A DNA stretch of 64,000 nucleotides from Pempheris klunzingeri (taxonomy: Eukaryota > Chordata > Actinopteri > Acropomatiformes > Pempheridae), in NCBI RefSeq assembly GCF_042242105.1, contig NC_092027.1, forward strand, positions 8,439,721 to 8,503,720, read 5' to 3'. The notes beneath the pieces were generated by a model that saw only the letters and a list, made by a program, of their open reading frames with translations, made no database searches and had not been told where the DNA came from. This document shows, one piece after another, positions 1 to 64,000 of the stretch. Position numbers and translations under genes: made by a program. Numbering within the stretch: position 1 is the stretch's first letter; each line of letters starts with the position of its first letter.

Positions 1-2073
1 TACCCATCACTCACATCTATTTTCTGTCCTTGTTGATCTGCCATGTTGTTGTTTATCTCGTCACTTATAGCTGAGGTCCTTTCAGTCATACATCTGTCAC
101 TGCATATGAACTTTCAACCCCCCCTTGATAATGTCTACCAGGCAGAAGCATTGAGTCTCACTCAGCTGTCTGATGTGCTTGCACACAGAATTAAGAAATG
201 ACAACCTCAGTGATCTTTAGTGGTTCTAGCTGCGTGACACTTCACTTCGATCCAACTGTCTCCTGCATCGCTTTAAATGAACCACATCTAGAGGAGGGAA
301 AAATACACAGACAACACTTCTAACCTCATTACATACATCAGTGAATAAATTCATCACAGCGTCCCTATAGGTCAGACCTCAGAGTGTCAATCTAAAGACA
401 ATGGCAGCTCTGCCTCCCCTGCCTGTAAGTCATGTTCATATGTCACTGCCGAGGTTAATGGCTGTGGCGCGTGGGAGTTTTTAAAGATGCTTAGATGCAT
501 TTGAATGACTTATGAAAGTAGCTCCTGTTGGTCTGGCCTGGATCAATCAGCCCGAGGCCCACTCTGCCCTCCTGAAGAATACACAGGTGCACCATTTGCA
601 TTTAGATAGATTTGTACACTTGTGGGGGACAGATAAGAAATGAAAATGCAGCTGCATCCAGATACCCCCCACACCTTCTCACATAAACCATTACAACCAG
701 AGTCAATGCACAAGCAAAAGCAAAAATGAATCAAAGGAGAAAATGTAATTAACTCTTATATTTTCGGAGGGAGGGCAATGTGCCTGTAGTCAGATTAGAT
801 TCACTTTTGACAGCGGATGTGATTAATGGGAGGATAGAGACAGTGGAAATGGCCGAGGACGACGTTCTGGCTAATGGCAGAGTTTGGGGTCAATGCTTGT
901 TTGCAGAGCTGCATATGCCCGATCACAGGAAGTCCTCCATTAGCCTCCGCCAATGAACTTTACCAGATGGATACAGCTGAAATGTTCTGCAGCTCTTTTG
1001 GCTTACTTTGCATCACACAACATTTAACCCATCTGCATGAAATGACCACTTAAACATAGCGCACATTAAACCGTGCAGCCAAGCCTGCTTAGATGTCATT
1101 CCAGTTAACTGTCATGATGATTTTGCCCCGCGGCCGTCCGCCCATGACACTCTGTGCCAGACTGGACCTGCTGGCTGTGGTGCCCCTTTGTACTCACCAG
1201 TCAGTCAGAGTCAGAGGGTGCTGCTCATCGCGTTAACCTCCTCTGTGCTCTCTGGCATACAGAGATTTTTGTGTGGAAACATCTCAGAACAAGATCTGAG
1301 CAAAACAGTGTAGATTTAGTGATTTGTAGTTCAAATGATGGCCTCAATGAAGCACTCACTATTGATTTTACTTTCTGTTTGAAATGTCATTTCTTCATTT
1401 TTTTTTGTTTAATCAGGCTTGGCACAGTGTGAGTGAGGATAACTGTGACATATACATTACTTTTATTCTGACTTTGATCGCATAAATACAAACACACTTC
1501 AATTGAGTGTAGATTTCCTCATGATGGAGAAATAATCATAATTCAGATTGACTTCACATTCCCCTTCTTCTTTCAAAAAAAAAGGGAACACGCTGTCCTT
1601 TGTCCCCAGTGCACTGGGAAAATGTTGCCAATAATCTCATGTCAACTGAGGAAAGATTGCCCATAACAAGAAATGATACAGATTATGCTAATGATGAGAT
1701 TTATGAAGGCCTATCACCATTAATCATGGCACAGATGGCTCTTAATAGCGTAAATCAAAGAGCCATCTAGGTTTTCAGGAGATGTAATTTAGCATCTCAA
1801 GTTGTATCAAAATAATATTTATATTTCTCATACTGGATCACAGAACTAATATTTTTGTATTCAAATCTTATATGAAATATAAAACAATGAGCATTTTTTC
1901 TAAATGTATCTAAATAATCTAAAATGTGATCCTTATGGATAAGCAGGATGCTTCAAATGCATTTGTTTCTCCATGTACATGAGAAAATGTTCAAAGGTAC
2001 ATTCACATGAGAGATTTGTCAGATCTCCCCTCTCCTAACCAGTCGCTGCCTTTCCCTCTCCTTCCTTGTGCAG
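1..2073 (+). other. Probable adgrb1 intron upstream of the GPS exon
   Basis: I see no convincing exon here. The next exon, at 2074, starts inside the GAIN/GPS region of the receptor, so this stretch is most likely intron between extracellular-domain exons. Open frames here are short, lack paired splice sites and resemble no receptor segment. Confidence 0.5.
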
Positions 2074-2959
2074 TTCCTCTCTGCTTGGGTCTTGGTCTGC
2101 TCGGAGCTGCAGAGCGGTCCCCGTTCATTCATTCAGAACCAAATGCGTGTGTGACAGCCTCTCCACCTTCGCCATTTTAGCGCGCGTCAACTTCGACTCG
2201 GTAAGTCCTCTGTCTATTCACAATGTGTGCTCGTTTGTTTGTTTGTTTTCCGCGATTCGTCTTAAATGTTTCGTGCAGTGCGTGTGTTGGTGTGTGTGGA
2301 TGCGGTCAGTAGATGTTGTTTTCGAGCGGTTTGCTGTAGCGCTGCCTGCCTGCACCTCTTTGTCTCCGTGCAGGTGCCGCTGATCGGAGAATTTACAGCC
2401 TGGCTGTTTTTATTGAGGGGAAATAACCGAGCAACGTGTTGATATGCAGGAATTTCATTTTTTTTTTTTTTTTTAATGAAAACATTATGAGTTGCATATT
2501 GGCTTGTCGATTTTGCACGAGCTTGTTAATTTGATGCTTATTTGATTGCAGTCAGCTGCATAATTGACTGAATAAATATTATGGCAGCTTTGGGAAACAG
2601 CTTATGTTGCTGTTTGCACGGCAATTAAGAAACATCGATCTAAATTATTAACTCAATCACTGTAAATGACTTTTTTTTTGATTAATGTGTAATCTGGGTT
2701 GGCATTTATGCTTGATTTTTTTTAAATAATGCATGTAAGCATAAGTAAACAGAGTTAGTGCAGGACAATTTGTGCGCACAGGACACTTTGATTACCGAAA
2801 TCTATCATCGCGCATCGCTCTATTTCATGCGCAAAGACAATGTGTAATTTGCTCCCTTAGACTGGGTTGCCTCTAAAGCTGCTCGCTCTCCAGTTGCCGT
2901 GGTAACGGCTTCTGCAGCGCGATCTCGGCCTCTGTGATTTTTGATAACTGAGATGCTGA

Positions 2960-2997
<38 letters not shown>

Positions 2998-5900
2998 CAC
3001 ACACACAGCCCCCTCCTACCTCCTCTCCTCTCTGAACAGCCCCCCAGGACAGAGGAAATGGCCTGTCCATCTCTGCTGTGCATCTGCCTGCTGCTGCTGC
3101 ACACAAAAAGCAATCAACAGATGTCTATTAGGTTGAAAAAAAAATGTATATTTCAAATGTGCATTTGATTAATTTCCTGTGCAGTCTGTGGCAAAGCAGC
3201 TCATGAATTTGGACTGCAGTGTTTTTCTGCTGCTGAGCCCATTCGGTCTCGTCATTTCTTCCCCCCCAACCTGTTGTTTACATCCTAGATTTGATTTGTC
3301 TTGCTGCTGCCAGTCTGAGCAGCACCTCCCATATTTGTTATAGGCTGCACATACCCCCTTCCTTTCAACCTCCCGCAACAGTAAAAAAAGGCAGCTGCGG
3401 CAATCATTCCGTCCGCCAATATCTCTGAATTCTCGATTACATCCACCCCCCCCCCTTCCTCATCCTCCTCCTCCTTCCTCTTCGGCCACAGCAGCTAGTC
3501 TGAAAATACCAGAGTGGCGGACCAATAAGAGACAGACGTCTGGTCATGCATTGATGCTTCCTCCTCTCTCCCCCTGCCTGCCTCTCCATCCATCCTTTGA
3601 TGTGGGCCGTGGACATTTTCAACAACATCTTCCTGCGAGCCCTATGAGAAACACCAGCGAGAGGCAGAAAGAGAGAGAGAGAGAGAGAAGTGAGGGGATG
3701 TGAACAACAGCCAGATACTGCAGTGTGTTAGCTCTCATTGGATATGGTCTGATTTCAGGAGTCCTGTAGCCTCATGTGTGAAGGAAGCATGATGGTCCAG
3801 TGGGAGCAAGCCTCGTAGTTAGTACAGCAGATGCCCTTGACCACTGGGGTAATCAATTATGAAAAAAACAGCAGAGAAGTGTAATGGTTAAGGGTTTCTC
3901 TGCACATTCTGCCTTCCCCCGCTTCTGATTTATTAAAAATGAGAACATGTGATTCGGTCAAGGACAGGCAGAAGACATGCTTCATATTTAGGTCAAACTG
4001 GCTGTCTGGATTTCACTCAGCGGCCCGTGGAGCAGGCATCAACCCAGATATAGGGACTGGGAAGAGAGGGAACAGAACAGACTGTATCACCCGTGTTGTT
4101 TTTTTCTTTCCCCACATTCGATAAAGGCTGAAGGAAAAAGACAGCTCACCGCTCTGCTATCTGCCATCTGTTTTGGGGCGCTTCTGATGTAGTTGGAAAA
4201 ATTTTGAAACAAATTTGCCACACTAAATTAGTCTTTGGCTGCTGTGGGCCAGACTTCATCAGCTGTGCTTTGATATCAGAAAAGCCTATGTGGAGCACAT
4301 AGAGAAGAACAATCCTTCAGGGCTCAGTATTGTACTGTTTGAAATTCTGAGACACCATCAATAATGGCAAACATGTTAGAAGCCATGCTTCACATACGCT
4401 TGCAATATAAGAATTTATGGCCATCATAAATCAAATGAAGGCCAAAGCCGTGTCTATTTCCCCCCCCTCTATCTGTGCTAATTTGATACCTGCAGATTTA
4501 TTATATATGTGGACTGTTTCTTTTCTCACTCACATTTTGGAGCCTTTTTCTCCCTCAATATGTGATCAAAAGTATAGTCAATGAAGGCCTTTACCCATAT
4601 CCCAAATGATTTTCATCCAGCTCACATGCTTTGTGGTGATGACAACTTGATCAGGGGTGTTAGATTGATTTAAAACCTTATTAAAGCCTCTAGAGTAGGT
4701 GTGAGACAGACAAAGATTATGGATGCAGTGAAACCACACAGTCAGCTGCTGGAGGGGTTCGTAAGTGTGTAACCATGCAGCGAGGGCTTTGTGAAGTCTC
4801 AAGGAGCTGAGATTTGTGTGTGCAGCAGCGACCCGTCGCCCCTCCAGGTGACTGAGCAGCAGGGAAGACGGGCAAAAGACAATCCCTCCTCTGTTTCCTG
4901 CACTAGAGGTTCGGTGCTAGGGCTGTTTGAAACATGGGACGGTCACCGCCGCTGGCAGTGACAGGCGCTAAGCTGCTGTCAGAGATCAGGAGGGCAGGTG
5001 GTGGCAGATTAATGCACCGGTGATAATGGTCCACCTGTTCATTCCTGCAGGGATGGGCAAGGAGCTGCTGGTTGGCACCAACCGAGCTGAAGGAGTGAGA
5101 AAGTGAGGAGCTCAGGATGTCTGTCAATGATTAGAAGGTTGCTGTATCAGCTCAAACTAATGACTGAACACAGCAAGCCCCCCTGAACTGCCCCCGGGAA
5201 TTGAACACCCCCCCTCCCACTTACACACACACACACACACACACGCTTATTTGAGGGAGATATATGTGCAGTATCCTCCTCGCCTCATTTGCTGACTCAA
5301 AAGCTCAATGGAGGAATGCAGTGACCCTGACCATTTGTTTAGTTTGCAGCTCCATCTTTCTGACATGTTCACCTTGGGGTCACCTTGCCTCAGCCGTGGC
5401 CTGATTGTGCCATTCAACTGTTTGCCTACAGGGAGCTGTCTGCTATTCCAGATAGCGCACACCCAGAGGCTTCGCTAGTGCATGTATGCAATGTGCAATG
5501 TGTGTGTGTGTGTGTGGATTTCAGTGCTGGTTTCTCCCCTGCATGAATGTGTGCGTGTTGGTAATCAGCTCTAAGAGGCATTTTTTGTGTTGTCTCCTCT
5601 CCGCAGATCATGGACAAGGCACTGCTCCCGTCCGTGACTCTCATCGTTGGCTGTGGGGTCTCCTCTCTCACCCTGCTGCTCCTCATCATCATCTACGTCT
5701 CTGTGTGGAAGTAAGTAACCCTACGAGCAAAGTCCAGCCATGTCGGCCCCTAATATTATACGCTGTGTGCTCTGGTTTCTCTTTCCTCTACCCACTCATC
5801 CCTAAACTCATTCTTTTCCTTTCCCTTTTCAAAACTCCAGGTACATCCGCTCCGAGCGCTCCGTTATCCTCATCAACTTCTGCCTGTCCATTATATGCTC

Positions 5901-8900
5901 CAATGCCCTCATTCTCATTGGACAAACTCAGGCTCGCAACAAGGTATGGCACTCTTCCAACCAATCCTGCCCTCTCTTTTAAACCTCTCTGAAACTCACT
6001 GCTTTGGGGGTTTTGGAAGTAGCTGCACCACTGACATAGATTTCTCATATTTTCTCTCTATCTCCCCTTCCTTCTGGGCTCCCACAGGTGGTGTGCACTC
6101 TCGTAGCTGCTCTCCTGCACTTCTTTTTCCTCTCCTCTTTCTGCTGGGTGCTGACAGAAGCTTGGCAGTCATACATGGCTGTCACTGGTCGTCTGCGCAA
6201 CCGCATCATCCGCAAGCGTTTCTTGTGCTTAGGTTGGGGTAAGAGCACCTGTCTTAATCTCCTTTTTCCCTACCTCTGTTGCATCAGTTTTCTCAAAAGC
6301 TTTTTAAAAATCTTTTTAGGTTCTAACTTCTCTCTCTTTTGCATATTTTCTGTCTTGCAGGTCTTCCTGCCCTGGTGGTGGCTGTGTCTGTGGGTTTCAC
6401 AAAAGCTAAGGGATACGGCACTGTCAACTAGTAAGTCTAGTCTCAGCCTGACATTTTGGGGGCTTCTCTGTTCTGTGCATTTATTCTGAAAAACTCTTCC
6501 CTTAGCTCAAGCATTAATATTCTTCCTCCTTCTCTTTTCTAGCTGCTGGCTGTCTCTTGAGGGCGGACTCCTTTACTCCTTCGTCGGCCCTGCTGCAGCT
6601 GTTGTTTTGGTACATATTCCGACTTTGACGTCCCAATCTATCACAACGTCTGTTTGTAAGTGCATTACCCATTATTAGATTGTCTCATTCATGTTTTTTT
6701 TTTCTTGCAAACAGGTGAATATGGTCATTGGTATTCTGGTCTTCAACAAGCTGGTATCCAAGGACGGCATCACCGATGTGAAGCTGAAGGAGAGAGCCGG
6801 GTAGGTCTTATTGATCTTCTCCATACACTAGAGTGTTGCGCTTATCGCCCTCATCGGTGCCATTACAGGTATATTGATGGTGTGCTTTGATATCAAGCCT
6901 CACAATCAAACAACAGAAGTGAATAGAGCTCTGTCGGTCTAGAAACAGAAGTCCATTGCAGCCTGTGTGAACCTGTTGTGTTTAATCGGTTGTTTTCTCA
7001 CCCTGCAGGGCATCACTGTGGAGTTCCTGCGTGGTTCTGCCCCTCTTGGCCCTCACCTGGATGTCCGCTGTCCTGGCCATCACAGACCGCCGCTCCGCCC
7101 TCTTCCAGATCCTCTTTGCCGTCTTTGACTCTCTAGAGGGTTTTATCATTGTCATGGTTCACTGCATCCTGCGTAGAGAGGTAAGGAAAATTATTTGGAT
7201 GAATTTGGAGTAACACGAAATGAAATAAAAGTTATTTGTTGTTGTTGTTGATTGGTTTGCTATGTGAGGTTACAATTTCCTGAATTCTTCTCTCCATCCA
7301 TTAGGTTCAAGAAGCTGTAAAGTGCAGAGTAGTCGACCGCAAGGACGACGGCAATGGAGACTCTGGCAGTTCCCTTCACAATGGCCACACCCAGCATATG
7401 GTAAGTTTCTTGGCTTATTGCCTTTTTAATGTCTTGAGTGCCTCTTGCATTTTATCCCAAATGAATATGTGCATACATTAAGCACTGATAGAACATTTTT
7501 TATTCTTTTATCAGCAGTCTGATAACGAAAAGGATGGAGATTCAAGCAGACAAGGTAAGCTCCTTTTTCCTGTTGCTCTTAACCATTTTTCCATTTACAT
7601 TTGAATTTCTTTGAGCCTCGCTCTTAAAACCTCCAATCACGCATAAAAACATAAAACATATTTATTGAAACAAATTTTTCTGATTTAGCATGGTTTTCTT
7701 ATATTTCTACTCTCTCTTGCATCTTAAAAGGAATGAAGAGTTCTGAAGAGAAGATGCCTCCTCCTCAGCTGCCTCTTCCCATGGGCTCCAACTTCCACAC
7801 CCTCCCATCCAACCCCAGTAAGAGCCACATGCAGGCAGTCCCCGAGTATTCCAGCCACACCCTCACCCTGAAGAGAGAGAAGAGCCGTCTGGCAGGAGGA
7901 GTCGACCCATCCTGTGGGAAACCCGTGTATGTCTGCGAGGGAGAGCTGTTCAAGCAGCTGGACGCCGATCTCGCTCGGGCTCAGGCCGAGGGCAGCATGT
8001 CCGACGGCAGCGGTTACGTCCTCATGCCCAACACTACCTCCACCCTGAGGTCCAAGCCCAAAGATGACCCAACAAAATACAACATCAGCGTGGAGCAGCT
8101 GCCACAGGCCAGATTGATGCACCTCAGCGGGCCTTTTGCCGAGCCCCAGGCTGCCTTCGGGATGAAATCGATCCCCCCAGACCAGATCAGCGTGTCGTAC
8201 TCAGAGAGAGACTCGCCCATCCAGAACATCCACAACATGTCCAGTGAGTCTCACATCACCCACAGCAGCCTGGAGAACACCTTCGAGTCCATGAACTCCA
8301 TGATGTCCAAGAGTGAGACCATCTCCACGCTATCCATGAGCTCCTTGGAGGTAAGAGGAGATGGAATAGTGAGACCTCTTGCAGAATAGTTGATTTATGC
8401 TTTTTTTTTTTTTTTTTGCATCTAACATGAATCTGAAACTAAAGCAATTTTCTTTGTCTTTCTTTTTCTCTGCAGAGACAGAAATCCCGTTATGCTGAGT
8501 TGGACTTTGAGGTAAATATTATTTGGATGATGTCTTTTGAAGATATTATAAATGAAATATGATATATATTAAATGCATTTTAGCAATAATTAATTTTGAG
8601 AGTAAAATGTCTTTTTCTTTGCCTTCTGCAGAAAATAATGCACACGAAGAAACGCCACCAGAACATGTTCCAGGACCTAAACAGGAAGCTACATCATGCT
8701 GAGAAAGACAGAGAGTCGCCTGCTTCTGACAGCAAGGTAACACATCATGATATTATGCTCATCATCCATTTCCATTAATTTTCAGGAAATGCAGAACAAA
8801 ACAGATAAAGAGTAAAAAGGAAACAGAGGCAATTCCATTGTTTAAAGAGATTCTTGGATGTGAAAGTGACCCTATAAAACAACCAGTGATTTGTGTATTG

Positions 8901-9452
8901 AACTATGGTTGTCATTCCCTTGAGGTCATTTCAATATGGATGTATTTTCTTCCTTCCTTCTTACAGTCTGTGAGATGGAGTGTGTCATCAGGAGGAAGTG
9001 ACAAAACGAACCACAGTGTGAGTGTTTATATACAACCTCACAAACTCAAAATTTACTGCATATAGACAAGACACACTTTTAGATAATACACTTGCCTCAA
9101 GGAGGAATAATGTCCCCAGATGGCAATATGACTTTCATTATTAGAAAATCACCTCTGATGTAATTGAGGCCCATTTCATTTTGATTAAATCAGAATTGCT
9201 CAAGGCTGATGGGTGGCAGCAGTTCTAAAGTGGCTCCTCTTTGTACATCAACAGGACAAACAGCAGGCTCCTCTGGAGAGGCCGTGGGAGGGAGTCCGGG
9301 GAATACCACAGTCACCCCCTGCATGGGTGCGTAAAGACCTGGAGCCCCTAGCTGCCTCACCTCTGGAGCTGCACTCTGTGGAGTGGGAGAAGACCAGCAC
9401 CACCATCCCTCTGGTGGGGCAGGACATCATCGACCTGCAGACAGAGGTCTGA
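2074..9452 (+). CDS. adgrb1: Adhesion G protein-coupled receptor B1 (BAI1), 3' part: GPS, seven-TM domain and cytoplasmic tail
   Basis: Fifteen exons join in frame to 674 residues: 2074-2200, 5607-5710, 5841-5943, 6088-6238, 6361-6430, 6543-6609, 6715-6800, 7009-7180, 7305-7400, 7515-7554, 7731-8350, 8476-8511, 8632-8736, 8967-9017 and 9255-9452. The first carries the GPS core ([12 protein letters not shown]). The next seven carry the 7TM region, with [14 protein letters not shown] in TM1, [34 protein letters not shown] and LTWMSAVLA. The tail has the BAI-conserved FQDLNRK segment and ends [11 protein letters not shown], a class I PDZ ligand. TM1 and the C-terminus match BAI1 rather than BAI2 or BAI3, which end differently. 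In mammals BAI1 is a neuronal and phagocytic receptor that signals through ELMO/DOCK, RhoGEFs and PDZ scaffolds. The proline-rich tract of mammalian BAI1 is reduced to a short PPPQLPLP. The 5' exons (thrombospondin repeats) lie outside the window. Confidence 0.9.
2201..5606 (+). other. adgrb1 intron (3.4 kb)
   Basis: This lies between the GPS exon donor (CTCG|gtaagt) and the TM1 exon acceptor (ccgcag|ATCATG). The codons read through in frame across it. It holds CA/GT microsatellites at 2965-3007, 5223-5244 and 5499-5516 and a short GA run near 3678. No exon or RNA gene was recognised. Confidence 0.7.
2965..3007. repeat. (CA)n microsatellite
   Basis: About 21 AC dinucleotides with one G interruption, inside an adgrb1 intron. 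The apparent Cys-Val and Thr-His open frames across it are artefacts of the repeat. Confidence 0.95.
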
Positions 9453-11412
9453 GGGGAAGGAGGGGGGCTCGCGAAGCCACCTGATTTCACCTTGGTCACC
9501 TTTTTGGTTTGGGAATGGGATCCTATATGGAGAGAGTAGAGGAAACCATGAAAGTGAGAAAGTTGGTCCCCGAATCAATGTCTTCAAACCCTCAACCAGA
9601 GCAAGAAGGAAGGGAGAGAAGTAGAGATGAAGGAGAAGAGGTGGTGATGAGGTGTTTAATGTAGCTTCTCTGTGTGGACTTGAAGCATCTCGTGCTTGAG
9701 TGCTTTGAAGGTCAAAGGGTTAGTGGAGCGGTTTGTGGTTTCCATGGACCAGGACTGGCTATGGTTCCATTGATGCTTCACTGGGAGTTTCCTGAACCCT
9801 TCAGCCTGGGTTCAGAGGATGTGGGCGACATGTCTGTGCTTCTTTTTTCCTTCAACTTAACTTTGGAGAAAAATAACATAATACAACACGGTGTGTCCTC
9901 CCAGCTTCTTGGGAGGAGCAACCGGAACTCTTGGCTGCTCCTCTTCCAGCCAAGTTACCTTCCAAAATAGGACAAGGCAAGAGAGCATAAGGGCCCAGTT
10001 TCATGCTTGGAGTCCAACATTCTGCAGTTTGGTAGATGGGCACACATTTTGTTTTTGTGCCGTGGGTTATTTTATTTTTTCTGTTTTTTTTCTGTTTTTT
10101 TGGCACTGCTTCACACCTGGAACTGCTTTAAAAAGCCTAAAATGAGACTCTTCCGTGAGACATATTGAGAATATAACTCTGCTACTGCAGAACAGGTGTA
10201 ATCATGCTGATAGTGCTCCTCACTGTTGTTATCACCATGGTTATTATTATTATTATTCCAATGAGTATTGTCAGTGTTATGATTCTCATTATTGACTTTA
10301 TTGCCTAGATTTTAATTTTTCATCCCCCTCCTGGGTGTCAGGCTCAAGATTTATTGTTTATTATATGGCTCCACAAAAAAAATTCAATGCATCTGAAATG
10401 TGTTGTGTGCCCATATGGACTGCATTGGGACAAACATACTGAGTGGTGATGGAGGTGGTGGTTAGTTACAACATGTCCTGGTTTCTCCAGCATTATGCTC
10501 TGATACCAAAACACCAGCACCTTGATGAACACAGACTCTCACACAGGAAGAGCAGTGCACTCTGGGAAATGCTGGGTGGAAGCGCGAGAAAGTGAGAGAT
10601 ATCTCTCCTCTCAGGTGGCACAAGATGCAGGCTCTTCCAGGTCGTACATGTGGATTCAAAGAATCAGCGAGACCTTTCATCATCGCCCTTTTGTTTCTCA
10701 GCCTTGCAGAACTCGTGGACCGAGCAGAGGCTCCTGGCGCTGATATGACTTCCAGTTCAGCGTCAGGTCCTCGAGACTTCAACACATTTGTGTTTTCAGC
10801 CATCAGTGTGAAATAGTGCAATATGATGGGTGCTTGATGCTCAAGCAAGACTGATATTATGATTTAGGCAGAATCTTTTCTTACCAATGTTTCACAACTT
10901 TTATACCATCTTCCTCATATTTACAGAGCATATAGATGCTTTATGAGAATATTGTATGACAAATCTGTATTAGTAATTCAAGGAATTTATTCACTAGAGA
11001 TTTGTTAGCACAAGACTCCATATTTGGAGCTCTCTGTGACAGGTAGATAATTGTACTTCTATAAAGCAAACATTATATAGAATGAATGATAGTCTATGAA
11101 TATCTCTAAACTGTGCTTCAGGATATTTGTCATTACTCTCCGCTGTGTAGCGGTGGGTAATCGAACCTCATGTCTTCTGTAACTGTGTTTTTGATAACCT
11201 TGTCAGTAACTCAATAGTATGTACTACTTGCCAATTCCCCTGTCCCTTCAATTTCCTCTGTCCTACCCTCAGCCTGATTCATACCTCGAGTTACTTGTAT
11301 TGAATACCCATTTGTATTTTCTTGTCACGACTTTGTTTTTTATGTTCTGTTTTACCTCCTGTAAATGTACAGTTTTCACAGCACAAAATGAATGTGACTA
11401 ATTTCTAATAAA
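9453..11412 (+). other. adgrb1 3'UTR with poly(A) signal
   Basis: Non-coding, partly AT-rich sequence follows the TGA. A canonical AATAAA lies at 11407-11412 in a TCTAATAAAACAC context, giving a 3'UTR of about 2 kb. It contains an ATT trinucleotide run near 10240. The site of cleavage is inferred. Confidence 0.6.
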
Positions 11413-11429
11413 ACACATCTATATTACAT

Positions 11430-12694
11430 GAAGAATGTGGTCCTTAATTGTTAACAGATAAACACATCATAAAGGTGAAATCTGACTTTAAATCTCATAA
11501 TTGAACCAACAACTTTCTTTGCAGAATCAAACTGGCATGTTGTCTGACAGCGATATCTAAAGCCAGAACAAAACAAGTCAGCACCTAAAAATACAAGTTC
11601 AAAAGTAAAATCACTAACCAACAAACTGAAAGTATTGCAATAATTAGAAAGTGAGACTGAAAATGGAGAAATGAATTTTGAACCCATGCCACATTAAAGC
11701 CTCTGGCAAACACTTTGCTCTCTAAATATAGATGTTATTTGCAGGTACAAAAACAGCAATCTCTTAAGATGATAAAAGCGCAATTCTCTTCTGTTCTATT
11801 TTCATGCTTTACAGGGAGGCAAATCATTACAGAGAAAAAAGATCTATGAAGTTGAGCGATGAGAAAACAAACAAATTTGACAGGGCCCAGAATATGATTA
11901 TGACCTCTTTAAAAATAGGACACGTTCTCAACTGTTGTAGTTGTTCACTGATTTTTCTGCAGTATTGCCACTCTCCTCTCTTCTCCATATAATCTTGTAC
12001 ATTTTAATTGAACCAGTGTGCTGTAAGTCTGCTGCAAGGCATAAGCAAAAAGAGATTTACATCATCCATTTGTTGAGCGCTGCTCATTTTGTGGGGTCAG
12101 CTGGAGAGCAGACTTCCTTCTGTGCAAATGGTGCCTTTCTGTCAGTGCCATTTTTCACTACATTTCTATGTTTCCGCATCACACGATATGCACCATTGTC
12201 TCTGTGGCATCTGAGCGGGTTTTTTTTGGCTTTGTGGAACATTTTGTGCTAATTTACATTCACACCAAAAGTCATCTATGCAATGTCTGCACAGTCTCCT
12301 CATGACGTTTCAGAGCTAATTTTGCTGCATTTGAAATGTGACTCCAAAAAGTATAGAAAATGAGTTACAGCGGGCCCTCATCATTTGGATTTCTTTCATG
12401 CCATGACCTGCACATAGCTTTAATCAGAGAGCAAGATGACATAGTGACTGAAAAATGGACAGTCAGGTATTGAGAAAGACAGATTGTCATGAGCACAAAA
12501 GTTTAAAGATACAAACTTCCATCTGCACACATACTGTATGCCCATATAAATAGATATAGACAATTTATATGTAGCTTAAAATAAGCTTTGACATGTTTAT
12601 TAATATTCATCAGGATACATCCTCTTCCCTCATTAGCCGTTAACAAATGAAATCCAATCAAAATCACAGTAATTATATATATAATGCTGATGCA

Positions 12695-12737
<43 letters not shown>

Positions 12738-12818
12738 CGTGTGTGTGAAAGCATTTCCCAGTGCTAATAACATCCTGAAGCTGTCGATGGCTGTATACAC
12801 ACCCCCCTTCCCACCCTC

Positions 12819-12859
<41 letters not shown>

Positions 12860-15655
12860 AACACACAACTCCTTATTCTCATCTCAACCCCCCACCCTTC
12901 CCAACGTGAAATCCAGTATCAATTAGCACCTTGCTGGCAGTAACAGCGAGGTCCTGGCTGTCTCTTAATTGGAGGCTGTTGCTATAGAAACAGCAGATGC
13001 TAATCCCCAAGATGGGCGAAGAAAAGAAGGGCTTAAAACTCCCAAAGAGAAGTGAAAGAAGAGAGAGAGAAGACGCCATTTCTTTCCACGGGCAGAAATG
13101 TCTTTTTAATGATTGTCAGCAGTACATGAAATGATTATAATTATCAAGTGTGAAGCAGCAGCAAGGTCAGCTCTGAATTGTATTTATCTCTTGTACTTAG
13201 TACAAGCTTGAGGAAATACAATGAAAAAGAGAAACTTTGTTATCTTTTCTGTTAAGCCTGAACAACAGTTTGGGATTTTATGAGTGGTCTCACATTGATT
13301 CAGCTAAATTTCAGCAATTTTAATAAAGTTTTTAAATTTTATGACTCCATTTTCAGTATGTTTGGATTTCTAACTGATATACATTGTTATGTTACAGTTT
13401 CCTTTCAGATATTACAATAATTCAACCAAAAAAAACTGACCTTGCAATAACTTTTATGTCACATTTTTTGCAGCACTAAGATGCAATCACAGTATTGACA
13501 TTTCATCACTTTTAAAGCTGATACAGTAAACTTCTTTGTAAGAAGTTGCTTATTTACACACCGAAGTGTTACAGAGAAACATCAGTATTCATTTTGAGTT
13601 ATGATTCTGTCAATCTGGCAAATCTAATCCTACTATTCATTCTCTTTTAGCTTTATTTTTGGTCTCAACCAACATAGCTAGTCATTAACTGTGACCCTGT
13701 GCTGTTTGGTGCTGAGTACACTTACGAGTTTTCCAGGAAACCACATAGCTGATGTGTCCATGAGCGAGAAATCGGTAAGGTTACCATTTCCAATAAGTAA
13801 GAAAAAAATGAATTACCCAATCATTTATCATTTTTAAAGGCATTATGCTGTGTACAGCAATGGAAATGAAATATTTTCATGATTATGATGATACCAACCT
13901 ACGCTTTTCTAAACATAAGGCCTCTTGCATCTTATTCCTGAAATTATCAGTGACGTTGCTGTGAAGAACTAGAAGCTCTCTGCAGAGCACACAATATTAT
14001 ACAGCGAAGAGAAAAGAAAAGGCTGAGGAGGGCAGTGAAAGTAAAATTAGATTTTGCTGTCTTCAGGATGCTGTCACCTAAAATTATATGACATTGCAAG
14101 ATGACATGCTAACCAGAAGACTGGAAAGAGGAAGTGAATAGAGAGGCTGTTACACAATTAGAGGGGTTGGTTAATGGACTAAATCCCTGGAACATCAATG
14201 TCTGTAAACTAGTATCCATACAACCTGTCAAAATGTAGTGCAGCATGACACTGAAATACCAGCCGCTTCATGTCTGCATACATGTTATTTACAAGAAGGT
14301 GGCCACAATGAAAGCGCCATCCAATACAGTGAATTACAAATCATTACACAATATAAGCAATAACACTTAGAAACAGCAGTTTAGAGCCGTCTCATCACAA
14401 GGTCCAGCATATTGTGATGGAATCGTAGATGTTCCACCATTTTATTTAACTGCTTAGGAAAAAAAATGGAAATTTGAACGCTGTCTGAGCAAATCAATGA
14501 AAACTAGGACAACGCCATCTGCCGAAGAAGATTATGTGATATGATCGAAAGATTTACTTTGTGGTAAAATAGTTTGAAATATTAGATCTTTTTAATCTTT
14601 AATCCTATAATGCTGTGTTGGTGTAGTGAATTTACTTGCATTATAAGACACATCATTAATTCTGACCGAGTTTGATATTCACATTAGTAATATTGAATAT
14701 ATGAGTTTTGAATTTAGAAATTAAAAAAAAAAAATTATTTTGAATAATAGCTAAACAATTACACACCAAAAAAAAGACTGAAAACTGATTTTAGCACCTT
14801 CTGACAGCCTTAACATAAACTGATTACATTGTGTCGTGCAGTGTCGGTTACAAAACTGTGGTGGTGTCGAGTCATTACTGGGGAACAAAACTTCAGCTCT
14901 GAAGATTAGCTGCATCCATTGTTTTCAGCTGTGGCACAGCATGTCCTTCAGCTCAAATGATACTCTTGTTTTCCAGAGCGTAACAGATCCGAAAGCAAGA
15001 CTCTGAGACGCGGAAACTGCTGGCTTGTCTGTTTCTGACGGCAGCATTTTTGTCTTGAATATCAATATATGTTTAAATCAATCAAAGACCACTCAGAGAA
15101 GCAGCACAGGGAGCATGAATGTAGAGGTTGGAACAAACACTATTGGTGTCTCTCTCTCTTGCACACACACAGACATTCAGATTTTCCCTCCTGATTGGGG
15201 TTGATAAAGAATTGCCATTTAAAAAAAAAAGCTTCCCCATGTGGCTCCTTTATCTCTGAGTGAAAAAAGCCAGATGTGGTGGATTACAGCTGTGTTTGTG
15301 CGTCATAGCCAAATGCCACCAGTGTCTTGAGAGTGGTTTCCTAGAGGGTATTGTAACTTGTCTTACTTCTTTGCTTCCAGACCGTATGCTAACCCTTGCG
15401 GTTGGCTGGACTGGGGGAGGCTAATGACCTGCTTTGGTACAGATGGAACGCAAATAGCTTTGATATTGCGTATAGGATATTTTGTACAATCAGCTGGAAC
15501 CTGAAAAGCGGTTCAATGTGGTCAAGTGGGTGAGTCAGTACTGGGGCAGGGAAAATGAACATTGCTTTGTGAAAAGAAGATCTAATTTTTGGCATTATGG
15601 CTGCAAGGCTCCAGAGTCCTCTAGAGTCCAGAATGTGATATGTACTAAATGTATT
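11430..15655. other. Intergenic sequence, no gene recognised
   Basis: The sequence is AT-rich and has no open frame with credible splice sites. The clearest structure is the GT/CA microsatellite pair at 12701-12868. The stretch around 14,180-14,450 has the look of an old interspersed repeat, but I cannot name it. Confidence 0.5.
12701..12868. repeat. Inverted microsatellite pair, (GT)n then (CA)n
   Basis: A GT tract of about 47 bp (12701-12747, with two GC interruptions) is followed after about 75 bp by a CA tract of about 47 bp (12822-12868). The two arms are reverse complements, so a transcript of either strand could fold into a long hairpin. Confidence 0.9.
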
Positions 15656-16380
15656 GCATTGAAATTTTGTACAAGCATTCATTAACCCCAGAGGATGAGC
15701 CCTGCTGACTTTAGTGACTCCTTGAAAATGTCAACCTCCTCAAGGCAGTAGAAGAAAATCTTGTGCCTCGAGTTGGTTGACCTTTCTGGCTTTTAGTGAA
15801 ATGTCTCAACGGCTACTGGAAGGGCTGCCATGACATTTTGTACAATCTTTCATGGTCTCCAGATGATGTATCCTAATGACTTAAGTAATTCCCTGAGTTT
15901 TCCTGTAACACCACCAGCAGGTAAAAAATTTCACTTATTCTGTGAAATATCTCAACATCTACAAGATGGATTATCAGAACATTTTGCACAGACAGTCATG
16001 GTTCACAGATGATAACTTTACCTCTAATACCACCATGAGGTCCATATTTTTGTTGATGAGTGAAATATCAACAACTATTGGAAGAATTGATGTGCACTTT
16101 GATACGCATATTCATGCCCCCCTCAGGATGAGCTGTAGTAACTTTTGTGACATCCAGCATCTTGTACTTGTCCAGTACTTTGCTTTATGACCAAATACCT
16201 GCAAAACTTACGATATTCCCATCAGCCTCAGCTATACTTTACACTAAGTGCTAATTAGCAAACATTAGTATTCTAGCATGCCAAATTAGGACGATAATTG
16301 TGACATTAGCATTTAGCTTAGACTACACTAAGGTCTGATTACAGCCTAACAGAGCTGCTAGCATGGCGATATAATCTTTT
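15656..16380 (+). repeat. Diverged interspersed repeat with internal tandem subunits
   Basis: This is a degenerate copy of a repeat I recognise from many percomorph genomes. Internal units repeat phrases like 'attttgtacaagcattcat..ccagaggatgagcc..tgactttagtgac' and 'gtgaaatgtctcaac'. After these come 'tttatgaccaaatacctgcaaaa', 'cccatcagcctcagc', 'agtgctaattagcaaa' and 'agagctgctagcatgg'. Homologous phrases recur near 15660, 15835 and 15985. It encodes nothing. The family name and class are not something I can give with certainty. Confidence 0.7.
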
Positions 16381-18084
16381 TCATATGTGTCTCATTATTC
16401 CAGACAATCCTTTGGCCATTTGTCAATGTGAGATACCTGCTTTATTTACATTGTAGTGGAGCTGTTAGTGAATGCTACCACAGTACTTTAAGAGAGCTGT
16501 CTGAATCAATGCTTCAAGGTTTGGAAAAATGTGACTCATCTTCACTGTTTCGAAAGTAATGATTGGCTGTTTTGGACACGCAATTAATTATTGCCAAGCC
16601 ATGTCATGTATACGGTAAACATTGTCGGTCATTGTTATTTGGCCAAAAGATCTTGTATGTGCAGAACACAGGGAATCAGCACCCCTTTATCATTTCTGAT
16701 GGTCACCATGGCAACACTAGCAGCATCCAGGCAGCTCATGAGGGCTATTAGCGACTAGGAGTTTTAGCACCCACATATTCTGAACTTTAGATAAGCTGAA
16801 AGCACATGAAGGAAAGCAATCAGTTTATACTTTCAAAATATCATAGCTTAACAGTTTCCTGTATTTTCCTGCATTGCGATTCAAATGCAATTAAATTTCC
16901 TTTTATTGCATCTTTCATAAACATGCTCTAACAAGGTAGAGGTTAGTTGGAGAGGAATATTTGTAATTTCAGTAGCTTACTTAAGTGACTCCATGTCCAC
17001 ACAATGCTATTATCAGTAATATGTGTTGAAATCCTGGACAAAAGGTTTAGTTACATCACTTTGGGTATATCAACATGCAATTATTGATAGTGTACTGGTT
17101 GAAGGAAGCAGATTATAAGCATTACGCATGACATTCAAATAGGTGGATTTATAAAAGACTGCACCAAAAAGGCTGTTAAATGGGGGCATGCAAATATAAT
17201 GCGAGTTCACATTAAATGTAATACAGGACAATAATGCTAAAATGCTAAAGGGGTATTATGACACAAATTGTAATGAATGTCCTTGCAGAGGTCATGAAAA
17301 TGACTCGTTCATACAGACATTGCATTGTATCACATCTTGTTGTCTGCATGACCTTACTTCGTCTTTGCTCAGGTTAGTGCTGTTGCCAGGATACTATTTC
17401 CTATGGCAACACTTGAGCCGGCGAGGTGAGCAGCTCTGAAAGGATCCAGATAACTGGCTGCTCTGTATCCTGTGGACCGGAAGTCCGTGCATGACCATAG
17501 AAAGACATGCACAAACATGCACGGCCTCGTGCACAAGCAGCCTGCAAAGTCCAGCTTGCCTCAGTGAGGCAGAGTTTACTTTCTCCCAAATTCAAAAAAA
17601 TGATTTCCGGTCCAATTCAGCAATGATCTATGGCTTTAATGTGTCCTCAGAGGTAATTTTGCATTTATATGAAAGTTATACATGAGTCTATCGTGTGTTT
17701 AGGAGCAGGAATACTCACATCTGTATTTTACTTTCTTACAATTGTCACAGTAGAGTTATGTGACGGATGCAGCCGAATCAGATACCTCTGTGAATATTGG
17801 CGTCCTCGGTTCAATAATGATTATTGCACTGCAGTATTCATTGATCTCTATCAAACTCAATTTCCAACAAAATGAGAGCAGCACATGCTGTCGTCCATTA
17901 CAAGAGAGTGAGGAAATATTTTGTATGAATGCTATATGAATGGTAGTTTATTCCATATTCATTGCAGCACATAGCAGATGCTCTCCATCTGCATGAGAGC
18001 ACACTGCCACCGTTTGTTGCAAGAGTGTTACTACCTCAGTTTTGCAGTTTCCTGTTAGGGACGTAATTCAGTAAGACAGTAAGT

Positions 18085-18175
18085 AAAGCTTTTTGATATA
18101 AGACTTTTTAAAACACTTACAAAGTGCTTCAAACACAAACGAATAAAGTTAATTTACACAGGAGAAGGAGAATGC
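18085..18175 (+). repeat. Interspersed repeat fragment ('aaaacacttacaaagtgctt' type)
   Basis: It matches a common fish repeat tail containing 'ttaaaacacttacaaagtgcttcaaa'. A probable relative lies at 58927-59148. It is short and diverged. Confidence 0.5.
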
Positions 18176-19652
18176 TCTGTACGAGCATTCAATACATTAG
18201 ATTTAGCGCAAAATAAAACTATATATAAAAGCCTTGCCCATGAAGATTGCCGTTTAAAAGCCACTAGAACCCAAAAGGTATAAGTAAGTAATAAATAAGT
18301 CCAAAATGTATCTTCAAGTGTTCAAATCTATCCTGGAAAAGCAGGTCACCTTCTTACCTTCACAGGGAAACTGCACAAGGGATTTTTCATTGACCCTGTT
18401 CTTAATCTGTTGCACCCCCCTTGTCATTGTCATTGTCCTTGCATAAGGATGTTGTACTACAGAACTCATCATGGTCATTACTGCCCTTAAACAGTTTAAC
18501 AGGATGCAGCACGTCATCACATCAGCACCACGCCTACACTTGCTCCTTGACCGTCAACTCTGCTGGATTCAGACGATGAAAGGGGAGTTTCAGGGACTGT
18601 GCGCTCGTACGACATTGTGTTGGGACAAGCATTGTCTGGCAGGGAGGACTCTTCATCAGTGGGGCTCCATGACTCATTTGTGCTAAACACCCACCACCTC
18701 TCTTTTCTGTGCAAAGCTTTCCTTTGTGCAGCTGAGTGTGTCTCATCCAGCACTCCAGAGATGAGCGCTGGATCTCATCCTTTTGAGTAATAGCCTCACA
18801 GTACACAGATGTCAGATTGGCGTATACTTCGTAGACACAAAATACGGGAATTAATTATTTTTTGAATTAGATAGGCCCGTGCAGCTTCTTAGGTATGATT
18901 AAAAGATGCAAATGAATGAACACAAAGGAGGGGAAGACTGTCTATTATTGCATTGTTGCAAAACTTGAGTAATTGTCTGTATCACTGCATCAGATAGGTT
19001 TGCAAATCAGTGAAAGACTATGGGAGTTTGAATGTTTTCCCACTGTTTGCATGGTGCTCCAATCACCTGTGTTGAACTTGGCACACAGACAGAGTGAAGT
19101 CCCTGTGGATCCGTGCGTGCTTCTACGTTCTTGAACAGGGAATTTGCATTCCCAAACAATCCTCTTCCTCTACATGGTGCAAACTGAATGCAACTCCAGT
19201 TTCATACAATTTGTTGCTGTGGGAGAGACAGAGAATATAGAACCAAAAAAAATCATTAACCGGGTTCACGTCATTGTATAAAATATTCATATCACTTGGT
19301 TTCATAGCAACAAGAAAAGTTGAGCTTTTCCTAGAAGTTTCCTAGAAATAACTTTGTAATTTGTAGCTAATCATGAGGAAAGTGGAGACAATGCTCAATT
19401 AACACGTTTCCAATTAATTATCTGCTTGCGTAGTCTAGAGTTTTTTAGTTGGTGCACACTTTAAATTCTCAATGGACAACAAAATCAAATGAAAATTACT
19501 GATCTGTAATAACAACAGACCAAAGTTGATTTATACAGGAAATTACATCAAACTGCAAATACAATTGTATCGAATCTGCATGAGGACATTAGGCTTAACA
19601 TGTTGGCCGTTTCACGTGTCATCAAATGCTGCTGCATCAACATGAGCACAGA

Positions 19653-19775
19653 CAGTGGTGGCGTAGCAAGTACATTTTCTCAAGTACTGTCCTTAAGCAC
19701 AAATCGGAAGTACTGTGACAGCTGCTAGTTACTAGTTACTTTACAAATTAAGATTTTGCATGATGTTTTGTTATA
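19653..19775 (+). repeat. Non-autonomous DNA transposon fragment (hAT-like MITE)
   Basis: It begins 'cagtggtggcgtagcaagta' and runs into 'gacagctgctagttactagttactttacaaattaagatttt'. I recognise this as the terminal part of a widespread fish MITE whose opposite end is recognisable at 54308-54470. Only one end is visible here. Confidence 0.55.
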
Positions 19776-20518
19776 AATGAAACAACCCAACATGATGTAC
19801 AAGTGTGTCTAACGTTGGTTAGTGAAATAATCCAACCTGTGTAGTCAATTGAAAAATATTGGCAACTATTTTGATCATCGTTTCAGTCATTTTTCATGCA
19901 AAAACATGGTTCCAACTTCACAAATTGTTTTTTTAAAAACAATTTTTATACTTTCAATACATTTTTTATTATTTTTGCATCACTTTGGTGAGCGTTTCTC
20001 ACTTGAAATTAAGATTATTTACAAACCTAACAATCAATCAATTAATAGAGAAAATAATCAGTAGATTAATCCATAATGGATATGGATATATGATAGCATA
20101 ATAGTCATAAGGGACATTGTTCTGCAGTGTGTACTTTTTAAAATAGATTTTCTTAATTATACTTCGATGCGTTCACATTTTTAATGCAGGGCTCTTTATT
20201 TATAACACAGTAGTTTTACAGTGTCGTATTAGTAAGAAAAAGATCTGAATACATCCTCCACCGCAGACCACTGCTACAAATCACAAGTGCATGTCCTGAA
20301 ACATTTAAATCACTGTGTCGAAGAGTCCACTGCACACTGACTATTGCAGCTCTGGCCCCTCGCCGCACGGTGGCGCCACAATCTTACATGCACCAGAGGT
20401 CTCCACGCCCATTTGGGGCGTTTTTCTTTCAAATTTCCGCATTTTGAGCAAGAGGCAGCGGAAACAACAAAGTTAACTCTCCCCTGCTGAAGCTGTACTT
20501 ATTAGTACACAGTTAAAA

Positions 20519-21845
20519 ATGTCAAGGTTCCTCCTGAGAGCAAACCTGAGGAGATGCTTCGACTCCCAGATTAGACTGATGTCTGATCAGGTAAACTCTG
20601 CTGGGCTGGTGGCAGGTGACGTTCAGTGTTAGCATTAGCCTGCTAATACCCAAGCCAAGTAGCCCTGCGAGGCTAACAAGGCTAGCTAGATGCTAACTTG
20701 TATAGTCAGGAAGCACCTTAACGTGCGTGCTCACTGATGACTTTTGTACAAATATGGCGAGAAAATAAAAGATGTGTGTACGTGAAGCCTGCAGCATATT
20801 TCTTCTGGTTTTCAGAGAGGTCCTGTTTTACTGCATAGGTGCACTCCTGGTGTTATGTAATAACCCAGACTATTAAATATGTGTGTTCTTTCCCAAAATA
20901 CATAAATAATGCATATAGGGGTATATTTGTAATTTAGATCAAAGTCTGAACAGACACCACACATGTTCAGCAGCAGTTAGAGATCTGTAGTTTAAAGTAG
21001 AGACAGCACAGAAGAGGAGTACATACAATACACATTTAAAATGTGCTGTTACTGTAATAGTTTAAGGATTGCTTTGTAGATTTGAACATCATTTGAGTCT
21101 AAACTCCATCTTAAACTTCTTTGTCTATTGGGGGAAATATATCTGTAAATCAAGAACAACACACACATCAATGGTTCTGTTGTTGTTATTAGCACATAGA
21201 GGACATAGCATGTATTCGGAGAAATGTAGTAGGTTTACTAAAACAACTACTAAAGAAGTACAAGCAGTAAATGAACAGATTCATTGATTCTGATTTAAGT
21301 TTTTAAAATGAGCCAATAAGAGAAATACACTTATTTACTTCTGACTTTGTTACGTACTTAAAGGTTTCCTTTCAGGTATGTTCTGTTGATCACCATAAGG
21401 CAGTCTTTGAATAGTAGGACGATAGATTGTGATGCTCTCTCTTTTATATGAAATGTGATAATGAAATATTCCCTCTGCCTCTTCCAGCTGGGTGAGTTGG
21501 GTTCAGGAGCAGGCAAAGGAGGAGGTGGTGGAGGCTCTGTGAGGGAGGCAGGGGGTGCCTTTGGAAAGCGACAAGTAGCAGAGGAGGAGCGGTACTTCAG
21601 GTGAGAAGCAAACCGTTATATCAATAATCACGTTGTCGTGTCTCTGGGTTTTGCACAAGATTTTTTTAACCCACACTTCTCTCCATTTTGTTTCCACGTG
21701 CAGGCAGAAGGAGAAGGAGCAGATGGAGGCGCTGAGGAAGCATCACTCAGAGGAGATTGACCACCACAAAAAGGAGATTGAGCGCCTAAAGAAGGAGATC
21801 GAACGCCACCAGGGCAAAATCAGAAAGCTGAAACATGATGACTGA
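20519..21845 (+). CDS. atp5if1: ATP synthase inhibitory factor 1, mitochondrial
   Basis: Three exons (20519-20590, 21488-21600, 21704-21845) encode 108 residues, close to the ~106 of human ATP5IF1. The protein binds the F1 catalytic sector when matrix pH falls and stops ATP hydrolysis by the reversed synthase. Residues 1 to about 25 form an Arg-rich, acid-poor matrix-targeting peptide ([14 protein letters not shown]). A Gly-rich [13 protein letters not shown] linker follows, then the conserved inhibitory segment ([22 protein letters not shown]), then a His-rich antiparallel coiled coil ([19 protein letters not shown]). The pH-sensing His cluster is intact. Introns have standard GT-AG ends. 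Fish often have two copies, and I cannot tell which one this is. Confidence 0.95.
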
Positions 21846-22880
21846 AGCCGGGAAGCCTGTCTATCATTTCTCCTCCTGACAGTCCGCCCATCTTATTTGC
21901 TAAGTTGATGATTATCAGATATGAATTGATTTAGTGCTGATCAAGGCAGGTCCTGTATGACACTTCATACTGACATCATTAATACTAATATAACAATAAA
22001 GAGCTTAATTTTGCATGTGGCTATATCCCTCTCATTTATTGTCAAAATGTCAGTTGCTGATTGTTCTCCAGGTTTGGACCTGGAACCTTCTCACTGTGAG
22101 GCAGCCGTGCTAATCACTGCACACACCATGCTGCACTGGGCTGAAGTTATGTCAATGCTAAACGTCTGTGATTGGATTTCTGATGATGAAGCTCTCGTTT
22201 CCATTCACTGTGCTGCTCACTCAGGCTGCATAACAGAGCCACTAAGCTGGGCATTAAGGATGGGGGTGAAAGTACACAGCATGGATGTTTAAAGTAAAGT
22301 ATGTACTTGGATAAAGAATTTCTCTTTGATTTGGTGGAACCTCTCCAGATGGTGTTGTCAGTCCTGCTCTTATTCTCTATTATAATGAATGACAGTACCG
22401 TGTGTATACAGGTTGATCCAGATATTGTCATGTATTGCAGATGAGGTAATTTACTAAAGAAGAGGGAATAGAAAACATGCCTTAAGAAAGTCCAGGAAGC
22501 CATCATTGAATTTGAAAACTGTTCTCTGATTTGGGGAAAAATCTCGATCTGTCGTTTTTGTACAAGAAAGACAGTGAAGATATTTGCAGCTTTATGATTA
22601 GAGAAAACTTTTTGAACACATTTTCAGGAATATGGTGTTGGTCAGATGGGAAAATCATACCTGCAAAATAGAAGATAAATTCTAAAAATGTTGAATATTA
22701 TGAGATCGAAACAAGGAGAAAATTAATTGTTAATAATTGGGACATAAAGATTTACTTTAGACTTTAAGACGTGTAGGTTAAGGGGGGAATCAAAAAGGAG
22801 GGTTGTTGCTGTGTTGTTATTTCAGATATAACTCAAAAGTCAAAGTATGGATTATTAGTCAACCTGTTTCCATAATACAA
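21846..22880. other. atp5if1 3'UTR and intergenic spacer to hnrnpr
   Basis: An AATAAA at 21995-22000 is the likely atp5if1 poly(A) signal. Beyond it are a SINE-like remnant (22065-22140) and AT-rich spacer with no gene. Confidence 0.6.
22065..22140 (+). repeat. tRNA-like SINE remnant
   Basis: 'ggtttggacctggaacc' followed by 'ttctcactgtgaggcagccg' and 'tgctaatcactgcacacacc' resembles a pol III B box (GGTTCGAACC-like) and the downstream part common in fish SINE or LINE tails. It is a fragment only. Confidence 0.45.
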
Positions 22881-22889
22881 CAGCTGGTG

Positions 22890-23178
22890 GCGATAATGCG
22901 CCGCTCGGTCTCGATCCGCCATTTAAAAATGGCGAAGAAGAAGAAGACGTCAAAACGAACGTATCCGCCCCACTTCGCGTTTTTCCGCTGGGATCTCGCG
23001 ATGTTTGCCGAGCGGTGGCGTTGTTCGGGCGAGCCGACGACGAGACCGTAGCTGTCTGGAAATTTGTCTCGTGTGTTACACTCAAACGTATTCTTCGTAT
23101 TAGACATTTTTGTACGTCCGACAGGTTAATCGTTCCGCATTTTAACACACGTCCCCGTTAGTGTCCTGATTTAGACTG
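22890..23178 (+). promoter_or_regulatory. hnrnpr CpG-rich promoter and non-coding first exon
   Basis: The sequence turns abruptly CpG-rich here, in an AT-rich neighbourhood. A YY1-like AAAATGGCGAAG lies near 22926. The non-coding first exon ends at the donor TTAGACTG|gtaagt (23178/23179), and the coding exon follows after a 673-bp intron. The transcription start was not determined. Short open frames here are not coding. Confidence 0.6.
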
Positions 23179-23855
23179 GTAAGTTTCGCTAGCTATCTGT
23201 TTGCACATTGCACGGAGCGTGTGTTTGATTTGTGTCTCTCTGCACGGTGAGGCCTTCGTATAAGCTCGTTAGCTAGCTAGCCAGCAAGCTAATCAATATT
23301 ACTGGCAGCTCAAAATGAGGAAAACATGTTGTAGATCTGTTTTGTTTTCGCAATTATATACCGAATCTGACTGTAGAAATGGCCCAGTAAGACTATATGC
23401 GTGTAAATGTTTAAATAATGTGTATCGATCTCGTTAGCTAGCTAGCGGCATGTGAAGGGGGCGGGACGGCGGTGTCGGTGGTGTGTTTAAGTGACCGGGT
23501 TATGTTACAATACCTGGCGGTCTCACGTCAATTTCCATCATTAGTTAGTATTTTTAACAAATACGATCTCTAGTAGGCTGGTGTTTTGTTTATAGCAGTG
23601 ATCTGTGTCATTATTTCAAATTAAGATTAATCTGGGTTGTCAACAAAATATCAGATTACAACCTCTCTCCTTGATGTGAAAACAAATAAACAAATAGCTT
23701 TATAACAGTTATATTAAGATTATCTGTGTTAAAACATACTTTCCGTTTTGGATGTCATAATCCCAGTATTTGTTAATCTATACTGATCAGGAAAAACGCA
23801 TTTTTAATGTGAGCTTTAATAAATGCATAATTGTTTTGCTCAATATTACAGGAGA

Positions 23856-26820
23856 ATGGCTGCCGCTGAGGTGAACGGTAGTTCTGCCCCGGCAAAGGAG
23901 GAAGAGGAGCCCATGGATGTGACCACAACACACACAGAGAACTACCAGACGCTCATTGATGCTGGGCTGCCCCAAAAAGTGGCTGAAAGTCTAGATAACA
24001 TCTTCCAGACAGGTGGGTGATAATTATTTGGCCACATTAACATTCTTAAGGTGTCTGTGGTAGCTGAGCGTGACGGTGACCGTGCTTTGTGATTTCAGGT
24101 TTGGTGGCATATGTTGATCTAGACGAAAGGGCCATCGATGCACTTCGGGAGTTCAATGAGGAGGGAGCGCTTACTGTGCTGCAGCAGTTCAAAGAGAGCG
24201 ACCTTTCCCATGTACAGGTAAACACATGAATGGATTACATCCCCTCTTTTTTTATCTTTCACAGGACTGTTATGGTTACGTAAGTTCTTATAAATGTTCA
24301 TGTCTTTGTTTTTGTTTGTAGAATAAAAGTGCTTTCCTTTGTGGAGTCATGAAGACTTACAGACAGAGAGAAAAACAGGGAAGTAAAGTGCAGGAGTCCA
24401 CCAAGGGCCCAGATGAGGCCAAAATAAAGGTAAACAAAGTCATGTGGCTGAGCTTTGTGGTTTAGAATATTTACATGTATGTAAATATAATGATTGAGTT
24501 AATCCAACCAGCTTAGTTAATGTTTTTTGTTTGTGTTCCAGGCTCTATTGGAGCGGACAGGTTACACTCTGGATGTCACTACAGGGCAAAGAAAGTATGG
24601 AGGGCCCCCACCCGAGGATGTGTTCAAAGGAACACAACCAGGGATTGGAACTGAGGTAGATAAATATTGTGAGGGTGTTTCTGTTTGTCTTGTGTTTTGT
24701 CATAATTCTTGAGACTCTAATATATTAAACAGAGTGAGAAATATTATGTCTGTGCTGCAGGATCATTCATCAGTATTCTGCTGTATATTGTGCTTTACAA
24801 ATCCTTACACCTGCCTATACCTGTTTGTCACTTCTTCATCAGGTGTTTGTTGGAAAAATCCCAAGGGATTTGTATGAAGATGAGCTTGTGCCGCTGTTTG
24901 AGTCTGCTGGTCCCATCTGGGACCTCAGGTTAATGATGGACCCCCTCTCTGGTCAGAATAGAGGTTATGCCTTCATCACATACTGCAATAAGGACGATGC
25001 CCAAAAAGCTGTGAAGCTTGTAAGTAGTATGGCAGGGAATTGGATGAACCTTATCAAACCACATAACAACCAGAATTTTTAAAGGAATACTCTTTTTACT
25101 TGGGGTATTACTTTAAAGACTACTACATTGTTTAATGCTCTATGTTGCTGTTTGTTTGTTTTTTGTTTTGTTTTTTTGCAACGTATCTCACGATTTTTTG
25201 ATTTTTTGATTTTCAGTGTGATAACCATGAAATCCGCCCTGGCAAATACTTGGGAGTGTGTATATCTGTTGCAAACAACCGCCTGTTTGTTGGATCAATT
25301 CCAAAGAACAAGACAAGAGAAAGTATATTGGAAGACTTCGGCAAAGTTACAGGTCAGTTTCAAAAGCACAGAGGTGGATTTGTGTCAGAGACTCGTTAAA
25401 ACAAACTTTAAGTCACAAAAGATGATATACATGACAGCGGTTTTGGAGGTTAGAGATGGTTTTGTCTTGCAGAGGGACTCCAAGAGGTGATATTGTACCA
25501 CCAGCCAGATGACAAGAAGAAGAACCGTGGCTTCTGTTTCCTGGAGTACGAGGACCACAAGTCCGCAGCACAGGCTCGCCGCCGCCTAATGAGTGGCAAG
25601 GTCAAGGTGTGGGGGAACCCAGTCACTGTAGAGTGGGCTGACCCTGTGGCTGAGCCAGATCCCGAGGTCATGGCTAAGGTTAGCAAGTCTCCTGCCTTCC
25701 TCTTCAAAAAGCAACAAGCATGCTCTGTTCTACAGGGAAACAACATCCTGTTTTTTTTGTGTCTTCTTAGGTCAAAGTTCTTTTTGTGAGGAAGCTGGCC
25801 ACAGCTGTGACTGAAGAGCTTCTTGAAAAGACCTTCTCTCAGTTTGGAAAGCTGGAGCGAGTGAAGAAATTGAAAGACTACGCTTTTGTCCATTTTGAGG
25901 AAAGGGATGCTGCCGTGACGGTGCGTTTTCCTCACTTTGGACAAGGTTCTTTACATGTCTGATGATTCTATGTGTTGCCGTAACAAGCTTGTTTTGTTTG
26001 TTTAGGCTATGGATGAGATGAACGGGAAGGAGCTCGGAGGAGAAGAAATTGAGATCGTCCTGGCAAAGCCCCCAGACAAGAAGAGGAAAGAGCGCCAAGC
26101 AGCTCGGCAGACGACCAGGAACGCAGGGTGAGGGACGGATGTGGTCAACTGGCCGACGTATTCTCACGTGAGGAATTCATGTGTAAGTGTAAACACTGTC
26201 CTCCCCTCTGCAGGTATGATGACTACTACTACTACCCACCTCCACGCATGCCGCCACCAGGCCGGGGCAGGGGTCGTGGTGGCCGAGGGGGCTATGCCTA
26301 TCCACCAGATTACTATGGATATGAAGACTACTATGATGACTACTATGGCTACGACTATCATGACTACCGTGGTGGCTATGAAGACCCTTACTACGGCTAC
26401 GACGATGTGTACAGCATGAGGGGCCGTGGTACTCGTCCCAGCAGGGGGGGGCCTCCACCACCTAGGGCTCGGGGAGCGCCACCGGCACGAGGCCGCGGTG
26501 GCTACGCCCAAAGAGGTCCACCCCTTGGTGGTCCCAGGGGTGGTCGAGGAGGGCGGGGAGCCCCATTCCAGCCGCAGAGGGGCCGTGGTCCTCGCGGGGC
26601 CAGGGGCAATCGCGGGGGTAACGTCGGCGGAAAGAGGAAGGCGGACGTGTTTAACCAGCCTGACTCCAAGCGCCGCCAGACCAACAACCAACAGAACTGG
26701 GGATCCCAGCCCATCGCCCAGCAGCCCCTGCAGCAAGGGGCCGACTATTCTGGTAACTATGGTTACAGTAATGACACCATGGAGTTTTCACAGGATTCTT
26801 ATGGGCAGCAGTGGAAGTAG
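23856..26820 (+). CDS. hnrnpr: Heterogeneous nuclear ribonucleoprotein R
   Basis: Ten coding exons (23856-24012, 24099-24217, 24322-24429, 24542-24655, 24843-25019, 25217-25352, 25473-25678, 25771-25920, 26006-26127, 26214-26820) join to 631 residues, against ~633 in human. The order is an N-terminal acidic domain ([18 protein letters not shown]) to about residue 166, RRM1 ([10 protein letters not shown]) from 167, RRM2 ([11 protein letters not shown]) from about 249, RRM3 ([10 protein letters not shown]) from 340, and a Tyr/Gly- and RGG-rich tail from about 430 with the GGKRKAD nuclear-localisation segment. It ends [14 protein letters not shown] binds pre-mRNA and mRNA in nucleus and cytoplasm. 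[14 protein letters not shown] and [10 protein letters not shown] separate it from the paralogue SYNCRIP. The last intron is only 86 bp, and retaining it would add an immediate TGA. Confidence 0.97.
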
Positions 26821-28111
26821 ATGCACCAAAAGGTATTTGGCAAAGTGACAACAAAAAAAGAGAAAAACAATAAAAAGGAAAAAAAAACAGCAGATTGGCC
26901 ACAATTTTTTGATTGACTTTTTATTCCTCATCCCTCATGAAAAAAAAAATCTGTATATATATCTCAGAAAATGGACAGACCCCAGAATTGGCTCGAGATG
27001 ATTGGCTGGAAAGCCTTTTGGCTGAAGAAATGAACGTAACCGTTGTGGTGAATCATTTGTTACTCCTACGGTTACATTGGGACATGTGTCTTTAAAAAAA
27101 AAAAAAACACACAAAACATTTTTATTGTTACGTTTTGTTCCTGATTCTTTTAAAGCCAACAATGAACATTTACAAAAAGTGGACATTCATTCTCAAAAGT
27201 CTGAGAGGACATTAAATAATGATATTGCCTTGCAGGAAGTTTTTGTCCATGCCCTTTTCCTCCCTCTTCCTCTTGTACTCCCTTTATTTGTGGTTTCTCA
27301 TAGTTGCTTAGGGACTTGCTTGTAAATAAATGCATATGGTTAGAGCTTCATACTTCATTTTTTGCAATGGTGGAGAAAAGAATCCACAGGAAAGAAGAAA
27401 TCAAAGTTTTGTAATGTTCAAAGTGTATGCCTAGCATTTCTAGAGGTAGACAAATTGTGTTTTTTTTAAAACTGATACCATAACTTCCTATGTTTTCTTT
27501 GAACTTGCCCAATAGAATTTGGTTTGGCTTACCTTAAGAGCCATAGCAGTTTGTTCTCTGATGTTCTTTGTATTTATAACTTTTACGTTTGTTCCGTTTC
27601 AATAAAACTCAGCTGAGCATCAGTCAATTGTCAGATACTCAAATTCAATGTTGTCATTCAGTATTTGATTTGATTTTTACCTCAATTCTCATATTTGGTG
27701 AAGATCTTCTTTTCCAAGTCAAATTTTTTTTCCTCAAAGGATAATCACAAAAGACTGAAAATTGTGCAATCAGACAACGGGACAAGAGAATTTGAAAGGT
27801 GTTGGGACGATAAAATGATTAAACAGGATTTTAACCCTTTATTTTTCAGTGCATGTTGCATCAATTTCTATTGTGAATATCACAACGATACCAACAACTA
27901 TTAAAGGACCAAACTGTAATTCTGACTTCTTGCAATTACACGAGGTTGGATCTGTCTTTCAAAATTTGTGTGCACAGGTAAACAGTGTATGCTTCAGTAC
28001 ATTTCAGCCTACCACCACTGAGTGCTGCTCTCTGCTCTTCATGAAGACATTTACACTTTACTTTGGTTGCTGTAAATATTTTTGAATGCAGGCAGGTAAC
28101 TGCATAATAAA
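26821..28111 (+). other. hnrnpr 3'UTR with two candidate poly(A) signals
   Basis: Non-coding, A/T-rich sequence follows the stop. AATAAA occurs at 27601-27606 (in GTTTCAATAAAACTC) and again at 28106-28111. These would give short and long 3'UTRs of about 0.8 and 1.3 kb. Confidence 0.6.
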
Positions 28112-28723
28112 GCAGTCGTTAATGTAATGTAATAGAAGTAAATGCAGTTATTTAACAGGTGTAAATTTCCTGTGCCTTGCCACTCCTGTTAGAGTCTTTT
28201 TCACTTTTTTAAAAACATACATTAATTATTAATACAGGTTGATGCACCAAACCTGTTTATTAATACAGGCTGACGTCTGCTGAAGCATATACTTTGTTCA
28301 CCTGTTCACACAAACTTTAAAGATGAGGACAATCTTGGATAATGGCGAGATGTCACTCGCACCGCTACGGTCCTGATACTGACACCCTGCCAGCGGTTAG
28401 AACAACACATTTGACTTTGAATGGATTTGTACTTGTATGCTGAGTTGTCTCCAATTCATCTTTTTTTTTTTTATATATATATATTTATATATATTTACAA
28501 AATCTGCACATCATCTCAACCATCTGTTTCTCTCCTTTTGAAGACACCAAGGATCTCACCATCCAAAGGGTTAAAATTCTTAAAACGTGCCTTCTGTCAT
28601 AGCAAGCAATCACCTGTTAGAATTTGTTTGCCATAGAAGATTGTTTTTAGCATCTGCCTTTTGGTACCATGGTATCATTGTTTTTTGTTTCATGTGTCTG
28701 TCCTCTTATTCCAACCTGCCTAG

Positions 28724-30630
28724 GTGGAGAAGCATTGAGAGCGGCACCACTAGAATGAGGAACTCACCTGAACGGTACTCAAGGGTGAGCTAGCCTTGCA
28801 CAGAGTACTGTCTCCTCTCCTGTAGCTAATTGTAATCACTGGAGAAACACTAGCCATAATCATACTTCTTTTAATGTTTCCTTACTAATATACTGTAAAA
28901 CAAATCCATTTTTTTATCAGTAGGAGTGTGATTTTTTTTCAGGCTATGAAGAGCACAAGTCACTAAAGTTGACTGAAGAACCATTGGAAATATTAAAATG
29001 TGCTACCAGCATGTTTGTGGGGTTTAGAAAACACATGAGCAACACATTTCCCACACATAGTGCCCATTTTCCCCCTTAAGCCAAATGAGAAGTCATGCCC
29101 AAGCTCCAATCTTATGAGCCAAATGGCTGTTTCTATAGACTGGATTTAATGGATTTGGTCAACACTATAAACCCCAAAACCCTGCAAACACCTGTCGCCT
29201 GTGTGGTTTATTGCACCAAAAATCACCTCAGCTGTCCTCACGCACATTCTGTGAATGGAGGGTGGTGGTGGTGGTGGGCATTTCCCCTCCTGAGCCGCTA
29301 GAGGTAGCAGTTCTGCACCAGCACGATTCCATTGTTGCTCTGTCGATGCTGCATTTATTGGCCATTTTCTGAGCTGGAGAGATGTTAATGAATAGGTAGG
29401 CATATACAAGAGGAGATCTCTCAAATGCATTCAAATAGCAGTGAGGATACTGAGTTAGATGCTGGTAAAAATTAGCAGCTGCTGGAACAATGGCTGTGCC
29501 TCAAAACTGTTCTTTACCCTTCAGTGCCACAAGATGGCAGTAAATGGGCTACAGTGTTTATATTGCACAGGTAAGACAAATGGGGAGCACAGTTGTACAG
29601 CAGAAAGCTAATTGCATCAATTTTGACACACATTTTGATTTTTATTATATATAAGTGCCATCAAATGCTGGAGTGTCCTTTTTTTTCCCATTTTCTCATA
29701 TCAGAACTGTGTCCTTATATGTTGCCTCTTGTCACCAGGCAGTAAAGGAGCTGCCCGCATCCATGTGAATGAGTTCACACAAATGGAAGGGACTGATTGG
29801 TAAGATTGTTCATTATCTGAACTAATGACTCAGAAAGTCTCAACACGTTTCCATTTCTGAATTTTTTTTGTTTTGTTTTAACACCTAATGTTGAGTTGTC
29901 TCTGTTCTCTAGCAAGTTTGTTTTTCAGAATATAAGACAGCATCGTGTCACAAATCTGGCACAGAAAGTTGTTTTCAGCTGTTATAGATACGCCGCATTA
30001 TATTTGAGACAATACAGTCTGTAGTCATGTTTCTGATCGTGCTGATGCTTAGAAACTGATTTGTTAACTCGTCCTTGTCTGTGTGGCCCTTTTTTTTTTT
30101 TTTCTAGTTCTAGAGTGTGTTCTCCACAAGCAGCGAGCCAGACCCACGACAGGCTTCCACAATCCTCAGACTGACCTACTAACTGGACTGTTCGCCTGAG
30201 GTCTTGAGGTCCAGTACTCATGGGAGCACTGGCTGGCTGCCTGCCCTGGTCGCAGCTCTGCAGTTAGCACAGGTGAGAAATAATTATGGATTACTGCAGC
30301 TACTCGGACTGGAGAAAGGAAGAACTTTTTTGCACTCAGGATTTGTAAATGTCAGATTAATATATTTGATTTTTTTCCATCCTCTGTGATCTTCAAGACT
30401 CCCTATGTTGGTACATTAGGCTTGAGAAATGTCTAATGTCTGATGTCCTTTCACTTACTACAGAAGCGTAAGAGGATGCGTTTGATGGACGCGTCGTGAT
30501 CCAGAGCTCCATCCGGCAGACTGCTGCTTCCTTTATCCACCTTAAACAATCATGACTGTAAAGGGAAATGATCGTTGCTCTTAATTGTTCAATACATTTT
30601 ATTACCCAAGTCAACATGTGTGATTGCATA
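28724..30630 (+). ncRNA. Possible unannotated spliced transcript (four splice-flanked segments)
   Basis: Four segments have good acceptor and donor contexts on the plus strand: 28724-28784 (cctag..gtgagc), 29739-29799 (ccag..gtaaga), 30108-30272 (T-rich tract then ctag..gtgaga) and 30464 onward (ctacag). Segments 2 and 3 read through one open frame of about 41 codons with no family I know (it includes KGAARIHVNEFTQMEG). A different frame joins segments 3 and 4 and ends KRKRMRLMDAS. Because no single frame covers all four, a long non-coding RNA, or an extended or alternative hnrnpr 3' region, is as likely as a gene. Chance splice-like matches are also possible. Confidence 0.25.
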
Positions 30631-30913
30631 TTTACAGTTCATTTTACCGACTTTTTTATAGTAACCTGAGCCCAGTGATCACTCACTCACAGTGAAATGA
30701 GACTTGTGTGGGCTCTCACAGTGTAGAGTTTTGTGCATCCTGGAGTTCAGCTGTGGTTCCTGCAGTCATTGATAAACATGTTTCTTGTTGCAAACTCCAC
30801 CAGTCAAACAGATGGAAACGGGGGTGGGCGTGTAAACATTGTGGGTGAACCTCTGTAAGCTGCCAGCCGCCTCCCTGCTCCAAGCCTGCCCACTGCACCC
30901 GCCTCTTCCTGCT

Positions 30914-30922
30914 TATATAAAA
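30914..30922 (+). promoter_or_regulatory. TATA-box-like element
   Basis: TATATAAAA lies 30-40 bp downstream of a C-rich segment. A splice-donor-like CGAGCAG|gtgaac follows near 31,095. No coding exon of a TATA-driven gene was found downstream, so its target is unknown. Confidence 0.3.
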
Positions 30923-31649
30923 GGTAAACCCTGAGCGTGGAGTCAGGTGGGTTGTCCCGAATTAGAGCGGGCTTACAGGCCGTAAAACTTAGGTTACATG
31001 TTGTAAATTTAACAGGATAAAATTGGACAAGGCTATGGGTAAATTATTAGCAGCTCTGCAGTAATGTATCGCTGGAGCCAGACGTCGTCGAGCAGGTGAA
31101 CAAACATGCACCCCGGGGTCCTACAGGAAACGTGTTGAGTCCTTACTGGATGCTGCTGTTTGTTTTTGTTTTTGTTTTATAGCAGACAAACTTCATACTA
31201 GGCTCTGGTCTAGTGGGGGATTTCTGACAGAAATACGCAGATTTAAACAACTGCTATGGCTTGTTTTCGTTAAATAGCAAATCTGCTGCGTTAAAAGAAA
31301 TCGGAAAATAATAAATTCAGTCTTATTGTGCACAACACACTTAATGTCCTCCGTTTTTCCCTCTATTTTTATAACGCTACGGAAGAAAAACAGCGTGAGA
31401 CTTGCGCAAGTCAAAGCGGAAGTGTGTCTTCAGTCCCTGACTTTTCAAAATAAGACGAGCCGCGTCTTTAATTGAGGAAAGAAATAAATGCATCTGATTA
31501 TTTTAGAAACTGCGGAGAAGTTTGTTTGAATTGAACATTTGACGAACACTTCAGACCCTGCGGCGTCTCCTTTCTCAGTTTCCCCAGTGTTGGCAGCAGG
31601 AGGATGGTTAATTCACCTCCAGAGCCTCTTTGTTATGTAAATATTAATA

Positions 31650-31930
31650 TAAAATGAAACGAGCACTAAAATCCAAACTGAAGAGGTGCCCAGTTTGTCC
31701 AGTGTAGTAATAACTTCTGGTATTTATTTGGAGATGCTGCCTCACATTGCATGGAAGCTAATGGAGAAAAGTCGTGGTTTTTCTATGGAAATGTTCAAAT
31801 AGAAGAAGTGCTAAAAATCCAATATCAAGAGTTGTGTCCTATTTTGAGTTGGGATTTTTAGTACTGATTTAGAGCCACGTTGTCACATTACGTGGAAGCT
31901 ATTGAAAGACGCCATTATTTCTTGGTAGAC
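31650..31930 (+). repeat. Diverged two-copy tandem duplication, period about 140 bp
   Basis: Phrases recur about 140 bp apart: 'actaaaatccaaactgaagaggtg' near 31665 and 'gctaaaaatccaatatcaag' near 31810; 'cattgcatggaagcta' near 31745 and 'cattacgtggaagcta' near 31885. The units are non-coding and heavily diverged. Confidence 0.6.
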
Positions 31931-32168
31931 TATTCATGTAAAATAAATAAACGACACATTAGCAATTAAAATGAGTGCCACATGACTTAACTTAATATTT
32001 CATCATAATTTTCACTAACGTGAAAGTATCGGAAAAAAGATTTTATTTTATTTTAAAGCTTTTATTAACTATAGTTTTACATATTAATATATTACATTTT
32101 GACGTGAATTTAACACCATAAATAAACTTGGCGTAATAAAAGGGATTTATATTAGATGAACTGTGTGG

Positions 32169-32215
32169 TCACGTGATACCACTACGTCACATGTAAACTG
32201 AGGGAAGATGGCGGC
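32169..32215 (+). promoter_or_regulatory. dnajc8 core promoter motifs
   Basis: A palindromic E-box TCACGTGA (32169-32176) and a CRE-like TACGTCAC (32183-32190) lie just upstream of the start codon. The start itself sits in AAGATGGCGGCC (32206-32217), a YY1 initiator-type site that commonly overlaps the ATG of housekeeping genes. Confidence 0.5.
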
Positions 32216-34704
32216 CGCCGGAGGAGAGCCTTCCACTCCTGATATGTCGGAAGAATTATTTAAAAACTTTATCTCGGAGGTACGGTGAAACTCGTGTGAA
32301 TCGATGTGTTTTGAAAGTGTCTTTCGCTCTCCGTACATCGGCTGAAGTCGGCTACTCAGCGGCTCAGGAGGCCTCGCAGACAGGAGCATCAGCTAACGAT
32401 AAGAAGCTAACACTCAATGAGCTGTTTTGTGAGCTGCCTCGTCTCTCTGGTGTTATCACCTAAGATCCTCTCTCTTTTTAGTTTTCTCTCCTCGACTTCC
32501 ATAAGTTACTTGAGCTAAATCAGAGTTGGATATATCGATTATTCTCTGGGCAGGTGCTGTTAGCCGGCTATCTAGCAGCTCTCCAGAAGAAAGTAGTAAT
32601 AAGAACATCACATGCATGTTTGTCTTCGACTTGAATTGTATTTTTCTCATCCGTCTGTTTGACAGGTGAAGCAGATTGAGAAGAGAGACTCTGTGTTAAC
32701 CTCTAAGCAGCAGATTGAGAGATTGCTCAGACCTGGCTCATCCTACTTCAATCTCAATCCCTTTGAGGTAAATCTTTTGATGCATATATCAGTTAACAAA
32801 TGTCAAAAACAGTCAGATGCCAGTGAAGTTAGTAGAGCATAAAGTAAGTCTGATCTACAGGCAAACTATTTCCTAGTATTGATTTACAATGACATGAAAT
32901 GGAGGGAAAGCAAACACATATTGGAAGTTATAAAATGTTAAATAAATGATAGATAGATAGAAATACTTTATCGATCCCTGGGGGGAAATTCTGGTATTTA
33001 TGTAAATGAACTTTATAAATGACAACAATGATTGATCGATATAATATAATAGAATTCAGTGAAAATGAAATCAAATATCTGACTGAATTGGTCAAATTAA
33101 GCTCAATCAGAACATGTTGCCACCATTAGCAACGATCACAACAACTGGACGTCAGCATTCTAGTTATCTTATATCAACACTTTGGTTAAATACTTCTGTA
33201 TAAATCTACCAATGTTTACATCATTTTCAGGTGCTGCAAATTGATCCAGAAGCAACAGATGATGAATTGAAGAAAAGATTTCGGGCGGTAGGCAAATGGG
33301 AGAAGGAAAAAAAAATGTCTCTGTGAAGACCCAACTTGTTTATGGATGCAATGATTACGTCATGTTTTTTGTTTTTGTTCCCTAATATTTGGTGTCTTGA
33401 ATTGTGCAGTTGTCCATTTTGGTCCATCCAGACAAGAATCAGGATGATGCAGACAGAGCACAGAAAGCCTTTGAAGGTACATTTCTTACACATCTTTTGA
33501 CATATATGTGGTAATTATACACTAGATATCATTGAATGATGATCCTGTGTCATGTTTGTGGTTTAAACACACTTAAGTGGTACATTCAGCTTCTGTCTTA
33601 AAAGAAACATACATCACTTCACCTGAATATCTCACTGTGTTCTAGCTGTGGATAAGGCTTACAAACTCCTACTGGAACCGGAGCAGAAGAAGAGAGCCTT
33701 AGATGTGATCCATGCAGGAAAGGAATATGTGGAGCATATGGTGAGTGTTTCAAACAGTCAATGGCAACATGACTTTGTTACAGATCAGCTCTCCTTATCT
33801 GTATTTGTTTGGTAACGTTTTATTTTCTGTGCTCCCAACAGGTAAAAGAGAAAAAGAAACAGTTGAAGAAGGATGGAAAATCATTGGTTATGGAGGAGGA
33901 TGACCCTGAAATGGTAAGTCAGAGTTATAGAAATACATATTTGTGAAATAAAATTTAAATGACTAGCTGTCAAAAATATTTTTAAATACAATATTTGTGA
34001 TGCAATGCATTCTTTTTTTAATGATTTATATTATTTTACACAAATGATTTCTACAATGTTAATATAGCAGATAATTGTCATGACCACTGCCGTATTTGCG
34101 TTACACATTTAACTTGTCTTTTTCCAGTTCAGGCAAGCAGTGTACAAACAGACCATGAAGCTGTTCGCAGAGCTTGAAATCAAGAGGAAGGAAAGGGAAG
34201 CAAAGGAAATGCATGAAAGGTAAATGGCACACAGTGTATTTACAATCCAGATTTTGTTCTGAAAAACATGAAATGTTCATCCCTTTATTTAAATGTCCAA
34301 ATAATGTAAATGGTGATATTCTATCGAATCAAAACATCACTGAGTTCACTATTGAAATAGAAAAGCACAAATTCAGAATGTCATGGATTTTCTCTTTAAT
34401 TGACAAGGAAAAGGGCAAGAGAGGAAGAAATCGAGGCAGCAGAGAAAGCAAAGCGGGAGAGAGAATGGCAGAAAAACTTTGAGGTGCGTTCCTGTGCGAT
34501 CGTGGCTACTCACTTATAAAAGGAAACATGAAGACCTTGCTAGTGAAATTTCTGAAATGATTTTTGTAACACATTTGTCAGGAAACAAGAGACGGGCGTG
34601 TCGACAGTTGGAGGACCTTCCAGGCCAAAGGCAAGAAGAGCAAGGAGAAAAAGAACAGGTCTTTCCTCAAGCCCCCGAAAGTCAAGATGGAACAGAGGGA
34701 ATGA
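32208..34704 (+). CDS. dnajc8: DnaJ homolog subfamily C member 8
   Basis: Nine exons (32208-32279, 32666-32767, 33231-33287, 33410-33476, 33646-33740, 33842-33913, 34128-34219, 34408-34483, 34582-34704) encode 251 residues, against ~253 in human. The J domain starts around NPFEVLQIDPEATDDEL and has the HPD tripeptide at residues 83-85, the motif that stimulates Hsp70 ATPase. The rest is a long Lys/Glu-rich, charged helical region (ELEIKRKEREAKEMHERKR) ending PPKVKMEQRE. DNAJC8 is a nuclear Hsp70 co-chaperone found with splicing factors. No odd features were seen. An AATAAA at 35025-35030 is the likely poly(A) signal, with a second at 35338-35343. Confidence 0.96.
32949..32995 (+). repeat. Interspersed repeat tail
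   Basis: 'agatagatagaaatactttatcgatccctggggggaaattct' is the well-known terminal piece of a fish retroposon family, with a short tetranucleotide run at its edge. It lies in dnajc8 intron 2. Confidence 0.55.
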
Positions 34705-35815
34705 TGCTGCAAAATGGGACTTTGTTAGAGTTAAACCCACTGTTATTAAAACACTTCTGTGTATCCTCCTCACGTCATCGTCTGCAGTCAGCTGTGTAGT
34801 CGCCATCACAAAGTCATCAGGATACATCAGTCGTACAGCAACCTCCTCATCTTGACAAATGTAGTTTTGTACTTGGTTTTCTGATGTACATATTTGTGAT
34901 TTGAATCCAGGGATCATACCTGCCTCATGTAAGAAAGAGAATGATGCATCCTCCACTCTTGTGACAAATGAGAAAAATGTGGTTTGTCATTATTTTTGTT
35001 CTTCTCTCTTTTTTTTTTAAACTAAATAAAGCTTGGTCTTAACAAGCCTATTGTACAGTGGTCTACAAAGCTGGGCTTTACAGCTGGTTTTTGGGGGGGT
35101 GATATGTGAAGCTATGTGGCATCATTGTTTGAGGATGTGGTCGTGATTATAAATCACTTTACAAGCCAGTACAATACTGATACAAGACAATTTACACACA
35201 GTAGCTTGAAACATGCTGTCAGAGCAGAAAAGGTAACCGTCCAAGTGTTGACAGTTCACAAATATTTACCATTTAGTGTCTCAGTACCCTCCCCTTTGTG
35301 TTCTGCATGTCTTAAATGTATTCATTAAAATACTGTCAATAAAAACACCAGACTGGTGCTGGATGCACATAATTTTCTACATTTTGTTTTGGGGAAAAAC
35401 TTAAATTCTTTTACCTGCTTAGTTTCTGCTTTAGATTTTAAACAATTCCACCAATGAAAGCAGGTCGGGAGGGTGAACTGGATGAATAAAACTGTAGTCA
35501 TTCAATGACAACATGTTTGTACAGATTAGCTCAACTTCATAACCATAATTCACAAAAACCGTTCTGCTCATCTAGCAGACAAAGATGAAGAGTACAATCT
35601 GCAAAACAAACGTGCAATATTTTTTCTAAAAGATAAAAAAAAAAATGTAAAGATATGTTGACAAAATTCAGTCCAAGTTGATTTTTCCTATTTTTCTTGG
35701 GTTATAAAAGATGTTGAACTCAAATCACCTGTCCTCCAGGAGCCCTTTGTCCTTCACGCCTCTTAACCACGAGGATCATATTAACAGTCTGACTGTCCTT
35801 GACTCTGTCCTTGTC
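34705..35815. other. dnajc8 3'UTR and convergent spacer
   Basis: It contains the dnajc8 poly(A) signals at 35025-35030 and 35338-35343. The minus-strand complexin-like gene ends at 35816, so the two genes converge. No further gene was seen. Confidence 0.6.
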
Positions 35816-36828
35816 TCACATGACTTTGCACTGATCTCCACTGGGAGCGGCGACGGCAGGAGATCCATTACTGCCTCCCATCAGCCCGTCCAGGCTGAGG
35901 CCCTGGAAGGCTCCGAAGAAGGAGTCGTCCTTCACTGGGGCGGGTCTTCTGGCAGCGGTGGTCTGCTGCACGTGGAAGAGAGGGCGACGATGGTTACGTT
36001 TGTATACTGACGAGCAAAAATCTTTGTGGTCGCTTTGATTTTACTGCTCACTCACCCTTGGGAGGCAGTGGTGGCTCCTGAAGTGAGTTCTCCTGACCGT
36101 CCTCTCTGCGTTCTTCTTAGCCAGCATGGCTTGCTGTCGCTTCCTTTGGTAAACAGCACAGAGCAACATCAGGCAGAGCAAATGGGGAAAGCAGCTTATT
36201 CATGTGAGCAACAGCCTTATCCTCATTAAGCCAAGTCTGTCTCAGCTGCACAGCAGTAGGGGAATACCTTAGTTTTTTTTACCGACTCATCACACTGATC
36301 AGCAAAAGATGATCGGTACAAATTGAAAAAGAAAATCATTACTGAATAATAAAATATGAGTATAAGTCAATCAGAACCAGGTCTATTGCCAAGTGAGTTT
36401 TCAATGTACAAGGAATTTGCCTTGGTGTAAAGTGCATAACATTAATAAACAGAGAAGAATATGTATAAATAAAAATAAGCACAGTAAGTCAAGAAAAATA
36501 GATGGAAATTATAAATATTTACAATACAGAAAATGAGATGTGTGCAATAAGCTGTATAGTGTTAATGTAACACATTTTGGACCAGATCTTGCGAAGCATC
36601 CCACCTTTCTTTCTTCAGCTCATCCTGGTACATTCGCAGCCAGGAGTCCGGGACTTTCTGGTTGCTGCAGGGAAGGCTTCTCCTCCTGCTGACGCTCGTC
36701 CTGCGGGTGAAGCTGCTTCTGCGGACAGACTGGCTCTTCTTGACTCTCCTTTGGGCGGTTTGGTTTTTCCCCGACACGCAGCTGGTGAACTGCTTCAGGG
36801 GGGCACCCAGCGACATGAAGGAATCCAT
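35816..36828 (-). CDS. Complexin 3/4-like protein with C-terminal CaaX box
   Basis: Three coding exons (36605-36828, 36056-36143, 35816-35965) encode 153 residues, near the 158-160 of complexins 3 and 4. The call rests on three features. First, the start MDSFMSLGAPLKQFT resembles the amphipathic complexin N-terminus. Second, YQDELKKER then KKNAERTVRRTHFR matches the SNARE-binding central helix, whose signature is A-E-R-x-x-x-R-x-x-(I/F)-R. Third, the C-terminus is CKVM, a CaaX box predicted to be farnesylated, as in complexins 3 and 4 of retinal ribbon synapses. Odd points are a very basic Arg/Ser-rich insert (RRVKKSQSVRRSSFTRR) where complexins are acidic, the loss of the usual DKYRLPK after the helix (here SHHCLPR), and a tail with FFGAFQGLSLDGLMGG in place of the acidic stretch. 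Complexins clamp and trigger SNARE-mediated exocytosis. The family call is inference. Confidence 0.6.
36370..36545 (+). repeat. Interspersed repeat fragment ('aaggaatttgccttggtgta' type)
   Basis: 'aggtctattgccaagtgagttttcaatgtacaaggaatttgccttggtgta' followed by A-rich sequence and 'gtgcaataagctgta' is a familiar dispersed fish repeat. It lies in an intron of the complexin-like gene (between 36143 and 36605). Confidence 0.5.
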
Positions 36829-37299
36829 CTCAAGAGTTGTCTGTTGTGTTTCCCGGAGCCTCTGAGAGGATGATACACTGATGTCTTGACTCAAGGTCCT
36901 GGACAAAAGTCAGCACTGTTGCTGTTCTTTTAATTTACTCCAGGAATGAGGCTTCTATCTGCAAATACAGAAGAATAACAGTTATATCAACTAAGAATAA
37001 TATTTGGCACACTTCATTACTTTCTAAAAATCAATTAAAAAAAATTACCTGAACATCATTAAACCAAGTTTTACAGTTAGAGCATCTTAAGTCAGCCTTC
37101 TTGTTTCCAATAGTTATAGATAACTTAAAGAAACAATGGGACTCACCTGCAAGTGGAATCTCCTGTAGCCACCATCAGTGTCATTTGTCAGAGCTGTAAA
37201 GCGCAGAGTTCGTTTGCTGCATTGCTTCCAGTGCTTCGGTTTGTGTTCTGTAAACACGTCTGCTCCGTCACTGTCTGCTCTTATGGGGATTTGATTCAT
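36829..37299 (-). other. 5' leader of the complexin-like gene, two exons with an upstream ORF
   Basis: On the minus strand an upstream exon ends at 37147 (CACTTGCAG|gtgagt) and splices to 36958 (tttgcag|ATAGAAGCC), which runs into the coding start at 36828. An ATG at 37299 opens a 58-codon upstream frame that crosses this junction and stops (GAG TAA) before the main ATG. The real protein therefore starts at 36828 unless the leader is spliced differently. The uORF is likely to lower translation. Confidence 0.45.
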
Positions 37300-37315
37300 G
37301 ACCTTGCTGGTCCTC

Positions 37316-37355
37316 GGATTGGGATTAGCTGAAGACGTAAGAGCCCTTTATCTCA
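37316..37355 (-). promoter_or_regulatory. Candidate promoter of the complexin-like gene with OTX/CRX-type sites
   Basis: GGATTG at 37316-37321 and GGATTA at 37322-37327 form a tandem pair of the homeodomain site bound by OTX2/CRX in photoreceptors. A TATA-like GATAAAG (minus strand, near 37350) lies upstream. The motifs are short and could occur by chance, but they fit a retina-type complexin. Confidence 0.3.
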
Positions 37356-40063
37356 TTAACAGCAGAGCAGTTCCAAACAAACATTTACAGGAAAGGGGCT
37401 GCTTGTTTACAGTGAACCGCTAAAACAGCTCAAACTTATGTTTATAAGTGGGGTTAGACTTCTAATAGTGGGGCTGTGCTTAGTTCAAAAGTCATATTCT
37501 CAATAGGGTAGGGAAGAGCTGTATAGTTTTAAGTGCTGGCTGATGAGGTTATTTGGTGATATAGTTGTCAGAGAGGAAGACAGGCAGATGGAGCGCAGAA
37601 CCACTGAAAGGTGATGTCTCTATGACGCAGAGAGGATTTCTTCCTTCACCCCAAAGACAGGAGGACAGCTTCATTGACTGGAGGCATTAAGCACATGAGT
37701 CACAGAGATGAATGACTCATTTCATTCACCGATTCATTCAATGATTCATTCACTCAGTGGACTCCAAACTGAACCCATTTCTAAAAGAGATACGACAAAT
37801 ATTACTGACTTCAATTCTATATTGGCAAATTTAGAAGGAAGACACAGATTATTTAGTTTATTATTTAGCATTTTCTGAAATAAAACTTAAAATATTTAGC
37901 AACCTTTTCTTACTCATTCTATCTACATCTGACCATCTACCAGGGTGGAACAAAGATTGAATTGCCAACCAAGTCAGTAACAAGTGAGCCAGGTCACTGA
38001 CCTCCTGCATGTGTGCCAATTGAAGCACAATTTTAACTGAGTGGTAGGGGCCCTGTTGTGGAGCAGGATCCCTTTTGACGCTCCACATCTTAAAAGTTAT
38101 GTTAAGTTACACTATTTGCTGTAGAGCCCTCAAGCACTAAAATGTGTTCCTTCTCAGAATAGTGACCAGACAAATCATGGGGACAGCGAGGTTAACAAAA
38201 TAAGACAGATGGGAAGCTTACGTGACAAAGCATCAATACACCTGTTGCAGCAGATCTTCTGTTTCCCTCTTCCTGTCTTGACAGGTGGCAGCTGGGAAAT
38301 GAATGAGAGATTAGTTTCAAAGAGAAATTAACTAACAAGAAATGAAGGGTAATAGGAATCCTGTACGTGGCTTAACAAGAGAAGTTAACGACAAAATAAC
38401 AATAAAAAACGATATTTTAAGACCCTTCAACACGTGGGGAAAAAAGACTAATTTTGTAAACAAAGTGAACATGTGATTATTGAAATAGGTTTCAATAATG
38501 GTGCACTGGTCTTAATGCCTGAGCTACATTTTAGAAAAATCTCCCAAGTAAGACTTTGTCAATACAAGTCAACCAATATGCTAATTTCTTGCAAGCAATA
38601 CTTTGATCCATATTCACTGAAGACCAATTACTAAGTTCACTTCAAATAAAACAATGTAGACACCAGGATTGACCTTAAAGTTAAGCATAGACACCCCTCT
38701 GATCATCCAGCAGGGGTATTAGTGAGGTAAGAGATGGACTCAGACACAGTGATGGTATTTAAAGACAAAGGGCCTCCATTTAGCTACCAGAGGCCCAAAC
38801 TGATACTGAGAGCACCATAAGCCTTTGGCAAGGAGGACTTAACTTTAATTCTACACAATCATACATATATACAGTTTTATACGCTTTAATTTCATACAAA
38901 AAAAAAAGTCATGTACAGGTGGGGCATGGGGACTATGACCTATTGGAACTTAAAATAAATACTGTCAACAGGAGTCGTGTGTGGCTCATGGCTTCCACCA
39001 GGAGCTGTGTGCTTAACCTCAATGCAGGAGACGTCAGATCAGACGCATGAAAAAGGCAGTTTGTATTTTTTTGTGTTTAAAAGTACGTGAGAATGTTCCC
39101 ATGACTAATGCTGAACTACCAAGAAGCCACTGAGCAAAACGTTAACATGAACATGTTACCCACACCATCGCACCCCTACACACGCGCACGCACACACACG
39201 CACGCACACACACACACACACCCACCCAGAAACCATTGCATAACGTAACAAACATATATCTATCGATAAGACAGACCACGGAGGCCTGGGTGTGGAGTGT
39301 CCATTGCCATTATCATCTCATTGGCGAATAATAACAGGCCTGACGACCTGAGAGTAAGGACAAGAGCCTACATAGAAGGGATAATCCTTTTACACATAAA
39401 AAATAAACACGAAAAATTATATGCAATGCAAGTTCTCACTTAACAAAATATGTAAACAAAAACTGCTGGAGACTTGCAATTTCCGAGGAAGTCCAACATT
39501 CTATTTGGATGAGTTGACGTCAGCATAATATTTTGCATGTCTCCAAATTTAGAATTATGTGGGTGAAGACTTGCGCTGCATATACAGCTCTATCTCCTTT
39601 TTACCCTTTCCTTAGACTTCAGAATCGGGAGATATTTCCTTTACAAAACTGAGCTTATGTGTAACCAGTTTTGTAGTGCTTGTTTTTGTCTGACAGGTGA
39701 ATTGTTTTCTTTACCATGTTGATGAAAATAATAGATGGACGGATGGAGGGGAAGAAGGTTGTTCAGAAGTCAAAAGGAAGACAGGAGCTGCATAGAGGGC
39801 TACTTTTGAGGCTGTGGCCGCTTGAAAAGATTCATTTTGACTCTTTTCAGTCTTGTGGGGTTTTTTTTGGTCTCTTTGCTGTAAAAACATGCCTCCGGTG
39901 GCTGCAGAAGTGGACGTCAGAGGGGCAGAGTGAAGGAGCAAGAGGTGTCCATGCTTTAATGACAAACGACAGAACATCCGAAGCCCCGATATATTCAACA
40001 GTTCACCTGCTCCACATATAAAAAGACTTGATCTCTGTCATTCAGTCTTTGGAGACTTGTGGG
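37356..40063. other. Upstream region of complexin-like gene and clk2 3'UTR
   Basis: The higher end follows the clk2 stop at 40064. ATTAAA-type signals on the minus strand occur near 38844-38890, so the clk2 3'UTR may be about 1.2 kb. A CA-rich microsatellite lies at 39177-39223. No coding exon was found. Confidence 0.45.
39177..39223. repeat. Interrupted (CA)n microsatellite
   Basis: CA dinucleotides interrupted by CG steps, probably inside the clk2 3'UTR. Confidence 0.9.
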
Positions 40064-43000
40064 TCACCGGCTGATGTCCCGGTTGCCCTCCCAGTTCTTG
40101 CTGCCAGCTGCCTCGCCAATTCCCCCGTTCTCAAAGAAAGGGTGTTTGAGGGAGTCGGCCAGCACCAGCCTCTTGGAGGGCTCGTACTCCAGCATGCTTT
40201 CAATGAGGTCAAACAACTGGTGGTGCTCCTCTGCCTCTGACAGCAAGTACCGCTGACACAGAGAAAGGGAAACAAGATGGAGAGTTAGACGAATACTGAG
40301 AGACTGTCTAGAGAACAAAACAAAAGACACTTTTGTTCTTTTAGGACAATGCATCATTTTCACTTTTAGCCTTACCCGTAAAGGTTTGCAGTTTTCTCTG
40401 ACATATTTCCCTGCTGAGGAGCTCTCATCCCAGTCCAGACGGCCACGGTAGAAATACTTCTGTTTCCTGAGAGGGTACAGAGATCAGCGTGAGCAGTGTT
40501 TAAGTGTGTGCATGGTGCTTTCTATATAAAAAGGTGTATTCATGAGTTTAACAGGCGCTTTTATCACTTTGGTACCATCGTAAATTCTCTCACCTCGTCT
40601 TACGAATCATCCTAGAGGGCACTGGTCCCAGGATTCTCTCCATCATGGCTAAATGCTCTCGGTTGTCATGAGTCTGAAAGAAATATGAGTTACACGATTA
40701 AGATTCAAGAGCCACAGAAAGAAAAGGGAGAGACAGATTCAGAGGATTATCAGGTTTTAACTACTGCTGGTTCTCCTGCTGCATGTAGTGTCAAACAGTC
40801 AAAGCTCATATGTGACACCAAGGGATAATCCCTACCAGATTAGCAAATGCCATGTACACGTGTATGTTTGGTGTGATCCAAGCCAAATCATCGATGTACA
40901 TTTCATGGGACGAATAAAGCAATGTCTTATCTTATCTTAATACCAAAGTAGAAAAGTTGCCTTAAGTGGTGCACAAGGTCAGACTGAGGCCAAGGTTTTA
41001 GAGCCAGTCTGCTGGCAGCAGTAGGGAGCCATTGTACCTGAAACAAGGTAAAGCCCAGGTAGTACTCAAACAGGATGCAGCCAATGCTCCACACGTCACA
41101 GGGATGGCTCCAGCCCAGCTCTGAAGGATGAAAACATGTAACACATAGATGAAAACACCTAGAAATGTGTCGTATGTGGGAAGGCTGCCGTTAATGCTGG
41201 CATCACACACAATTATTCAAATGACCCAGTAATTCAGCTGCACGGTGCAATCGAGTTGATGGTATAAATAACACATACTTGTAAGAAAAGATTAGAACCT
41301 AGAGGGCAATAACTCGGAAGACTAAAATTAATGTATTAACTTATAGTGCTCACATGAAGTGGCTAAAGTGCATCTCAACACCTCCTGCTCCCTGACAGTG
41401 ACTTCAGCAGTACTGTTGTGTTTATGTGAATATAAGATATAGGTGAATTAGGGGTGGGAAATATGACCTAAAATAAATATCATGTTATTTTTCTCTTTTT
41501 GGACAGTGATGGTATTATATTATGATATCACTACTAGTTCTTTCTTTCTTTAAGTTTTGACATATTTTGGAAATAAAAACTTGAAGATCTTGAAATTAAC
41601 AGTGTACAAGTCGTATACAATGTAATGATACAAAATCAATGTAAACATGGTTGTAATATTTTCATGAAAACTAAAACTATGACTCTGATGAAACTAGCCA
41701 AAGTCTTTGCCAGGAACACCAGCCTGCCAGCATTTTCTGGATTTAGTGATGCTCTGGTGCATGTGACAGTATGTTCTACTTTATTTGCAACATGATATGT
41801 ACTGTATAAAAACAAGTACTCTGATTTCTTATAATTCTTATTAGCGATTTATCACGGTGACAACTGTATTGCAAATGCTGCAAAACATGATATCAGTGAT
41901 GACTGACACCAGCGTACCGCCCACCTCTAATGTGAACTGACCTGACTCAGAGGAAGAGACATATCACTTCACCTCCTGCAGGACAAGGCACCTTAAAATG
42001 CTTTTACAGAGGAATCAGTGAAGGGATGCTGAGCTGTGCTTGTTTTAACTTGTAGAACGCAGCCTGTTCCTACAGGAACTTGTAGGCAAGTCTTTGGTCT
42101 ACTGTGCACAGTAGGAACAAGAATTAATGGGCAAGAGCCTACAGAAATCCTCACCTAGTATGACCTCAGGAGCACGGTAATGCCGCGTCGACACGATGGT
42201 GCTGTGGTGCTCATGGTCAAAAGTGGCACTGCCAAAGTCTACCACACGTACTGCCGTGCTCTTAACCGTCCGCTCTTCACGCTTCTGCAAGAAAGAAAAC
42301 ACAAGAGTCTCTCAGAACTGCTGAGCTTTGAAGGACTGGAAAAACATATGATGCAAATTCTGTCTGTAAGCAGGTTTTTTTTCCAAACTGCAACTGTGGG
42401 AAGGTCTATTTCATATTTATTCATGAGACCTCTAAGTAATATCCATTGATGAAATTTCAAGAAAACATCAACAATGGTCACTATCACAGTGAAGGTGGGG
42501 TAGTGGTTTTTGAAAACAACCTACCACTGAAGTAAGTAGACAAAAGGAAACTTTTTCCCTTTGCGCTGTTTGGCATCTTACCTTCTCTACGTTGAAGGAC
42601 ATTGTGAAGTCTGAGTTAACAAAGAGGATGTTCTCAGGCTTCAGGTCCGTGTGTGTCAGCTTATTGTCATGGAGAACTATGGAGAAAACACATTGGTTAT
42701 TTAGTCTTTTCACTTTTGAAATGAAGTAAATGAACTTAAATCCTCTTTCTACAATCTATCTTGTAATCAGGCTGTGTGCTGATCTTAATTTTATCCAGAT
42801 AAGATGAGACATGCTACCCGTTACAATGATGATGATGATGATAATATAGATACAGACGCCTAAGACGCTTGGCCTTTGGCACTATAATGCCCTCAAGTGG
42901 CTACAGGCTGTTTACTACAAACAGAGGCTTTTAGTCAGGTTCCTCAATTTGTTGGCAACTGAACAGGACACATAATCAAGAGTGTGTGCTTGTTTGAAAA

Positions 43001-46000
43001 CTACATTTTTAAGGGATATTAAGACAATGAGCAATATGTTATATTTGTTGCATTACTTGCATTCTAAATTCTCCTTATCATTTAAGTTGTATATGTACTA
43101 AACTCAAAAAGGGGACAAACTTACACTTCACAGCGAGACAGATTTGGTAGGCCATGTGTCTGACCTGACCAATTGAGTATGGCAGGTAGTTGTTTTCCTT
43201 TAGGAAGTCGAAAGTGCTGAGAGCTAGTAGCTCAAAGGAGATACACATGTGACCGTGGTAGTCGAACCAGTCATACATTTGTACACACAAGCTGTGAGAA
43301 AAAGAAGATACAGGAGGTTTGAAAATGCAGTAGTAAATGAATGTCAACACTTTCACAACAAGTAATTCAACACTTGAATAGAGACTAATCTAGCATAACA
43401 CATCTTGGTAACTCTCAAAAGACTTCCAGGGAAGGGTGAGGCTTTTACCAAACCTACTATCATGAGCAAAACTAGTTGACACTTAATGTCAGCACTGGTA
43501 AGTTTTAAGTTTACCACAATACTCACAATTTGTTATCAGGGTCCTTTTCATTGATCTTCTCTAGCACATTGATCTCCAGGCGAGCTGCTTCCTTGTACTT
43601 CTCCACATTCTTGATAATTTTCAGAGCAACATGAGCTCCTCCCCTGTAAAACAAGGGATAATGTGAAGCCAAAAACAGCCGTAATAGAACACAAAACATG
43701 CATAATGTGTATGTAAACTTCACTTTGGGGAGTAGATGCAGTTCCCAGAAAGGGACATAAGAGGCATAATTTAACTTGATCCACTGTACAGTTAAAAACG
43801 CAACGCTTAATTCTATTACAACAAAGTCTCTGATCATTATATCAATTATTTAGTGAAATAAATAAAACATAAATACAACATCCTTACAATAAGCAAAGAA
43901 TCTGGTAGTGTCACTTTCTAAAGATCCCGACCATGAAAATGAACTTAGTTGATGATGATTTGTAGCAATGTCACAAGACAGCAAATCTTCAATAATGAAT
44001 CTAACAGGCAGAGAGCGTTTTTCAAGTGGCCCACAGTCACACAAGGCTAATATACTACAAAGCAAAGTTGCCTGCAGTAAACTGTATCATGTGATCAACA
44101 AATGCGGCAGAAAAAACAGCACCTATGAGGCTGTGGTGAATCTGATAGAGTAGTTTGTATATTGAACAGCCAATACCAAAAGAACAGTAGTGAACAATCG
44201 TAAAGGGGGATTAAATACTCTTATCCTAATCTCATTTGGCTCAGGTCCAACCCTTAAGAGGCATGGCACAAACACACTTGTTTTCTAAAAAAAAAAAATC
44301 AGGTACAGTGAGTAGGTATTCACCACTGGGGTCTTCGATGTAGGACCCCAGAGTCTGGTAGCTGTTGTTTTTCAGTGTAAACAAACACACACCTGCGATG
44401 GTCAATGCACTGCATCACCCTCCCAAAAGTGCCTTCCCCCAAAGTGCTGACAATCTCATCTGCAACACAACACAGAGAGAAAAGGAAGAGAGAGGGAGGG
44501 TGGGGAAAGAAAGAACAGGAGCATTAGACATGTGGACTTAAGCAGGAACACATTATGCAAAAGTGTAGACAGGCGTATCACTTCTAGCGCCCATCCCCTT
44601 TTTCAAATGGCTGCCTATTCAATCTGGCAGGCTTGAAACACTTTGAGGTAATCTAAGATAATTGAGTACATAGCGCTATGATACATGTGAAGAAAATAAG
44701 GGGGCAAATGTAAAGCGCTCCCTTCCTTTGATGACCAATTTGCAGCCATCGAAAATAAGGGCACATCCTTTCAAGATGTGGCTGTAGCTGCCCAAAAGGA
44801 CACACGGGTAATGTGTAAAAGTGGAACAATTGTATTTTCACTAAACAATGCATGATCCTGAAAATGACAAACGTGTTAATATAAACGTACTCTCTTAATG
44901 TGTGTTGGCTGTAGAAGAAAAAGACTAAATAGTTGATGTGTATGTTTAAAAAAAATGGAAGAAAATCCCTGAAACCCTCATAGTGGAAAATAACTATCTT
45001 AAGTTACAGATCTAAAACTGTAACTGAGTTTTAATCTGAAACGCAACAGAGACAAACAACTGCAAATGAGATTCTATGTTTAGGAAAGTCAAGTAACCTG
45101 TGAAACATGGAAAATGCTCCACAGCTTAAAATCCTAGAACAAAAAGGAGAAGGTATCTAAAGTCCCTCCCAAAATCTTCAACATTCTTGCAATCCACCCT
45201 GCTATTGCAGCTAGAGCGAAGAGCATTCTAGCAAGGCATCATCATCATCATCATCATCATCAGGCACTCCCATGTCATGTAAATGCTCTATGCTTTAATA
45301 CTCATATGGAGAAGGGTTACGATAGAGTAGTGGCAGTGAGTACATCTCTCTTGCAGGACGTCCCCACTCCGACAGATCAGGTGCCCTTCCTCGTCGTCCC
45401 TCACACTCAGTGCCCGCGTCCGACTGTCGCTCCGCTGTTTTCACACCCAAACCGCCATCAGCAGGTCACGACACGACCGGAGGGAACAGAGGGTTTTCAG
45501 GGGCAGCCGCAGCCATGGCGTCAGGCGGCACAGGTAGACGAGGAGGGAGGAGGAGGGTGGTGTTGGTGGTAGTTGATGTAGTTGTGGTTGTAGGAGGGTT
45601 TGGTGGTCATGGGGCGATTCACGCATGACACCACGTGAAGGATATATATAACGATAGGGATATAGTGCAAGGGAACAAGTCAAAGATCACATGTTGTCCT
45701 CTGCTCCTCTCCCCCCTCTACCTTTAAACCACAGCTGCTTACAAACAAGGAAGCAACTGGCATATCCATTCATCAACGCAAAAACCAATTCAGACAGTGA
45801 TATAACTAATTCAAAACTTATCAGGTTGACTTTGCAGATTAAACAAGATGGAAAACAAAAGAGAGGATCATACTTAAAGATATCCCCCAACAAATATACT
45901 TCAACAAAATTAAACCCCCTACTCACTTAAATCTATACTACTTAATACACAGGTGTGGTTAAACATAGCCCACACAAAAAAATGCATTTTCATAAATCTA

Positions 46001-47225
46001 AAACATTTTAAAACGCCAATAAATTAAAATTTAATTTTAATTAATTAAAATCTAAATTTTGCATGTTTGGGAGAACATTTTCACTTTTTCAGCCTATCTG
46101 CACTAAAGTTCACAAGTGGCCGGACAACTGCTACCACAGGCATTTAGGCTTTTCACTGAAGAAGTGACAACATACAAAATAAGGCTGAATGAAAGGTAGG
46201 GCCATAGACGCAAGTGTGACCAGGTATGGCTAGGCTTTCCAAAGTAAAAGTTAAGAATGCGGTGATGAGTGTGTATCTGAAGAGCAGCAAAAATTAGTGG
46301 TTGATCATTAATGAACTACTGAAAAGTATTTGCATAAAAATGAAAATGCTCTGCCAAAGGAAATGCCAATTTAAGCAAAACCCATTTAAGCGAGAAAAAA
46401 ATAAAAATAAAACCCCTCTGACAGAACAAAAACAAATCATAAAGATTGTACTACTTACCAATTCCAGGAGCTGTGAAGAAGAAATGGTTAGAGAAAGACA
46501 GAGACAGACAGAGCTGAGTGGAAGAGACAGAGATGGAAGGAGAGAGGATGAAGAGAGGTAAAACACAATCTCAGGTCTGGCTGTACTCACCGAGGAGGAT
46601 GGGCTATAGGACCTGGTTCTACGCCGCCTTCGTTTGTGCTTACGCCTGCTGCCTTTCCGCCGGTACGACTCATCCCGCTCGCGCTCCCTCTCGCGGCCAC
46701 GTCGGTAGTCATACATATTCGGAGTGAAGTCGCGTGGATAGTAACTTTCAGCTGCTCCATGTGCCTCCCTTTCTCTGTCGCGGTCTCGATCTCGGCTCTG
46801 ATCCAAGCGTCTGTATCCCTCGCAGTATCTTCGGTCAAATGGCCGGTGCTCCGTGGAGCGATTGTCAAAGCTACGACTGAATCAGGGGACAAAGACATAC
46901 ACTGAAAACTAAACACTGGCAACCAACCAAACCTATAACAAAGATCTGCATAGAAGGTGCTATAAAATGCATAACAAATCTCACGATACACACAAACATA
47001 CCTCCTTGTGCGTGCATAGCTTCCTTCCTGTCTGTGTCCCCGTCCCCTTCTGTCTCGATCTCTGTCTCTGTCACTGCTGGAGGAGTAAGTAGGCGATCTT
47101 CTGTGTCGGTGTCTTCTTCCTCGGTCCCTGTCCCTGTCTCTGTCTCTGTCTCTGTCTCTGTAACGGTCTTGGTAGCTGCTTCGACTGTCTCGATCCGAAG
47201 ACGAGTATCGTCTTGTGTGAGGCAT
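40064..47225 (-). CDS. clk2: CDC-like (LAMMER) dual-specificity kinase 2
   Basis: Twelve coding exons on the minus strand (47002-47225, 46591-46876, 45344-45434, 44393-44459, 43527-43643, 43125-43291, 42582-42676, 42155-42284, 41038-41120, 40594-40673, 40376-40466, 40064-40252) give 539 residues, against 499 in human CLK2. The N-terminal half is an Arg/Ser/Asp-rich region with a long RD repeat. The kinase domain has LGEGTFGRV (207-215), ATP-binding K231 (VALKIIK), catalytic D328 (THTDLKPEN), D365-F-G and the LAMMER signature [11 protein letters not shown] (426-436). It ends NRDISR as CLK2 does. CLK2 phosphorylates SR proteins in nuclear speckles and so controls splice-site choice. Start [10 protein letters not shown] matches the CLK2 start (MPHPRRYHSS). 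The extra length lies mostly in the repeat-encoded N-terminus. Confidence 0.96.
40898..40939 (+). repeat. Interspersed repeat tail
   Basis: 'catgggacgaataaagcaatgtcttatcttatctta' is the 3' tail of a common fish retroposon, here in a clk2 intron. Confidence 0.5.
41441..41937 (+). mobile_element. hAT-like MITE with terminal inverted repeats and degenerate 8-bp target duplication
   Basis: The left end TAGGGGTGGG (41449-41458) is mirrored by CCCACCTCTA (41920-41929), with one mismatch. The flanks AGGTGAAT (41441-41448) and ATGTGAAC (41930-41937) agree at 6 of 8 positions, the length hAT elements duplicate. The 481-bp interior is AT-rich with 'gatatgac' and 'atatcatg' motifs, as in the fish 'ggtgggcgatatg' MITE family, and has no open frame. 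It sits in a clk2 intron and the divergence suggests an old insertion. Confidence 0.65.
45237..45262. repeat. (CAT)n microsatellite
   Basis: About eight CAT/ATC repeats in the clk2 intron preceding (on the gene's strand, following) the 91-nt exon. Confidence 0.9.
47118..47162 (-). repeat. Coding hexanucleotide repeat in clk2 (Arg-Asp tract)
   Basis: On the minus strand (AGAGAC)n and (AGGGAC)n units encode consecutive Arg-Asp pairs near residues 23-36 of Clk2. It is a simple repeat inside a coding exon and probably varies in length. Confidence 0.85.
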
Positions 47226-48436
47226 CTTTTGGATCATTAGAAGGACAAACACAAAACATTATTCAGGCTTTTTACGAACAAATATGAGCAGCTGGTACAC
47301 AAATGCTCCGAAAAGTTCAGGAAATCCTTGTTAAACTCAAAAGTACAGTGGAGAATTGCACTCAAATGTAGGAGATCGATTTTTACAGTTAGTCTTTCCA
47401 AATATTGACATCAGTGGGGCAGCTGTTCACTGCCAAAATCTAACCTAACTGATTTGCGGGGTCAGTTTAAGGAGACAAAAATAGACAAATCTGATCCAAA
47501 ACTACCTGAATAAGCAGCTTTTGGGCACATACATACCATATGAAGATGTAAACGTTAACTTCACTAATTATTAAAGCTGCAATTGAAGGGAGACCGAAAT
47601 AGCTCATCAGTTTCAGGTTAAACGAGCTGATTAATAACAGTTTATTACGCAAATTTGATAAAAAACAAAACAAAACCACGGTTGGGGACGAGGCCTACAT
47701 TTGAATACAGCCAGCCACAGAGACACACAGTTCAACACTCACAACTTTTACGAGCATCAAGGTGAAACATGCAGCCTGTAAATCTGTGCAAAAAAACAGC
47801 TGCAGCTACACAGACAACTGTTGAAGCAGGCCTGGAAATGTGTGAAAAGAGAATGGTGTTCATAAGGCGGGGGTGCAATTTAATAAGCCCGTAGCATGAT
47901 CCAATTTAACTATTCACAACCCGCCGCTGGTTAGCGTGCACAGTGTCGCTTCAAACGAGTGTAAACAACACACAAACTGACCGCAGTGTTTGCATTACGT
48001 AACTAACACTGTGCCAATTTCAGTGAAGCGTTAACTTATCTATCGTAGATTTATAATAACACTCCAGGTGCAAAATACACTTAGACAAGCGTCGGCAATG
48101 TTTTTTTTACCCACCATGTAAGACGATGCGCTAATAAGCGCAAGGACATCAAGTACTCTCACTTAATTTTTATCCCGTCTTCAAGCACCGACATATCAAC
48201 AGCAAAAACAGCTTTAAACTCTAACCAGGTAGCTTTCTAACTGACCAAGAAGCGACGTACTGGATGTTAGCATGCTCGGCTATCAACATTAGCTAATGTA
48301 AATACTTAAACCGCCATCTTAGCTAAGCTACGTTCACCAGCTAGCTAAACAGCTACTCTCGCTAGCCACCGCGCTAACCGTTTGGTCGGAGTTTGGTTTA
48401 ATTATCGGCACAAAACAGCTCGTCTTTAATGTTTAC

Positions 48437-48560
48437 CGTTTTAGCAGCGAGGCCTGTGCGTTTGTCCCACAAGAAATCCGTGGTGGCGTCCCAGTTTGAT
48501 CTCTTATCTTGTTGCTAGCCCGGTGGTCGAGGCTCTGTTGCTTTTTTCCTGCCTGCCAGC
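48437..48560 (-). promoter_or_regulatory. clk2 non-coding first exon and promoter region
   Basis: On the minus strand a donor CTAAAACG|gtaaac lies at 48437/48436, and the coding exon begins with an acceptor right at the ATG (ccaaaag|ATGCC, 47225). The sequence above the donor is CpG-enriched relative to its surroundings, as for a housekeeping promoter. The start site is not determined. Confidence 0.45.
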
Positions 48561-49467
48561 AGAGCTAATTCTGGTTCTGACTGGTGGTGCTAACGCCTCC
48601 CTGCGCCCAAAATGTCATTCAGTCCTCTGAACACAAGCAACCACAGAGGAGCCGCTACACTTCTACACTCTAACTAAATAATATATATATATATATATAT
48701 TATTATATATTAGTCAAGACTGTATGTTCTCAGTTGATTTAAAACATGACTGGTTGATTAATGTTCTTGAGCCAGATGTTCAGTTTTGATTCAATCAGTA
48801 TTTGTATTTTACTGTATAATTAAGTTAGACTCATAGTTTTGACTTATTAAATCAGTCTTTTGACCTGCTATAATGCTATAATTTGTGCACAATTCTCAGG
48901 ATTTTTACTTAAACTGTAATTTTGAATAACTATCATAATTTTGACAAAGTCCTTGTGACATACTTTTTTTTTTATTATCACACATTTTTAACGATTTTGT
49001 AATTTTGACGTCCAAATGATTTTATTTAATCAAATCTTAAACCTCATCTGTTTGCCACTGCCTGTCTCTCTCACAGTTACTTTTATGTAAAGCACTTTGG
49101 ATTGCCTTTGTGTATGAAGCGTGCAATGTAAAATAATTGTCTTGCCTGTCATCATGTCTAACTTTTCATCTTTTTCCAGTGGAAATGGGCTTCAACAGGT
49201 TGCAGCTCTTGTAAGTTAAAATAAGCTTGAGGACAATTTATTAACAATTTATTGTTTTATTTAAGAACACAGAATCTGCAATACAAATACATTTATGAAC
49301 AAACAATACTTTCTGGCTATATTCAGCTGCATGAGTGTCCCGTCGCAGTCCTCAGGAACAGCGCTGGTCTGGTCACAGTTGGTTGCAGGTCATGTGGCTC
49401 ATGGGGATCCAAACACACTGAAACTGTCGCGGTGTACGTCACCACACCAATCATTCTTATGCTCCTC
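48561..49467. other. Spacer between clk2 promoter and the first SETDB1-like gene
   Basis: It holds a (TA)n run at 48679-48702 and a repeat tail at 49085-49146. Minus-strand AATAAA signals at 49248-49253 and 49256-49261, about 210 bp past the SETDB1-like stop, mark that gene's 3' end. There is no room or signal for MBD or SET exons here. Confidence 0.65.
49085..49146 (+). repeat. Interspersed repeat tail
   Basis: 'aaagcactttggattgcctttgtgtatgaagcgtgcaatgtaaaata' is a recognised fish retroposon tail. Confidence 0.5.
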
Positions 49468-52400
49468 TTACTGTTTAAACTCCAAGCACTCCTTCATCAT
49501 ATTAATCATGTGTTCCAAGCGGGGGGAACCTCGGTAGATCCACTCTTTATGTTGATCTCTCTGAGCATGACACACAAAACACTGTAAGTCACGGGATCTA
49601 AATAAATATAACAGTAAAAATAAAGCATGATGTTTGCAGACACTAACCTCAAAAACAACCTCTATTAAGCTGCTGTCAACCACAAGCACCTCACACCTCT
49701 GCTGGACTCCATTAAGTTCTGCATTAATGGTCTGTCCAACCCTGTAATGGGTCTGGGGCGGATACGGCCACACCTTCATGTAGTCCTTTAAGAACTTCTT
49801 GTATGCCTCATCTGGAACATCATCTAAAGGGTCCGGCACTGTCACAGGACAAAAAATAAAATAAAATGTCTGTTACTCAACACATGCAAGAATTTTAACA
49901 GTCTAAATTTCCAGAACAAGCATATAAGTGGATTTTGAATGCAAAAAAATGGCATTGTTATGCCAGCATTAAATTTGAGAAACGATGCAGCTGAAATGAT
50001 CATAGGATTGTCTTTCAGAGCAGAACTGGGCGGTTCTCATTCCTCTGTGAGCGGAAGGTCACTAAGCTTTTGTTTTGTCAGAGAGGACATTTTGTGCATC
50101 ATCACTGTATCCAACTGTCATCAGATGATCTTTTGTCTGTAATACATCTTGAAAGCAGTCTGTGTGTGAATGAAAACAGCCAAACTCACATGGTCTGAAC
50201 ACCAGGTGAAGTAAAGGTAATCCAACGTACATCGGTCTGTTATCATCACAAAAGACCAGGAACCTGTAAATCAAAACACACTTTTCATCATACTGCACTT
50301 AACCTGCATCTATCAAGGAGACCGCTGACTTTATTGAAAAAAGCCAACGAACTTGAATCTCACTTCATTATAGAAAGTTAGCCCGAAGACACACAAACCT
50401 CATGCGGTTTTTTCTGTTTGGGACTTCGGCCAGGACACCAGGGCAGAACCGGACCTGGTCTTTTTGCCACTTGACCACCACGCGCGCGCCGACAACCAGC
50501 TGGTCCAGCTTTGGCATGGAGTCAAAGCCGATGTGGTGAGCAGAGACTAGGGACTTCTTCTTCTCCTCAAAATGGATCTTGTATTTCAGTCTCCCATCTG
50601 CAAATACACAAATAATCACATGAAATAAATTAATTTATAACAATAATAATAATAATAATTCTCTGCATCAGGAATTTGTGGTGGCTACATTTCATGAGCA
50701 AGCCTCTGATCTTTGTTGGTACACAGCCAGCTCATTTGTAGCTCTAAATAAATTTGACTACCATAACCTGTCAAGTTGAAAAATGTGCTGCATTATATTC
50801 TGTGTTGTGCCGGTTACACAGATTTTCTGTTTTCTTTACCCTTTGTTACTATGTCCATGACTTTCCCCCGCTTCCAGTTATTGTCACTCTGTCTGGCCAG
50901 GACACTCATGTTCACACAGATCTCTCCTTGTGGCGCCTCAGGATGCGTCTTGATGGCTTTGTCAGATTTCTGGCAAAGAGTGGACGCTGTGCACACAGGG
51001 GTGACTCCTGTCAGTGGAAAAGGAACATGTTAATGTTAAAACATGTGAACTTCAGATTTGTCAAGGTGATAATGATGAGTGAGGAAAACTGCTAATTATT
51101 GTGTATGTATATATTTTGAAAAATAAATATCAGTTCCTTCTAAAAATCATAAATAGCCCAATGCTAACAGCTGAGGAGTTCTGCAATTCATGCAACAAAG
51201 TTTGAGTAATTAGGGTGTTCATGTTTTTTGTACAGTGTGTTTTTTGTGGCCATTACCGTTGGCTGTTGCTGGTGATGTTGATGTTTTTATTGGTTTGCAC
51301 TCGTTGGTGTTTCTGTTGGTTTGGGGTGGCGACGTTTTTGTTACTTCGCTCTTCACATTGGCTTGGAGTGTTGATGTTTTTGCTGTTTTGCTCTGAGCAT
51401 CAGTCTTTGTGCTGGCCTGGGGTTTGGCGTTACTCTTTTGAGCAATTCTTCTCCTTTTGTTTGGCCCATACTCATAATCTGAGACAGAATACTCCGAATC
51501 ACTCGAGTCATCCTCTGGTTGATAATCAGATTCCCAGATATCTGAGGATTCATCTTCACTGCAGTTGTTTGGAGACTTTCGTAGACATAAAGACTTGATC
51601 ATGCTCGTAGTAAGTCTGGTCAAGACCACCACTGGTCGTCTCTTCATGCAGTTTTTTTTAATGTTATCTGCACTGTGGTCCTCAGCTTCAATAAGGTCCT
51701 TCAGCTTTGTTAACAGAGGAGTCAGGCCAGAAGTAGTTGGAGGGCTGAGGACTTCAGTCTCAGTGGGAACAAACTTACGTGGGGATGGAGCTGTATTTCC
51801 TACAAAAGGGAGTAAAAGGGACAGGTCAGGTTGTGGCTTCCAAAATAAGCCAGTTCGTGGTTGAGAATGACAGAGCAATTGTGGACACAGTCATACCACG
51901 AGTTTACTTTAAATCAAATCAATTAAATCAATTAATTTAGTGATCTGCATCTTACCACAGTCTGCTTGATTATCATCATCAGAATCTGCGTCTCTGTACT
52001 CCCAGCCCAGCAAAGAGTACTGTTTCTTCACAGTTGCCTCACATGCCACCACAGACCTAAAAGACACCAACGACAAACACAACAGGAATAAAGCAAAGAA
52101 CATAAAGAAACACTTAAACGGACCGGTACACTCTTCACTTTTTAATAAATAAAAATCAAGCCAATGGTTATAATACAAATGCATTCTTCTTTAATGTAGA
52201 AATTAAAACTTTTTTTACCATAATGGTCTGTTTTTTGTTTTTTTTTTAAATATATGTTGGCTTTGCTTTATCATCCGTACAAATGAGTCAAAGCGGAAAC
52301 GGCAGCCCAATGACTTTTGGTATTTAACAAGACAAATGAGTTTGGCTTGAAGGACGCACAACTTTCTCTCGCAGCCATCAGAGCACTTTATTCTATTTCA

Positions 52401-52787
52401 GGGAGCAGGATAATCGCTGAACTTGCAGACTACACAGAGCAGAGATTAACCCAGGTTTCAACTCCCCTGTTTCTGAGCTGGTTGGATAGAGGCTGGATGG
52501 ACAAGTAGTAGTTAAAATAATGGTTGACATATTTAAGTGGTTTGCAAATGGAGTGAGTCCACACCAGAAAGAACAAACTCATTTTTAAAAAAGGCATAGA
52601 ATAGATGTAACACTCACTCGCAGAGCTTCAGGAGGTGGGCAGCCCGTTCCTCCCTCTTTTGCAGCAGAGATTGCAACAGACTGCATTTCTCCAGCAAATT
52701 TGTGGAGATCAGTCCGCTCTTCTTCACCATCTTTCTGATCCACTTTTGGAACTCCTCTTTGGTCATCTCCCTCTCATCCCCCTCCAT
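49468..52787 (-). CDS. SETDB1-like tandem-Tudor protein without SET domain (copy A)
   Basis: Eight coding exons on the minus strand (52618-52787, 51956-52056, 51257-51799, 50840-51007, 50399-50597, 50190-50263, 49648-49838, 49468-49560) join in frame to 512 residues. The N-terminus has a helical region and CEATVKKQYSLLGWEYRDADSDDD, which matches the SETDB1 stretch before its Tudor domains (CESLVKDFYSKLGLQYRDSSSED). A long Lys/Thr/Ser-rich linker (92-271) includes VVVLTRL and an acidic DDSSDSEYS. Residues from about 295 to 505 are the SETDB1 tandem Tudor module: VLARQSDNNWKRGKV, KYKIHFEEKKKSLVS, NRKNRMRFLVF and EWIYRGSPRLEHM. It then stops at ECLEFKQ, where SETDB1 continues to MBD, pre-SET and SET, and 0.9 kb later the clk2 promoter begins. 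In SETDB1 these Tudors read H3 carrying K9 methyl and K14 acetyl marks. In copy A the aromatic WLY of the second Tudor is RFC. The role here is inferred as a histone reader or SETDB1 competitor. Confidence 0.85.
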
Positions 52788-55044
52788 AGTGACTGCAACA
52801 CACAAGGTGTACAGCTGGGGTGTTGTTGATGAGGGGACGGCGCCCCTTAAATTCTACAATACTGCAAAAGGGAAATGTTGTTGTTCATAAGACGGGTAGT
52901 TACTGGCAGGTAGGGCTGCTAGCACACCAGCAGAGTCACAGCAGACAAACACATCCTTTCAAACCTGGTGTCTACTGTACATCCGCTGCTGGTGTTTTGT
53001 TTAGCTTATGGCCAATATCACTACAGCAACAGCACCATATCGCTCCATAGTATGCTCTGGCATTCAATGCTGTTAGGGTCTGTAGTGGTGATACAGGCAG
53101 AGGGTCAGAGGGTCTGTGAGGGTCAGAGGGTCTCTGTAAAAAGAGTTTACCTGTGATCATGGTTAAAAGTGTTTTACGCCTAGAGATGAACGGATAATAG
53201 TCAAGGTTTTGTGCTATCAATTACTTGCATGCATGTGTGCAACACTGTGATACCAACTATTACTGTCTGCATGTGTCAGCTGCATAAAACGATGATGATG
53301 TTGTTGCTATGGTGAGGAGCCTGGCTAATTTTGTAGTTCTGTTGAACATGCCAAGGATTAGCAAACATCAGGCGGTTATAAGCAAAGAAACTTCAGCAGC
53401 TGGATGCGAAAACTGCTTTCTAGCATCAAACTCTGCACACGGACCATCCTGAAGTGTTGGTGTGAAACATCAGAGTAGCAAGCCAACACTTTTCTGAGAA
53501 AGGAAACCTCTATCTGTGCCATGATTAACATTAGCAAACACTTAGCCGCTCATGCCTGAAATGGTCAAACGGCGGTTCTGTTCTGCTTTTTTATCGTGGG
53601 TGGGACAAATTTATCAAACTCACAAGTTAGTTCTCATCGATTAAAACCTTTCGAAAGTCAAGAACTTATTTGGTAAATACCGTAAAATAGGTAGAAGTCT
53701 GCCCTCCTTGTGGAGTGTTTTCTTCGCCTCATGCTGCCACGCCAAGCTGTAAGAAGCTCACTGCTGCCCCCTGCGGCCGCACAGACAACCAGCAGGCGTC
53801 TCTGCTTGAGCCCTCTTATTCAAAACCAGCAGCAAATAAAATGCATCAAACTGTTCATAATAATTGATAAAACATATATAAAATACACGTAAATATGTAT
53901 ATGTTTGCACTTGGTGTTGACAGTTTATTGCTGTAATATACTGTAGTAGACTGTGTTGTACTGTTTTATTACATTATATAATTATGTTTCTATATTAATA
54001 CAGAAAAGTAGTATTACTTAATCATAGTATATATTAGTCAGGTGTAGCTGTTTACTAGACTTGCTGCTGCTTGCTCTTGTTTAGTTTCTATTTAAACATA
54101 TATTCTTGTTTTAGATTTATATACCTTTTATGTTTTGTTTTGTGCTTTCTCTATTTATATTCATTTGTCCTTGTGCCTTCAGGAATCCACTTTTCTTCTC
54201 TTTACTAGGGGAGCCTTGCTAAAACTAATGCAGTCAATACAGCCCTGAAACAAATTACATTAATGTCACAAACAGCTTTCAAACCAAACATGAAGTTAAA
54301 TTATGACCAGTGATGGAAGAAGTATTCAGATCATTTACTTGAGTAAAAACAGCAACCAGACGATGTAGAGATAGGCCTGAAAAGGCCTATATGTCCCTGC
54401 ATTGAAAGTATTAAGTAATTAAAAGTACAATACTTTTAACTACAAAAATAAAATTATTCATTGTGCATATTGTCGTGTTCGTTTTTTTTCGAATGAAGAC
54501 AGGCAACTTCTCTCATTTAAGGTGTTTTAATGTTTGTAAGAATAAAACATAAGCATGGCCATGGACTCAGTCTGTTCTCGGAAAACCACAGTCAGCAAGC
54601 TGTTACTCCGTAGCCAACAGAGAGCAGAGTGAGCCCCGGGCTCTGTATAATGCATCATTTTGTACATTCAGATATTGTGGATAGAATTGTGATTGGTTTA
54701 GATTAGGTGGGGGGAGACCATGGTTTAGACTTGGCTCTCCCTTGTTGGTGTACAGGCTGGTCCCAGCCTCTTGGCATCACGACCTCCAATCCGGTAAAGC
54801 TGAACCTGGGAAAAAGTACCCTCCCTATTCTAGTCTCATGCATGATCATCCTTCAGTGCAACCTATCCCTATTGTGTCTATCTTGTCTAACTTCTACAAT
54901 AGTGGCATTCAGAGAGAGCATCTCTTGTCCTTGGAGCTCCCTTATATGGAGTTGTTGAGTTGTTAGAGTGGTGCATGTAAGCAGTGTGCCCTCCTGCCAG
55001 TCATTAACATTATGAAGTTGGCCAACTCTATAGCAATACATTTA
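52788..55044. other. Upstream region of copy A; spacer
   Basis: A splice acceptor (tgttgcag|TCACTATGG, minus strand) five bases before the ATG of copy A shows a further non-coding 5' exon, which I did not place. A MITE fragment lies at 54308-54470. 54,480-55,040 may be other repeat material, but I cannot assign it. Confidence 0.45.
54308..54470 (+). repeat. hAT-like MITE fragment
   Basis: 'agtgatggaagaagtattcagatcatttacttgagtaaaaacagcaac' and 'ctgcattgaaagtattaagtaattaaaagtacaatactt' match the common fish MITE of which 19653-19775 is the other end. Confidence 0.55.
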
Positions 55045-56581
55045 CAGTGGGGCAAAAAAGTATTTAGTCAGCCACCAATTGTGCAAGTTCTCCCACTTAA
55101 AAAGATGAGAGAGGCCTGTAATTTTCATCATAGGTACACTTCAACTATGAGAGACAGAATGGGGGAAAATAAGTATTTGGTCACCCACAAACAAGCAAGA
55201 TTTCTGGCTCTCACAGACCTGTAACTTCTTCTTTAAGAGGCTCCTCTGTCCTCCACTCGTTACCTGTATTAATGGCACTTGTTTGAACTCGTTATCAGTA
55301 TAAAAGACACCTGTCCACAACCTCAAACAGTCACACTCCAAACTCCACTATGGCCAAGACCAAAGAGCTGTCAAAAGACACCAGAAACAAAATTGTAGAC
55401 CTGCACCAGGCTGGGAAGACTGAATCTGCAATAGGTAAGCAGCTTGGTGTGAAGAAATCAACTGTGGGAGCAATTATCAGAAAATGGAAGACATACAAGA
55501 CCACTGATAATCTCCCTCGATCTGGGGCTCCACGCAAGATCTCACCCCGTGGGGTCAAAATGATCACAAGAACAGTGAGCAAAAATCCCAGAACCACACG
55601 GGGGGACCTAGTGAATGACCCGCAGAGAGCTGGGACCAAAGTAACAAAGGCTACCATCAGTAACACACTACGCCGCCAGGGACTCAAATCCTGCAGTACC
55701 AGATGTGTCCCCCTGCTTAAGCCAGTACATGTCCAGGCCTGTCTGAAGTTTGTTAGAGAGCATTTGGATGATCCAGAAGAGGATTGGGAGAATGTCATAT
55801 GGTCAGATGAAACCAAAATAGAACTTTTTGGTAAAAGCTCAACTTGTCGTGTTTGGAGGAGAAAGAATGCTGAGTTGCATCCAAAGAACACCATACCTAC
55901 TGGGAAGCATGGGGGTGGAAACATCATGCTTTGGGGCTGTTTTTCTGAAAAGGGACCAGGACGACTGATCCGTGTAAAGAAAAGAATGAATGGGGCCATG
56001 TATCGTGAGATTTTGAGAGAAAACCTCCTTCCATCAGCAAGGGCATTGAAGATGAAACGTGGCTGGGTCTTTCAGCATGACAATGATCCCAAACACACCG
56101 CCCGGGCAACGAAGGAGTGGCTTCGTAAGAAGCATTTCAAGGTCCTGGAGTGGCCTAGCCAGTCTCCAGATCTCAACCCCATAGAAATTCTTTGGAGGGA
56201 GTTGAAAGTCCGTGTTGCCCAGCGACAGCCCCAAAACATCACCGCTCTGGAGGAGATCTGCATGGAGGAATGGGCCAAAATACCAGCAACAGTGTGTGAA
56301 AACCTTGTGAGGACTTACAGAAAACGTCTGACCTCTGTCATTGCCAACAAAGGGTATATAACAAAGTATTGAACTTTTGTTATTGACCAAATACTTATTT
56401 TCCACCATAATTTGCAAATAAATCCTTTAAAAATCAGACAATATGATTTCCTGGATTCTTTCCCCCCATTCTGTCTCTCATAGTTGAAGTGTCCCTATGA
56501 TGAAAATTACAGGCCTCTCATCTTTTTAAGTGGGAGAACTTGCACAATTGGTGGCTGACTAAATACTTTTTTGCCCCACTG
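55045..56581 (+). mobile_element. Tc1/mariner-family transposon, complete with long inverted repeats
   Basis: The 1,537-bp element is flanked by TA target duplications (55043-55044 and 56582-56583). Its ends are inverted repeats of about 125 bp starting CAGTGGGGCAAAAAAGTATT. By eye the two copies differ by only three changes: one 2-base indel, one base substitution and one G-run length. An inner inverted motif (aaataagtatttggtcac and gaccaaatacttatttt) gives the IR/DR layout typical of fish Tc1 elements. The ends resemble the Passport-type Tc1 group found across fish, lampreys and frogs. The near-identical ends and open transposase point to a recent insertion. It sits between the two SETDB1-like genes. 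Confidence 0.95.
55350..56372 (+). CDS. Tc1-like transposase
   Basis: This is a single uninterrupted 340-residue frame, the full length of Tc1-family transposases such as Sleeping Beauty. The N-terminal paired-like DNA-binding region has two helix-turn-helix halves (residues 1 to about 110) joined by an AT-hook-type LPRSGAPRK. The catalytic DD34E triad is present at D153 (WSDETK), D244 (QHDNDPKHT) and E279 (PDLNPIE), the same positions as in Sleeping Beauty. A Gly-rich box ([11 protein letters not shown]) lies between the first two. The enzyme would excise and reinsert the element at TA sites. I see no premature stop or frameshift, so it may be active, though missense damage cannot be judged by eye. 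Confidence 0.95.
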
Positions 56582-56583
56582 TA

Positions 56584-58587
56584 AGCAATATGTGTGTGTC
56601 CCTGTAAATACAAAGCAGTGAATAAGGTACAAAATAAGGCACTATTAATAATAACAATATGATCTCCACACATCATAAGGCACTTGGAATACTAACACTA
56701 TATTTGTCACAAATATTATATTCCCCACATCATATGTTAGTATTATGATATATTCTTACATTATTTGGATTCTTATAATTGATGATTTATATCAATTAGT
56801 TATGTTAGCTGGTGGTAGTGGATTTTATGTACTCTTGGGTGGTTTTGTTAATTAGAAAACTTTGATATTGCAACAAAATGTTCTTCTGGTGTTAAATTAG
56901 AACTTTAATATCACCATAAAATGTCTTAGACCTGCAAAGAACAGACCTGCTCCCTCATTGTGAGAGTGGCCAGATAAAGACAGGATGTGCGGGTCACCCT
57001 GACCTCCACAGAATAGTGGCCCCTCTATTGTTTTGAGAAGCAGATAGATAGAATGTATAAAAACATATTCTAAAAGTTATGACTATAGATACACGCCTAC
57101 GCAAACAACATCCACAAATCCAGAAAAGGTTACGTACATTACTCTGTCCAAAAAACATTTAAAATCAGATGTTTGACTCAGTTTGTTGCTCCTCTGACCG
57201 CCCATTGTGGATTAATTGTGAAGTGCGCTGGTTTTATCAAGGTGCTGAAGGCTTCTCATAAATGTGGACTGCATGCTGTAAACTGCAAGACGTATTTCAA
57301 CAGACAACAAATATAACATGTAACAGTTCACGTTTACTGCACAGGACAATCAATTGAACACCTGAATTTCAGTTAGTTGAGACCTTAACATTTTCTGTCA
57401 TGTTACAGGTAGTTAGAAGCCCTTAAACAGCAGCATTACAATTGCTGAAGTGCTGAACGTGTTGGAGCACACAGCAGAAAACAGAGCTGAAACAAAGCTT
57501 TTTAATACATCTGTGGAAATGAGGCTGATGGCACCAATATACAGTTCAAAACATTGTTTACTGGATTACTTACAAAAATAAACAAAAGAATGACAAACAG
57601 ATTACTATATACTCTCACTGGCTACTTTAGTGGGAACATTAAGTTACTAGTACTGAGTTGGACCTCCTGTTACCTTCAGAGCTGCCTTAACTCCTCTGGG
57701 CACAGATTCAAAAAAATGTGTTACAGTGGTGGAGGTGACCATGAATAACTTTGGCTCAGTGGGAGGCAAGAATGATCTGATTTTGGAAAGTTTCTTTGGC
57801 TGAAACAAGCAGGAAGCAAGACTGGAGAAGGTTCTTAACATGAGCCTCAAAACAGAGATCTGCATCAGAAATGACCTCAAGATTTCTAGCAGCCTGCTTC
57901 ATATTTTTGGTCAGTGAGAAGGTTGCAAAATAATTATTGGACAAAGGCAAAAAAAACAATTGTCTGTTTAATGGGAAATTAATGCATTAAAAACCGCAAA
58001 AGTGTAATACAGTACATGTCAGATTTGTCTGGCTCCCCGGCCGGAGTTATACAAGATCCAGATTTGGTTTCTTCTTTAGTGGTTAAAAATTTTAATGTTT
58101 GATACTGTTTGGAAAGTTGCCAGAGGTCAGAGAGCTGTCAATGATCAATAAAATAAAAGGAGCAGTTTAAAAAAACTTGTTTGGGATAATATCTAAAACA
58201 TAGATGGAGGATTCCATCTGAGAAACTGATTTGTTAGTAGGTTGAAACAGGGAGAGAGAATCTTAGATTATGGATGTTGTAATGTGGATGGATGTTGCCG
58301 TCTTCCCAATAAAATTAGCATTTTTCTATTTTTTCTGTCCAAAAATTTCCCAGTTCTAAATCTGTATTAGTTGGTGCATCGAGAATCATCACATTAAAAT
58401 GAAAAAAAAAATTACTAAAAATAAAATCAAACAAGAAACAATATTTACAATGATGCCCAACTCTGGCATTCAAGGTTCCCAAATCTCACAACACATAGCT
58501 TCATGGTGGTGGATAGTAGTGAAAACCAATTTTTCAAAATATATATATTCCAGAGTTATGTCCAAGTTGTCCTGTGTCTTTAGGCTT
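56584..58587. other. Spacer downstream of copy B
   Basis: AT-rich, with a repeat fragment at 57620-57735. I looked for SETDB1 MBD or SET exons on the minus strand and found none. Confidence 0.5.
57620..57735 (+). repeat. Interspersed repeat fragment ('gagttggacctcctgttacc' type)
   Basis: 'actgagttggacctcctgttaccttcagagctgccttaactcctctgggcacagattcaa' is a truncated copy of a well-known fish repeat ('gggttggaccccctttt..cttcagaactgccttaa'). Confidence 0.6.
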
Positions 58588-61500
58588 CTAGTCAGAATCA
58601 TCCTTGTTCTCTTGGTGCATTTCGAAAAAGCTTGTCATGTGATCAAGTCTAATAGAGCCTCGATGGAGCCACTCCTGTTGATTATCCTGAATGTGACAAA
58701 AAATTTATATTAAACCAAAGAAACCTTAACAAAAGTAACAAAATAATCAATAGCTCAAACAACAGCAGTTTTGCAGTAGACGTTTTAAACTTGGGGCTTA
58801 TTTTTTTTGCATGTTTTGGGTTCAAATTGACTGGTAGGTACAAAAAGATTTGGAATTGGTCCACTAGGCAGTTGACAGTCACAATCAGGTGCTTGTTTTT
58901 GCCACCGACAAGCTCAGAGTGTTATTCAATCAATCAATCAAAGTTTATTTATATAGCCCTTTCCAACAGCCCAAAAGGGTGACCAAAGTGATTCACAGAT
59001 AAAAAACCAAAGGAAATTATTTTAAAAACAGAAACATGACTTAAAATAGCAGTAAAATAGACAGTATTAAACCACTAAAATCTACATCTAAAAGTGAACA
59101 CATAATTCACCTAACTAAAATAAAAGATCAGATAAGATGAAATAAAATGTCGCATGCAACTAGGTATTAAAAGCCTTTTCACAGTCTACATTTCATTTAA
59201 CCAGAAACAGCCGTTTGGTTTAAAGCCACCAGACTCCACTGACAAAAACAGTAATTTTGTCTCGCAGAACACGCCAGTTGCTGGTCTACCACGGCCTTGG
59301 TCAGTTTGTTTCTTTGTGTTACTGCGTGACTTTAGTTTTTATGGGCTCACAGTTAGTGAAAGCAACGAGATCAGCAACTCCTGTTTTCTGCAATGTAAAA
59401 TGACTGTTTTTGTGAATGGAGTCTGGTGGCTTTGAACCGGCTGTTTCTAGTTAAACAAATAAGATCTCACAGGCTCGTCTTTGTAGGGATTCTTCCTGTA
59501 ATGTTGTCGGACACTTTAAACAACAATCTGTGCCCGTCAGTGGAGAAAATAATAATAATAAATTTTAGTGGATTTACTTTGACAGGTAAGGATTACATTG
59601 TAGATATTGTAGCCCATTCACAGTTGCTGGAACAGTTCTAAAACTTTATGTAGCCACCAGTCATTTCACACCAAAATATGTAAATATCGAGCCCAGGTTT
59701 AATAATACCAACATTAACCTTTACTCACCTGAAAAATGACCTGCATCAAGCTGCAGTCGATCACCTGCACCTTACACTTCTGCTGGACCTCATTTAATTC
59801 TGCCTTGAGGCTTTCACCAACCCAGTACTGGTATAATGGAAAGTACGGCCAGCTCCTCAGGTAATGCTTCATGAAAAGTTTGTGAGAGCTGTCTGGAATG
59901 TCATCTAAAGCATCTTCCACTGTCAAAAACAGAAACAACAGAGAGTCTTTTACTCTTCTTATTGAAATATCTAGTAGTAGTATATCTAGTAGTACTGTTC
60001 ATCTCAGCGGAAACTCTGTGCCAGATACCATTTTTTGGGGCTCCAGAGCTTCAGTGGTAATAAAGAGCGACTACTCGTAGCTTCGGCAGGGTGCTGAGCA
60101 TGACTTGGGAAGGACTTGGCCAGACATGTCTTTGTTCTCAGCTGAGATGGACGGCATAGTTCTGTGCCACTTGTTATTTAGTTTAAGGAAAGGCATTCGT
60201 TTTAAGGCTTCTGTTATTCTACAGTATTGTGAAAATACATGCTAACATACTTTCCTCAAACTTGTGGTCATTTTTGCTCCCTGGTGCCAATTTACAAAAC
60301 TTTTTGGCAGTTTTTTCTCCCCAGCAGCACCACCATTAGCACCACCACCGACTGAATGACACAATTGTAATGATTGATTTTTTTAAATTATACTGAATTC
60401 ATCAAGACAACGGATAAACATGGACGACATTTTAAGTTCCCATCACAAAACTGGAGCTGGTAAGAAAGATGGAGACTTCTGACCAAAACGTGATAAATAA
60501 AAGAAAACAACACAGGGGAAATAAAGGGCCTGATTCTTTCTGAGGAAGAGGTAGTGAAAACAGCCAAACTTACATGGTCGACACACCAGGCGAAGGAAAG
60601 GTAAACCTACGTAGAGCGGCGTGTGATCATCCAGAAAGACCAAGAACCTGGAAAATTAAAATATCATCAAACCTTTAGTTAAGCATTTCTGTAGGGAATT
60701 GCTAAATGCTATAAAAGCTTAAATTAATTCAAAGATGTAGGGATGAACACTCGTTCAAACACACACCTTAAGCGGTTCTTTCTGCTGGGGAGCTCTGCCA
60801 AAATGGCCGACTGGAACCAGAACTTATTATCTTGACTCCTGACGACCACGCGAGCACCGACATACAGCTGCTCCAGCTTCGGCGTGTTGTCATAGGCGAT
60901 GTGGTGGCCTGACACGAGGCTCTTCCCTTTCTCTTCAAAACTAACTTTGTACTTCAACCGTCCATCTTCTGCAAATAACAAATGTCAGTGGGTGAAATTA
61001 GTAAAATCACATTTGTGCCGGATTGATTTTACAATCGTTTTGTTTTACTGATGTTTTTAAGTGCTTATGATCAATTTACCGCCAAAAAGATTAATTTTCT
61101 TACCCCTTGTAATTACATCCACTATTTTTCCCCGTTGCCATTTCATGAACCTTTTCCTTGCCAGGACCATCATGTCCACTTTGAGCTCTTCTTGTGGCAA
61201 GTTAGGACGCATCTTTGTGATTGGTGGCGATATTATGACAGGCGGTTTTAACACTGGAAAAAAGAAAATAATAAAAGCTTATGAGCTTGATAACTGATCA
61301 TGGGAACTTTCAGGGAAATCAATGCATCATATATGTATATATACAAATTATGCATCATCATAGAGGTCAAGTAAGACATTATGTGAGTGCAGATTAATCC
61401 AGTATCGTCTTTTTAGGGTTGGTTTTTATCTGTGGGTATTAGAGGTGTTCATGTGCATGTCATGGCGTATTTTGTGGCTTTACCATTGCGCTTGACTCTG

Positions 61501-62289
61501 CTGCTGGATTGTGCTGCTGGTCGTGTTTTTGTGTTACTCTTGCTGGATTTTGTAGTTTTCTGTTTATTGCCTGAGAGTCTGTAATCAGAATCACTAGAGT
61601 CATCTCCAGGTTCCCAGTCCATATCCGTATCATAGCAGCTGAGGGACTCTTCCTCGCTGTAGAACTGCCGAGGCGTTGGCGGTCGCAGAGCGCTGATCTT
61701 ATAATCAGGAAGTCTGGTCAAGACCACCACTGCTTTTTTTATTCTGAGAGGGTCAGAAGCGCTCTTCAATTGTGTCTCCTTGCTGCGAGTTTCATTTGTG
61801 GATGAAATAGCCTCACATGGGATATTGGACATATTTTCTGCAAAGAAAAAAGCATCAGTGAAATTGTGTCTTGCAACAAGCAAAAAAAAGAGATTATAGT
61901 ATTCTTTAGTTTTTGCCCTTATTCCCCAGACAACATTCCTACTAAGCTATTTCCATGAATAGTGAAATAAATGAATATTTCACTAACATTCCCATTTACA
62001 TGCAGCCATGGAGCCGTGATTTTTCTTAGATAGGACAAATAAATGATTAAGTTAAAAAATTGTGGTCATAAGTAAATTTGCCAAGAATTTCTTTTTTGGA
62101 TAATGAGATCTTTAAATTGGCCAAAAATTACCACGTTTAATTAATTTAATTTAATTAACAGTGCTTGTGCTTACCACAATCCTCATCTTCTCTTTTTATG
62201 AACTCTGTCATCTTGTTTTTTAACCTTCCCACAGACTGCTGGAGCTCCAATGTTCTCGTGTCCAGCTTGTCCATCTCGTCCACCTCCAT
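58588..62289 (-). CDS. SETDB1-like tandem-Tudor protein without SET domain (copy B)
   Basis: Seven coding exons on the minus strand (62175-62289, 61484-61837, 61104-61253, 60767-60968, 60574-60647, 59729-59919, 58588-58686) join to 394 residues. From exon 4 onward the exon sizes equal or nearly equal those of copy A (202 against 199, 74 and 74, 191 and 191, 99 against 93), with the same phases, so the two are tandem duplicates. The Tudor module reads KYKVSFEEKGKSLVSGHHIAYD, NRLRFLVFLDD, LYVGLPFLRLVCRP and EWLHRGSIRLDHM, closer to human SETDB1 than copy A in the first Tudor. The N-terminus is short (MEVDEMDKLDTRTLELQQ, helical) and lacks the CEATVKKQY segment of copy A. The linker keeps VVVLTRL and GDDSSDSDY. 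It ends ENKDDSD. A possible 24-nt leader exon lies at 62574-62597. No MBD, pre-SET or SET exons follow. Confidence 0.85.
58927..59148 (+). repeat. Interspersed repeat ('caaagtttatttatatagcc' type)
   Basis: 'tcaatcaatcaaagtttatttatatagccctttccaacagcccaaaagggtgaccaaagtgattcacag' followed by A-rich sequence is a very common teleost retroposon tail. It lies in the last intron of copy B. Confidence 0.6.
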
Positions 62290-63148
62290 AACCACTATAA
62301 CACACAATCATGATTTAATACACAGGTTTGGACTCCAGTGAATACCACATAACATTCCAGCTCTGCTATTGTCATATGCGATGCAACTTGTCTCTCTATT
62401 TACAGTAAGAAAATTAGAAATAAACTACAACAAAAAGAATAAGAACAGAACAATATAAACACCATAAGTATTCATAACAACAGTATGTATAGTGGAGGCA
62501 GGTGTGGTGCATTTATCTAGTGCAATATTGTAGTGACGTGGAGGTAACACTTTAACCAAAACTGGCAGCTTACCGGTTATGTCCTGATTATCCAGCTCTG
62601 AAGGCAAAAGTCTGGTCACACCACAATGAGAATAATTATAATTATCAATATATTGTATTATTAGTGTGTCGATGACTCGTTTAGCCGTAGGTGACGCTAG
62701 CTACCACAGGCTAGCAGCACTATATAGCTAGCACAGAAACAAAATGCTCAGAGTTAACCCGACTTAATCCCCTTTTAAAGTTTTAATTTAGCGTCACGAC
62801 TGAGTGAAAAATATACAAAAAGAGTCGCAGTTTTGCTAAAGCAAAATCAACATAAACACAGCGCCCTCCATTGCAAACTTCCGTTGCTTTATTTTCTTTT
62901 TCTGCAAATGTTTGCGCTGGTTCTTCTTCGTGGGTGTTTAATGACGGTCAGCTAAAACACAAAATGGCGCCACCCACTGGTGTGGAGTGTGCACGGCGGC
63001 TACACAAGGGTCACTTTGATTGATGGTGGAAACTCAGGCAAATAGTTTATTGCACAAAAGAATAAAAGCGATGTCATTTGTTTATTGTCATTCCATGGTT
63101 ATTGTTGTTTTTTCCCTATTAAACGATTTAAACTGTATTTTCTGTGTG
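62290..63148. other. 5' region of copy B
   Basis: A minus-strand acceptor (gttatag|TGGTTATGG) precedes the copy B start, so the leader is spliced. CpG-richer sequence and CAAAATGGCGCC (about 62960-62971, YY1-like) near 62,650-63,000 mark the probable promoter. Confidence 0.45.
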
Positions 63149-63262
63149 TCATGCAATAGCAGTCACAATATCTCCTCTCAGGAACAGGATCTCTGATATC
63201 TCATCCCCAAAGTTTGCAGGATCACTGTACAGATCAGTGTACGACTGAGGAGGGTGGTTCAT
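63149..63262 (-). CDS. Candidate terminal exon of an unidentified minus-strand gene
   Basis: A 37-codon frame (MNHPPQSYTDLYSD.. then ..FGDEISEILFL) ends at a stop at 63149. A canonical minus-strand AATAAA lies at 63081-63086, about 65 bp further on. Just upstream is a possible splice acceptor (tttctctaaag|AGACATG). Upstream exons would lie beyond 64,000. I do not recognise the peptide. It could also be a chance short frame. Confidence 0.3.
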   Translation of the reverse strand: MNHPPQSYTDLYSDPANFGDEISEILFLRGDIVTAIA

Positions 63263-64000
63263 GTCTCTTTAGAGAAACACAGCCGCTGCATTAACAGGCT
63301 ACTCCAGATACTTCATATTTCATCAGGAGCAAATAAGTGCTTTTAGGAAACTGTTATTTCCTTGTGAGCTCTTTGACTTTACAACTTTTTTTGTTGTTAA
63401 TGCTTGAAACAGAAGCTGTGGGTCAGAACTGTTGATGCCTTGGGAGTGTGATCAGTGGGTCCAGTCATTCAGAAAAACACTCAGATACAACCTGATACAT
63501 TCCATGCTACTTCCATGACAGTGTAAAGACTCCTGTTCATTATGTACACTTCATATCCCTTCAAAATTGTGTGGTCTTAATTTAATCAATTAACTTAATG
63601 ACCTGATCCTCATCAATCCCCACCCTTCCTTTGATGTATTTTTGTATTTTCACTGACCAACAATTTAAAAAAAAAAAGGTATAAATGCCCCCCAAACATC
63701 CACATAAAGCATGATAATGGCAGTAAATTATTTTTATAAGAGTACCCCTACAATTCAGCATCAGCAGCTAAACAGTGTCAGACTCTGACTGCACAGTTTT
63801 TAGAGGATAGACATTAAAGGACAGAAATTGAGGGATTGATTTTCTTTATGGTGGAATGTGTTTATGTTTATGTGGAAATTACACTGCTCCCTCTGATGTA
63901 AATATGAAAAAACAACCCGTGACGTCTTTGAGCTATGATGGACAATCTGTTATCATAACAATGAAATAAAAACAATTAATATTAACATCAAACTGACCTG
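63263..64000. other. Window end, no feature recognised
   Basis: AT-rich sequence with no credible exon. If the 63149-63262 exon is real, this would be its last intron. Confidence 0.4.

Follow-up and report, generated by a model that had tools for sequence, protein, structure and literature searches.

A 64,000-nucleotide stretch of the Pempheris klunzingeri genome (the window) carries two adjacent minus-strand genes, here called copies A and B, that are homologous to SETDB1, are truncated directly after its Tudor array, have lost most of the aromatic-cage residues, and retain open reading frames; our computations also show one complete setdb1 gene elsewhere in the assembly, on contig C8, with clk2 as the neighbor at both loci. 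The enzyme SETDB1 helps to silence genes and plays a central part in keeping transposons and retroelements silent. Because the pair shows signs of selection yet is without the enzyme part and the reading pockets, copies A and B probably do something other than read or write H3K9me/K14ac marks.

Gene models and matches to SETDB1 structures bear out the original prediction of a tandem SETDB1-derived pair. Copy A has 8 coding exons and 512 codons (minus strand, 52787 to 49468, with the stop codon ending at 49468), and copy B has 7 coding exons and 394 codons (minus strand, 62289 to 58588, with the stop codon ending at 58588). The introns are GT-AG in 7/7 cases in copy A and 6/6 in copy B, that is, in 13/13 together. 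The features are as follows, with the basis of each in parentheses.

62175..62289, minus strand: copy B coding exon 1, short N-terminus, SETDB1 coiled coil not recognizable (open reading frame, comparison to C8)
61484..61837, minus strand: copy B coding exon 2, linker bearing KKAVVVLTRL plus an acidic stretch (alignment to A)
61104..61253, minus strand: copy B coding exon 3, Tudor 1 start (Pfam match)
60767..60968, minus strand: copy B coding exon 4, Tudor 1 and 2 (structure and Pfam matches)
60574..60647, minus strand: copy B coding exon 5, 74 nt (alignment to A)
59729..59919, minus strand: copy B coding exon 6, 191 nt, Tudor 3 (Pfam match)
58588..58686, minus strand: copy B last exon (DNQQEWLHRGSIRLDHM...) and stop (alignment to A, open reading frame)
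52618..52787, minus strand: copy A coding exon 1, N-terminal coiled-coil region (open reading frame and GT donor)
51956..52056, minus strand: copy A coding exon 2, where the SETDB1-type N-terminal region ends (SVVACEATVKKQYSLLGWEYRD) (alignment to C8 SETDB1)
51257..51799, minus strand: copy A coding exon 3, long linker bearing RRPVVVLTRL plus an acidic stretch (counterpart in B; not seen in C8)
50840..51007, minus strand: copy A coding exon 4, Tudor 1 start (PF18300 at A 298-353, exons 4 and 5)
50399..50597, minus strand: copy A coding exon 5, Tudor 1 and 2 (structure and Pfam matches)
50190..50263, minus strand: copy A coding exon 6, 74 nt (length and phase as in B and C8)
49648..49838, minus strand: copy A coding exon 7, 191 nt, Tudor 3 (PF18358 at A 452-498, exons 7 and 8)
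49468..49560, minus strand: copy A last exon, carrying the final Tudor strand (EWIYRGSPRLEHM) and the stop codon (open reading frame)
49237..49261, minus strand: three AATAAA hexamers of the polyadenylation type, starting at 49261, 49253, and 49242 (about 0.2 kb 3' of the A stop)
43514..43642 (C16:8483234-8483362), minus strand: CLK2 kinase-domain match downstream of A (anchor of conserved gene order)

The last exon of copy B lies 1.0 kb past the preceding exon; a model of copy B that had no last Tudor exon was ruled out when this exon was located at 58686-58588. Within 3.1 kb 3' of the copy B stop, AATAAA is absent and only ATTAAA occurs. No third copy was found in the 20 kb upstream of copy B. 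Tc1 copies are present in the interval that separates A from B and also inside the C8 SETDB1 gene, and an Rfam search at gathering score over 44000-64000 gave no match.

The Tudor exons start in phases 1/1/2/1/0 in copy A, copy B, and C8 SETDB1 alike. Their sizes are 168/199/74/191/93 in copy A and 150/202/74/191/99 in copy B, stops included, and 171/202/74/191/130 in C8 SETDB1, where the last exon continues to a GT donor. The two copies had been predicted to share both exon sizes and phases; the phases agree throughout, but only two of the five sizes are identical between A and B, one being off by one codon and two by more. Both copies do end, as predicted, just after the last Tudor strand, with the stop in the last Tudor exon of each. 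Their Tudor regions match SETDB1 structures far past chance (E 9.5e-44 for A and 2.7e-46 for B), and DUF5604, Tudor_5, and Tudor_4, the models that cover the C8 SETDB1 Tudors, score above the Pfam cut-off in both. DUF4537 is likewise above the cut-off in copy A, over the Tudor 1-2 stretch. A PF18300 profile search of the assembly listed C8 twice and copy B once and did not list copy A. Tudor identity to human SETDB1 is 39.0% for A and 41.5% for B, versus 81.6% for the C8 protein; to the latter, A is 42% and B 45% identical. Among the columns in which human and C8 SETDB1 agree, 33 changes are common to A and B, 17 are found in A only, and 12 are found in B only.

Upstream of the Tudors, exons 1 and 2 of copy A align with complete C8 SETDB1 over 86 columns at 30% identity (E 8e-7), and this end of the protein appears SETDB1-like, that is, homologous to the N-terminal coiled coil. 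No match to that region was found in copy B when it was compared with A and C8. A long linker exon with VVVLTRL and an acidic run is common to A and B and is not seen in C8; it could be a SUMO-interacting motif. The suggestion that the genes keep only the Tudor module is thus incorrect for copy A, and in both copies the linker exon is present in addition to it.

The absence of the catalytic half, also predicted, was upheld: when the catalytic half of the C8 gene served as a tblastn query, there was no match to MBD, pre-SET, or SET at E <=1 in the window or in the 20 kb upstream of copy B, and the same query recovered its own exons on C8. A Pre-SET family profile search did not list C8 and is a weak test of absence, because the C8 Pre-SET is split over exons. 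When the whole assembly was searched with the catalytic part of SETDB1, 18 rows were returned, of which 6 are the C8 gene; the remaining 12 (E 9.8e-20 to 4.89) fall on C2, C11, C24 (two rows), C16 at 7.40 Mb and 8.647 Mb, C7, C19, C18, C14, C13, and C9. The C16 rows were identified as ehmt2 and ash1l, and the C24 rows, from their pattern, look like a putative setdb2. The strong SETDB1-type matches in the assembly are those on C8, and catalytic SETDB1 exons elsewhere were rejected as far as this search reaches. A search with protein A returned A, B, C8, and one C3 row at E 2.08. Apart from the C8 gene, at about 16855959-16867698, no complete SETDB1 was found in the assembly; like A and B, the C8 gene has the same Tudor exon phases and the same order with CLK2, but it has the MBD, pre-SET, and SET exons and all cage residues, which A and B do not.

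The gene order in the window is B-A-CLK2, all on one strand, and CLK2 was the best structure match of the joined kinase pieces downstream of A (E 1.7e-99). On C8, SETDB1 is likewise followed by CLK2 on the same strand, which agrees with the predicted ancestral setdb1 beside clk2, and from this shared order we infer that the pair sits at the sister SETDB1 locus, the second (ohnologous) setdb1. The two CLK2 genes have themselves diverged, the C8 kinase pieces matching the C16 query at 54 to 85%. Both setdb1a and setdb1b are named in a fish gene set (PMC11603059), and one zebrafish table lists setdb1a, ash1l, and ehmt2 on chromosome 19 and setdb1b on 16 (PMC2200798). Since ash1l and ehmt2 are both on C16, the contig of the pair, the zebrafish chromosome numbers suggest that the A/B locus is setdb1a. 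Zebrafish setdb1a is itself listed there as a SET-domain gene, a comparison made from the listing.

The residues that contact H3K9me and K14ac were taken from human SETDB1 (PMC5727127). In each copy, 6/8 cage aromatics are non-aromatic, including both TD3 tryptophans, whereas C8 keeps all. The TD2 cage residues Y268, W275, Y277, F297, and Y301 read W/R/C/C/R in A and S/W/Q/L/T in B, and W358 and W363 of TD3 are L and Q in both. Identity to human at the cage is 2/9 in A and 3/9 in B (C8, all), versus 70/154 and 75/154 at the other columns where human equals C8; these counts show absence of retention, not selection for loss, and the cage did not change significantly faster than other columns. 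F296 and F332 (K14ac contacting), F379 and D382 (TD3), and E386 and R394 (salt bridge) are kept in A and B, and Y389 is kept in A. The K14ac groove (F296, G300, A302, F332, and Y389) therefore retains 3/5 residues in A and 2/5 in B, with G300 and A302 changed in both. Because so many cage aromatics are replaced while C8 is intact, methyl-lysine histone reading by A and B is unlikely, judged from the residues; some peptide or K14ac binding through the kept residues is possible.

When A and B are taken jointly, their Tudor codons appear to be under constraint (omega 0.29; 2dlnL 33.8 against omega 1), and the pairwise omega between the copies is 0.28 at a synonymous divergence near 1.1. Omega for either copy versus C8 is saturated (dS 27 and 6). 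On the branch of copy A, omega is 0.60, with values of about 0.2 to 1.5 fitting within 2.4 units of 2dlnL; an omega of 1 is not rejected for A alone (2dlnL 0.1), which is indistinguishable from neutral, and is weakly rejected for B alone (2dlnL 4.9). Constraint on the frames is thus supported for the pair and not for copy A by itself.

We postulate, at an even chance of being right, that A and B are catalysis-dead and reader-dead SETDB1 derivatives from the ohnologous teleost setdb1 that act as adaptors or decoys. After the teleost genome duplication, one setdb1 copy would have stayed complete (C8), and the other would have lost the MBD/SET half and the TD3 cage, gained a new linker, and then undergone tandem duplication. 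The two proteins would neither write nor read H3K9 methylation, and their Tudor fold would serve as a protein-protein surface. The N-terminal coiled coil of Setdb1 binds Atf7IP (PMC12167477). With 30% identity over 86 columns, this interface may be kept in copy A, which could then bind ATF7IP and so modulate complete SETDB1 or compete with it; as copy B has no such coiled coil, its role may be narrower. Competition with full SETDB1 or an adaptor role, both raised in the original prediction, is possible, and the N-terminus or other partners are a more plausible route than methyl-lysine. A fuller version, in which a lineage-specific pair lost the writer and the methyl-lysine reader, the scaffold was selected, and the copies split roles with and without the ATF7IP-binding end, and both are dedicated to adjusting how strongly SETDB1 silences, as competitors or adaptors, is more tentative, and we would not expect all of it to hold.

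It might be argued that A and B are instead decaying pseudogenes that have yet to acquire a stop codon. Such decay would fit their fast divergence from human SETDB1 relative to C8, an omega on the A branch compatible with 1, the gutted architecture, and the lack of AATAAA after B; however, the signs of a pseudogene, a broken frame or broken splice sites, were not found in either copy. All 13 introns are GT-AG and both frames are open despite the synonymous divergence, the joint omega is well below 1, and in neutral simulations with substitutions only, between 0 and 2 of the 2000 runs at each setting left the frame open, so that decay is unlikely. We regard it as very unlikely that the genes encode working histone readers without catalysis, whose Tudors bind H3K9me/K14ac and thereby rival complete SETDB1 for its chromatin sites. 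The three Tudor-region Pfam models above cut-off, the contact residues kept in both copies, Y389 in A, and the aromatic W at the Y268 position in A would favor such readers, but the TD3 tryptophans are gone from both copies, the TD2 cage is broken, and the K14ac groove is altered at G300 and A302. This speaks against the prediction that the histone-reading part was kept. In human SETDB1, W358A causes an 18-fold loss for K9me2/K14ac and the loss of all K9me1/K14ac binding, and Y268A weakens K9me3/K14ac binding (PMC5727127).

With regard to origin, a small segmental duplication of C8 setdb1 that took in its 5' half, rather than a genome-duplication sister locus, would account for the missing 3' half in one step; it is highly improbable, since CLK2 follows both loci on the same strand, the CLK2 genes have themselves diverged, and ash1l and ehmt2 lie on one contig with the pair as they share a chromosome with zebrafish setdb1a. 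Unlikely, but to be weighed more seriously, is the explanation that A and B are fast-evolving genome-defense partners, adaptors or decoys in the silencing of transposons, whose divergence took place under changing selection. The long shared stem (33 joint changes versus 17 and 12), the possible SUMO-interacting linker, and the Tc1 copies at both loci are consistent with this explanation; however, no positive selection was shown, and Tc1 may simply be common in the genome.

If a scaffold has been kept without writing or reading, as in the adaptor or decoy proposal, the pair would offer a clean test of the Tudor fold and N-terminus acting alone, a question already posed by the short SETDB1 isoform and by reported noncatalytic SETDB1 functions (PMC13108219 section 8). 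It would, in addition, clearly exemplify how a duplicate can lose both catalysis and the reading of marks and yet keep open frames and, in the two copies together, constraint. Among the matches listed in the literature searched, which covered few subscription papers, no title dealt with a Tudor-only fish SETDB1, and the accessible parts of PMC12147562, PMC5045360, PMC6347452, and PMC11603059 describe no such genes.

The pair can be compared with two known forms of SETDB1. The whole triple Tudor region of the solved structures (3DLM, 6BHD, 7C9N, and others) can be aligned with A and B, but the K9me-binding aromatic cages of those structures are not conserved in either copy. Another resemblance is to the short isoform, known as human isoform 3, which is without the C-terminal domains (PMC8397983), and as the shortest mouse transcript (PMC13108219); the short mouse isoform, also without these domains, represses through HDAC1/2-Sin3 (PMC13108219 section 8). 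Like A and B, the short isoform has the Tudors without MBD, pre-SET, SET, and post-SET, and the pair may represent its permanent, gene-encoded counterpart. Unlike the short isoform, which is one splice form of a working gene, A and B are two separate genes, the 3' half is absent from the DNA of the locus, and most of the cage residues have been lost as well.

Two adjacent minus-strand genes in the window, copy A and copy B, carry the triple Tudor domain of SETDB1 and terminate at its end. The window corresponds to C16:8439721-8503720, and its genes suggest a bony fish. The order of transcription is copy B, copy A and then clk2, and the coding exons are as follows.

52787-52618, 52056-51956, 51799-51257, 51007-50840, 50597-50399, 50263-50190, 49838-49648, 49560-49468, minus strand: copy A, eight coding exons, 512 codons
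62289-62175, 61837-61484, 61253-61104, 60968-60767, 60647-60574, 59919-59729, 58686-58588, minus strand: copy B, seven coding exons, 394 codons

Every intron is GT-AG (7/7 in A, 6/6 in B). In both copies an AG preceded by a pyrimidine-rich or T-rich stretch lies five bases before the start codon, a hint that each gene has a 5' untranslated exon. Three AATAAA hexamers (first bases 49261, 49253, and 49242) lie 3' of A; AATAAA is absent from the 3.1 kb 3' of B, where ATTAAA is the sole hexamer of this type.

Three Pfam models for the Tudor part of SETDB1 (DUF5604, Tudor_5, and Tudor_4) scored above the cut-off in A and B, which also matched SETDB1 triple-Tudor structures (9.5e-44 and 2.7e-46, respectively). 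The same models covered the protein of the complete SETDB1 gene of this genome, located on contig C8 (stretches L004 and L005), of which the first nine coding exons were modelled and the MBD, pre-SET, and SET exons were placed by tblastn, to 16867698, the whole-assembly search reaching 16864701. Tudor exon start phases are identical in the three genes (1/1/2/1/0), with lengths of 171/202/74/191/130 in C8, 168/199/74/191/93 in A, and 150/202/74/191/99 in B. The last Tudor exon of C8 continues to a donor, whereas its equivalent in A and B contains the stop, which lies 14 codons past the RLE (A) or 17 codons past the RLD (B) of the last Tudor strand.

When the catalytic part of the C8 gene (the MBD, pre-SET, and SET exons) was run by tblastn against the window plus 20 kb upstream of B, nothing matched at E<=1; as a positive control, the query recovered its own exons on C8. 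Searches of the whole assembly (646 Mb, 439 contigs) with protein A and the C8 catalytic half identified one complete SETDB1 gene, that on C8; because only the best candidates were scored, weak catalytic remnants may lie elsewhere in the assembly. A Pre-SET family search gave six rows, C8 not among them, and is therefore unable to demonstrate absence. Two matches to the catalytic half at C24:416212-417104, on another contig (E 4.1e-16 and 9.8e-6), look like a putative setdb2.

By sequence, A and B form a sister pair that shares a long stem. Tudor identities to human SETDB1 are 168/206 for C8, 80/205 for A, and 85/205 for B; within the genome they are 87/205 (A-C8), 93/205 (B-C8), and 116/205 (A-B). 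When gapped columns and 38 columns in which human and C8 differ were left out, A and B agreed with each other against human and C8 in 33 columns; in 17 only A was changed and in 12 only B, 40 were changed differently in the two, and 63 were invariant in all four. The common changes include W358L, W362Q, W363Q, and A302P. Also common to both is a linker, not seen in the modelled exons of C8, with a motif that we take to resemble the SUMO-interacting consensus.

51641-51612, minus strand: RRPVVVLTRL in copy A, followed by a serine/acidic run
61739-61710, minus strand: KKAVVVLTRL in copy B, followed by a serine/acidic run

Over 204 Tudor codons, A versus B gave a dN of 0.319, a dS of 1.14, and an omega of 0.28 (2dlnL of 33.7 versus omega 1), and a three-branch model with C8 gave a single A+B omega of 0.29 (2dlnL of 33.8 versus 1). 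Separate omegas (A, 0.60; B, 0.18) fitted no better than the single value (2dlnL of 0.92). With omega fixed at 1, the penalty in 2dlnL was 0.1 on A and 4.9 on B; since values of about 0.2 to 1.5 are compatible with A alone, constraint on A by itself is unproven. In neutral simulations from the present frames (2,000 runs each at 0.15, 0.285, and 0.57 substitutions per site), the frame stayed open in 1, 0, and 0 runs for A and in 2, 1, and 0 for B.

The roles of the reader residues follow the excerpt of PMC5727127; human numbering was anchored on Y268, and the other 19 residues looked up agree with the letters in that excerpt. At the TD2 cage (Y268, W275, Y277, F297, and Y301), the residues are W, R, C, C, and R in A and S, W, Q, L, and T in B. 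At the TD3 cage (W358, W363, F379, and D382), both have L, Q, F, and D, the D in B hinging on a one-residue alignment gap. Of the cage positions that are aromatic, 2/8 still hold an aromatic residue in each copy; elsewhere, conserved aromatic positions are kept aromatic at 8/14 (A) and 9/14 (B). The K14ac groove (F296, G300, A302, F332, and Y389) reads F, N, P, F, and Y in A and F, H, P, F, and H in B, and both retain E386 and R394; C8 retains all of these residues. Because some residues are kept, A and B may show weak or K14ac-only binding.

The simplest history would trace A and B to the setdb1a duplicate that the teleost genome duplication left. According to the excerpt of PMC2200798, zebrafish chromosome 19 carries setdb1a, ash1l, and ehmt2, and chromosome 16 carries setdb1b. 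The same two companions of setdb1a lie on C16, the contig of A and B: ehmt2 at 7.40 Mb (best structure match EHMT2, 1.9e-96, versus EHMT1, 7.8e-75) and ash1l at 8.647 Mb (ASH1L, 1.2e-68). CLK2 comes after A on the same strand, and CLK2 structures were the best match for this kinase and for a second one on C8.

C8:16880117-16883240, plus strand: second CLK2, about 12.4 kb past the point to which the SET exons of setdb1 (plus strand) were mapped
L032 7347-8429 (C8, between setdb1 and clk2): 360-codon open frame, stop to stop, presumably a Tc1-type transposase that belongs to another subfamily
55287-56372, plus strand, between A and B: 361-codon open frame, stop to stop, which we take to be a Tc1-type transposase
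about 24738-26820, plus strand: RRM-like and RGG-rich open frames, presumably from an hnRNP R / SYNCRIP type gene

On C8, setdb1 and clk2 share a strand; the Tc1-like frame lies between them, and strict adjacency may not hold. The C8 SETDB1 gene has an intronic Tc1 copy, its frame carrying a stop, that is 94.8% identical to the window Tc1 over 1,433 aligned positions.

Residues 4-86 of A align with 12-97 of C8 (30% over 86 columns, E 8e-7); B gave no match to the SETDB1 N-terminal region when compared with A and C8. In the excerpt of PMC12167477, this region of Setdb1 forms a coiled coil to which two Atf7IP chains bind, and the nuclear export signals lie within it. A human SETDB1 isoform without the C-terminal domains exists (PMC8397983, in part), and a mouse Tudor-only short isoform forms an HDAC1/2-Sin3A/B complex and still represses (PMC13108219, section 8, citing earlier work). 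Likeness to the short isoform, together with cage loss, favors a role for A and B as scaffold, adaptor, or decoy, which we rate as about an even bet: A would act via ATF7IP and corepressors, and B via the linker or the surface of its Tudors. This mechanism is less firm than the statements on structure and history.

Splicing is known to yield a Tudor-only SETDB1 product; no tandem gene pair fixed in that form with dead cages was found in the literature among the matches listed, and such genes may already be labelled "SETDB1-like" in genome annotation databases. A and B resemble the SETDB1 short isoform made permanent in gene form: like it, they are without the C-terminal domains; unlike it, they are genes in their own right and have, in addition, lost the mark-reading cages.
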